Shown here: positions 1 through 41,250 of the stretch, one piece after another | How the letters are laid out: the number at the start of each line of letters is the position of its first letter | Position numbering within the stretch: position 1 is the stretch's first letter | Assembly: GCA_003249935.1 (NCBI GenBank) | Contig: QKHT01000093.1 | Location: 1-41,250, forward strand | DNA: 41,250 bases | From: Bacteroidota bacterium | Lineage (GTDB): Bacteria > Bacteroidota > Bacteroidia > Bacteroidales > UBA5342 | Reading direction: 5' to 3' | Notes under the pieces: model-generated | The model's input: the letters and a program-made list of their open reading frames with translations, nothing else | Told to the model about the DNA's origin: nothing | Databases searched by the model: none | Made by a program: the position numbers and the translations under genes

Positions 1-938
1 ACCCCATATCCGCCAGGCATGGTCAGGTGTGTCATGTTCTGCCCTAATACGGCTTTAGCCTGAAAAAACAGCATCTCTTTTTTATAGTTCAGGTAACCGA
101 CTGCCGATAATGAACGTAACAAGGCATCGGACAAATACTTTTGATTATCGGGACCAACCGGATTGATGCCTACGGTATACAAAGAGGGACGAATATATTT
201 TAATGAACCACCAACGCCTAATGTTAACGCATTATCGTTGAGTTCGAGACCTGCAAACATTTCGGGAATGGCCGCATTGCGACTGTAATCGTCTGTTTTG
301 GCCGAATAGGACATGGCAGCAGGAACCATTGAATCTATTTTTGCAAATCCATACGACTTATACTGAAACTCCGAAACCAAAGCACCGGTAAAGGTTAGTT
401 TTCCGGTTTTATAGTCGAGTCGAACCTGCGGCGATCGGTTAAAGGGCTGAAAAGGTGCGCCTGTATTGAGTCCGGCAACCAACGGAAAATTTTTGCCACC
501 CCAAAACGGGTGCCAGGTTTGCCCAACCAATAACGAAGCATGGTTCCAACCAAAAACCACATTCGCCTGACGAATCCTGAGTAAAGCGGTGTTAAGACCT
601 ACATCGCCGGCAAAGTCGGCTTCGATGTTGGCACTCGTTTTGGCATTGAAAATTTCCGGTCCGGCAACTTTTACGCCAAAGCGTGTAGCCATAGAACCCA
701 AATTATAGCTACCTGTTTCATTGATATCTTTATGGTTGGCATCATAAACAGCGGCCGTTGGTACGATCATAAACAACTCATTTGCCGCATTTAAACCTTT
801 ATGGGTATCGTAAAAAGATTCTACCCTTACAAAACCATAAAATTCGGCTTTATATTTTGGTGCCGCAGTGGTTTGAGCGACTAAACTTCCGGAGCATATG
901 ACTGCCGCAGAAGCAACTGATAATAATTGTTTCTTCAT
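1..938 (-). CDS. Outer-membrane porin-like protein, 3' end beyond window
   Basis: The reading frame is open from the ATG at 938 to the left edge, giving about 312 residues without a stop, so this is the N-terminal part of a longer protein. It starts with a signal peptide (MKKQLLSVASAAVICSGSLVAQ, cleavage after AQ), followed by alternating aromatic/polar strands typical of a Bacteroidota outer-membrane beta-barrel: FYGFVRVESFYD, a GQTWHPFWGG turn, and repeated short amphipathic segments. This suggests a porin-like channel of the kind usually annotated as 'porin' or 'outer membrane protein'; substrate unknown. It is a single gene facing away from 1202. A palindrome lies in its leader. I am confident of the gene and of a barrel, less so of the exact family. 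Confidence 0.8.
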   Translation of the reverse strand, partial: MKKQLLSVASAAVICSGSLVAQTTAAPKYKAEFYGFVRVESFYDTHKGLNAANELFMIVPTAAVYDANHKDINETGSYNLGSMATRFGVKVAGPEIFNAKTSANIEADFAGDVGLNTALLRIRQANVVFGWNHASLLVGQTWHPFWGGKNFPLVAGLNTGAPFQPFNRSPQVRLDYKTGKLTFTGALVSEFQYKSYGFAKIDSMVPAAMSYSAKTDDYSRNAAIPEMFAGLELNDNALTLGVGGSLKYIRPSLYTVGINPVGPDNQKYLSDALLRSLSAVGYLNYKKEMLFFQAKAVLGQNMTHLTMPGGYG

Positions 939-958
939 ATTCTATATCCTTTGATTAT

Positions 959-975
959 ATTGTATTTATTACAAT
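959..975. promoter_or_regulatory. Palindrome ATTGTA-N5-TACAAT upstream of porin gene
   Basis: A perfect 6+6 inverted repeat with a 5-nt spacer sits 21 nt upstream of the porin start. Its place in the leader would suit an operator for a dimeric repressor. AT-rich palindromes of this size can also arise by chance, and no regulator gene lies nearby. Confidence 0.3.
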
Positions 976-1201
976 TCGTAACTATTTTAAGCACAAATAT
1001 TAAAGTTTATTTCCAATTTACCTTACAACAGCTACAAATTATAATAATTCTAAAATAGCCCATAACCAAATGAACGCGATTTTGAAGCCTTGTATTTCTC
1101 AAAACTTTTGAACACTTTCGGTGTTTATTTGAACAAACGTGGCGAACACAGTCTTGATCCTGTTGCAGAAACGATTCAATAAGTAAAATAAAATCTTCGA
1201 T

Positions 1202-1603
1202 TTGAGACAGATTCCGGAATTTAATAGTAAGGGATACAGCAAAATAACGCAATTAATACTTGTAGCGATTGGTGCTTTAAGTGTGGTTTTAGGTATTTTA
1301 GGCATTTTTATACCACTACTGCCTACTACCCCGTTTTTGTTACTCGCTGCAATTTGTTTTTCAAAAAGCTCTAAAAAACTGCATGATTGGTTGTTTCAGA
1401 ACCGTTGGTTTGGCGAATATCTCAACGACTATTATGCCAATCGTGGAATTAAGCGGTCGGTTAAAATTCGTATGATTATTTTTGTATGGATTTCTGTAGG
1501 TATAACTATTTGGTTTACGCCAACCATATGGCTAAAACTTGCACTGTGCACCATTCCTGCGGGAGTTATGGTGCATTTGCTGCGAATTAAAACAAGGGAA
1601 TAA
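1202..1603 (+). CDS. DUF454/YbaN-family inner-membrane protein
   Basis: This 133-residue protein carries the DUF454 (YbaN) pattern: a first hydrophobic segment rich in Gly (ALSVVLGILGIFIP), then LLPTTPFLLLAAICFSKSS, then a conserved middle part (HDWLFQNRWFGEYLNDYY), then two closing membrane segments. Length matches the family (about 120-140). The function of the family is unknown. The start is a TTG; an in-frame stop at 1184 rules out a much longer protein, and no ATG occurs before the middle of the domain. No Shine-Dalgarno is visible, as is usual here. It stands alone, divergent from the porin and convergent with the DUF2892 pair. Confidence 0.8.
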   Translation: MRQIPEFNSKGYSKITQLILVAIGALSVVLGILGIFIPLLPTTPFLLLAAICFSKSSKKLHDWLFQNRWFGEYLNDYYANRGIKRSVKIRMIIFVWISVGITIWFTPTIWLKLALCTIPAGVMVHLLRIKTRE

Positions 1604-1730
1604 AAACCCATCGATCGTTCGAGGTTCGACAAATTTTAACAGGCTCAAATACAGGAATATGCAACAAAACACATCATCTCACAACCTATTAAAAAGTAAT
1701 GTGATATAATAAATTATGGCACAAATAAAA

Positions 1731-1765
1731 AAAGGCAGCAAACACCATTCATGTTTGTTGCCTTT
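1731..1765 (-). terminator. Rho-independent terminator for the DUF2892 genes
   Basis: A 14-bp stem (AAAGGCAGCAAACA paired with TGTTTGTTGCCTTT, one G-U pair) encloses a 7-nt loop. Read on the minus strand it is followed by a run of seven T residues, so it terminates the transcript from 1790-2301. Confidence 0.8.
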
Positions 1766-1789
1766 GTTATAGCATACCAGGTAAAAAGC

Positions 1790-1972
1790 TTACTTTTTTA
1801 CCGTTTTTATGCCAAACGGCACATAAAGCGGGCACCAGTTTATCAGAGCTGTTAAAATCGGAACCAAACCAACCAATCCCCACCAACTTTGGTACACCAT
1901 ACCTATAACGCCAATTGCTAAGCCAAGTACAATTCTAATTGCCTTGTCTGCTTTTCCAACATTTGCTTTCAT
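1790..1972 (-). CDS. DUF2892-family small membrane protein (first of a tandem pair)
   Basis: A 60-residue protein of the DUF2892 type (also the C-terminal membrane domain of YgaP-like rhodaneses): N-terminal basic stretch with KADKAIRIVLGLAIG, a second helix (WWGLVGLVPILTALINWCPLY) and the family's C-P-L-Y motif. Two membrane helices are expected in the inner membrane. Function is unknown; the family is often linked to sulfur or redox genes, but nothing here confirms that. It lies 74 nt downstream of a paralogue on the same strand and is followed by a terminator. Confidence 0.8.
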   Translation of the reverse strand: MKANVGKADKAIRIVLGLAIGVIGMVYQSWWGLVGLVPILTALINWCPLYVPFGIKTVKK

Positions 1973-2046
1973 TTTTTTTGTTTTTAGTGCTTATTATTGT
2001 GCTTAAAACCTCATGATCAGTTGCGTTAAAAACAATTTCCAACACA

Positions 2047-2301
2047 TTAAAGTTCAAACTTCTTTGTTTCTATTTTCTTTTCGGTTGAACCCGTATCTAC
2101 ACCGCAGGTACCTCGTCCAATCAACGCGTACAATGGGCAACAACGTCGCATTGAGGTCATTATCATTAAAAATGAACCGATTAAAGCACCCTGTGCCCAA
2201 TTTCCCTCAACAGTTTTTGTGAAATAGAGTGTAAGTAAAACTATGGCAATTACGATTCTTACTATCCGGTCTTTTTTACCTACATTATGCAACACATTCA
2301 T
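2047..2301 (-). CDS. DUF2892-family small membrane protein (second of the pair)
   Basis: An 84-residue paralogue of the neighbouring 60-residue protein. It has the same plan (KKDRIVRIVIAIVLLTLYF, then GALIGSFLMIMTSMRRCCPLYALIG) with the C-P-L-Y motif preceded by an extra Cys, and a further Cys in RGTCGVDTG. The C-terminal tail is Lys/Glu-rich and likely cytoplasmic. It is first in a two-gene minus-strand unit with a promoter-like sequence about 20 nt upstream. The three cysteines near the membrane might bind a metal or thiol, but this is only an inference from their spacing. Confidence 0.8.
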   Translation of the reverse strand: MNVLHNVGKKDRIVRIVIAIVLLTLYFTKTVEGNWAQGALIGSFLMIMTSMRRCCPLYALIGRGTCGVDTGSTEKKIETKKFEL

Positions 2302-2320
2302 ATATCTATATTTTTATATG

Positions 2321-2348
2321 CAAATATAATTCTAATACTGACACCAAA
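2321..2348 (-). promoter_or_regulatory. Bacteroidota-type promoter for the DUF2892 pair
   Basis: On the minus strand an exact -7 element TATATTTG (2328 to 2321) is preceded after 16 nt by TTTG (2348 to 2345). The spacing is slightly short against the usual 19-21. The first codon is about 20 nt downstream. Confidence 0.5.
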
Positions 2349-2436
2349 TTTGTTTTTAATAAAAAACATCGTGATTAGATGGGTTAAATAGCTCTAAAAT
2401 AAGTATTTTAATAAAAACACACCAGTTATAAGCCCC

Positions 2437-2464
2437 TTGTTTAAAAAACTAATGTTTATTTTTG
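2437..2464 (+). promoter_or_regulatory. Promoter for lrgAB
   Basis: TTG at 2437-2439 and an exact TAnnTTTG match (TATTTTTG, 2457-2464) 17 nt later; the lrgA start is 20 nt downstream of the box. Confidence 0.5.
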
Positions 2465-2484
2465 CCCACCGAAATATATTTTAG

Positions 2485-2844
2485 ATGAAAACATTCAGAC
2501 AACTTATCATCATTATTGGAATAAATTTAACGGGTAGCTTTCTTACGGAATGGGCACATCTGCCCATTCCGGGGGCCATTTCGGGCATGATTATTTTACT
2601 CATCATGCTTTTTACCGGAATAATTAAACCAAAGCACATCGAAGAAACGGCCGATTTTTTGTTAAAAAACATGGCATTTTTCTTTTTACCGGCCGGTGTT
2701 GGTATTTTGGCATCCTATCAACTTGTGCGTGGCTCCTACTTACAAACCATCGCCATTATCGTCATATCCACAATTTTGGTAATGGCCATATCGGCTGTAA
2801 TAACTCAAAAAATTGCCAATACTAAAAGAAACACCAATGAATAG
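2485..2844 (+). CDS. lrgA: LrgA/CidA-family holin-like membrane protein
   Basis: A 119-residue protein of the CidA/LrgA family, which acts with LrgB in the inner membrane and is linked in other bacteria to autolysis control and to pyruvate or organic-acid transport. Family signs are the N-terminal helix (FRQLIIIIGINLTGSFLTEW), the conserved P-I-P-G-A-I-SGMIILL segment, LLKNMAFFFLPAGVGILASY and a last helix ending in a basic tail. Length fits the family. The ATG is 20 nt after a promoter box. The 3' end overlaps the lrgB start by 8 nt, so translation is probably coupled. Whether the present pair works as antiholin or transporter cannot be told from sequence. Confidence 0.88.
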   Translation: MKTFRQLIIIIGINLTGSFLTEWAHLPIPGAISGMIILLIMLFTGIIKPKHIEETADFLLKNMAFFFLPAGVGILASYQLVRGSYLQTIAIIVISTILVMAISAVITQKIANTKRNTNE

Positions 2845-3532
2845 TCTCTTACATAATCCGCTTTGGTCATTGGTTTTGTCATTGGCCGCATATTATACCG
2901 GCATATCTGTTTACAAACGGTTTCACAAAAGCTGGCTCAACCCGTTATTAATTGCCATTGGTCTGGTAATTATTGTTTTACTTATTTTTAATCTATCTTA
3001 CAGCGAATATATGTTAGGGGCAGGTATCATTCACGCATTTTTAGGTCCGGTTACGGTGGTACTAGCGTTACCACTCTACCGTCGAAGACAATTGTTGAAA
3101 GATCACAAATACGCCATTCTAACCGGTGTATTAACGGGGTCGATAGCATCTTTAATTTCTACCGTACTATTAAGCAAAGTGTTTAATATAAATGCAATGA
3201 TCGAAAAATCGCTTATACCGCATTCTGTAACCACCCCCATCGGTATTGGTCTGAGCCAAACGTTGGGAGCGGTAGAAGGCATAACAGTGCTTTCGATTGT
3301 AATGACCGGGCTTACCGGAGCCATATTATCGCCATTGGTATTTAAAATTTTCAGGATTACGCACCCCATTGCCCGTGGCATTTCGTTAGGCACTTCGGCT
3401 CATGCCATAGGCACCACAAAAGCTTTGGAAATGGGAGAAACCGCAGGGGCGATGAGTGGCTTAGCCATTGGACTTGCAGCCATTTGCACCGTAATTGCAG
3501 TCACCATTGCTCAGTTAGCCGGTTGGTTTTGA
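2837..3532 (+). CDS. lrgB: LrgB/CidB-family membrane protein
   Basis: A 231-residue partner of LrgA. Visible family features are many membrane helices, the segment FLGPVTVVLALPLYRRR, a central PHSVTTPIGIGLS motif, and the Gly/Ala-rich end ISLGTSAHAIGTTKALEMGE followed by AMSGLAIGLAAICTV. I chose the ATG at 2837 because it overlaps the lrgA stop, giving the usual translational coupling; a TTG 24 nt earlier would add eight residues of lrgA-overlapping sequence. The last 22 nt overlap the convergent HD-domain gene, with no terminator between them. Confidence 0.9.
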   Translation: MNSLLHNPLWSLVLSLAAYYTGISVYKRFHKSWLNPLLIAIGLVIIVLLIFNLSYSEYMLGAGIIHAFLGPVTVVLALPLYRRRQLLKDHKYAILTGVLTGSIASLISTVLLSKVFNINAMIEKSLIPHSVTTPIGIGLSQTLGAVEGITVLSIVMTGLTGAILSPLVFKIFRITHPIARGISLGTSAHAIGTTKALEMGETAGAMSGLAIGLAAICTVIAVTIAQLAGWF

Positions 3533-5610
3533 ACGCTTTCTTTGGGATATTCTATACGCGTATGGTATATATTCATGAGTTTTTCCTTAAAACATGATTT
3601 TACCGTTTCTATATCGGCAAAAGTAATCGGTGCATATTTAAACTGTCCCTCGGCAACCTGTTTACCAACAATGCGTTCAATAAGCTCACTAATACTTTCG
3701 TCGGTATACTCCTTTAGCGATCGGCTGGCGGCTTCCACCGAATCGGCCATCATTAAAATAGCAAGTTCTTTGGTAAATGGCGTTGGACCGGGGTAAGAAA
3801 AATCCTTTGGATTAATGGCTTCTTCGGGATGTTTGTTCTTATACGTAATATAAAAATATTGGGTCATTCCGTTACCATGATGCGTTCGGATAAAGTCAAT
3901 AATCATTTCGGGCAAATTGTACTTAAGAGCCAGGCGAACACCCTCTTCCACATGGTTCACTACAAGTTTGGAACTTTCGCGTTCATCCATATTTTTGTGC
4001 GGGCTAAGATTATTGCGTTGGTTTTCGGTAAAATATATTGGTCGAACCGATTTGCCAATATCGTGATACAATGCGCCGGTATAAGCTAATAACGGATTTG
4101 CATTAATACGGAAAGCCGCCTCCTGAGCCAGATTAGCCACCTGATGCGAATGCTGAAACGTGCCGGGCGCATTTTCAGATAAACGGCGTAACAATGGGTG
4201 GTTATTATTTGCAAGCTCAATAAGGGTTACATTCGATAAATAACCAAAAGTTTTTTCGTAAATAAATATCAGCGGATAGGCAAAGAGCAGTAAAATGCCA
4301 TTAATGCCAAAATAAGCAAAATACCGGTACTCAAGACTGTTTATATCTCCCTCCTGAACCAACGAAAGACCAAAATAAATAAAACAATACGTAAGAAAAA
4401 CAACAAATGAGGTTCGAACCAATTGTCCGCGACTGTTTAAGTCTTTAAGGCTAAAAGTTGCGGCCATCCCACTCATAATTTCTAAAAGTACAAATTCATA
4501 ACTATTTCGTGCCATGAGCGATACAATAAGTATGGTAATAATATTGGCAAAAATGGCAATTCGCGAATCGAAAAATGTACGCATGGTGATGGGCAAAATG
4601 GCAAATGGCAAAAAATAGAGTCGCCAGGTTGTAAAACGCACCATAACAATAGAGAGTAATACAAAGCCAACCACATTGAGCAGAATAAAAATAAAATGTT
4701 TCTGATTATCAAATACTTCGCGACGATAAAAGAATAGAAACAAGAGCAATGAAAGCAACATAGCCGATACCAACACCGCATGACCTATCGAAACAAAATT
4801 CTTTTTACCAAAACTACCAACCTGCCTTTCATACTCTTTCCTAAACGACTCTAAAACCTTAAATGAATTATCGTTAACAATTTCGCCTAAAGTAATTATT
4901 CTTTCGCCACGTTGAACCATGCCCGAAGTAGCCGATATGTTGTGCAGTAAATCGTCGCGTAACTTCTCCGAAAGATTTTTATCGATATTTAAATTAGGAT
5001 TCAGATAGTTATTCAAGTCGAGATTTTGGGCCATATTTGTTATACCGGGTAAGCTTGCGTAACTATTAAGCCCCACTAAAATACGTTCGTAAGCAGCTCT
5101 TGGTGTCAGCACCAAATTAATTGGTTGCGTTCTGGCCACCTGCGATTCAACCACAACAATCTCCTGCACATTTGAACTTTTCAGATTGTTATGGTCTTCG
5201 AACGACATAATGCCCTGATGACACACAATGGCGACCTGCTCGAGTAGTGCATTCAGATAGTATGGCTTGCGTGTTGGATTAATGTTGCCGGACGGAGCCC
5301 AGGCTTTGTTAAAAGCAGCAGTAACCGCCCCAATTACCTTTTCAGTTTCCAGAGTATCAACAATATAATACGGCTTGAACCCCGATAACATACTGTCTCG
5401 CTCAATTTTAAGCTCTTTTGCCGATTTAAATATCGGAAAATCGAAAGGCGCGATTAACAAATTATATTGCCATGGCTTTCCCTTTTCGTAGGTATATTTA
5501 AATTTGCCCTCTTTGGGCATCAGGTATAATATAAGCACAACCGAACACAAAAAAAGTACCACCTTAACAATGTAAGCCATGGTGGTAGCTGCAAATTTCA
5601 CCTTTTTCAT
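3511..5610 (-). CDS. 7TM-HD-family membrane phosphodiesterase (PgpH/YqfF-like)
   Basis: A 699-residue protein with the layout of the 7TM-HD family, whose characterised members (Listeria PgpH) degrade cyclic di-AMP. Residues 1-40 contain a first membrane helix; 40-270 form the extracytoplasmic 7TMR-HDED region; 275-470 hold a cluster of about seven helices; the HD phosphohydrolase domain begins near 480. Metal-ligand motifs are visible: QHSHQVANLAQEAA (about 485), LYHDIGK (about 516), NHVEEGVRLA and the RTHHGNG motif, then MMADSVEAASR. All expected His/Asp residues seem present, so it should be active. This implies a c-di-AMP pathway in this organism; substrate is inferred from family. The 3' end overlaps lrgB. 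Confidence 0.88.
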   Translation of the reverse strand: MKKVKFAATTMAYIVKVVLFLCSVVLILYLMPKEGKFKYTYEKGKPWQYNLLIAPFDFPIFKSAKELKIERDSMLSGFKPYYIVDTLETEKVIGAVTAAFNKAWAPSGNINPTRKPYYLNALLEQVAIVCHQGIMSFEDHNNLKSSNVQEIVVVESQVARTQPINLVLTPRAAYERILVGLNSYASLPGITNMAQNLDLNNYLNPNLNIDKNLSEKLRDDLLHNISATSGMVQRGERIITLGEIVNDNSFKVLESFRKEYERQVGSFGKKNFVSIGHAVLVSAMLLSLLLFLFFYRREVFDNQKHFIFILLNVVGFVLLSIVMVRFTTWRLYFLPFAILPITMRTFFDSRIAIFANIITILIVSLMARNSYEFVLLEIMSGMAATFSLKDLNSRGQLVRTSFVVFLTYCFIYFGLSLVQEGDINSLEYRYFAYFGINGILLLFAYPLIFIYEKTFGYLSNVTLIELANNNHPLLRRLSENAPGTFQHSHQVANLAQEAAFRINANPLLAYTGALYHDIGKSVRPIYFTENQRNNLSPHKNMDERESSKLVVNHVEEGVRLALKYNLPEMIIDFIRTHHGNGMTQYFYITYKNKHPEEAINPKDFSYPGPTPFTKELAILMMADSVEAASRSLKEYTDESISELIERIVGKQVAEGQFKYAPITFADIETVKSCFKEKLMNIYHTRIEYPKESVQNQPAN

Positions 5611-5774
5611 TTCGTAAATATCTTTTGTTTAACGAACTTCATCGTTCAATATACACAATTATAGTACAATCGAAAACCACCTGATCATTAGTTTCAATTC
5701 TCAAATGTAATTATAAAAATATAACGTATGAAACAGATTCCAATTTTCACCGAATTATATTAGTTCAATTGATT

Positions 5775-5933
5775 GTTCGATGTTCGATGCACGACAAAAC
5801 TTTTCAGAACCATCTTATCAATTGCATTGCAAACATTAATAGTTCGTTAAACTTTTATAATACATTGATTTTAAGAACATTACATAATAGTGTGAATACT
5901 TGTAAATAACTATATATGAACCTCTTAAATTTC

Positions 5934-5954
<21 letters not shown>
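5775..5954. repeat. MITE-like inverted repeat, about 180 bp
   Basis: GTTCGATGTTCGATG (5775-5789) is the exact reverse complement of 5940-5954. The match continues inward imperfectly: CACGACAAAACTT against AAATTTCGTCC. The interior is AT-rich and non-coding. The shape resembles a small non-autonomous element or a repetitive intergenic unit, but I see no target-site duplication. Confidence 0.45.
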
Positions 5955-6017
<63 letters not shown>

Positions 6018-6060
6018 GAAATATTCAACCACCTATTTAAATGAGGAAAAAAGAACTAAA

Positions 6061-6087
6061 AAAGGCATCCCAAAATGAGATGCCTTT
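6061..6087 (-). terminator. Terminator for trpB
   Basis: AAAGGCATC (6061-6069) pairs with GATGCCTTT (6079-6087) around a 9-nt loop. On the minus strand it is followed by a T-rich tail. It starts 22 nt after the trpB stop. Confidence 0.75.
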
Positions 6088-6109
6088 CCATATATTTCAA
6101 AGTTGAACC

Positions 6110-7309
6110 TTATTCGGGCAAACCATATTTATCCACAACAAAATCAATATCCTTATCACCCCGTCCACTCAGATTGACCAAAATGGACTGACGAGGTTTT
6201 TCCTTAGCCAGTTTAAATGCATAAGCCACTGCATGTGCACTTTCGAGAGCCGGAATAATGCCTTCGGCACGGCTCAGTTCATAAAATGCATCAATAGTCT
6301 CTTTATCTGTGGCATCTTTATACTGTACACGGCCATTTGCTTCGAGCATGCAATGCTCCGGTCCAACACCGGGATAATCCAAACCACTGGCCACAGAGTA
6401 AACTGGTGATGGTTCACCATTTTCATCCTGAAGTACCTTGCATTTAAACCCGTGAATAACACCGGGCGTACCATACTTCATGGTACAGGCATGCTCGCCC
6501 AAATCGTACGAACGCCCTGCCGGTTCAACCCCGTAAAGGGAAACTTCAGGATCTTCGAGAAATGCAGAAAAAATACCCATAGCATTACTGCCACCACCAA
6601 CACAAGCCACTACATTATCGGGCAATTCGCCGGTCATTTCCAAAAATTGCTCTTTGGCTTCGATACCCACTACACGTTGAAAATCGCGGACCATCATTGG
6701 GAACGGATGCGGGCCTACGACTGAACCGATACAATAGATTTGGGTATCGGGGTCTTGCAAATAGGCCATAAAAGCCGAATCTACTGCCTCTTTCAAAGTT
6801 TTTAAACCATGTGTAACCGGAACAACTTTGGCACCGAGAATTTTCATTCGAACTACATTTGGATGCTCCTTGGCTATATCCACTTCGCCCATGTGTATTT
6901 CGCACTCCAGACCAAAATAAGCCGCAGCAGTTGCCAATGCAACACCGTGCTGCCCTGCGCCGGTTTCAGCAATAAGTCTTTTTTTACCCAAATATTTGGC
7001 TAACAACGCCTCGCCCATACAATGATTGAGTTTATGTGCACCGGTATGGTTCAAATCCTCACGTTTCAGATAAATACGCCCGCCGTATCTTTCGGATAAA
7101 GTTTTGCAGAAATACACCGGTGTGGGGCGGCCCTGAAAGTGTTTACGAATACTACGCAATTCCGAAATAAATTCGTGCGATTTACTGATTGAATAGTAGG
7201 CTTCGGTAATCTTGTCCATTTCTACCTGCAAATGAGGCGGAATAAAACTACCTCCAAAATCGCCGAAAAACCCTTCGGCGTTGGGCGTTGTCTTAAAATA
7301 GTTTTCCAT
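6110..7309 (-). CDS. trpB: Tryptophan synthase beta chain, orphan
   Basis: A 399-residue PLP enzyme that joins indole and L-serine to give L-tryptophan. The PLP lysine is K93 in [16 protein letters not shown]; the catalytic Glu is E115 in [10 protein letters not shown]; the phosphate-binding loop is [21 protein letters not shown] and [11 protein letters not shown] are also present. The chain is full length and nothing is missing. No trpA or other trp gene lies in the window; neighbours are an HD phosphodiesterase and ppnP. It has its own promoter and terminator, so it is a single-gene unit. It may work with a TrpA encoded elsewhere or act alone to recycle indole; the sequence does not decide. 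Confidence 0.93.
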
Positions 7310-7345
7310 AATATCACTTTATACAATTAATATAATTCCCTATTT

Positions 7346-7353
7346 CAAATCTA
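7346..7353 (-). promoter_or_regulatory. -7 element of the trpB promoter
   Basis: Exact TAGATTTG on the minus strand, 36 nt upstream of the trpB ATG. The nearest TTG upstream is 23 nt away, so the -33 element is weak. Confidence 0.45.
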
Positions 7354-7527
7354 TGCCGATCTATCAGTATAGTTTGCAATTTTTACAAATTCAAATGTAA
7401 TAGATATTCGTTTCAATCCACAACAAAAACAAAGAAAATTGCAACAATAAGGCTACAATTTCACATTACTAAATTTCAAATTGTTACATTTTTACGCCTT
7501 TGGCCTTATATTTTAACCATAAAAACA

Positions 7528-7557
7528 TTTGGAGTATTAAATAAAAGCATATTTTCG
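7528..7557 (+). promoter_or_regulatory. Promoter for ppnP
   Basis: TTTG (7528-7531), an 18-nt spacer, and TATTTTCG (7550-7557, one mismatch to TAnnTTTG). The ppnP start is 25 nt downstream. Confidence 0.5.
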
Positions 7558-7582
7558 CACCGAAATAAAAACAGGTAAATTT

Positions 7583-7864
7583 ATGCTTAAAGTAAACGAA
7601 TATTTTGGTGGAACCGTAAAGTCGATAGCGGTCGAAAACAGTGAAGGGAATGCAACTGTGGGTGTAATTGCACCGGGTGAATATGAGTTTGGTACCGGTA
7701 CTATTGAGTACATGACTGTAGTCTGTGGCAAACTCGATGCACTGCTTCCGGGCGAAAAGGAATGGAAAACCTACCATAAAGGCGAAACATTTGTGGTAGA
7801 AAAAGGGGTGAAATTCAAGGTTAAAGTTGAGGAAACAATGGCTTACCATTGTCTGTATGTATAA
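7583..7864 (+). CDS. ppnP: Pyrimidine/purine nucleoside phosphorylase PpnP (YaiE)
   Basis: A 93-residue cupin-fold enzyme that splits nucleosides with phosphate to give free base and ribose-1-phosphate; E. coli PpnP accepts a wide range of purine and pyrimidine nucleosides. The whole family pattern is visible: an N-terminal NEYFGGTVKSIAV, then GVIAPGEYEFGTGTIEYMTVVCGKLDALLPG, then the GETFVVEKGVKFKVKV and final YHCLY strand. Length equals the family norm. It is a single gene with its own promoter and terminator. Confidence 0.92.
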   Translation: MLKVNEYFGGTVKSIAVENSEGNATVGVIAPGEYEFGTGTIEYMTVVCGKLDALLPGEKEWKTYHKGETFVVEKGVKFKVKVEETMAYHCLYV

Positions 7865-7874
7865 GTGTCGGGTT

Positions 7875-7902
7875 TACCGGTTGAAAAACTTTTTAACCGG
7901 TA
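7875..7902. terminator. Bidirectional terminator between ppnP and the SpoIIAA-like gene
   Basis: TACCGGTT (7875-7882) and AACCGGTA (7895-7902) form an 8-bp perfect stem with a 12-nt loop. A run of five T residues follows on the plus strand. The minus-strand gene ends 7 nt away, so the hairpin probably serves both. Confidence 0.7.
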
Positions 7903-7909
7903 GACTTTT

Positions 7910-8293
7910 TCAAATCTCTTCTAACAACCACTTTTTTGCGGCATTTGGCGTACTGAACACCGCCATTTTATAATTCATATGCGCTATTTCTTTACCGGCA
8001 ATCATAACCAATGCGGTATAACGAGGCTTCGACACAATAACGGCGTGCCTGACAAAAGAAAAGCGGTTCATTCCACTTGCTATATTCCGAACCAATTCCT
8101 GTACATCAGAAACATTTAGTTCAACATCTGTTTTTCTGGCATCTTCAATGACATACAAAGGTCGGGGATTAATAATATCACCTTCAATTTCATTAAAAGC
8201 CTGAATCATTTCGCTTTTAGTTATAGGGCCAAGGTGCTTGCTGTATAAAATATTTTCGTTCTTATTATATTCAACTTCGAGCATAAAATGCAA
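7910..8293 (-). CDS. SpoIIAA-like (STAS-fold) hypothetical protein
   Basis: A soluble protein of 127 residues without signal peptide or membrane helix. The pattern resembles the SpoIIAA-like/STAS-related families: an N-terminal two-strand hairpin (EVEYNKNENILYSKHLGPIT), a helix, YVIEDARKTDVELNVSDVQELV, a central strand (RHAVIVSKPRYTALVMIAG) and a final helix with AKKWLLEE. Such proteins are common in Bacteroidota and lack a known role. The start may be the ATG at 8293 or, three codons later, that at 8284. It is separated from the Rrf2 gene by 73 nt and may be co-transcribed with it. Family call is moderate. Confidence 0.7.
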   Translation of the reverse strand: MHFMLEVEYNKNENILYSKHLGPITKSEMIQAFNEIEGDIINPRPLYVIEDARKTDVELNVSDVQELVRNIASGMNRFSFVRHAVIVSKPRYTALVMIAGKEIAHMNYKMAVFSTPNAAKKWLLEEI

Positions 8294-8366
8294 ATTTGGT
8301 TAATGCATCAAAGAAAGTTGTTTTTTTTTAATCACGCAACAAAACGATGCGAATGCCGCATTACCA

Positions 8367-8804
8367 TTACGAAAACATCAATTCGGTATCGTCCAGAAGC
8401 GTTCGGTTATCTATAATATCCTGAAGCGTAACTGATTTAAAATGTTTTACAATAATATTATTCAATCTGCCCCAAAAACCTCTTGATGCACAACCCATTT
8501 TGCGATCACAATGCACATTTTGCGACAAACAATCAATAATACAAATACCCGCTTCAAAAGCATTATGAATATCTAACATCGTAATTTCCGAAGCCTTTCG
8601 GGTAAGGATATAACCGCTTTTTTTACCTTTTACGGTAACAATTAACCCGGCCACTTTAAGCGACGAAATAATGGCATCGAGATATTTGAGTGATATTTCC
8701 TGATTTTTGGCAATATCCTTCTGAAAAATACCAATTTCCTGATCGGCCTTTCCGATTTCAAGCATGGCTCTTAATCCATAGCGTGTTTTTGTACTAAATC
8801 TCAT
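8367..8804 (-). CDS. Rrf2-family transcriptional regulator with cysteine cluster ligands
   Basis: A 145-residue Rrf2 regulator. The N-terminal winged helix-turn-helix is clear (MRFSTKTRYGLRAMLEI, then KDIAKNQEISLKYLDAIISSLK, then the wing GKKSGYIL). The effector region carries C88, C92, C99 and C105, close to the three-cysteine spacing that holds an Fe-S cluster in IscR and NsrR. It could therefore sense Fe-S status, NO or redox state; the ligand is inference. Its ATG overlaps the stop of the upstream YceI-like gene by 4 nt (ATGA), so the two are translated together. A palindrome ahead of that gene is a candidate site for autoregulation. Confidence 0.87.
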   Translation of the reverse strand: MRFSTKTRYGLRAMLEIGKADQEIGIFQKDIAKNQEISLKYLDAIISSLKVAGLIVTVKGKKSGYILTRKASEITMLDIHNAFEAGICIIDCLSQNVHCDRKMGCASRGFWGRLNNIIVKHFKSVTLQDIIDNRTLLDDTELMFS

Positions 8805-9415
8805 TGCAGTATCTGTTTCATTTCAGCTATTTCCAATTGCAGGTCAAAACTAATAAAAACTTCATTCTTAACGCGAACCAAGCCTAAAAATTTTTCGGGT
8901 GGAACCATATTAAAATCCGAAAATTGAACCATTTTACCACCTGCAATCGCATACCTGTTTTCCCCTATTTTTTGTATCTCGCCCACTAAATGGTAAAGAT
9001 TGCTGCGACCTGCAAAACTGATGATGATGTTGGATAAATCTGCGACCCCCTGATTAAAAAGCAGACGCGTTTTGTCCATATTCAGTTTAACAGAGATATA
9101 AGGATACAAATCGGCTTTAACCATGTGTAAAAAGTCGCTTTTCATTAAGTGGTTACTACATTCAAATCGCTCTACCGGAATATTTAGCTCTATGTGTTCA
9201 TTATTGTTACCAGCCCATGCATTGTTCGATAAGTGGTTCGGTTCAATCCGATTATATTCTATATTAAACCTGTTTATATTGGTTTCACCAACTATGTTAA
9301 ACCGACTTAGCAAAATGTTTTTTATAAATACCGGTTTATATTCAGATTGAGAAGTGGCCAATTCTGATAAAGAGAAAAAGAAACCAATGACAACTATAAA
9401 AATCCTGATATTCAT
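8801..9415 (-). CDS. YceI-like exported protein
   Basis: A 204-residue protein with a signal peptide (MNIRIFIVVIGFFFSLSELATSQ). The rest has features of the YceI beta-barrel family, which bind isoprenoid or lipid-like ligands in the periplasm: NIPVERFECSNHLMKSDFLHMVKADLYPYISVKL corresponds to the family's 'm..h....L.a..yP.I.f' signature, and it ends with FISFDLQLEI. Similarity is weaker than for the second YceI protein at 10827. It forms a two-gene unit with the Rrf2 regulator, which suggests that the regulator controls its own partner. The biochemical role is unknown. Confidence 0.72.
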   Translation of the reverse strand: MNIRIFIVVIGFFFSLSELATSQSEYKPVFIKNILLSRFNIVGETNINRFNIEYNRIEPNHLSNNAWAGNNNEHIELNIPVERFECSNHLMKSDFLHMVKADLYPYISVKLNMDKTRLLFNQGVADLSNIIISFAGRSNLYHLVGEIQKIGENRYAIAGGKMVQFSDFNMVPPEKFLGLVRVKNEVFISFDLQLEIAEMKQILQ

Positions 9416-9426
9416 ATGGTGATCAT

Positions 9427-9442
9427 TTTACAATAATGTAAA
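9427..9442. promoter_or_regulatory. Candidate operator TTTACA-N4-TGTAAA
   Basis: A perfect 6+6 inverted repeat ends 11 nt upstream of the YceI-like start and directly abuts the porin terminator. Position and symmetry suit an operator for a dimeric repressor such as the Rrf2 protein encoded as the second gene of this unit. No exact TAnnTTTG box is visible beside it. Confidence 0.45.
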
Positions 9443-9470
9443 GCGGGAGAGCGATAAATCACTCTCCCGC
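9443..9470 (-). terminator. Terminator of the porin gene
   Basis: GCGGGAGAG (9443-9451) pairs with CTCTCCCGC (9462-9470). Inside the loop GAT and ATC can extend the stem after one mismatch. The stem is GC-rich and on the minus strand is followed by a moderately T-rich stretch. Confidence 0.7.
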
Positions 9471-9495
9471 CCATGCTATAAACTATGCGTAAAAA

Positions 9496-10779
9496 TTAAA
9501 ACGAAATAGCAGCTTCAACCATCATCCCTTTAAAACCGGAATTTTTTGTGTACGAACTGATGTCGTATTTCTGATTGACATATTCGGCTTTCATCATTAC
9601 GTTTGGTGTTAAATACCAACCACCGGCAACCTGAATACGATTTACGCTTTCTGAATTTTGGTTCGAAACGGTGTTGTAACGTGTGCCAACATAAAACTGT
9701 TTTTCGCAACCAAAATGGTACAACAGTTCGGCAGCTAACTGGTTGTATTTAAACTCCGGACCATCTTTTACGTTCGTGCCCTTTGTTGTTTCGTAGGTAC
9801 CAAAGAACTCAAGGCCTTTAAATTCGGCATAAGCATTTAACATGACCGAAGTTACTTTATAGGTTGCACCCGGGCCCCAATGACCGTTTGCGGCATTGGC
9901 CTTGATGTCGGTACCGGCCGAGTTAATGGCCATTACTGCGCCGGAAGCAATTGAATCGGGCACAAGAATCGAAAAATATCGTGCACCGGCACGATCCGAA
10001 CCATACAATGTACCACGGTGGTTGTTGCTATTATAGTACGGTGAAACAGTAAAACGAAGTTTTAAATCGTTATCCAATTTGGTTTCATATCCAAATTTGC
10101 CATAAAAGGCCAGTTCCGATACCATATCGTAAGTATCAAAATTCTTTGTTGTGTTGTTAAATCCAACCAAGGCAGGGTTCAAAGTTCCGCCTGTTAATGC
10201 ACCCATTGCAATCCAACCATTATTACGATACATTAATTCTAATGCAGGTGCAGTCATAAAGGCCTCCATAATATAGTTTTCGACAAATTTGTTGGCGGTT
10301 ACATGGCCGTTATCCGAACGACGAAAGTGTGCATCGCCATAGTTTACTTCCATTACACCGGTTTTAAGTGTAAGGTTCTGCATTAATCCATCAACAAACG
10401 ATGAGTGCATAAACGGCATTGCATCTATAAGCAAATAACCATCCTTAACCCACGATTCGTTATGGTGACGCGACGACAAATAGGTGGTAAGTACCACTTT
10501 CATACCCGGAGCTAAATCTGAAGAAATAACCATATTGGCAGCAGGAAGGTTAACCCCCGAACCCAGAGGCATAAAACCCGGTTCATGATTTACGCCACCT
10601 AACTTAATAATTGGCGAACCCACATTATCAATGGCCTGATATTGAAGGGCAAAATCTCCACCAAGGGTAACCTTAACCTTGTCGAAATCGGCACTGTTAA
10701 GTTTTGGAAGCTCAAATTGCTGGCCAAACATTGTAATTGCAGCTGCAAACGAGGCAACTGTTAATAAAACTCTCTTCAT
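9496..10779 (-). CDS. Outer-membrane beta-barrel porin
   Basis: A 427-residue outer-membrane protein. The signal peptide is MKRVLLTVASFAAAITMFGQ; I chose the ATG at 10779 because it gives a standard n-region, though an ATG two codons earlier (10785) is possible. The mature part shows barrel strands throughout (LTLGG-like GGDFALQYQ, LRFTVSPYY, LNAYAEFKGLEFFGTYE, RIQVAGGWYL, MMKAEYVNQKYD) and ends in a C-terminal Phe (AAISF), the usual BAM signal. It resembles phosphate-selective or general porins of Bacteroidota; the substrate is not evident. It lies between YceI (upstream, 47 nt) and the YceI-like/Rrf2 pair and is closed by its own terminator. Confidence 0.83.
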   Translation of the reverse strand: MKRVLLTVASFAAAITMFGQQFELPKLNSADFDKVKVTLGGDFALQYQAIDNVGSPIIKLGGVNHEPGFMPLGSGVNLPAANMVISSDLAPGMKVVLTTYLSSRHHNESWVKDGYLLIDAMPFMHSSFVDGLMQNLTLKTGVMEVNYGDAHFRRSDNGHVTANKFVENYIMEAFMTAPALELMYRNNGWIAMGALTGGTLNPALVGFNNTTKNFDTYDMVSELAFYGKFGYETKLDNDLKLRFTVSPYYNSNNHRGTLYGSDRAGARYFSILVPDSIASGAVMAINSAGTDIKANAANGHWGPGATYKVTSVMLNAYAEFKGLEFFGTYETTKGTNVKDGPEFKYNQLAAELLYHFGCEKQFYVGTRYNTVSNQNSESVNRIQVAGGWYLTPNVMMKAEYVNQKYDISSYTKNSGFKGMMVEAAISF

Positions 10780-10826
10780 AATCATACTTTTTTTAATTGT
10801 TAATCAAAACTTTATTGACCTGTTCT

Positions 10827-11414
10827 CTATTGTTTCTGAAATTCTAATGCGAAATCTACCGTAATGGCATTACCGGTTTTAATTGTACCCATTAAAGCGG
10901 TTGGTGGTTCAACGCCAAAATCTGTCATTTTTATTGGTAATGAACCTTTTACTACAGTTTTTCCATCTGTTCCAATCATCCTTTTTATTTTGGTCTGAAC
11001 CGATTTAGTAACCCCTGCAATGGTAATTTTGCCGTTGAGTGTTTCGTTCAATTCACTACCCGACTTACCGGCAGCTTGTAGCGATTCAACCAAAAATTTA
11101 ATTTCCGGAAATTTCGATGCTTTCAAAGCATCGTAAGCAATATTGTCCATCATCGATTTTCCACTTTTAAGGCTTTTTGCCTTCATCGAAAAATCAAACT
11201 TCACAATCTCGGGCGATTCTGTTGTTTCGTTTTTGGCAGTAACCACACAAAACATATCGGTAGAAATCATTTCCCAATTGTGCAATGTAGAGGTTCCCTT
11301 GATTTCTATTTTACTTTGTGCAGGGATTGCCTTGTAAACAATTTGTGCTTTTAATTCTATTAAAGTACTAAATATAAGCACTATAACTAATCTTACTAAA
11401 TTCTTTGTATTCAT
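10827..11414 (-). CDS. YceI-family periplasmic lipid-binding protein
   Basis: A 195-residue exported protein of the YceI family, whose members form lipocalin-like barrels that bind polyisoprenoid or quinone-like molecules. Signal peptide: MNTKNLVRLVIVLIFSTLIELKAQ. The family signature is clear: IPAQSKIEIKGTSTLHNWEM, SGKSMMDNIAYDALKASKFPEIKF, LNGKITIAGVTKSVQ, and the end MTDFGVEPPTALMGTIKTGNAITVDFALEF. I chose the ATG at 11414; a GTG seven codons earlier would put polar residues ahead of the signal peptide. It is probably first in a unit with the porin gene 47 nt downstream. Confidence 0.9.
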   Translation of the reverse strand: MNTKNLVRLVIVLIFSTLIELKAQIVYKAIPAQSKIEIKGTSTLHNWEMISTDMFCVVTAKNETTESPEIVKFDFSMKAKSLKSGKSMMDNIAYDALKASKFPEIKFLVESLQAAGKSGSELNETLNGKITIAGVTKSVQTKIKRMIGTDGKTVVKGSLPIKMTDFGVEPPTALMGTIKTGNAITVDFALEFQKQ

Positions 11415-11743
11415 ATCTATTAAATTATATGCCACTTATGCTATAATATTGATAGTATAAAAGTATTACAAGAAAATATCAGCATAACTGACTTTTGTCA
11501 TGTATTTTAGTCGATCAAAATAATTTTCTGATAAGTCGCACAACACAATTTGAGGCAAACAATACAGAAGTCGCATGAATAAACAGATTTAGAAATATAC
11601 ATATGTTTATTCATAAAATTGTCTTCTTTCCAAATCAATGCAAACCCACAAAACATTAACATTAATTATGCAATTTGAGGCTTAAATAACCAACTAAAAC
11701 GGGATTTCGGACGTAATGATAAGGTAAAAAAAGAGACCATCAT
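11415..11743. other. Intergenic region between divergent yceI and small-membrane-protein genes
   Basis: About 330 nt of AT-rich sequence with no credible gene. It must hold the promoter of yceI on the minus strand; I see only imperfect matches (TACTTTTA near 11460). An imperfect palindrome TCAGTTATGCTGA occurs near 11480-11492 on the minus strand. Confidence 0.5.
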
Positions 11744-11774
11744 TTTGAATGCCATTAAAAATTGTACAACTTTG
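11744..11774 (+). promoter_or_regulatory. Promoter for the membrane protein/methyltransferase pair
   Basis: TTTG (11744-11747), a 19-nt spacer, and CAACTTTG (11767-11774, one mismatch). Spacing is ideal for the Bacteroidota primary sigma factor and the gene starts 22 nt downstream. Confidence 0.5.
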
Positions 11775-11796
11775 GTTCAATAAAAATTAAAAAAAC

Positions 11797-12093
11797 ATGG
11801 CAAATAATACATCATCCCACATTTTAAGTACCTCGGCCAATTTACTGGGGTTTTGTCTTTTTGTAATTACCTCATTGCATATAACCAATAAATTCGAAAC
11901 ACATCTTATCGATGCATTTACAAGTCTTGTTGCGGTTTTGCTCACTGTTTCATGCTTATTTTCATACGTTTCCATACGATCAAAAAAACCGGTATTATCG
12001 GCCCGATGGGAACAAATTGCCGACTATTTGTTTGTAACAGCACTCATTGGAATTCTATCCATTATCTTACTCATAACATTTAACTTTGTATAA
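11797..12093 (+). CDS. Small three-helix membrane protein, unknown function
   Basis: A 98-residue protein with three predicted membrane helices: NLLGFCLFVITSLHI (about 14-30), a second around 40-62 (FTSLVAVLLTVSCLFSYVSI) and a third at the C-terminus (YLFVTALIGILSIILLITF). The loop between helices 2 and 3 is positively charged (RSKKPVLSARWEQ) and probably cytoplasmic. I recognise no named family. The gene has a good promoter and is followed after 9 nt by a methyltransferase gene, so the two are probably one transcript. Coding potential looks real: no competing frame and normal codon use. Confidence 0.7.
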   Translation: MANNTSSHILSTSANLLGFCLFVITSLHITNKFETHLIDAFTSLVAVLLTVSCLFSYVSIRSKKPVLSARWEQIADYLFVTALIGILSIILLITFNFV

Positions 12094-12102
12094 TTGGCAC
12101 CA

Positions 12103-12717
12103 ATGAACCGCACAAACTGGAACATAATACGATACACCATGTATGCGCCCGGATACGATTTATTGGGTAAAATGCTCGACAATTCGCGCAAATTCGGTAT
12201 TGAACTTGCACAGTTAACCCCCGACGAAAAAGTGTTGATTGTTGGTGCAGGTACAGGACTCGATTTGTTGTATCTGCCCGAAAACATTTCTGTAACTGCC
12301 ACAGATATTACACCTGCAATGATTACACTTTTAAAACGAAGGTCATTAAGGTTGAACCGCCCTACCGAGGCATTTGTAATGGATGGCCAACGATTGGATT
12401 TTTCGGATGCATCGTTTGATGTTGTTTTGCTGCATCTGATCTTAGCGGTAATCCCCGACCCTGTGGCATGTATCCGTGAGGCAGAGCGCGTTTTGAAACC
12501 CGGTGGCCGAATGATTGTTTTCGATAAATTTGTACGAACCGGAAAGGCCGTTTCATGGAAACGAAGATTGATAAACACCTTTACAACAGTGATGTTTTCG
12601 GATATTACCAGACATTTTGAGCCAATTGCAGCTCAGACACAACTAAACATAATGGCAGATTATGCGCGTGATTTTGGTGGAAACTTCAGAGTCATTCTAT
12701 TGAAAAAAGCACATTAA
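12103..12717 (+). CDS. Class I SAM-dependent methyltransferase
   Basis: A 204-residue Rossmann-fold methyltransferase. SAM-binding motif I is VLIVGAGTGLDLLYLP, the acidic motif II is VTATDITPAMI, then MDGQRLDFSDASFDVVLLHLIL and the post-motif REAERVLKPGGRMIVFDKF, typical of the UbiE/COQ5-like or Methyltransf_11 group. The substrate is unknown. The N-terminus has no signal or membrane helix. I chose the ATG at 12103; a TTG nine bases upstream directly after the previous stop is possible. It follows the small membrane protein, so the pair may modify or dock to a membrane lipid or quinone, but this is a guess from context. Confidence 0.85.
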   Translation: MNRTNWNIIRYTMYAPGYDLLGKMLDNSRKFGIELAQLTPDEKVLIVGAGTGLDLLYLPENISVTATDITPAMITLLKRRSLRLNRPTEAFVMDGQRLDFSDASFDVVLLHLILAVIPDPVACIREAERVLKPGGRMIVFDKFVRTGKAVSWKRRLINTFTTVMFSDITRHFEPIAAQTQLNIMADYARDFGGNFRVILLKKAH

Positions 12718-12999
12718 ACCACGGAGAACACAGCGGAGACAGAATTACAATTTGAAACGAACAACCACAATTGGGAAATTGGTGTGCGTAAGCCCGCATT
12801 TTCACAATTTTCCGGCAGGTATGCCTGCGGCACACATCTTCACATCCCCACAAATACTTTGTATTTTTGCGCCTTTGTGGTTAAACTCATTGCATCCGCG
12901 ACGCACGATGCGGGAATGCATGATCTGATCATTGGTTCTTTTAAATACGTTTGCCCCGGCCTCGTTTCAGACTTTAAAGAAAGGTAACCTATTTCTTAC
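12718..12999. repeat. Hairpin-rich degenerate intergenic repeat region
   Basis: About 280 nt without a credible gene. It contains fragments that look like dispersed intergenic repeats: ACCACGGAGAACACAGCGGAG just after the methyltransferase stop, the near-palindrome CCGGCAGGTATGCCTGCGG (12812-12830), the phrase TTTGCGCCTTTGTGGTTAAA, a GCATC/GATGC stem, and the perfect palindrome ATGATCTGATCAT (12920-12932). A short open frame spanning much of it lacks any protein-like features. The DEAD-box promoter follows. Confidence 0.5.
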
Positions 13000-13007
13000 T
13001 ACCTTTG
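13000..13007 (+). promoter_or_regulatory. -7 element of the RNA helicase promoter
   Basis: Exact TACCTTTG. The last three bases form an in-frame TTG, but since transcription should start a few bases later, this TTG cannot be the start codon. The ATG at 13035 then has a leader of about 24 nt. Confidence 0.55.
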
Positions 13008-13034
13008 CAAACTAAAATAACAATACAGAAAAAG

Positions 13035-14339
13035 ATGGAAATAGATTCGGTTTTAAATAAGTTAGGCATCGAAGCACTCAACGAAATGCAACAAAGTACA
13101 ATCAATGCATCGGTGGCCAACGACGTGGTATTGCTGGCCCCAACAGGCACAGGCAAAACACTGGCCTATCTGATTCCAATTCTGCGAAGCTTACAAAAAG
13201 AAAAAAGCGGCATTCAGGCTTTGGTTTTAGCCCCTTCGCGCGAGTTAGCCCTGCAAATAGAAAAAGTATTCCGTAGTATGGGAACCGGATTTAAGGTAAC
13301 ATGTTGTTATGGTGGTCATTCTACGCGCATTGAGCGCCACGAACTTACCGAAGCCCCAGCGTTGCTGATTGGTACACCGGGGCGCATTGCCGACCATATT
13401 CGCAGAAATCATATCAATACAGCAACAATCGAATTTTTGGTTCTCGACGAATTTGACAAATCGCTCGAATTAGGATTTCAAGGTGAAATGTCGTCCATAT
13501 TACACCATCTTACCGGCATTAACAAACGCATACTCACGTCGGCCACCAAGGCCGTCGAAATACCCGAATATTCCGGTATTCGCAAGCACAAAGAGCTCAA
13601 CTACCTAACGTTGGCTACACCGGCATCGCTCAATCAGTATGTAGTTCAAACCGAAGGCCGCGACAAATCGGAACTGCTTTACAAATTAATTTGTACACTC
13701 GATAACGAACCAACACTGGTATTTTGCAACCATCGCGACACTGTTTTTCGGGTAGGTGCATTACTCGATGAAAAGGGCATTAGCTGCGGACTTTTTCATG
13801 GGGGGCTCGAACAGGATGAACGCGAGCGGGCTTTGATAAAATTCCGTAATGGCAGTGTGCGTATTTTGGTAACTACCGACCTTGCTTCGCGTGGCCTCGA
13901 CATACCGGATGTACAACATGTGGTTCATTACCAATTAGCCCCAACTGCCGAAGCCTTTACACACCGTAATGGCCGTACTGCGCGCATGTTCGCTGGCGGC
14001 AATGCATGGTTGGTTATGGCCGAAGGCGACTATTTACCGGAATATATTATTGAGAAACCGGAAATAATTGATTTACCTGAGGTTGTGGATTTACCGGCTG
14101 AACCCGTATGGGAAACTTTATACATTGGCGGTGGGCGCAAAGAGAAGATCAGTAAAGTGGATGTGGTTGGTTTTTTAATTCAACAAGGCGGGTTAGCCAA
14201 GGACGAAATTGGCCTGATTGAAGTACTCGACCACAACACATTTGTAGCCATCAATCGAGCCAAAGCCAAAACCACGGTTAAAAAAGTACTAGACATTAAG
14301 TTTAAAGGTCGTAAAATCAAAATTTCGATTGCAGAATAG
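13035..14339 (+). CDS. DEAD-box RNA helicase with DbpA-type RNA-binding domain
   Basis: A 434-residue ATP-dependent RNA helicase. RecA domain 1 holds the Q-motif region, Walker A APTGTGKT (K41), motif Ia PSRELALQ, GG, TPGR, motif II written DEFD (138-141) instead of DEAD, and motif III SAT. RecA domain 2 holds LVFCNH, HGGLEQDER, TTDLASRGLD and HRNGRTAR. The last 75 residues (WETLYIGGGRKEKISKVDVV onward) match the DbpA RNA-binding domain, which in E. coli directs the enzyme to 23S rRNA hairpin 92 during large-subunit assembly. The start is fixed by the promoter box. It is a single gene with its own terminator. A DEFD motif is an unusual but tolerated variant; activity is expected. Confidence 0.92.
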   Translation: MEIDSVLNKLGIEALNEMQQSTINASVANDVVLLAPTGTGKTLAYLIPILRSLQKEKSGIQALVLAPSRELALQIEKVFRSMGTGFKVTCCYGGHSTRIERHELTEAPALLIGTPGRIADHIRRNHINTATIEFLVLDEFDKSLELGFQGEMSSILHHLTGINKRILTSATKAVEIPEYSGIRKHKELNYLTLATPASLNQYVVQTEGRDKSELLYKLICTLDNEPTLVFCNHRDTVFRVGALLDEKGISCGLFHGGLEQDERERALIKFRNGSVRILVTTDLASRGLDIPDVQHVVHYQLAPTAEAFTHRNGRTARMFAGGNAWLVMAEGDYLPEYIIEKPEIIDLPEVVDLPAEPVWETLYIGGGRKEKISKVDVVGFLIQQGGLAKDEIGLIEVLDHNTFVAINRAKAKTTVKKVLDIKFKGRKIKISIAE

Positions 14340-14363
14340 AAAACTGAGATTCCATTGCTCAAG

Positions 14364-14406
14364 AAATGCACAATTTTGGCTGTAAAAAAGCTGAAATTGT
14401 GCATTT
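14364..14406 (+). terminator. Terminator of the RNA helicase gene
   Basis: AAATGCACAATTT (14364-14376) and AAATTGTGCATTT (14394-14406) form a 13-bp perfect stem, with an inner GGCT/AGCT extension and a T-rich tail (TACTTTTT). Confidence 0.85.
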
Positions 14407-14414
14407 TACTTTTT

Positions 14415-14619
14415 CAGGCCCGAACCCGTTAAACTGCGAATGAACGAATAGGATAGATGTTCGATGGCAGGCAAAATTTAACAAGCTCATCTACCGTAAA
14501 TTTACAAACACATGCACTATTGTGTAATATTTTTAAAATCAACCGATTATAAAAGATTAACGAACTATTTTGAATCACTGAAATGATTGGATGGAGAGAA
14601 TGCCGGTTCAACCAAAAAA
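14415..14619. other. Intergenic region with a dispersed-repeat fragment
   Basis: No gene seen. The segment 14461-14490 (GTTCGATGGCAGGCAAAATT onward to AAGCTC) resembles 1618-1647 over 30 nt and shares GTTCGATG with the arms of the element at 5775. It may be a decayed copy of a small intergenic repeat. Confidence 0.35.
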
Positions 14620-14648
14620 TTTGATGGAATGGGCAAAAATTACTTTTT
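14620..14648 (+). promoter_or_regulatory. Candidate promoter of the ABC-RND operon
   Basis: TTTG (14620-14623), a 17-nt spacer and TACTTTTT (14641-14648, one mismatch to TAnnTTTG). This leaves a leader of about 85 nt before the first ATG. No other box of equal quality is visible between the helicase terminator and 14737, and no regulator gene is adjacent. Confidence 0.4.
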
Positions 14649-14736
14649 AAATTGAATCATGGAATAATACCACCAGTTGCATTGTCAAAACTGCGTTAGA
14701 AGCCGTTGTAATTGCGGTTATTTTAAACAACACGAC

Positions 14737-15627
14737 ATGAAAATTGAAATAAAAGCACTCGAAAAAAAATACGACAACGGCTTTAAGGCACTGAAGGGTA
14801 TAGACTTAGAAATTACTGAAGGCATGTTTGGGCTATTGGGCCCCAATGGTGCCGGAAAATCGACACTCATGAAAATCCTTGTGACCATGCAGGATTACAC
14901 CACAGGTTCAATATTAATAGATGGCAAGGATATCAGGAAAGAACGTCGTGAAGTACGAAAAATAATCGGTTATCTGCCACAGGATTTTCGGTTCTTTACG
15001 CGATTAAAAACCTGGGAATTTCTTGACTATGCCACCGGATTGTCGGGCATGTTTTCGCGCAAACAACAACGCGGCAAAGTGGACGAAATGCTTGCTAAAG
15101 TAGGCCTTTACGAAGTTCGCGATCGCTACGCTCAGGATTTGTCGGGCGGCATGAAACGCCGACTCGGCATCGCTCAGGCATTAATTACAAACCCCAAAAT
15201 GCTTGTTGTGGATGAACCAACCACCGGACTCGACCCCGAAGAGCGAATAAGATTCCGGAATTTACTTTCTGAGCTTGGAAACCAGGATACAATTATCATT
15301 TTATCGACACATATTGTGGGCGACATTTCGAGTACCTGTAACCAAATGGCCGTATTGCACGAAGGCGAAATTGCCTTTGTTGGTTCGCCCGAAGAACTTA
15401 TAGCCAGAGCAAAAAACAGTGTGTGGCAGTTACACGTTTCAAATAGCGAGTACGATTTATTGAAAGAGAAATACCCTGTAATTTCGACGATACCGGCCGA
15501 CAATGGTTGGGAAATACAACTTGTGGGTGATGATATTGAGGGATTTGAAGGCAAAAAGATTAAACCAAACCTCGAACATGCCTATGTACATTTAATGGAA
15601 TACAAACTAAATGCCTGGCAATTATGA
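14737..15627 (+). CDS. ABC transporter ATP-binding protein (NBD1 of the hybrid operon)
   Basis: A 296-residue ATPase of the ABC-2/drug-export type. Motifs: A-loop Tyr in KKYDNGFKALKG, Walker A GPNGAGKST (K41), Q-loop YLPQDF, signature LSGGMKRR (from 135), Walker B MLVVDEPTTGLDP (E160 catalytic), H-loop STHI (H192). A C-terminal extension of about 80 residues (VWQLHV onward) follows the core. I chose the ATG at 14737; a TTG 60 nt upstream would add a Cys-rich tail not expected in the family. The ATG of the permease overlaps its stop (ATGA). It is closely similar along its length to the ATPase domain fused to the second RND pump, including the RIRFRNLL segment and the C-terminal extension, so both came from one ancestor. 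Confidence 0.93.
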   Translation: MKIEIKALEKKYDNGFKALKGIDLEITEGMFGLLGPNGAGKSTLMKILVTMQDYTTGSILIDGKDIRKERREVRKIIGYLPQDFRFFTRLKTWEFLDYATGLSGMFSRKQQRGKVDEMLAKVGLYEVRDRYAQDLSGGMKRRLGIAQALITNPKMLVVDEPTTGLDPEERIRFRNLLSELGNQDTIIILSTHIVGDISSTCNQMAVLHEGEIAFVGSPEELIARAKNSVWQLHVSNSEYDLLKEKYPVISTIPADNGWEIQLVGDDIEGFEGKKIKPNLEHAYVHLMEYKLNAWQL

Positions 15628-18600
15628 GTTTTATAAACAATATAAATACAATTTCGCGCAACGAAGGCAAACTATTGTGGCGTAGCTGGTTTTTTAGGGT
15701 ATATGCCATATTGTTATTGCTTTTTCTGGTGTTCTTTAGTACCATGTATTTTGCAATTCCAAGTCAGGCCCGTTGGAGCCATAAGGCTTTGGAGTCGATG
15801 TTTGCGTATGTTCCGATGTTTTTTTTGAGTATTACGCAATCGTTGGTCGCTGTATTTTTGGCTTCTGATTTTTTAAAGCGCGATAAAAAACTGGATACGA
15901 CCGAAGTTATCTATGTACGGCCCATGTCGAACCTCGAATACGTTTTTGGTAAAACACTTGGGATATTAAAAGTTTTTGTGCTCTTCGATTTGGTTGTGCT
16001 GCTGGTTGGCGTGGTATTCAACGTAATAGTACCGGATGTTCAGTTGGATATTAAACTCTATTTTTATTATCTGTTGATATTGGTTATTCCGGGGTTGGTA
16101 TACTCGTTGGGCTTATCGTTTGTATTGATGTCGGTTTTAAAGAATCAGGCGGTTACTTTTTTGGTTATTCTTGCAATTTTTGGATTTTCGTTGTTTTATT
16201 TTTCGGGCGATTATTACAATGCTTTCGATTTTTCGGGCATACTGCAACCCGCTCTTTATTCGTCGATTACAGGTTTTGGTAATGGATGGGATCTTTTACT
16301 TCAGCGGGGAGCCTATTTTGTATTGGGTATTGGTTTTATAATGTTTACCATCTACTTTATGGTACGATTGCCGAATAAAGCGTGGTTAAAAAGGATGAAC
16401 CTATTTATCGCCATTTTGGTCACATCCATTGGCGGAGTACTCATGGCCGGATTTTATTCTCTCGAATCGGGAAAAGATAAGCGCAGGCTGGAGTATTTGG
16501 CCAGTAACGACCGGCATACCAATTCGCCTGTGTTTTCCATAGAAAAAAACGAGATGAACCTCATTCACAAAGGCAGTAAAATTGATGTAGAATCTACCAT
16601 TATCGGTTCAAACCAAAACGAAGGAACCATAGATACACTGTGGTTAGCCCTAAACCCCGGTTTTAAAATTAGAGAAGTAAAGCATGGCAGCGTTGATTTA
16701 AAATACAAAACAGACAAACACTTGATTGGATTGTTGCCTTTGGGAGGCGTTAAACCGGGCGAATCGTTTAGTTTTACAATAAAATACAGTGGACATCCGG
16801 TTGACGAAATATGTTATTTAAACACTTGGGACAAACCCTTTTATACAAGCAAAAACAATGACATGGCAAAGCTTGCCCAGCGGTATAGTTTTGTTAATGC
16901 GGATTATGTGTTACTTACGCCGGAGTCTTTGTGGTATCCTATTGCCGGAACTACATATAATACCATTAACCATTTGCATCGTGTGCCAGCCTTTACTTTG
17001 TTTAATTTATCGGTTCGAACCGATACTTCGTTGATGGTAATTAGCCAGGGGAAGCAGGTAAAAAAAGAGTTGGCAATTAATTTCTTAAACAAACAACCAT
17101 TGGATGGACTAAGTTTAATAATTGGCAAATACGAAAAGAAAATACGTACAATTGACAAGGTTGATTATGCGATATATAACATAAAGGGGCATGATTTTTA
17201 CAGTCGGTATTTCCCGAATCTGGGCGACAGTATAGTGGATGCTATAAAGGGATTTAAGAGTGATTATGAGAGGAATATAGACCTGACATATCCTTTTAAA
17301 AGATTTAGTATGATAGAAGTTCCGGCACAATTTTCGGCACAGCAGCAATTACTAACGGTGGCATCAGAGATGGTTCAACCCGAAATGGTGTTAATACCCG
17401 AAAAAGCTTACAATATTAGCGGAGCCGATTTTGCACGGTATATCAAATATGAGAAAGATCGAAATGACAATAAAAACAAACTTCCCAAGGATTTGGAGTA
17501 TGAGCGATTCCGGCGATTTTTGTTTTCGACATTTTACAGTGGGATGCAAAGAAATTCGGCAGGAATAAGAGTTGAAGGGATGGATCAAGCAGGATTTTTA
17601 TCCGGAGCTTCAACTTATACCGGTAACCAACAAAATATTTTTCCGCTCTTTTATACCCGAGTAACGGCATTTTATTCGCACAATGTTCCGTTTATGAATA
17701 ATATCATCGAAACCTACCTTCGTGATGACTATCAGTTTTCGTTTTTATCCCGAACAGGCGGAGGCGTAGACAATAAAGAACTTGCCAATTTAGCACTAAA
17801 GGATTCGTCGCTGGCATCTATTCTCAGTAATCCCGAACAGCGCAAAATTGTGGCCGATGCGATAGGTCAAAAAGGAAATTACCTTTTTGCGCTCTTACAG
17901 CAAAAGGTTACAAAAGCGGCGTTTGATGACTTTTTTTACTATTTTCTCGAAGACAATCAATTTAAAGTAATAAGCGAAAAAAAGTTTTCGGAAGCAATGA
18001 ATGCCGAACTCAAGTTTAATCCCGATAGTTTAATAAACAGTTGGAGCGAACGCACCGGCGTAGCATCGTATATCTTTAACACACCCAAGGTAATTGAGAC
18101 CAGGGATGACGAAGGTCAGGTATTTGTGGTAAAGTTTTCGGCTTGGAATAAAAGCAGTAACACAGGATTACTTTCTGTATCGTTAAGAGCAGGACGTGGT
18201 GGTCCCGGCAGTGGATCGGGAGAAGAACAAAGATTCTACACATTAAAACCAGGCGAAACACACGACTATTCGATTGTAATGTATGACCAACCACGTATGA
18301 TGACCATTAATACAGTAATGTCGACCAACATACCAATGATTAGAAGTTTTTTCCTCAGAAACACAGAAAAATACAAAAGATATCCGATAGAAGAGTCGGA
18401 TAAATTATCGGTAACAACATTAAGGAGGGAAAACGACAATGAAATTATTGTTGACAATGAAGACAAGGGTTTTAAACGAAATTCCTCGAAAACAATCAAT
18501 AAACTCCGCAAATTTGCCGATTCGCAAAAAGAAGAGAACAAAATAAAATATGGTTCAATTTCTTCCTATTACAACCCCGATTTTTGGCGCGCCGTATCAC

Positions 18601-19037
18601 ACACATCGTTTTATGGCACAGATATTTGCTCAGGATATTACACCAAAGGAGGCGATGGAAAATTAGAAGCCACCTGGCAGGCCAAACTAAAAGAACCGGG
18701 CTACTATAATATTTACACCTATATTCCGCTCGGTGTGATGTACAGTTTTGATCGCGGCCGCTCATCGGGTGGAAGCAGAGGCAGTAGTGGAGACAGAGGG
18801 AGTGATCGTGGAGGTCCGAAACTTGAAGACGACGGCACGGAATATAATTACACAATTTATACTGCTGATGGCAAGGAACAGCTAACCTATACCATTAATC
18901 GCGACACAAAAGACGGATGGAATCTGTTAGGTTCGTACTACTTGTCGGGCGACTCGTGCAAAGTTGTATTGAGCAACAAGTCGAATGGTAAACGAATTTT
19001 TGCTGATGCAATTAAATGGGAAAGGAAAGAACAGTAA
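15624..19037 (+). CDS. Giant ABC-2 permease with extracytoplasmic M1-like region and golvesin-C-like domain
   Basis: A 1137-residue protein. Residues 1-285 form an ABC-2-type permease with about seven membrane helices (for example 22-43, 62-85, 107-136, 230-250, 263-281). Residues 290-980 are a large soluble region, presumably periplasmic, whose central part (MVQPEMVLIPE, an acidic helical stretch, NIIETYLRDDY) recalls permeases fused to M1-aminopeptidase-like modules in Bacteroidota; no HExxH zinc motif is present, so it would not be a peptidase. Residues about 985-1134 match the golvesin C-terminal/xanthan-lyase-associated domain: YYNIYTYIPL, NYTIYTADGKEQLTY, DGWNLLGSYYLSGDSCKVVL, FADAIKWER. 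A Ser/Gly/Arg/Asp-rich loop (about 1043-1069) interrupts this domain. Start overlaps NBD1. It likely pairs with NBD1. The domain calls beyond the permease are from pattern memory. Confidence 0.8.
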   Translation: MSFINNINTISRNEGKLLWRSWFFRVYAILLLLFLVFFSTMYFAIPSQARWSHKALESMFAYVPMFFLSITQSLVAVFLASDFLKRDKKLDTTEVIYVRPMSNLEYVFGKTLGILKVFVLFDLVVLLVGVVFNVIVPDVQLDIKLYFYYLLILVIPGLVYSLGLSFVLMSVLKNQAVTFLVILAIFGFSLFYFSGDYYNAFDFSGILQPALYSSITGFGNGWDLLLQRGAYFVLGIGFIMFTIYFMVRLPNKAWLKRMNLFIAILVTSIGGVLMAGFYSLESGKDKRRLEYLASNDRHTNSPVFSIEKNEMNLIHKGSKIDVESTIIGSNQNEGTIDTLWLALNPGFKIREVKHGSVDLKYKTDKHLIGLLPLGGVKPGESFSFTIKYSGHPVDEICYLNTWDKPFYTSKNNDMAKLAQRYSFVNADYVLLTPESLWYPIAGTTYNTINHLHRVPAFTLFNLSVRTDTSLMVISQGKQVKKELAINFLNKQPLDGLSLIIGKYEKKIRTIDKVDYAIYNIKGHDFYSRYFPNLGDSIVDAIKGFKSDYERNIDLTYPFKRFSMIEVPAQFSAQQQLLTVASEMVQPEMVLIPEKAYNISGADFARYIKYEKDRNDNKNKLPKDLEYERFRRFLFSTFYSGMQRNSAGIRVEGMDQAGFLSGASTYTGNQQNIFPLFYTRVTAFYSHNVPFMNNIIETYLRDDYQFSFLSRTGGGVDNKELANLALKDSSLASILSNPEQRKIVADAIGQKGNYLFALLQQKVTKAAFDDFFYYFLEDNQFKVISEKKFSEAMNAELKFNPDSLINSWSERTGVASYIFNTPKVIETRDDEGQVFVVKFSAWNKSSNTGLLSVSLRAGRGGPGSGSGEEQRFYTLKPGETHDYSIVMYDQPRMMTINTVMSTNIPMIRSFFLRNTEKYKRYPIEESDKLSVTTLRRENDNEIIVDNEDKGFKRNSSKTINKLRKFADSQKEENKIKYGSISSYYNPDFWRAVSHTSFYGTDICSGYYTKGGDGKLEATWQAKLKEPGYYNIYTYIPLGVMYSFDRGRSSGGSRGSSGDRGSDRGGPKLEDDGTEYNYTIYTADGKEQLTYTINRDTKDGWNLLGSYYLSGDSCKVVLSNKSNGKRIFADAIKWERKEQ

Positions 19038-19066
19038 GAAAAAGAATTTGAGTAACAGAATAAAGA

Positions 19067-20581
19067 ATGAATAAATATTTGAAAATGAATAAAATATACG
19101 CCATTTTGGCATTTGGCGCATCACTTTCGGTTGTGCATGCACAAGACATTCTTACGCTTGAGAAAGCCGTAGAACTGGCTGCCCAAAACAGTCCGGATTT
19201 AAAACAATCGGAATTAAGATACGAACAAAGTGACTGGAATCTGAAAGCGCAGAAAGCGCTTCAGAAATCGAGTTTTGCATTAGGCATTGATCCGTATACC
19301 TACTCCAAGACACAACGATTCGATGATAAATTTTCGGACTGGTACACAACCGAATCGCAGTCGATTGGGGGTGATTTTTCTATCCGTCAGCCACTAATGG
19401 CTACCGATGGACAATTCGATTTTTCCAATAGTTTATCCTACATGAGCAGGGCGACTACCCGCTCGGTATTAAGGGGGAATGATACCATATCGGAAACTAC
19501 TACAAACAACTCATATGCCGACATTCTTAAACTCACATTTACACAACCACTGTTTACGTATAACCAGCAAAAGTTAACCATGCGGACGTTGGTTCTGAAT
19601 GCTGAAAACAGCCAGATTGATTATAATTTGAAAAAACTTAATCTGGAAGTAAACGTAGCCAATTCGTTTTACGACATCTATTCGCAACAAATGGTCATAG
19701 ATGTGGCTACAGAAGAGGCAAAAAACAATCAGGAGAGTTACGATATTATAAAAAACAAAGTTGATGCAGGGTTGGCCGCATTGGGCGAATTGTACCAGGC
19801 CGAACTAAACCTCGCATCCAGTAAATCATCGCTTCAAAACAAAAAGGTTCAACTCGAAAACATGAAGGATAATTTTAGAGTATTAATTGGTATGCCATTG
19901 AATTACGAGTTTAAAACTGTTGGCGAAGTGACCATGAAGGAAGTTACTGTAAACCTTGATAAAGCTGTAAACTTTGCACTCGAAAACCGAATGGAGTTGC
20001 GTCAGCGAAAAATAGATTTGGAAAAAAGCCAGTTCGATCTGATTAAAGCCAAAGCCATTAATGAATTTCGCGGTGACTTAAAAGGGTCGATTGGCATTTC
20101 GGCTAATTCGGGTTCATTAAATACATTATTCGACAATCCGGAACGTACACCCACATTTGGTTTGAGTTTATCGATTCCGTTATTCGATTGGGGATACCGT
20201 AAGGCCAAAGTAAAAGCAGCAGAGATATCAAGAACGCTTACCGAAATGAACATTCAGGACGAAAAACTAACGATTGAAACAACAATCAGAAAAAGTTACC
20301 GAAATCTGCAAAACCTGTTAAGTCAGATTGAGATAGAACGACAGAATGTAAAAAACGCAGAATTAACTTACCAGATTAATCTCGAAAAGTATAAAAATGG
20401 CGATTTGACTTCGATGGATTTACAACTACAACAAAATCAGTTATCTACCAAAAGAATAAACTTTACACAATCGCTCATAAACTACAAAATAGAGCTTTTG
20501 AACATGAAGATTCAAACGTTGTACGATTTTGAACGAAATACCCCGGTAGCCAATTTAAATTTATTTGTTAAACCAGAATAA
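19067..20581 (+). CDS. TolC-family outer-membrane efflux channel
   Basis: A 504-residue outer-membrane factor. The signal peptide ends in VVHAQ, just before DILTLEKAVELAAQNSPDLKQ, the standard TolC N-terminus. Two repeats of long coiled-coil helices follow, with SFYDIYSQQMVIDVATEEAK and the link KNKVDAGLAALGELYQAELNLAS in the first half and KYKNGDLTSMDLQLQQNQLS in the second; the strand motif FGLSLSIPLFDWGYRKAK is typical. It should form the trimeric exit duct for this operon. An ATG six codons later (19085) also gives a good signal peptide. It starts 29 nt after the permease gene and ends 10 nt before the adaptor gene. Confidence 0.92.
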   Translation: MNKYLKMNKIYAILAFGASLSVVHAQDILTLEKAVELAAQNSPDLKQSELRYEQSDWNLKAQKALQKSSFALGIDPYTYSKTQRFDDKFSDWYTTESQSIGGDFSIRQPLMATDGQFDFSNSLSYMSRATTRSVLRGNDTISETTTNNSYADILKLTFTQPLFTYNQQKLTMRTLVLNAENSQIDYNLKKLNLEVNVANSFYDIYSQQMVIDVATEEAKNNQESYDIIKNKVDAGLAALGELYQAELNLASSKSSLQNKKVQLENMKDNFRVLIGMPLNYEFKTVGEVTMKEVTVNLDKAVNFALENRMELRQRKIDLEKSQFDLIKAKAINEFRGDLKGSIGISANSGSLNTLFDNPERTPTFGLSLSIPLFDWGYRKAKVKAAEISRTLTEMNIQDEKLTIETTIRKSYRNLQNLLSQIEIERQNVKNAELTYQINLEKYKNGDLTSMDLQLQQNQLSTKRINFTQSLINYKIELLNMKIQTLYDFERNTPVANLNLFVKPE

Positions 20582-20591
20582 TATTAATACA

Positions 20592-21665
20592 ATGTATACT
20601 TTTAAAATCACCACATTTGCAGCACTCATTGTTTTAGCTACATCGTGCGGCCAAAAAGATGTTACGATTAAAGAATCGCTCACCGTACCGGTTACCGTGC
20701 GCCAGTTAAAACCAACCACCATTGCGTCCATTGTCAATTCAACAGGCACAATTCTGCCAAAAGGTTCGGTAACGATTACATCGGAAATGGCAGGCAAGTA
20801 TTTTTTACAAAAAAACAGCCGCACCGGAGAACTTTATAAGATGGGCGATTTGGTGAACAAAGGCGACATCATTGTAAAATTTCAGGATGCCGAATATGAA
20901 AACGGGATTAAAATAGAATCGATTAAGTTGAACCTTGATATTACAAAACAAGAATTTGACAAACAACAATCGTTGTATGATAAAGGAGGTGTGACCCTGC
21001 GCGAAGTAAAAAATGCAGAGGTTAGCTATATTAATGCAAAGTATGCCTATGAAAATGCGAAACTGAATCTCGACAAAATGGTAGTAGTAGCACCAATTTC
21101 GGGTGCAATTACACAACTTCCCTATTACACGCAAGGCACCGATGTAGAAGCTAAACAACCAATGTTTCAGATTATGGATAACAAAATGCTCTATTTGGAA
21201 GTTAGTTTGCCTGAGAAGTACTATAACACCGTTTATAATGGCTACGAAGTATATCTTACCAATTATACGCTGCCCGAAGATACACTTACAGGAGAAATTA
21301 CACAAATTGCTCCGGCCATAGATGCCACTTCGCGCACCTTTAAAGCCATCGTAGAGGTAAAAAACAAAAAGCAGTTATTTCTACCCGGAATGTTTGTAAA
21401 AGCCGATATTGTGCTCGAAAAAAAGACCGATGCACTGGTGGTTCCAAAAGAAATACTATCAGGACGTGGCAATTCGTTCAATGTTTTTGTGGTAGAAGAT
21501 GGCGAAGCTAAAGAACGCCGCGTACACACCGGCATTGAACAGGATAACAAAGTGGAAATTATAGATGGGCTTAGTGTCGAAGATCGTTTAGTAATAAAAG
21601 GGTACGAAACATTAAAAGATAAGGCAAAAGTTCGTGTTTTGGAAGAATCGAAAAACGAGAATTGA
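20592..21665 (+). CDS. Membrane-fusion (adaptor) lipoprotein, RND/HlyD type
   Basis: A 357-residue periplasmic adaptor. The start at 20592 gives a lipoprotein signal with lipobox LATSC (C19), so the protein is lipid-anchored. Next come the barrel-sandwich/lipoyl half (IVNSTGTILPKGSVTI, GDLVNKGDIIVKF), a short helical hairpin (KLNLDITKQEFDKQQSLYDKG and KNAEVSYINAKYAYENAKL), the second lipoyl half (MVVVAPISGAI) and the beta-barrel domain (AIDATSRTFKAIVEVKN, LFLPGMFVKADIVL). It should link the inner-membrane pumps with the TolC-type channel. It is the only adaptor in the operon although both an ABC transporter and two RND proteins are present, so it may be shared. It lies 41 nt before RND1. Confidence 0.92.
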   Translation: MYTFKITTFAALIVLATSCGQKDVTIKESLTVPVTVRQLKPTTIASIVNSTGTILPKGSVTITSEMAGKYFLQKNSRTGELYKMGDLVNKGDIIVKFQDAEYENGIKIESIKLNLDITKQEFDKQQSLYDKGGVTLREVKNAEVSYINAKYAYENAKLNLDKMVVVAPISGAITQLPYYTQGTDVEAKQPMFQIMDNKMLYLEVSLPEKYYNTVYNGYEVYLTNYTLPEDTLTGEITQIAPAIDATSRTFKAIVEVKNKKQLFLPGMFVKADIVLEKKTDALVVPKEILSGRGNSFNVFVVEDGEAKERRVHTGIEQDNKVEIIDGLSVEDRLVIKGYETLKDKAKVRVLEESKNEN

Positions 21666-21706
21666 TTTTCTACATCGGCAATGGTGAATAAAAAACAGAT
21701 AATCGA

Positions 21707-24700
21707 ATGAAAAGCATCACGCAATTTGCGGTAAAATATCCGGTAACAGTAGCCATGATAGTCATGGGAACGTTGTTATTGGGCTACATCTCATTTGGCA
21801 AATTAGGAATGGATTTGTTTCCAAACCTCAAAAGCCCCAAAATTTATGTAGAAGTAAAATCGGGTGAACGCCCCCCCGAAGAGATGGAAGAAGTCATTGT
21901 AAACAAAGTAGAGGCAGTGGCCATCCGTCAGAGCGATGTTGTAAATGTAACCTCGGTTTCCACAGTTGGTTCAGCCCAAATAGTGGTTGAATATGCGTGG
22001 AGAAAAGACATGAATGAAGCCTTCCTCGATTTACAAAAATCTTTGGCATCGTTTGGTCAAAGTAGTGATGTAGATGAACTTACCATTTCTCAACACGACC
22101 CCAATGCCACGCCAATTGTTACCATTGCACTTACAAACAACGACATAAAAGATTTGAATGCATTGCGAAGAACGGCCGAAGGGTACATTCGGAATGAACT
22201 GATACGATTGGAAGGTATAGCGGAAGTAGAGGTTGCAGGGGCCGATCGCCAGGAAGTTTTGGTTGAAACAGACCCGAAATTACTGGAAGCATACGGTTTG
22301 TCGCCCAACGATGTGGCTTCGAAAATAAAGAGTTTTAACCAAAACGTATCGGGTGGTTCCGTGGTTGAAAAGGGTCGTCGCTATGTGGTTAAAGGATTGA
22401 GCCAGATTACGGCACTTGAAGATTTGAGGAATGTAATTCTGAAAGTACAACGGCCCACGGCGGCCCAACTTAAAGCCGGAGCCATTCAATCGGTGGTTCG
22501 GATTTCTGATGTAGCTAAGGTAACGCTAAACACCACTGAGCGTGATAATTCAGTGTTTTTAAATGGTGAGCCATGTATTGGATTGTCGGTATATAAAGAA
22601 ACGCGTTACAATACAGTTCAGGCTGTAAAAAATCTACAGGACGACCTTAAAAAAATTGAAAAAGCACTACCGGGTTATAAATTTACAATTGTACAAAATC
22701 AGGGCAATTTCATATCATCGGCCATTGGTGAAGTGGAATCGAGCGCAGGATATGGGATGATTCTTGCCGTGTTTGTACTTATTTTGTTCTTGCGCAGTTT
22801 CAAAACCACGTTGGTTGTAAGCATCGCAATGCCAATATCAATTATAGCCACATTCACGCTTATGTACTTTAACCATCTAACGCTTAATGTGATGACATTG
22901 GGTGGATTGGCTCTCGGAGCGGGTATGCTGGTTGATAATGCCATTGTGGTAATAGAAAATATTTTCAGGTTACGAACCAATGGCATGTCGGTTCGTGAGG
23001 CTGCGGTAGAAGGCACTTCGCAGGTAGGTGGTGCGGTATTTTCATCGACACTAACGACTATCGTTGTGTTTTTACCAATTGTATATCTTAATGGTGCTTC
23101 GGGCGAATTATTTCGCGAACAAGCCCTTACGGTTACCTACTCATTGTTGTGTTCACTCATTGTAGCAATATTGGTTATTCCCGTGCTTTACGACCGTTTT
23201 ATTGGTTCGAAAAAAAAGGTTATTATGGCCGAACCAATAAAAACTGGTGTTTCGTTCAATTTTTATCGTAAGATATTAGGCAATATACTGAACCACAAAA
23301 CGGCAATTATTGGTAGTTCGTTGGTATTGTTGGTTGCCGGTTATTTTATGGCCCGAACTTTAGGAAGTGAATTTATGCCGGTTTCGGCCGATAGAAGCTT
23401 TTTGGTTGATGTTAAAATGCCTGAAGGAACAGGTCTCGACCGTACCGTTGGTGCCTCGCAAGGTGTGGTTAATTTTATTTCGGCACTGGCTCCCGACGAA
23501 ATTGAGTTTTCGTATAATGTAGCTGGCCCGGCAGCCGGCGAAATTGGTGGCGAACAATCGGTATTTCTCGACCAGAATACAGCACTGATAAAAGTGATGC
23601 TCAAAGCGGGTTCAAACAAAAGCACCTCAACTTTAATGAAAGCGATTACCGCTCATTACAACGGTTTGCAGGACATTGAGATCCGATGTCGGCAGGAAGA
23701 GTCATCACTTCAATCGGTTTTGGGAACAGAAGAAGCACCAATGGTTGTTGAAATATCGGGCGAAGATGCTGATGTTCTCGAAAGTTTGACCAAAGAAGCT
23801 GTTGAAAAATTGAGTGATGTGCCCGGATTAATTGCCTTAGAAACATCGATAGAAGGCGGTGCACCCGAAGTAGAAATAAACATTGACCGTTACAGAGCCG
23901 GCATTCTCGGATTAGATGTAAGCGCAGTGGTAGGAGCTATCAAAGAAGCACTTAGCGGCACCGATGCCGGTCAGGTGGATTTAAATGGCGATATTGACCA
24001 GATTGTAATTAAGAACAGAGCCATTTCGCTGAACGATATCGCTTTAATCAATATTAAATCGGGGTCGGGATATGTGAGTATTGGCGAAGTAGCAAAAATT
24101 AAAATCGGATCGGCAGCCAAACAGGTTTTGCACAACAATCAGAACCGCGTAATAAAGGTAATGGCAGGAATTGCACCCGGCTATATTTTGGACAAAGTGG
24201 CCGAAAATGTCAATGAAGTGATGGCCACAATCGATTTTCCGGCCGAATATAAATACAATCTTACCGGACAGGAGGAAAAAAGACGTGAAGCTACCGGCAG
24301 CCTGACATTTGCGTTACTCCTTTCATTGATATTGGTATATATGGTTATGGCTTCGCAATTCGAGCATTTGGTTCATCCCTTTGTTGTATTACTAACGGTG
24401 CCATTGTCGATTATTGGCGGACTGATCCCCTTTTGGTTAACCGGTTCACCCCTTAACATGATGGCTTACATTGGGTTAATTATGCTTGGTGGCATTGCAG
24501 TAAACAACTCAATTATATTGGTTGATGCCATCAATCAGTTTAGACGAGAAGGTGTAGAATTGAAAGAAGCCATTATTAATGCCGGAGGTAACCGGATAAG
24601 ACCAATATTAATGACCACATTAACAACAATACTCGGCATGCTGCCAATGACATTTGGATTTGGCGAAAGTGCTTCTCTCAGAGCCCCGATGGCTTGGGCT

Positions 24701-24805
24701 GTAATTGGTGGGTTGATGGTCGCAACGATTATTTCGCTGGTAGTAATACCATGTGTTTACTATGTATTCAACCGCCGGTATAAGCATAAAACTTTAGATG
24801 TATGA
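21707..24805 (+). CDS. RND efflux permease subunit 1 (AcrB/MdtB superfamily)
   Basis: A 1032-residue pump protein with the complete RND plan: TM1 near residues 10-30, a first periplasmic porter loop, TM2-6 from about 340, a second loop, TM8-12 from about 860. The TM4 motif is GAGMLVDNAIVVIENIFRL, keeping one of the paired proton-relay aspartates (D410) with Asn at 411. In TM10 the position of the AcrB lysine is Asn (N933, in GGIAVNNSIILVD), a state also seen in other RND subfamilies. The stop overlaps the start of the second RND gene (ATGA), so the two are made together and may form a mixed trimer as MdtB and MdtC do. Confidence 0.93.
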   Translation: MKSITQFAVKYPVTVAMIVMGTLLLGYISFGKLGMDLFPNLKSPKIYVEVKSGERPPEEMEEVIVNKVEAVAIRQSDVVNVTSVSTVGSAQIVVEYAWRKDMNEAFLDLQKSLASFGQSSDVDELTISQHDPNATPIVTIALTNNDIKDLNALRRTAEGYIRNELIRLEGIAEVEVAGADRQEVLVETDPKLLEAYGLSPNDVASKIKSFNQNVSGGSVVEKGRRYVVKGLSQITALEDLRNVILKVQRPTAAQLKAGAIQSVVRISDVAKVTLNTTERDNSVFLNGEPCIGLSVYKETRYNTVQAVKNLQDDLKKIEKALPGYKFTIVQNQGNFISSAIGEVESSAGYGMILAVFVLILFLRSFKTTLVVSIAMPISIIATFTLMYFNHLTLNVMTLGGLALGAGMLVDNAIVVIENIFRLRTNGMSVREAAVEGTSQVGGAVFSSTLTTIVVFLPIVYLNGASGELFREQALTVTYSLLCSLIVAILVIPVLYDRFIGSKKKVIMAEPIKTGVSFNFYRKILGNILNHKTAIIGSSLVLLVAGYFMARTLGSEFMPVSADRSFLVDVKMPEGTGLDRTVGASQGVVNFISALAPDEIEFSYNVAGPAAGEIGGEQSVFLDQNTALIKVMLKAGSNKSTSTLMKAITAHYNGLQDIEIRCRQEESSLQSVLGTEEAPMVVEISGEDADVLESLTKEAVEKLSDVPGLIALETSIEGGAPEVEINIDRYRAGILGLDVSAVVGAIKEALSGTDAGQVDLNGDIDQIVIKNRAISLNDIALINIKSGSGYVSIGEVAKIKIGSAAKQVLHNNQNRVIKVMAGIAPGYILDKVAENVNEVMATIDFPAEYKYNLTGQEEKRREATGSLTFALLLSLILVYMVMASQFEHLVHPFVVLLTVPLSIIGGLIPFWLTGSPLNMMAYIGLIMLGGIAVNNSIILVDAINQFRREGVELKEAIINAGGNRIRPILMTTLTTILGMLPMTFGFGESASLRAPMAWAVIGGLMVATIISLVVIPCVYYVFNRRYKHKTLDV

Positions 24806-27800
24806 ATTTTTTATTGAACAGAAGGGTTGCAATTTCGATGCTTTTTCTGGCACTTTCGTTGCTGGGATACATATCGTATAAGCAATTACCTCTCGAAATA
24901 TTTCCGAATGCCGATTTACCACAGCTTTATGTTCAGGTACGATCGCAGCAGGAGGTTACGCCCGAATATCTTGAGCAAAGTGCCGTAATACCGCTCGAAG
25001 GTGTTATTAGCAGCTTAGATGGGGTTGAACGCATTGAATCCTCGGTAGGGGTAAAATCGTGTCGCATTTTGGTTGAACTGGAAAAGAATGCCGATCTCAA
25101 ATATCTGTTTCTGAAACTCACGCAGGAAGTGGCCGCCGCCGCAGCTACGCTACCGGACGGCATTACTGCATCGGTACAAAAAAATGACATGACTCAAAAG
25201 AATAATATTCTGATGAACCTTCAGGTAAGGGGTACGGGGGGTATTAACAGAGTTAGGGAATTTACCGACCAGAAAGTTATTCCCGAACTCGAGAACATTG
25301 ACGGTATTGCTGGTGCAATGCCTTTCGGTGGCCAGCAAAAGTCGGTTGAAATTACACTGAACCGAGCAGCCTGTGAGGCACATAATATAAATCTTGACCG
25401 CGTTAGGCGTATTATTTCGCAAAACATGCAAGTAAAGGCTTATAGTGGTTCGGTAAAAGATGGCAATAAACGGTATTTTGCATTTGTAAATGCTGAATAT
25501 GCTGATGTAACTCAAATTGAGGATTTGACCGTAAATAATAGTGGTGTTCGTTTGCGCGACATTGCAACGGTATATTATGGCAGTAAGGAAGAAACCTCGT
25601 ACAGCAGGGTAAATGGAAAAGAATCGGTATCGGTAGCACTCGTTTGCGAAAGTGGGGCCAACCAAATTGATATTTCGCATAAAGTAAGAGCTATAATCAG
25701 CCGTCTCAACCAAAAATTTGAGCAAAGTGATATTGAAATCGTTGTAGATGTGGACCAGGCCGAGGTTATGGAAAAAAATCTCGATGAGATTATTAATCTG
25801 GCACTTTCCGGTGCTTTGCTGGCGATATTTATTATGTGGATATTTTTGCGCAATGTACCCTTGGTGGCTGTTGTCGCTTTATCCATACCGTTTTCGGTTT
25901 TTCCGGCGTTCAATCTGTTTTACGGATACGACATTAGTATTAACAGCCTTACATTGGTAGGTATTGCTTTGGCAATCGGCATGCTTTTAGACAACAGTGT
26001 GGTGGTACTCGAAAATATTTACCGGTTAAAATCGCGTGGTGCAACAGCTTCGGATGCTGTAACCCGTGGAACATCTGAAATATGGAAACCGGTAATGGCA
26101 TCGACACTAACAACCATTGCAGTGTTTTTACCTTTTGTATTTTCAGGAAACTATTTGGTGCGATTATTTGGCACTCACATAGGCATTTCAATTATCTCTA
26201 CGCTTTCGGTTTCGTTGGCGGTGGCATTGTTGCTCATTCCAATGGCGGTGTACGCGGTGATGAGTTTCAGAAACCACAAAATGATTAACCTGAGTAAGGT
26301 GTCGCTCGATCAACGTCCCGTTCGTATATATTTACTGCTGCTTAAAACCGCCCTACGTAACCCGGTTGGCACTATTGTAATTGCTTTGTTACTCTTTTTT
26401 GTATCCATTCTTGGTAGTCTATCGGTAAGTATCAATAGCAAAAAAGCACTCGAAGATAAGAATTTAGCCGTATTCATTACCATGCCTGTCGGTTCAACCC
26501 TGGAGAAAACAGACTTAGTTGTACGCGATGCAGAAAACCGGCTAAAAGAGATAAAAGGCGTATCGGATGTTGTGGTACGGGTTGAAGAAGAGGAGGCTCA
26601 GGTTACACTTAAACTTGTAGATGATTACGAAAAAATAAGCGGCCGAAACTATGGCGAAATAAAAAATGACATTGAAAACCGGTTAAAGGGATTATCAGCC
26701 GATTATTCGTTTACCGCCACATCGGGCAGTTACGCCAAACAGGGCGGAAGCCGGAATACCGGTTCTACCGGGTTGCAGAATATGATGGGGGTGGGCGAAG
26801 ACCAGGAGTATATTGTTGTAAGGGGTAACGACTTTGAGATGATGACTGCCGTGGCCGAAGACCTTGAGTATTTTTTGGGCGAACTCGACGTGATATCCAG
26901 TGCCCGAAAGAATGTAAAAGATAATCAGCCCGAGGTGCATATTAGTTTCGATACCGAAACAATGACAGCAGAAGGCATTGCTTACAATCAGGTTGTAAAT
27001 GCACTTAGTTCGTTTCAGAAACAAGTATCGAGCGGAGTAAATTTTAAACAAGGTTCAAACCAATACGAAATTGTACTTAAATACAACGACTTAGTTAATG
27101 AAACAAAACCAAAAGACAAAACACTTGCCGAACTTCAAACATTATCGGTAAATGACAATGCCGATGTAATATCGCATGAGCTTCAATCGTTTTCGGATAT
27201 ATTTTTTGGTAAAGGATTGCGTTCTATCGAAAGGGTTAATCAGGAAAAGCAAATTGAGGTTCAATATAAATTTAATGCCGATGTAAATAAGTCCAAAGCA
27301 TTGCTCGAATCGGCACGTGACGAGGTAGATTATGTGATAAGTGCATTGAACCTTCCGCCGGGTATTGCCGTAGAGGTTATACGCGAGGAATCGGACATTA
27401 GCGAATTTTACACATTAATAGAAATTGCCGGCCTTTTGATTTATATGATTCTGGCTGCCGTTTTCGAATCGTTTATTACCCCGTTTGTGTTATTATTAAG
27501 TGTACCACTTGCAGCAATCGGTTCATTCTTGTTGCTTATTATCACCGGCAACTCATTATTTAATGCCAATACTCTTACCGGTTTTTTAATTTTACTGGGG
27601 GTAGTGGTAAATAATGGCATTCTGCTAATCGACATTACAAACAATTTACGAAAAAACGGATACCGCAGAGAAAGAGCCATATTAACGGCCGGCTTATCAC
27701 GTTTACGGCCCATCCTGATTACAGCTTTGACTACGGTTGTGGCGATGATCCCAATGGCACTCGGACGCTCGGAATATGTAAGCGTTATAGGTGCACCTTT

Positions 27801-29472
27801 TGCTATAACAGTCATTGGCGGATTAACAGTGAGCACACTGCTTACTTTAGTATTTATTCCGGCTTTTTACAACGGACTTGAAAATGCAAGCAATTGGATT
27901 TCTGAACTTACCCTTTGGCTCAAAATTGTGATTGGGTTAGCTATTATTGGCGGAATGTACCGGGTAACCACAACTATCGACGACACAGTATGGAAAATGG
28001 CAGCAGGTGTTGCCGTAATTATTGGCGTACCGGGTTTGGTTTGGTTTGTAAGAATGAGTTTACGAAGGGCAAATGCCAACCTGATTGATGCCAGCGAACC
28101 CATTGTAATTTCCATAAAAAATCTCGTAAAAATTTATGGTCGCGATAATCAGTTTAAACGCGAATGGAAGGCAGGTAAAAAGCTAAGCGAACAAGCCGCA
28201 AAACTAAACCAAAAAATATCAAACGGTATCGAAAACCTTATTTGGCAACTGCCTTTGCTTGGATTCCTGGGTTGGTTTGCATGGTTCTATCTCGATCAGG
28301 CGGTATGGGTTTTTGTTGTTTCGGTACTTTTCTATGCTATTTTATTAACTGTATTGACCAATGTATTACATCAATTTTCTGAAAACAAGACACTTACACG
28401 TGTTTTTTCGGTAATCCGATATGTTGCCCGTGTATTTTTCCCACTGTTTTCCGTCATACTTTTTTATATTAAATGGAATAATATTGGGTTCATTTTATTT
28501 GTGGGCATTGTATGGTACTTGTACATTTGGATTGCTTCGTTGAAAAAAAGATATTCAGAAGGTGAAAAACTAAATAAAACCGAACTGCGTATAACCGAAC
28601 TAATGCCATTTATTGTAGCTACAAAAAAGCCTTTCAAAGCACTTAAAGGTGTTTCACTCGAAATAGGTTCGGGAATGTTTGGTCTGCTGGGCCCCAACGG
28701 TGCCGGAAAATCAACGCTGATACGTATTATTTGCGGTATTTATGAGGCCAGTTATGGTAAAATTTTTGTTAACGGAATTGATGCCGATGAAAAACGGGAA
28801 GAACTTCAGGGACTTATCGGTTACCTTCCACAGGAGTTTGGCATGTACGAAAACATGCCCGCACGCGAATACCTCGATTATCAGGCTATTCTTAAAGGCA
28901 TTACCAACCCCGAATTGCGCAAAGCCCGTATCGACCATGTTTTGGCTTCGGTACATATGACCGACCGAGCCGACGATAAAATTGGTTCTTTTTCCGGTGG
29001 CATGAAACAACGTATTGGTATTGCTCAAATTTTACTCCATTTGCCCCGAATTCTGGTTGTGGATGAACCAACGGCCGGGCTCGACCCAAGGGAACGTATT
29101 CGCTTCCGAAATCTGTTAGTAGAACTCAGTCGCGAACGCGTTGTGATATTCTCTACGCACATTATCGAAGACATTTCGAGTTCGTGCAACAAAATGGCTG
29201 TAATAAACAAGGGCGAAGTTCTTTATCGCGGTACACCTGCCGAGCTCACACACTTTGCCGTAGGGCATGTGTGGCGCTTTTATGTCGATGCCGACAAGTT
29301 CGAGGCGGTTACCGAAGGAATGATCGTGGTTCACCATATGCGCGAAGGCGACCAGATTCGTGTCCGTTGCCTTAGTCCCGAATCGCCGGTGGAAGGAGCC
29401 GAAAACGAGTTGCCAATTCTCGAGGATGCCTATTTGTGGTTACTAAAATTCGGAAATACATTTAACCATTAA
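24802..29472 (+). CDS. RND efflux permease fused in frame to a complete ABC ATPase domain
   Basis: One open frame of 1556 residues. Residues 1-1030 are a full RND permease (TM1 at 10-28, two porter loops, TM4 motif IGMLLDNSVVVLEN with D397, TM10 motif VVVNNGILLID with N937). Two extra helices follow (about 1038-1053 and 1064-1084). Residues 1100-1113 (PIVISIKNLVKIYG) look like the first strand and A-loop of an ABC ATPase. About four helices come next (1148-1164, 1168-1187, 1210-1223, 1228-1245). The ATPase core then runs from about 1262: Walker A GPNGAGKST (K1303), Q-loop Q1344, signature FSGGMKQR (from 1397), Walker B ILVVDEPTAGLDP (E1422), H-loop H1453, plus a C-terminal extension like NBD1. 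All catalytic residues are present. It overlaps RND1 by 4 nt and is followed after 14 nt by an ABC-2 permease gene. Confidence 0.93.
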   Translation: MNFLLNRRVAISMLFLALSLLGYISYKQLPLEIFPNADLPQLYVQVRSQQEVTPEYLEQSAVIPLEGVISSLDGVERIESSVGVKSCRILVELEKNADLKYLFLKLTQEVAAAAATLPDGITASVQKNDMTQKNNILMNLQVRGTGGINRVREFTDQKVIPELENIDGIAGAMPFGGQQKSVEITLNRAACEAHNINLDRVRRIISQNMQVKAYSGSVKDGNKRYFAFVNAEYADVTQIEDLTVNNSGVRLRDIATVYYGSKEETSYSRVNGKESVSVALVCESGANQIDISHKVRAIISRLNQKFEQSDIEIVVDVDQAEVMEKNLDEIINLALSGALLAIFIMWIFLRNVPLVAVVALSIPFSVFPAFNLFYGYDISINSLTLVGIALAIGMLLDNSVVVLENIYRLKSRGATASDAVTRGTSEIWKPVMASTLTTIAVFLPFVFSGNYLVRLFGTHIGISIISTLSVSLAVALLLIPMAVYAVMSFRNHKMINLSKVSLDQRPVRIYLLLLKTALRNPVGTIVIALLLFFVSILGSLSVSINSKKALEDKNLAVFITMPVGSTLEKTDLVVRDAENRLKEIKGVSDVVVRVEEEEAQVTLKLVDDYEKISGRNYGEIKNDIENRLKGLSADYSFTATSGSYAKQGGSRNTGSTGLQNMMGVGEDQEYIVVRGNDFEMMTAVAEDLEYFLGELDVISSARKNVKDNQPEVHISFDTETMTAEGIAYNQVVNALSSFQKQVSSGVNFKQGSNQYEIVLKYNDLVNETKPKDKTLAELQTLSVNDNADVISHELQSFSDIFFGKGLRSIERVNQEKQIEVQYKFNADVNKSKALLESARDEVDYVISALNLPPGIAVEVIREESDISEFYTLIEIAGLLIYMILAAVFESFITPFVLLLSVPLAAIGSFLLLIITGNSLFNANTLTGFLILLGVVVNNGILLIDITNNLRKNGYRRERAILTAGLSRLRPILITALTTVVAMIPMALGRSEYVSVIGAPFAITVIGGLTVSTLLTLVFIPAFYNGLENASNWISELTLWLKIVIGLAIIGGMYRVTTTIDDTVWKMAAGVAVIIGVPGLVWFVRMSLRRANANLIDASEPIVISIKNLVKIYGRDNQFKREWKAGKKLSEQAAKLNQKISNGIENLIWQLPLLGFLGWFAWFYLDQAVWVFVVSVLFYAILLTVLTNVLHQFSENKTLTRVFSVIRYVARVFFPLFSVILFYIKWNNIGFILFVGIVWYLYIWIASLKKRYSEGEKLNKTELRITELMPFIVATKKPFKALKGVSLEIGSGMFGLLGPNGAGKSTLIRIICGIYEASYGKIFVNGIDADEKREELQGLIGYLPQEFGMYENMPAREYLDYQAILKGITNPELRKARIDHVLASVHMTDRADDKIGSFSGGMKQRIGIAQILLHLPRILVVDEPTAGLDPRERIRFRNLLVELSRERVVIFSTHIIEDISSSCNKMAVINKGEVLYRGTPAELTHFAVGHVWRFYVDADKFEAVTEGMIVVHHMREGDQIRVRCLSPESPVEGAENELPILEDAYLWLLKFGNTFNH

Positions 29473-29486
29473 AACTTAATTTTAAA

Positions 29487-30206
29487 ATGAATAACAGTCA
29501 ATTGGGCAATGCTTTTAAAATACTATTCCGTATGGTTTTATACAATATGCGGGTAATTTTTGGCAATAAGTTTATTTGGTTTTTGCTATCGGCATTTGGT
29601 GTTTTTATACTTTTATCGGTAATTATTGGGTTAAATTCATATAGTATGAATGATGGGGATGTATTTTCTATTCTACGGCTTCCGGGACTTTTGCTGGTAT
29701 TTTACCCCACAGTTTTCATTATACAGTCCGATGCCGATGCGCGTTCACTCGAAATAATTTTTGGAATCCCCGATTACCGGTTCAAAATATGGTCATTGCG
29801 TTTAATTATGGCATTGCTTATAACCTACATTTTATTATTTCCGATGGCATTCTTAGCCAAATGGTTTCTGGTGAGTGTTAACGTACCGGAAATTGTAAAC
29901 GCTGTAATGCCCACCATAATATTTGTTGGTTGTCTCGCATTTTTTCTGGCTACACTCACAGCCAATGGCAATTCAACAGCTGTAATATTGGTACTTATCG
30001 GGTTTGTATTTTTTATATTTACCAAACCTCTCGAGGCTTCATATTTCAATATCTTCTTTAATCCGTTCGATAGGCCTAACAAAATTAACGAAATTATCTG
30101 GAACGAAACGGCTACGCAAAACCGTACATTTCTGTTTATCGGATCTGCAATTCTGTTATTGTGGTCGTTGGCAAATTTACAAAAGCGCGAAAAGTTTTTA
30201 AAATAG
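29487..30206 (+). CDS. ABC-2-type permease (second permease of the hybrid operon)
   Basis: A 239-residue membrane protein with six predicted helices (about 29-49, 66-82, 103-130, 138-157, 163-180, 211-231) and a layout like short ABC-2 permeases: an N-terminal cytoplasmic helix (LGNAFKILFRMVLYNMRVIFGNKF) and the segment SDADARSLEIIFGIPDYRFKIWSLRL between helices 2 and 3, as in the larger permease (AFLASDFLKRDKKLDTTEVIYVRPM). It lacks the extracytoplasmic region of the first permease. Position 14 nt after the RND-ATPase fusion suggests that it is the partner of the fused ATPase, or that it pairs with the large permease in a heterodimer. It is the last gene of the operon. Confidence 0.82.
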   Translation: MNNSQLGNAFKILFRMVLYNMRVIFGNKFIWFLLSAFGVFILLSVIIGLNSYSMNDGDVFSILRLPGLLLVFYPTVFIIQSDADARSLEIIFGIPDYRFKIWSLRLIMALLITYILLFPMAFLAKWFLVSVNVPEIVNAVMPTIIFVGCLAFFLATLTANGNSTAVILVLIGFVFFIFTKPLEASYFNIFFNPFDRPNKINEIIWNETATQNRTFLFIGSAILLLWSLANLQKREKFLK

Positions 30207-30245
30207 GTTTTGGCTGAACCGAATCTGGTTCAATCGTTATACATT

Positions 30246-30287
30246 CGGGGAATTTTAAGGCAACATGGTTGAACTTAAAATTCCCCG
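30246..30287 (+). terminator. Strong terminator closing the ABC-RND operon
   Basis: A 14-bp perfect stem (CGGGGAATTTTAAG, 30246-30259, with CTTAAAATTCCCCG, 30274-30287) is followed by six T residues. It is 39 nt after the last stop and next to the convergent PAP2 gene. Confidence 0.9.
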
Positions 30288-30295
30288 ATTTTTTA

Positions 30296-31135
30296 TTAGA
30301 ATTTAAGACTCAATGCACAAGTCGTGCCTTGCGGCGTAACCATTGGCACAAACGATAGGTTATAATTGCTGTTTCTATGAATACGCACCAGATATTTTCC
30401 AATTTGTGAGCCAACCACAGCACCAACAAATACATCCGACGGCCAGTGTTTTTCATCATGGATACGCGAAAGTCCGGTAAGCGAAGCTATCCCATAACTG
30501 ATATAAGCGACATACGGTTTATCGTTATACGATTCGGCGATGGCCGATGCCACAGCAAAAGCACCAACTGTATGTCCCGACCAGAAAGAGGTTCCACCAA
30601 AAAGACCATTAAATTGTTTTGAATTAAGGGGATTCGTATTTTCGGGCCGAACCCTGCCTGCAAGATTTTTAGGAATTTGAGTAATTAGGCCCGCAATCAC
30701 ATAACTTTCGGCCGCAATTATGGCCACCGATTTGCTTTTTTCGTTGCCCAAAGCCCATCCGTTTATTGCAAAGGCACCAATTACACCAAAGGAATAAGTA
30801 CTCCCGAATGGTTCCAAAAAATTGGCCGTAATTTTTTTTGTAGTGTTTGATTTATTATCCTGCACAAATTGGTAGATTTTTTGATCGTAAGCATAAAACA
30901 GACCTGCCGCTCCGACATAAGCACCCAACTTCAGATAATCTTTTTTTTGCCAGTCCAATGGCCTTATAACCACATCGCGCAAATCGTGCACAAACCCACG
31001 CACCGGATGGTGGTCGTATCCCGGATTTGTACCCGAAAAAGTTAAGCTATCGGATTGGGGGGTGTTTTGGGCAGAAAGTGAACGGCCCAACAACAGTGCT
31101 AAAGCAGCTAAAAGCAAGTTTTTTGTACTGTACAT
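30296..31135 (-). CDS. PAP2-family phosphatase, exported
   Basis: A 279-residue protein with a signal peptide (LLLAALALLLGRSLSAQ) and the three PAP2 acid-phosphatase motifs: KNLAGRVRPEN (KX6RP form), FWSGHTVGAFAVASAIAES (SGH with the acid/base His), and SRIHDEKHWPSDVFVGAVVG (SRX5HX3D with the nucleophilic His). PAP2 enzymes remove phosphate from lipid phosphates such as phosphatidate, lipid A phosphates or undecaprenyl pyrophosphate. Several hydrophobic helices are present, so it is membrane-associated with the active site facing the periplasm. The substrate is not evident. It is a single gene, convergent with the transport operon. Confidence 0.88.
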   Translation of the reverse strand: MYSTKNLLLAALALLLGRSLSAQNTPQSDSLTFSGTNPGYDHHPVRGFVHDLRDVVIRPLDWQKKDYLKLGAYVGAAGLFYAYDQKIYQFVQDNKSNTTKKITANFLEPFGSTYSFGVIGAFAINGWALGNEKSKSVAIIAAESYVIAGLITQIPKNLAGRVRPENTNPLNSKQFNGLFGGTSFWSGHTVGAFAVASAIAESYNDKPYVAYISYGIASLTGLSRIHDEKHWPSDVFVGAVVGSQIGKYLVRIHRNSNYNLSFVPMVTPQGTTCALSLKF

Positions 31136-31190
31136 ACCTTATTTAATTTTGGCAATAAAAGTATGTAATCGGTTCCGAAAAAAAAACAGG

Positions 31191-34127
31191 TTAAATCCTG
31201 GGATCGGGAACAAATGGCATTTTTGCCATTTTTATCACTTCAACCGATGCAAAACCAAACTCTTCGACTACTTTGCCCAATATCAGATACACCCCATTTC
31301 CCCTAAACGGGTAGGATGATAATGTGGGCGGAAAGTGAACAGTATCGAAAAATTCGCCTTGGCAATCGAGAAAAGTTCCAAAATTCATGATTTCATGTTT
31401 TACAGTTCGCACATACTTTATGGTAACCAATTCGCCCATCATCCTTACAGTTTGTCCTATGCAGTTGCTAAGTTGGCAAGCCTTAATTTCGCCTCTGAAT
31501 TTGGTTTGCAACATATCGAAAACACGCAATGTAACCGGAAAACCAAGTAATTCAATTTCATCATAGGCATCTTCGAGCATATTGTGCTGCAATTTTGGTA
31601 ACGAATAACGTGGTATCGGCTCTCGAAATAGTACCGGCGACGAATCTGTCTTTTTTATCGGATTAAGGATCGCATGTGCTTCCCACAAAATAGCCGGTTT
31701 ATTTTCGCCCAACATCCTCAAAACACCACAGCGAATAAGCAAAACCATCTGCTCTTTATCTGGTCGGATTCGATCGATAAAATCGCCCAAACTTTGATAT
31801 AAACCATTGGCCTTTCGTTCTTTTACGATTACAGACATAAATGATTGTTGCAGGTTTTTTATCAGATTGAACCCGATGAAAATATTGGTTCCGGTTACCG
31901 ATGTTTCGATGTTACTACGGTTTATACATGGCAAATTTATAGTTGCTCCCCATCGTTTGGCCTCATTTAAATAGACATAAGCATTAAAAAATCCACCAAA
32001 ATTATTTACAACTGCAACCATAAATTCTATTGGATAATGGGCCTTTAGATACAGACTTTGAAAACTTTCGGCCGCATAACTGGCCGAATGCGCTTTACTA
32101 AACGAATAGCCGGCGAACGACTCTATTTGTCTCCAAACCTCAGCCACAACCTGCTCATCGTACCCACGTTGCTTACAGTTTGCAAAAAATCGGTCAATAA
32201 TACGCTGAAATTCCACCCGACTTCTGAATTTCCCACTCATGGCACGCCGTAAAATATCGGCATCGGCCAAATCAAGACCGGCAAAATGGTGACAAACCTT
32301 CAAAACATCTTCCTGATACACCATTACGCCGTAAGTTTCTTCAAGTTGCTCCTTCATTACCGGATGCAAGTATTCAATCGCATCAGGATTATGAAACCGT
32401 TCAATGTAGGCCTTCATCATGCCCGATTTTGCCACTCCCGGCCTGATGATTGAACTTGCTGCGACCAATGTAATGTAATTGTTACATTTTAACTTTTTTA
32501 AAAGACCACGCATTGCCGGGCTTTCGATATAAAAACAACCATTTGTTTCGCCTCTGCGCAGTAAATCACACGATTTTTTATCTTGTTTGAACCGCTCAAT
32601 CTGGTGAATATCGATATCTATACCCCGGTTCATTTTTACAATATCCACGCACTCGCGAATATGGCCGATACCACGTTGCGACAGAATATCAATTTTTTCG
32701 AATCCTATATCTTCGGCTACATACATATCCCACTGAACGGTAGGCAAGCCTTTTGGCGGCATATCGAGTGCCGAATAGTACGTAATCGGTTCATCCGAGA
32801 TTAAAACACCGCCTGCATGTATGGTACGCAAGTTTGGAAAATCCTGTATTTTAGTAGTTAACCAAACAATTTTTTGTTTAATTCGGTCGTCGGACGTTCT
32901 TCTGTCATCCACCAATGCATCAATTTCGGCTTTGGGCAACCCATATACCTTACCAAGTTCGCGCACCATCGATTTATCGCGAAAGGTGTTGGTGGCCCCT
33001 AACAGTGCAGCATTTCGCGGTCCGTATTTCGAAAAAATATAGTGATGAACCGCATCCCGGTTTTTCCACGAAAAGTCAATATCAAAATCCGGAGGAGAGC
33101 TACGCAACGGGTTCAGAAAACGCTCGAAATAAAGATTGAGTTCTATCGGGTCAACATCGGTTATTTTGAGGCAATAGGCCACAATACTGTTCGCGCCACT
33201 ACCCCGCCCTACATGGTAATATCCCTGATTTAAGCTCCATTGCACAATGTCGTGGGTAATAAGAAAATATGCGGCAAAACCAAGCTTTTTAATAACATTC
33301 AGCTCATTATCTACCCGTTTTATTGCTTCGGAATTGGTTGAACCGTACCTGTAAACCATGCCTTCATTAGCCAATTGTGTTAACAAGGCCATATCGTTTT
33401 CGGCTGAACCCGTAAAGCAATGTTTGTTTTTATTCGTCGAATAATCGGCATTAAATGAGCAATTGTCTAATAGTTTAATTGTATTTTCAATAATGTTTTC
33501 GAACGCTTCAAATTTTTGTTTTAGCAGGGATTCTTGTACAAAATGTTCGTAGTGTTTTGCAAGATCTTCATCGGTAAGCATCGACAACAGAGTATTTTGG
33601 TTTATTGCAACCAGATGCTTATGCAACTCATAACCTCCATTTTGCTGAAAAGTTACCGGATGCCATACAACCGTTCGGCTTTTGTGCGTTTCGCTATGAT
33701 GTATGCTGAACCGGTTTAATTGGGGTACAGCAACACCGATATAAATATCAGGCCTGTGAAACAAACTATTATTTGTACCGTAAGGCAGAACATAAACAAC
33801 ATCACTTAAAACAGGTGGTTCTGTCGGCAATGCCATTTTATTCAGGTTCGAAACAGATAAAAGCTCGTTCAATTGGTAAAAACCGGTATTGTTTTTTGCC
33901 AGACCAACATAAAGGAGTTTGTTTTCATCATTTCTGAATTCAATGCCGACAATGGGTTTAATGCCCTGTTTATTGCAGGCCTTTACAAAATCGAAAACCG
34001 CCGAACTGTTGTTAATATCGGTTAATGCCACACATTGAGCACCATTTTCAACAGCAAGATTCACCAATTCGTCAGGTGAAAGTGTACCATATCTGAGGCT
34101 GTAATAGGTGTGACAGTTTAAAAACAT
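31191..34127 (-). CDS. DNA polymerase III alpha-like polymerase, short DnaE type
   Basis: A 978-residue C-family DNA polymerase, shorter than the replicative DnaE (about 1160 or more). The N-terminal PHP domain (1-90) has lost metal ligands (NCHTYYSLRYGT, ALTDINN). The catalytic core shows GRGSGANSIVAYCL, the paired aspartates in SSPPDFDIDF (near 347) and the third Asp in FEKIDILSQRG, followed by AGYSFSKAHSASYA, the fingers/tau-proximal region, a helix-hairpin-helix and a C-terminal OB-fold (GQTVRMMGELVTIKYVRT). The size and lack of a tau-binding tail suggest the accessory, DnaE2/ImuC-like group used in damage tolerance, but no imuA or imuB gene adjoins it. It starts 65 nt after a lipoprotein gene, with a terminator in between. 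Confidence 0.88.
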   Translation of the reverse strand: MFLNCHTYYSLRYGTLSPDELVNLAVENGAQCVALTDINNSSAVFDFVKACNKQGIKPIVGIEFRNDENKLLYVGLAKNNTGFYQLNELLSVSNLNKMALPTEPPVLSDVVYVLPYGTNNSLFHRPDIYIGVAVPQLNRFSIHHSETHKSRTVVWHPVTFQQNGGYELHKHLVAINQNTLLSMLTDEDLAKHYEHFVQESLLKQKFEAFENIIENTIKLLDNCSFNADYSTNKNKHCFTGSAENDMALLTQLANEGMVYRYGSTNSEAIKRVDNELNVIKKLGFAAYFLITHDIVQWSLNQGYYHVGRGSGANSIVAYCLKITDVDPIELNLYFERFLNPLRSSPPDFDIDFSWKNRDAVHHYIFSKYGPRNAALLGATNTFRDKSMVRELGKVYGLPKAEIDALVDDRRTSDDRIKQKIVWLTTKIQDFPNLRTIHAGGVLISDEPITYYSALDMPPKGLPTVQWDMYVAEDIGFEKIDILSQRGIGHIRECVDIVKMNRGIDIDIHQIERFKQDKKSCDLLRRGETNGCFYIESPAMRGLLKKLKCNNYITLVAASSIIRPGVAKSGMMKAYIERFHNPDAIEYLHPVMKEQLEETYGVMVYQEDVLKVCHHFAGLDLADADILRRAMSGKFRSRVEFQRIIDRFFANCKQRGYDEQVVAEVWRQIESFAGYSFSKAHSASYAAESFQSLYLKAHYPIEFMVAVVNNFGGFFNAYVYLNEAKRWGATINLPCINRSNIETSVTGTNIFIGFNLIKNLQQSFMSVIVKERKANGLYQSLGDFIDRIRPDKEQMVLLIRCGVLRMLGENKPAILWEAHAILNPIKKTDSSPVLFREPIPRYSLPKLQHNMLEDAYDEIELLGFPVTLRVFDMLQTKFRGEIKACQLSNCIGQTVRMMGELVTIKYVRTVKHEIMNFGTFLDCQGEFFDTVHFPPTLSSYPFRGNGVYLILGKVVEEFGFASVEVIKMAKMPFVPDPRI

Positions 34128-34142
34128 ATTTTTGAAGATAAA

Positions 34143-34174
34143 AAAAGGGATAATGTCATTAACTTATCCCTTTT
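34143..34174 (-). terminator. Terminator of the TPR-like lipoprotein gene
   Basis: AAAAGGGATAA (34143-34153) pairs with TTATCCCTTTT (34164-34174); on the minus strand a T-run follows. It lies only 15 nt ahead of the polymerase start, so it may limit expression of that gene. Confidence 0.75.
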
Positions 34175-34192
34175 GTATTTTGATATTAACTA

Positions 34193-35359
34193 TTAATACT
34201 TCCTGAGTGCGGTATACCGGTTGGTACTGTATTGCCTGTCGAGCCAGCCTGCTAATTGCGAATACACCTGATTGGCCAATTCTTCGAACAATGCATTTGG
34301 CGATGGGGCCGGAATCATTCGGCGGTTGCACATATCCAACTCCGGCTTGGTCAAAGCGCGTTCGTCGCCATTGAAATTACCCCAGACATATTGCCAGTTA
34401 TACTCTCCCGGAAAACGTTGCTGGTTCAGAACTAAATTATTTTTTACCGAAATAATGCGTGCATTCATTAAGCAGCGTGAAGCCAACGTAACTTTATTTT
34501 CTGTAATTTTAGCTTTAACCGTACCATAAACATTACGATTCGATCCATCAGGCATTTTAACTGTACCAACTACTACGCTATCGCGTTTAACTTCTCGAAT
34601 TACCGCTTCGGTATGAGTTTCACCAACAACAAAGTCATCAAAAACAATCTGAACAATTTCATCAGGCGACATCTTTGATTCTTTAATTTGCCGTGCTGTA
34701 TAAAATTTTACAAATTGCCGGCTGTATTTGCTGTTTAAATACGAAAACACTTTGGTTTGAAAAAAATCGGCTGAGATACGGTAAGATGATGGCGAAACCG
34801 GTACCGATTCCACTTCTACGTTTAATGTACCAATTTCTTGTGCATTCTTTATTAAAATATGAGCATCCTTGTACATAGGCACTATCGAGAGTGTTTTTTC
34901 AAAGAAAAAATAAGCTTCCCTTGCATCATACATATCGCCGGTTTTTAACTTTGCAATGCCGGCAACATAATTTTCATTGGCAGCACGAGGCTTAAGTTCG
35001 GCAACTGCATTGTTGTAATACAATATTTCGGGAACTAACCCCTCGGCAGCAGGACAGCGATCTACCTCGTCGGCCAATTTTTGAAGATTGCTATAATGGT
35101 TTAAAGCATTGGTTGCGGCAAATGCACCACCAGCATTCAGTTCACTTTCGGCCTTACGGCTATAATACTGTATTGCCATCGGATAGCTTTTGCGAAACAC
35201 TGCTTTGGCTTTTTTAGAGTCTGGATTTGATCTTAACCGATCGAGTGACTGAAGTGTTGCATTATAATAATCACCTGTGCGTAAGGCCTTTTCACCGGTA
35301 CTACACGAAATGCATATTACAATTAAAGCAACAAATGAAATGAATGATTTTAATCTCAT
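34193..35359 (-). CDS. TPR-like lipoprotein, unknown function
   Basis: A 388-residue protein with a lipoprotein signal (MRLKSFISFVALIVICISCS, lipid on C19). The first half is helical and TPR-like (TGDYYNATLQSLDRLRSNPDS, FFFEKTLSIVPMYKDAHILIKNA), suggesting protein-protein contacts. The second half is beta-rich (VVGTVKMPDGSNRNVYGTVKAKIT) and ends in a helical tail (FEELANQVYSQLAGWLDRQY). I recognise the overall pattern from Bacteroidota genomes but no named family. It probably sits on the periplasmic face of the outer membrane. It has its own terminator. Confidence 0.75.
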   Translation of the reverse strand: MRLKSFISFVALIVICISCSTGEKALRTGDYYNATLQSLDRLRSNPDSKKAKAVFRKSYPMAIQYYSRKAESELNAGGAFAATNALNHYSNLQKLADEVDRCPAAEGLVPEILYYNNAVAELKPRAANENYVAGIAKLKTGDMYDAREAYFFFEKTLSIVPMYKDAHILIKNAQEIGTLNVEVESVPVSPSSYRISADFFQTKVFSYLNSKYSRQFVKFYTARQIKESKMSPDEIVQIVFDDFVVGETHTEAVIREVKRDSVVVGTVKMPDGSNRNVYGTVKAKITENKVTLASRCLMNARIISVKNNLVLNQQRFPGEYNWQYVWGNFNGDERALTKPELDMCNRRMIPAPSPNALFEELANQVYSQLAGWLDRQYSTNRYTALRKY

Positions 35360-35407
35360 AACTATTTTTTGCCGAAAATATGGTAAAAAAATTAAACAAA
35401 AAAACTT

Positions 35408-35650
35408 TTAATCTACTCGTTTTTCGGATTCAATAAAATCTTTGCAAATGATTGTTGCACGGTCTAAATCGTGCGCCAACACAAATAAATCAATTTCTTC
35501 GGCAATTCCATCAACAAATCCGGCATGTAATCCTTCATTGAACCGATCGCGCATCATTACTTCAATATTATTTAACTCTAAAATTCCCTTCAACGCTTCT
35601 ACTTCAAAACGTGTACCCGAGAAAAGACAGTTCATTGCATCTTGTGTCAT
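35408..35650 (-). CDS. DUF2007-family small protein
   Basis: An 80-residue soluble protein of the DUF2007 ('putative signal-transducing protein') family: an N-terminal SGTRFEVEALKGILELNNIEVMMRD segment, then ELDLFVLAHDLDRATIICKDF-type ending. The fold is a small ferredoxin-like alpha/beta domain. The family's role is not established. It lies 48 nt upstream of the lipoprotein gene on the same strand and might share its transcript. Confidence 0.8.
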   Translation of the reverse strand: MTQDAMNCLFSGTRFEVEALKGILELNNIEVMMRDRFNEGLHAGFVDGIAEEIDLFVLAHDLDRATIICKDFIESEKRVD

Positions 35651-35709
35651 CGTTTTTTTTGTTTAAATATAATAAATGTTAATGAGAATAGAAAGCATTA
35701 ACCAAACAT

Positions 35710-35741
35710 TTTGTTCAAAACTAAAAAATCCCCCATATTTG
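35710..35741 (+). promoter_or_regulatory. Promoter for the LysE-family gene
   Basis: TTTG (35710-35713), a 20-nt spacer and CATATTTG (35734-35741, one mismatch). The ATG is only 4 nt after the box, so the mRNA would be leaderless or nearly so. Confidence 0.5.
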
Positions 35742-35745
35742 CAAC

Positions 35746-36405
35746 ATGATAGGTATTGATCCAATAAAAGGTTTAATTGTCGGTATTATCTCATCAATTC
35801 CCCTGGGCCCCATTGGTGTGTTGGTAATTCAGAAAACACTTTCGAAAGGACGTTGGTCTGGTCTTGTTTCGGGATTAGGTGCTTCGTTTTCCGACACTAT
35901 TTACGCAATAATTGCAGGGTTTAGCCTTTCGTATGTTATTGATTTTGTAAGAGCACAGCAATCGTACATACAGTTTATTGGTGGATTAATTCTGATGTTT
36001 TTCGGCATTTCGCTGGTAAGGGTTAATCCTGTAAAAGAGCTCCGCCAGCAGTTTCAGAATAAGAAAAAAACAAAGTTACTTCAGGATTTTATCACTTCAT
36101 TTATCATTACATTATCCAATCCGCTTATTATATTCATGTTGTTAGGGATTTTCGCTGGCTTGAATATATTTTCAGATCCAAATGTGGTTAAAAATTCCGT
36201 AATTATTCTTGGGTTCTTTTGTGGTTCGGTAATTTGGTGGTTTACGCTAAGTACGGTTGTTAATCTGTTTCGCAACAAAATAAACCTACGCAGACTTATT
36301 GTTATAAACAGGGTAACCGGTATTATGATCTTAATTCTGGCTTTTGCCAGTGCATCGTCGGCAGTATATGCCTGGTTAACGGGTTCAGCATTTAGTTTCT
36401 TTTAG
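35746..36405 (+). CDS. LysE/RhtB-family amino-acid exporter
   Basis: A 219-residue inner-membrane protein with six helices. The LysE/RhtB family signature is visible: GIISSIPLGPIGVLVIQKTLSKGRWSGL near the N-terminus, SGLGASFSDTIYAIIAGF, and the middle motif FITLSNPLIIFMLLG. Members export amino acids such as lysine, threonine or homoserine lactone-like compounds. Substrate unknown. The start is the only sensible ATG; a promoter box lies immediately upstream. It is convergent with xerD, 8 nt apart, without a visible terminator. Confidence 0.87.
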   Translation: MIGIDPIKGLIVGIISSIPLGPIGVLVIQKTLSKGRWSGLVSGLGASFSDTIYAIIAGFSLSYVIDFVRAQQSYIQFIGGLILMFFGISLVRVNPVKELRQQFQNKKKTKLLQDFITSFIITLSNPLIIFMLLGIFAGLNIFSDPNVVKNSVIILGFFCGSVIWWFTLSTVVNLFRNKINLRRLIVINRVTGIMILILAFASASSAVYAWLTGSAFSFF

Positions 36406-36413
36406 CCTCTTTT

Positions 36414-37334
36414 TTAACTTCTGGGATGAAACCTCATAATAGTATCGCGAAGTAAATCTTTATCGAGGTGGGTATAAATTTCGGTCGTAAGTATCGATGA
36501 ATGGCCCAGCATATCTTGTATAACTCTTAAATTTGCACCTCCTTCGAGTAAATGTGTGGCAAACGAATGTCTGAATGTATGGGGACTTACATCTTTTTTT
36601 ATACCAGCTAAGCTGGCCAGATTTTTAACAATAGTAAAAATCATTACCCGTGTAAGCATGGCACCATTTCGGTTCAAAAATAAAACATCTTCGTGGCCTC
36701 GCACAATATCGAGTTTGTACCGCCAGTTTTGCAAATAATCGTCTATTTCTTTCAGAGCCCGACCACCAATTGGCACAAGTCGTTCTTTATCTCCTTTTCC
36801 CCGAACCTTAATAAAGCCCTCTTTGGAAAATATATCTGATATTTTTAACGACGTTAATTCCGAAACGCGTAATCCGCAGCTATACAAAGTTTCTAAAATT
36901 GCCCTGTTTCTCTGCCCCTCAGGCTTAGATAAATCTATGGCATCAATCATGGCATCAATCTCTTCTATCGCTAATATTTCGGGTAACTTTCGTCCGATTT
37001 TGGGACCTTCAATCTTGTCGGTAGGATCATCCTCAATTTTGTCCTCTACAATCAGAAATTTGTAATACGATTTAATTCCCGAAAGAATTCGCGCCTGAGA
37101 TCGGGGAGCAATACCCAAATCATACAAAATAGCCATAAAATTCTGAAAATCGCTAAATGTTAAATCAGTAAGTGTTTTATTCTGTTCCTCACTGAATAAT
37201 ATCAACTTATACAAATCGTTTTCATATGCTTCTATGGTATTATCGCTTAAACCCTTTTCGAGTTTTAAAAACAAAAAATAATCCTTTACCAACTGCGCCT
37301 GCTCTTCCATTGTTATTGTATCCAACTTTGACAA
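36414..37334 (-). CDS. xerD: Tyrosine recombinase XerD/XerC type
   Basis: A 306-residue site-specific recombinase that resolves chromosome dimers at dif with a partner Xer protein. The N-terminal core-binding domain (about 10-105: LEKGLSDNTIEAYENDL, RILSGIKSYYKFLI) and the catalytic domain are complete. The catalytic set is R156 (SCGLRVSEL), K180 (GKGDKERLVPIG), H252 and R255 (PHTFRHSFATHLL), H278 (LGHSS) and the nucleophile Y287 (TEIYTHL). Length and sequence fit chromosomal XerD rather than an integrase. An ATG eight codons downstream is an alternative start. It is divergent from aroQ. Confidence 0.9.
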   Translation of the reverse strand: MSKLDTITMEEQAQLVKDYFLFLKLEKGLSDNTIEAYENDLYKLILFSEEQNKTLTDLTFSDFQNFMAILYDLGIAPRSQARILSGIKSYYKFLIVEDKIEDDPTDKIEGPKIGRKLPEILAIEEIDAMIDAIDLSKPEGQRNRAILETLYSCGLRVSELTSLKISDIFSKEGFIKVRGKGDKERLVPIGGRALKEIDDYLQNWRYKLDIVRGHEDVLFLNRNGAMLTRVMIFTIVKNLASLAGIKKDVSPHTFRHSFATHLLEGGANLRVIQDMLGHSSILTTEIYTHLDKDLLRDTIMRFHPRS

Positions 37335-37429
37335 AGCTATTGTTTTTTTACTAATTGTAAAAGCTTTTATTCATATGGTTACGATTAGAAATAAATAACA
37401 CCTAAAAACTTTCGAATAAAAAACAACAA

Positions 37430-37442
37430 TGGTTTTAAACCA
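37430..37442. promoter_or_regulatory. Palindrome TGGTTTTAAACCA upstream of aroQ
   Basis: A perfect 13-mer palindrome lies 8 nt ahead of the aroQ -7 box, where the -33 region would be, so a bound regulator could block or replace -33 recognition. Both xerD and aroQ start within 110 nt. Confidence 0.35.
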
Positions 37443-37450
37443 AAAATGTT

Positions 37451-37458
37451 TAACTTTG
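37451..37458 (+). promoter_or_regulatory. -7 element of the aroQ promoter
   Basis: Exact TAACTTTG, with the aroQ ATG 19 nt downstream. No TTTG occurs at the normal -33 distance; that space is taken by the palindrome. Confidence 0.5.
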
Positions 37459-37477
37459 TGCACGAAAACGGATAAGA

Positions 37478-37903
37478 ATGAAGATTGTAGTTATTAATGG
37501 TCCCAATTTAAATTTACTGGGTACCCGTGAGCGTTCGATTTATGGCGATACCTCATTCGAAAGTTATTACAGAAAATTGTGTAATCAATTTGAATCGGTT
37601 GAATTCAGCTATTTTCAATCGAACCACGAAGGCGATTTAATTGACAAAATTCATGAAACCGGTTTCAGCGCCGATGGGATTATACTCAACGCAGGCGCAT
37701 ATACACACACTTCTATTGCTTTGCACGATGCCATTGCAGCGATTACCACACCAGTAATTGAGGTTCATATCAGCAATATACACAGCAGGGAATCATTCAG
37801 GCAACATTCGGCCATAGCACCTAAATGCAAAGGAAGTATTGCAGGCTTTGGTTTGGATTCCTATCGGCTTGCGGTAGAAGCATTTCTATTAATCGGAAAA
37901 TAA
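37478..37903 (+). CDS. aroQ: 3-Dehydroquinate dehydratase, type II
   Basis: A 141-residue enzyme of the shikimate pathway that dehydrates 3-dehydroquinate to 3-dehydroshikimate. The type II pattern is complete: VINGPNLNLLGTRERSIYGD with R17 and catalytic Y22, FQSNHEGDLIDKIH, ILNAGAYTHTSIALHDAI and VIEVHISNIHSRESFRQHS with the catalytic His. Length matches the dodecameric family. It supplies aromatic amino-acid synthesis, as does trpB elsewhere in the window. It is probably a single-gene transcript; pyk begins 92 nt later. Confidence 0.95.
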   Translation: MKIVVINGPNLNLLGTRERSIYGDTSFESYYRKLCNQFESVEFSYFQSNHEGDLIDKIHETGFSADGIILNAGAYTHTSIALHDAIAAITTPVIEVHISNIHSRESFRQHSAIAPKCKGSIAGFGLDSYRLAVEAFLLIGK

Positions 37904-37942
37904 TCAAAATAAAAGATTCGTTTTTCGAAAGCTAACCATATC

Positions 37943-37968
37943 GTTTCCTAAAAATCCCCAAAGGAAAC
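37943..37968 (+). promoter_or_regulatory. Hairpin upstream of pyk
   Basis: GTTTCCT (37943-37949) can pair with AGGAAAC (37962-37968) around a 12-nt loop, 27 nt before the pyk start. There is no T-run, so it is not a clear terminator; it may be a leader structure or chance. Confidence 0.25.
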
Positions 37969-37995
37969 AGAATATTATAAACTAACATATTACGC

Positions 37996-39417
37996 ATGAA
38001 GCATACTAAAATTGTAGCCACGCTTTCGGATAAAAACCTTTCTGAAGCGTTTGTTAAGGACTTATTCGATGCCGGAATGAATGTTGTACGATTAAATACG
38101 GCCCACCTTAATGAGAGTGGATTATTAAAGATTGTTAATACTGTGCGTGCCGTTTCGGACAAAATTGCTCTTTTGATGGATACCAAAGGTCCCGAAATAA
38201 GAAGCACAATAGCCGACAATCCGGTTCAGCTAAAAATTGGGCAAATTATTGATGTTATTGCCGATCCAACAGTAAAAACCGATTCTACAAAAATTGGTAT
38301 TGCATATGCTAATTTTGCAAACGATGTTCCTGTAGGTTGCCACATTATGATTGATGATGGTGAAATAGAGATGATTGTAAAATCGAAGAGCGGGAATACA
38401 CTGACCTGCGAAGTGATGAATGATGGTGAAATGGGTAGTCGCAAAAGCATTAATGTACCGGGAGTTCGCATCAACTTACCATCTCTTACACAAAAGGATC
38501 GTGAAAACGTTTTATTAGCAATAAAATACAACCTCGACTTTATAGCACATTCTTTTGTTCGTTCGGCTCAGGATGTAAAAGATATTCAAGATATTCTGGA
38601 CCAACACAATAGTGAAATTAAAATTATTGCTAAAATAGAAAACCACGAAGGAGTAGAGAATATTGACGAAATTCTTAAAGCCGTTTATGGGATAATGGTT
38701 GCCCGGGGCGATTTGGCCATCGAAATTGGTCAGGAAAAAATTCCCGGAGTGCAACGCGATTTAATACGTAAATGTGTTTTAGCCAAAAAACCGGTTATTG
38801 TTGCAACACAAATGCTTCACAGCATGATAAAAGCCCCCCGCCCCACACGTGCCGAAGTTACAGACATTGCGAATGCCATTTATTATCGTACCGATGCACT
38901 TATGCTTAGTGGCGAAACGGCGTATGGTGCCTATCCGGTAGAATCGGTTAAAACAATGTCGGCTATTGCCAGAGAGGCCGAACTCACGAAATTAACAGCA
39001 AACGACATTCGTATACCTTATGACGACGATGACATAAATCCCACCGCATTCTTGTCGAAACAAGCGGTTAAAGCAGGTCAAAAACTTGCTACTAAAGCAA
39101 TTTTAACAGATAGTTACACTGGAGAAACGGCACGCAATCTTGCAGCATTCAGAGGCAAAAATCCGGTTTTTGCCCAGTGCTACAAAGAACGTACCATGCG
39201 TGAACTTTCTCTCTCTTATGGGGTATTCCCAACATACTTACCCGTAGAAAAAAATGACACCAATGATTATATTCGTCATTTAATTGACCAATTGTACGAA
39301 AGTAATTTGGTTGAACCTAAAGATTTGGTGGCCTATCTTGGTGGAAGCTTTGGTGTTGGAAATGGCACCACGTTCCTCGAAATTTGTGAAATTGGCAAAT
39401 TGCATGATAAACATTAA
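37996..39417 (+). CDS. pyk: Pyruvate kinase
   Basis: A 473-residue glycolytic enzyme making ATP and pyruvate from phosphoenolpyruvate and ADP. Visible elements are TKIVATLSDK, GMNVVRLNTAH, MDTKGPEIRS, the B-domain (residues about 75-165), LTQKDRENVLLAIKYNLDFIAHSFVRSAQD, IIAKIENHEGVENIDEIL with the catalytic Lys and Mg-binding Glu, VARGDLAIEIG, KPVIVATQMLHSM and the DALMLSGETAYGAYP motif. The C-terminal regulatory domain is shorter than in many homologues but present (ATKAILTDSYTGETARNLAAF). It has its own strong terminator. Confidence 0.95.
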   Translation: MKHTKIVATLSDKNLSEAFVKDLFDAGMNVVRLNTAHLNESGLLKIVNTVRAVSDKIALLMDTKGPEIRSTIADNPVQLKIGQIIDVIADPTVKTDSTKIGIAYANFANDVPVGCHIMIDDGEIEMIVKSKSGNTLTCEVMNDGEMGSRKSINVPGVRINLPSLTQKDRENVLLAIKYNLDFIAHSFVRSAQDVKDIQDILDQHNSEIKIIAKIENHEGVENIDEILKAVYGIMVARGDLAIEIGQEKIPGVQRDLIRKCVLAKKPVIVATQMLHSMIKAPRPTRAEVTDIANAIYYRTDALMLSGETAYGAYPVESVKTMSAIAREAELTKLTANDIRIPYDDDDINPTAFLSKQAVKAGQKLATKAILTDSYTGETARNLAAFRGKNPVFAQCYKERTMRELSLSYGVFPTYLPVEKNDTNDYIRHLIDQLYESNLVEPKDLVAYLGGSFGVGNGTTFLEICEIGKLHDKH

Positions 39418-39436
39418 TAATTTATTATAACTTAAT

Positions 39437-39471
39437 AAAGAAGGCGGTTTTTTAAACAAACCGCCTTCTTT
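39437..39471 (+). terminator. Terminator of pyk
   Basis: AAAGAAGGCGGTTT (39437-39450) and AAACCGCCTTCTTT (39458-39471) form a 14-bp perfect stem with a 7-nt loop. Confidence 0.88.
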
Positions 39472-39498
39472 AAGGTTATTAGTACAGATTTATATTTA

Positions 39499-40581
39499 AT
39501 GTTTTCATTTCTCAATACATACTATTTACTTCGAAAGCTGGTTCCGGGTCTTTTGCCTCTAGTTATATTAATTATCCTCGAAGGCACCTTTGGTATCGAA
39601 GTGGCCATGACACTTTCATTAACCTACGGGTTTTTATCACTTACCTATTTTTATCACCAGCAAGACAAAGTAGATATATTAATTTCGCTGAACCTGATAC
39701 TTATTGTTCTTTTTGGTGGAGCCGGTCTTTTGCTCGATACCAACGCATATAAATTATTCAGACCAGCATTGCTCGAAACAGCACTGTCGATAATTTTGGG
39801 TGTTGTGGCATATACCCGCTACAATATGCTTATGCTTATGTCGAAAAAGTATGTCAAAGGGATAGTGCTAACCGAAGGCCAACTCAAAATATTTAATAGT
39901 GCAATTAAAAATGTTTTATTCATTTTAATTTTTCACATTGCAGCCATATTGGTCTCTGCCATTTGGTTCGATTATACCGTATGGTTTTTTGTTGCCAGAA
40001 TTTTTGTTTTTGTACTTTTCTTGGGCTATTTTGGGTATGAAGCTTCCAAAATATTTTATTATAAAAAAGAGTCGAAACATGAAGAGTGGCTACCAATTGT
40101 TGATGAAAGTGGTGGTGTAAAGGGTAAAGTTGCCCGATCGTGTTGCCACAATGGCGAAAGAATTCTACACCCGGTAGTACATTTGCATATTTTAAGAGGT
40201 AATAGTATATTCTTGCAAAAAAGACCCATGAATAAAACGGTTCAACCAGGAAAATGGGATACTGCTGTTGGCGGACATCTTTCTTTTGGGGAGAACCTCG
40301 ATGATGGCCTTAGGCGCGAAACTTTCGAAGAAATCGGAATTACTGATTTTACCCCGCGGTTCATTCTGAAATATGTTTGGGAAACAGATGTTGAATCGGA
40401 ACTGGTTTACACTTTTGTAGCCAACTACGAAAAAGACATAAAGGTAAACCACAATGAGGTTGACGATGGTAAATTTTGGCCGGTTCAACAAATTAAAGAA
40501 AACATTGGGAAAAGCGTGTTTACGCCTAACTTCGAAAAAGAATTTGAATTTTTGTATCAGGTATATTTCAATAACAAATAA
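39499..40581 (+). CDS. Membrane protein fused to a Nudix hydrolase domain
   Basis: A 360-residue two-part protein. Residues 1-185 contain about six membrane helices whose pattern (LVPGLLPLVILIILEG, LILIVLFGGAGLLLD) recalls the YciB intracellular-septation family; this assignment is tentative. Residues 195-360 form a Nudix hydrolase with an intact box from G259: GHLSFGE, then RRETFEEIGI (G-x5-E-x7-RE-x2-EE-x-G-I, residues 259-281). The lead-in EEWLPIVDESGGVKGKVARS resembles IDI/YfcD-like Nudix proteins. Nudix enzymes cleave nucleoside diphosphate-linked compounds. The stop is directly followed by the ATG of the peroxidase gene, so the two are co-translated. No such fusion is standard for the YciB family. 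Confidence 0.82.
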   Translation: MFSFLNTYYLLRKLVPGLLPLVILIILEGTFGIEVAMTLSLTYGFLSLTYFYHQQDKVDILISLNLILIVLFGGAGLLLDTNAYKLFRPALLETALSIILGVVAYTRYNMLMLMSKKYVKGIVLTEGQLKIFNSAIKNVLFILIFHIAAILVSAIWFDYTVWFFVARIFVFVLFLGYFGYEASKIFYYKKESKHEEWLPIVDESGGVKGKVARSCCHNGERILHPVVHLHILRGNSIFLQKRPMNKTVQPGKWDTAVGGHLSFGENLDDGLRRETFEEIGITDFTPRFILKYVWETDVESELVYTFVANYEKDIKVNHNEVDDGKFWPVQQIKENIGKSVFTPNFEKEFEFLYQVYFNNK

Positions 40582-41064
40582 ATGGCAAATATCTACGACT
40601 ATTCGTTCACCGAAATATCGGGCAGGCAATGCAATCTGAGCGAATTCGAAGGAAAAGTTCTACTCATAGTAAACACAGCATCCAAATGTGGATTTACGCC
40701 TCAATACGCTCAACTACAGGCATTGCACGAAAAATATCATTCATCAGGATTAGAAATTATCGGCTTCCCCTGCAATCAGTTTGGTAGGCAAGAACCTGGC
40801 AGCAAAGATCAGATTTCAAAATTTTGCCGTATTAATTATGGGGTTACATTCAGGCTTTCTCAAAAAATATATGTCAATGGAAAGAAAACACATCCGCTTT
40901 TTGTATATCTTAAATCATCGTTAAAAGGTATATTCGGGAACAGCATTAAATGGAACTTTACGAAATTTCTTGTCGATAAACATGGCATTCCGGTTCAACG
41001 ACTTGGTTCTTACACATCACCGGACAAACTCATACCTTTAATTGAAAAACTATTGAATGATTAG
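40582..41064 (+). CDS. Glutathione peroxidase family protein (Cys type)
   Basis: A 160-residue thioredoxin-fold peroxidase. The active-site set is complete: C36 in NTASKCGFTPQY (Cys in place of selenocysteine), Q70 in FPCNQFGRQEPG, W124 and N125 in KWNFTKFLVDK. Bacterial Cys-type members usually use thioredoxin rather than glutathione as reductant and reduce H2O2 and lipid hydroperoxides. The ATG follows the Nudix-fusion stop without a gap, so the genes form a two-gene unit. No signal peptide, so it is cytoplasmic. Confidence 0.93.
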   Translation: MANIYDYSFTEISGRQCNLSEFEGKVLLIVNTASKCGFTPQYAQLQALHEKYHSSGLEIIGFPCNQFGRQEPGSKDQISKFCRINYGVTFRLSQKIYVNGKKTHPLFVYLKSSLKGIFGNSIKWNFTKFLVDKHGIPVQRLGSYTSPDKLIPLIEKLLND

Positions 41065-41149
41065 TTTTTCGCAGGCTTGCCAACCTATGATTTAATCCAA
41101 AATTGCATTAAAAATCTTCAGTATTTTTTCTCCAATTTCAAAAGATTGC

Positions 41150-41157
41150 TATATTTG
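41150..41157 (+). promoter_or_regulatory. -7 element of the tRNA-Gln promoter
   Basis: Exact TATATTTG, ending 17 nt before the first base of the tRNA; a good -33 TTTG is not visible. Confidence 0.5.
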
Positions 41158-41174
41158 CAATCTCAAATTAAAAC

Positions 41175-41245
41175 TGCCTCGTTGTGTAATGGTAGCACAG
41201 CAGATTCTGGTTCTGTTTGTCTGGGTTCGAGTCCTGGCGAGGCAA
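41175..41245 (+). tRNA. tRNA-Gln (anticodon CTG)
   Basis: Complete cloverleaf by eye: acceptor TGCCTCG with CGAGGCA; D-arm GTG/CAC with loop TAATGGTAG; anticodon stem GCAGA/TCTGT with loop TTCTGGT (anticodon CTG, codon CAG); T-arm with loop TTCGAGT; discriminator A. The U1-A72 pair is typical for glutamine tRNAs. No CCA is encoded. Confidence 0.9.
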
Positions 41246-41250
41246 CAAAA

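Follow-up and report, generated by a model that had tools for sequence, protein, structure and literature searches.

RND exporters and ABC exporters count as distinct energy classes, with nothing in common but the adaptor and the channel. Within tripartite assemblies of the RND kind, MdtB functions in an MdtB/MdtC heterotrimer, and in the ABC-powered MacAB–TolC system the permease bears a periplasmic domain. Fusions of an ABC-2-type permease with an M1 aminopeptidase form a further group of relatives, presumably those with the NCBI product name 'ABC transporter permease/M1 family aminopeptidase'. In this study, we analysed a stretch of 41,250 nucleotides (the window) on contig QKHT01000093.1 of a Bacteroidota bacterium (Bacteroidales; UBA5342; assembly GCA_003249935.1), in which the permease gene at 15624–19037 is the second member of a seven-gene operon (14737–30206) encoding, in this order, an ABC ATPase, the permease, a TolC-type channel, an adaptor, an RND pump, an RND–ABC ATPase fusion and a small putative permease. 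The fusion joins a proton-pump-type exporter to an ATP-burning domain in a single protein. Among the titles and abstract openings listed for open-licence PubMed Central articles, no description was found of an RND–ABC fusion, of an M1 domain on an ABC permease or of this operon, and term-matched passages of a review on tripartite pumps (PMC8277102) contain no mention of an RND–ATPase fusion.

The seven genes all run in the forward direction, and their junctions are either overlaps or gaps of 10–41 bases. Upstream, a terminator-like hairpin of 19 pairs found by a pattern scan (14363–14407, forward strand) lies 3′ of a DEAD-box helicase gene and parts it from the operon; only the long stem of this hairpin is notable, because 15 such sites were found against a shuffle mean of 16.7. 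The first gene (14737–15627) encodes a stand-alone ABC ATPase of 296 residues (NBD-A; Pfam ABC_tran, 119.1 bits), the start of which was read from the sequence as the ATG at 14737 (the ORF tool gave a TTG at 14677) and the stop of which overlaps the ATG of the permease gene by 4 bases. The permease (Perm-A) is followed by a TolC-type outer-membrane factor of 504 residues (19067–20581; Pfam OEP, 146.4 bits) and a periplasmic HlyD/MFP adaptor of 357 residues (20592–21665; Pfam HlyD_D23, 68.8 bits), which starts at the ATG at 20592 (TTG at 20565 by the ORF tool). The operon thus holds, with its HlyD and OEP domains, both the adaptor and the outer-membrane factor of a tripartite efflux system. Next come an HAE-1-type RND permease of 1032 residues (RND1; 21707–24805), the fusion of 1556 residues (RND2–NBD-B; 24802–29472), the start of which overlaps the RND1 stop by 4 bases, and a membrane protein of 239 residues with several hydrophobic segments (Perm-B; 29487–30206), which by its conserved position is a putative second ABC-2 half.

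Across the loci examined, which are mostly from Bacteroidota, the set of genes hardly varies. Searching genome contigs with the single Perm-A protein confirmed no relative; searching with a Perm-A alignment gave 395, the best 80 of which were kept and, because they were chosen by score and the other 315 left out, are biased towards the architecture of the window. Cultured environmental organisms are represented among the 80 by Prolixibacter bellariivorans ATCC BAA-1284, Mangrovibacterium marinum DSM 28823 and Sunxiuqinia elliptica. Plasmid records contained no Perm-A relatives. Conservation was counted in two locus sets, the first being the loci of the 80 relatives kept, at loci with a Perm-A ORF of at least 1000 residues and for each gene where the contig reaches far enough; the sets overlap (L028 and G016:C6 are equally long at 23200, as are L030 and G009:C10 at 44196), so that the counts hold per set and are not independent. 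Under these rules NBD-A is kept in 69/69 loci of the first set and 20/20 of the second, the TolC-type channel in 72/72 and 31/32, the adaptor in 68/68 and 27/28, and RND1 in 67/68 and 27/28; for the second set, the RND2–linker fusion is kept in 27/28 and Perm-B, in position, in 24/25. Two loci depart from the pattern: L103, from a KSB1 bin, lacks an RND gene behind the adaptor, and the Perm-A copy of L150 is an orphan. Across 393 genomes of the order, that of the window included, Perm-A and the fusion linker occur together in 47, Perm-A alone in five, where in every case the contig ends before the linker, and the linker alone in four; the system is scattered, being found in 52 of the 393. No cargo gene common to all loci was seen. 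A same-strand ORF of 170–260 residues lies within 900 bases of NBD-A in 24 of the 66 first-set loci with enough upstream sequence, and its size suggested a TetR regulator; none of the ten scanned among these 24 candidates is TetR, and 11 of the 24 are mutually related proteins of about 195 residues with a putative signal peptide. By eye, only the ORF of L077 reads TetR-like among the unscanned candidates.

Perm-A consists of 1137 residues and contains both DGWNLLGSYYLSGDSCKVVL and FADAIKW. Its membrane part (residues 1–290; 15624–16493) reaches a best ABC-2 Pfam score of 24.2, below the cut-off of 27, and ABC2_membrane_2 is matched by 22 of the 27 family members scanned at E ≤ 0.01 (best E = 3.4e-10). 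Hydropathy windows merge into seven membrane segments, the last ending by residue 278, and the predicted structure (pLDDT 83.9, pTM 0.82) is soluble beyond about residue 297, with long N-terminal helices followed by strands. With a cytoplasmic N-terminus, seven segments up to residue 278 would place the soluble part on the extracytoplasmic side. PDB sequence searches gave no match at E ≤ 1 with residues 292–1137 and no useful match with the Perm-A profile. By sequence, the M1 Pfam score of Perm-A is 17.4 bits against a cut-off of 27.7; in the predicted structure, the middle region (residues ~293–914; 16500–18365) has an M1 fold, matching the M1 aminopeptidase 7zyf_A over 457 residues (VIA Z 22.0, rmsd 5.4; model residues 293–914) and 8cgp_B in Foldseek (E = 1.0e-18). 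The HExxH zinc motif is absent from Perm-A of the window on direct reading, from all 79 relatives with a Perm-A ORF of more than 1080 residues (that of L086 is cut by the contig end) and from all 34 proteins of at least 980 residues in the second locus set, which makes it very probable that the module is catalytically dead. M1 proteins were also sought in 118 genomes of the phylum as active ABC–M1 fusions for comparison, and none was picked out.

The C-terminus of Perm-A (residues ~985–1137; 18576–19034) is assigned to the golvesin-C class by Pfam, by a profile match and by the strands of the model. Golvesin_C (PF25275) covers residues 1068–1133 with 44.6 bits (cut-off 31.6), and the only solved chain at E ≤ 1 is 6f2p, residues 922–1038 of a Paenibacillus xanthan lyase (E = 2.7e-9). 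The segment at residues 1037–1072, around a Gly/Arg-rich loop (residues 1043–1063; 18750–18812; pLDDT < 50), varies from 11 to 44 residues in length among 49 sequences. The domain is present in every complete relative examined, namely in 79/79 and 33/33 homologues, and PF25275 is matched at E ≤ 0.01 by all 33 C-terminal domains scanned, which came from 33 of the 49 alignment rows (a further sub-alignment took 27 of the 49). Profile matches ending near position 1044 had hinted at a subgroup that lacks the golvesin domain, but all 12 such proteins, taken in full, proved to carry it. Membrane part, M1-like region and golvesin domain all recur in the 79 complete homologues, which were drawn from the best-scoring 80 of the 395 relatives, and this recurrence argues that the three-part architecture is not due to chance. 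The first-pass annotation had read the gene as an ABC-2 permease with a long extracytoplasmic part, an inactive M1-peptidase module in the middle and a golvesin-C-like end of the kind found in polysaccharide lyases. These readings agree with the results above, residues 985–1134 resembling golvesin C-termini at the sequence level in both Pfam and profile matches; the operon, the RND–ABC fusion and the occurrence of the golvesin domain in every complete relative examined had been missed. The annotation also pointed to a glycan or glycolipid substrate, which may be correct but has indirect support: domains of class IPR033803, which includes golvesin and a xanthan lyase, are reported to have bound N-glycans in two Bacteroides lectins (PMC9166713); IPR033803 and PF25275 are probably the same domain. 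The C-terminal domain of the PL8 xanthan lyase (6f2p), the Cbeg4 and Cbeg5 lectin domains and that of Perm-A would on this basis all be of golvesin-C class (PMC9166713). The former belong to secreted enzymes or lectins, whereas in Perm-A the domain is attached to an inner-membrane permease and has the variable Gly/Arg-rich loop.

The fusion protein is encoded by a single ORF that matches ACR_tran over its full length (523.2 bits; RND1, 719.9 bits; cut-off 28) as well as ABC_tran (100.1 bits). The RND part is followed by two extra membrane helices (residues ~1026–1100; 27877–28101; model and hydropathy), the first strand of NBD-B (residues 1101–1112, IVISIKNLVKIY; 28102–28137), which is placed by alignments and is where the structural match starts, an insert of about 165 residues (1113–1277; 28138–28632), for which the model shows about four membrane helices, and the remainder of NBD-B (residues 1278–1556; 28633–29469). 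NBD-B is accordingly not a continuous domain, being split between its first and second strands, as indicated by alignments and the structural match. Its fold is nearly complete only when the strand before the insert is included (LptB, 4p33_A, 231/235 residues, Z 25.8, rmsd 3.0; range 242–691 of the model matched). The fusion model is of moderate quality (pLDDT 77.5, pTM 0.57), and its VIA matches barely test the RND helices and the insert; hydropathy helix counts for the insert are noisy. Walker A, the Q-loop, the signature, Walker B with the catalytic Glu and the H-loop are all kept in 28/28 sequences. The two halves are each recognizable as ordinary family members, and the same genome encodes another RND fusion, with an OEP domain (contig C132), as would be expected if two independent pumps, ABC and RND, merely shared an operon and its regulation and the fusion were a neutral joining of neighbouring genes without functional coupling. 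We consider this improbable, given that the fusion is retained at nearly all loci, that Walker A is reached in frame in 54 of the 60 RND2–linker ORFs of more than 1280 residues in the first locus set (the remaining six stop where the locus does) and that the insert splits NBD-B at the identical place in 27/27 full-length fusions, with a size by motif spacing of 158–218 residues in 25 and 102 in two. Across such a range of taxa, a neutral fusion would be expected to break sometimes.

Among the matches listed, the solved chain nearest in sequence to RND1, and likewise to RND2, is MdtB. At the positions D407, D408 and K940, which we take to be the proton relay in AcrB numbering, and in the register of the MdtB alignment, RND2 has Asp at D407 in 28/28, Asp at D408 in 0/28 and Asn at K940 in 28/28 sequences; RND1, for which the window protein alone was examined, shows the same motifs. 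Proton coupling of the usual type is doubtful in both pumps, because the residues aligned with D408 and K940 are missing in RND2 and RND1 of the window is alike. These replacements, and the covalent link between NBD-B and RND2, which runs through about six extra membrane helices and in the model has about four of these within the NBD, would suit a machine in which ATP hydrolysis by NBD-A and NBD-B, acting via the extra helices, gates or drives an RND trimer that has lost part of its proton relay, Perm-A and Perm-B being accessory or regulatory. Such an arrangement appears unlikely: the Asp at D407 is invariant, and L198, another RND protein of the genome, likewise has Asp-Asn at D407/D408, so that loss of D408 is no special mark of the fusion system (the other RND proteins of the genome were checked on the forward strand of 14 loci, four of which gave the first motif). 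Moreover, D87 and D91 of Perm-A, invariant in 49 sequences, are located in conserved charged loops between membrane helices, and these loops seem to resemble the transmission interface of an ordinary ABC transporter.

Within the genome, NBD-A has its nearest paralogue in NBD-B (44%, E = 1.3e-69, residues 15–289), the next among the 30 matches being at 37% (E = 7.1e-42). Perm-B is only weakly identifiable as an ABC-2 permease: that of the window has no Pfam match, ABC2_membrane_3 is matched by 3 of 26 family members (best E = 3e-5), and hhalign against the Perm-A profile gave E = 0.11 in one run and nothing better than decoys in a second; profile searches of PDB sequences and NCBIfam returned nothing useful. 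Among solved chains, the best NBD matches in sequence are ABCA lipid transporters (best 60 of 527 matches), and the structural matches include LptB, MlaFB chains and NosDFYL. Together with the scattered occurrence in the order, these matches could point to an envelope-maintenance or lipid-trafficking device rather than primarily an exporter, with the dead M1 module and golvesin domain anchoring to surface glycans or sensing the state of the envelope. We regard this as very unlikely, since a TolC-type channel and adaptor in nearly all loci argue for expulsion and NBD-fold matches do not discriminate function.

The architecture of the seven-gene system is well supported; its coupling and substrate are inferred. 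In the reading that we favour, with moderate confidence, a heterodimeric ABC exporter docks onto an RND pump of tripartite type, giving one seven-component, envelope-spanning exporter. Perm-A and Perm-B would pair as an ABC-2-type heterodimer that draws its energy from NBD-A and the fused NBD-B, the latter being half of the ABC engine, and because NBD-B is physically part of RND2 this engine would be tied to the RND1/RND2 trimer, which would work with the adaptor and TolC-type channel; a trimer of, for example, two RND1 and one RND2 would give one NBD-B per pump. The substrate may be amphiphilic or bear a glycan, and the ABC part may carry it through the inner membrane or as far as the membrane's outer face, where the M1-like/golvesin region would receive it in the periplasm and hand it to the RND trimer for expulsion. 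Conservation of the seven genes, co-occurrence of Perm-A and the linker, the intact NBD-B motifs, the kinship of NBD-A with NBD-B and the closeness of both RND proteins to MdtB favour this docked exporter; it is weakened by the weakly identifiable Perm-B, the departing loci L103 and L150, the moderate fusion model, the missing relay residues of RND2 and the lack of a cargo gene at all loci. More tentative is the proposal of one pump that couples ATP and proton energy. Its RND trimer would contain an ABC ATPase of its own, interrupted by membrane helices; NBD-B and its partner ATPase might drive both the ABC-2 heterodimer and the RND cycle, so that one complex moves substrate from the cytoplasm to the outside. 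If true, such a pump would constitute a new exporter class instead of enlarging the ABC or RND family. With a conserved RND–ABC protein across wide taxa, two questions become open to direct test: can ATP drive or gate RND transport, and can cargo pass from an ABC exporter to an RND pump within one assembly? The dead M1 fold and golvesin domain offer two isolatable soluble pieces for cargo fishing.

Perm-A and the ABC-2/M1 aminopeptidase fusions presumably have in common an ABC-2-type membrane part at the N-terminus and, after it, a large M1 fold outside the cytoplasm; the Perm-A family differs in that HExxH is absent from all relatives checked, in its extra golvesin-C domain and in its place in an RND operon. 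The RND–OEP fusion of contig C132 resembles RND2–NBD-B in joining an RND permease to another transport component in one ORF, the partner being a C-terminal outer-membrane-factor (channel) domain in the former and an ATPase in the latter. Like the window operon, MdtABC–TolC combines two different RND permeases with an adaptor and a TolC-type channel; in the window, however, RND2 has an ABC ATPase fused to it along with about six additional membrane helices, the D408 and K940 equivalents are missing, and the operon further encodes a second ATPase and two ABC parts that resemble permeases. With MacAB–TolC the operon shares an ABC ATPase that is accompanied by an adaptor and a TolC-type channel, as well as a permease with a predicted periplasmic domain. 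It differs in having no MacB-type domain (at E ≤ 0.1, none of the seven proteins matches a MacB or FtsX family of Pfam), in that its permease is of ABC-2 type and in possessing RND permeases.

The permease gene Perm-A (15624-19037) is the second of seven genes that run in a single direction from 14737 to 30206 in the order NBD-A (an ABC ATPase), Perm-A, a TolC-type channel, an adaptor, RND1, RND2 fused to a second ATPase (NBD-B) and Perm-B, a putative second ABC-2 half. The NBD-A/Perm-A and RND1/RND2 pairs overlap by 4 bases, and the remaining intergenic gaps measure 10-41 bases when the ATG at 20592 is taken as the adaptor start. Upstream lie a DEAD-box helicase gene and then a 19-pair terminator-like hairpin, and downstream a PAP2-family gene on the opposite strand.

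The Perm-A frame is intact, encodes 1137 residues and contains both motifs quoted in the first-pass annotation, which had described an ABC-2 permease with a long extracytoplasmic region, an inactive M1-like middle and a golvesin-C-like end. Perm-A alone scores below the Pfam cut-offs for two ABC2 models (23.1 versus 27.2; 20.9 versus 27) and for Peptidase_M1 (17.4 versus 27.7 bits), and these weak scores are backed by family matches and predicted structure. ABC2_membrane_2 is matched by the membrane parts of 22 of the 27 family members scanned; in a model predicted from a 49-row alignment (pLDDT 83.9, pTM 0.82), residues 293-914 match M1 aminopeptidases (7zyf_A: Z 22.0, 457 residues, r.m.s.d. 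5.4), and Foldseek matched the model to 8cgp_B (E 1.0e-18). The M1-like reading of the middle region is thus upheld by the predicted fold, and its HExxH motif is absent from Perm-A, from 79 relatives longer than 1080 residues in the first locus set (relatives from the genome_contigs collection) and from 34 of at least 980 residues in the second genome set (the order sample, which overlaps the first). Elsewhere in the window's genome, one further place matches Peptidase_M1, above the cut-off. Merged hydropathy windows give seven membrane segments ending by residue 278; given a cytoplasmic N-terminus, the remaining ~850 residues would lie outside the cytoplasm, in line with the proposed placement.

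The golvesin-C-like assignment of the C-terminus also holds (Golvesin_C, 44.6 bits versus a cut-off of 31.6), and PF25275 is matched by 33 of the 33 family C-terminal domains scanned. At E <= 1, the profile of these domains finds a single solved chain, 6f2p (residues 922-1038, E 2.7e-9), in a region at the end of a Paenibacillus xanthan lyase; a review (PMC10881899) gives the enzyme of entry 6F2P as a PL8 xanthan lyase from P. nanensis. The IPR033803 domain class takes in golvesin and a xanthan lyase, and in two Bacteroides lectins such domains are reported to bind glycans with a common Gal-GlcNAc-Man-Man motif (PMC9166713); because of this reported lectin-domain binding, glycan binding by the Perm-A domain is plausible by analogy. 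Within the domain, residues 1043-1063 form a Gly/Arg-rich loop with pLDDT <50; the wider segment is 11-44 residues long across 49 sequences and contains 294 Gly and 191 Arg among 1020 residues in total. One further place in the same genome matches Golvesin_C.

A search of 59 relatives (the window's own genome makes 60) gave five full-length Perm-A homologues, a fragment in G002 that lies at the start of a contig, and, in further genomes, weak matches to the permease part only; each of the five stands in the same operon, cut within RND2 by a contig end in two. A scan of the genome_contigs collection gave 395 Perm-A relatives. Among the best 80 of these, 79 have a complete gene, and 69 of the 79 carry the label Bacteroidota (Marinifilum and many Prolixibacteraceae among them), while two are assigned to Latescibacterota and one each to Krumholzibacteriota, Ignavibacteriota and Chlorobiota; five have no phylum label, three of which are KSB1. 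Perm-A occurs in 52 of 393 genomes of the order sample (own included) and in 6 of 395 of the phylum sample. The Perm-A tree, counted by a quick method that left out six rows without a group, needs four label changes over five phylum groups; since this is the minimum possible, wide recent transfer need not be invoked. The window's row has a long branch (1.58).

Counted only where contigs reach, the operon is kept almost throughout: NBD-A in 69/69 loci of the first set and 20/20 of the second, the channel in 72/72 and 31/32, the adaptor in 68/68 and 27/28, RND1 in 67/68 and 27/28 and, in the second set only, the RND2-linker fusion in 27/28 and Perm-B in 24/25. Every missing gene was traced to L150 or L103. 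L150 (13370-16819) is an orphan second Perm-A copy with a golvesin domain and without the operon, which the same genome holds on another contig (L139). In L103, a KSB1 bin, NBD-A, Perm-A, TolC and adaptor genes (3611-10490) are followed by housekeeping-type genes, with no RND gene within the locus; this may be a real variant or a binning or assembly effect. Searched alone, the fusion linker was found in 51 of 393 order genomes: 47 have Perm-A and linker, five Perm-A only and four linker only. In all five Perm-A-only genomes (G016, G137, G183, G188, G276) the contig ends before the linker. As for the linker-only genomes, G002 has its Perm-A fragment on a separate contig, G013 is 61% complete and G262 has the linker at a contig edge; the fourth is G328.

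The fusion protein P0002 (24802-29472) carries a full ACR_tran match (2-1024) and an ABC_tran match (1281-1425) in one frame. Of 60 RND2-linker frames longer than 1280 residues in the first locus set, 54 run in frame to Walker A and six stop at the locus end. The opening strand of NBD-B (IVISIKNLVKIY, 1101-1112) precedes an insert and the next (FKALKGVSLEI, from 1278) follows it. A model of residues 860-1556 from a 36-row alignment (pLDDT 77.5, pTM 0.57) gives the insert about four long helices, where hydropathy counts are noisy; it superposes on LptB (4p33_A) over 231 of 235 residues (Z 25.8, model range 242..691) and fits whole NBDs only with the early strand counted in. Judged by motif spacing, the insert is 158-218 residues long in 25 of 27 fusions and 102 in two (L140 and L145, both of family f79), which offer a natural test of its role. 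The ATPase motifs of NBD-B are intact in 28/28, and within its genome NBD-A is clearly closer to NBD-B than to any other match (E 1.3e-69 versus 7.1e-42 for the next; 30 matches, self included). This RND-ATPase fusion, its NBD split after the first strand by an insert with membrane helices, lies outside the Perm-A gene and is more unusual than Perm-A itself.

The RND2 proton-relay register was taken from an MdtB alignment, with positions given in AcrB numbering (D407, D408, K940). The Asp aligned to D407 is kept in 28/28; at D408 Asp is found in 0/28, and at K940 Asn in 28/28. RND1 of the window carries the same motifs. Among other RND proteins of this genome, L198 has Asp-Asn at the first relay motif and L196 Asp-Asp. 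Contig C132 (L191) encodes an RND permease and an OEP/TolC-type domain in a single frame of 1494 residues, and a second RND frame on C154 (1465 residues) may resemble this fusion.

Just upstream of NBD-A, 11 of 66 loci examined in the first set (L042, L050, L053, L054, L061, L064, L066, L074, L078, L080, L085) encode a ~195-residue protein with an apparent signal peptide. These proteins are mutually related, some with weak Por_Secre_tail/DUF3244 matches, and all 11 loci fall in one 23-row branch of the Perm-A tree; the protein is a candidate partner, possibly a cargo or accessory in that branch. No cargo gene common to the loci compared was seen. In L047, L041, L075 and L093, and similarly in L081 and L094, the operon is preceded by an additional gene for an ABC ATPase and by one for a ~225-240-residue protein with an N-terminal hydrophobic stretch.

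The operon's pair of related ATPases and its two permease-like proteins would fit one heterodimeric ABC exporter. In the simplest reading, all parts would form a single assembly, one ATPase being built into RND2: the ABC part would bring cargo to the inner membrane's outer face, the M1/golvesin region of Perm-A would receive it and the RND-adaptor-TolC part would expel it. Against this reading count the difficulty of identifying Perm-B by sequence and the lack of a shared cargo gene among the loci. With two proton-relay positions lost, ATP may also drive the RND part; at least one of these losses also occurs outside this system, in L198. No description of the seven-gene ABC-RND arrangement was found among the listed titles and abstract beginnings of open-licence papers. 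MdtBC is a two-gene RND arrangement, which RND1 and RND2 resemble. Every domain of the system is a member of a known family, and what appears to be new is the arrangement of ABC and RND exporter parts of known kinds.
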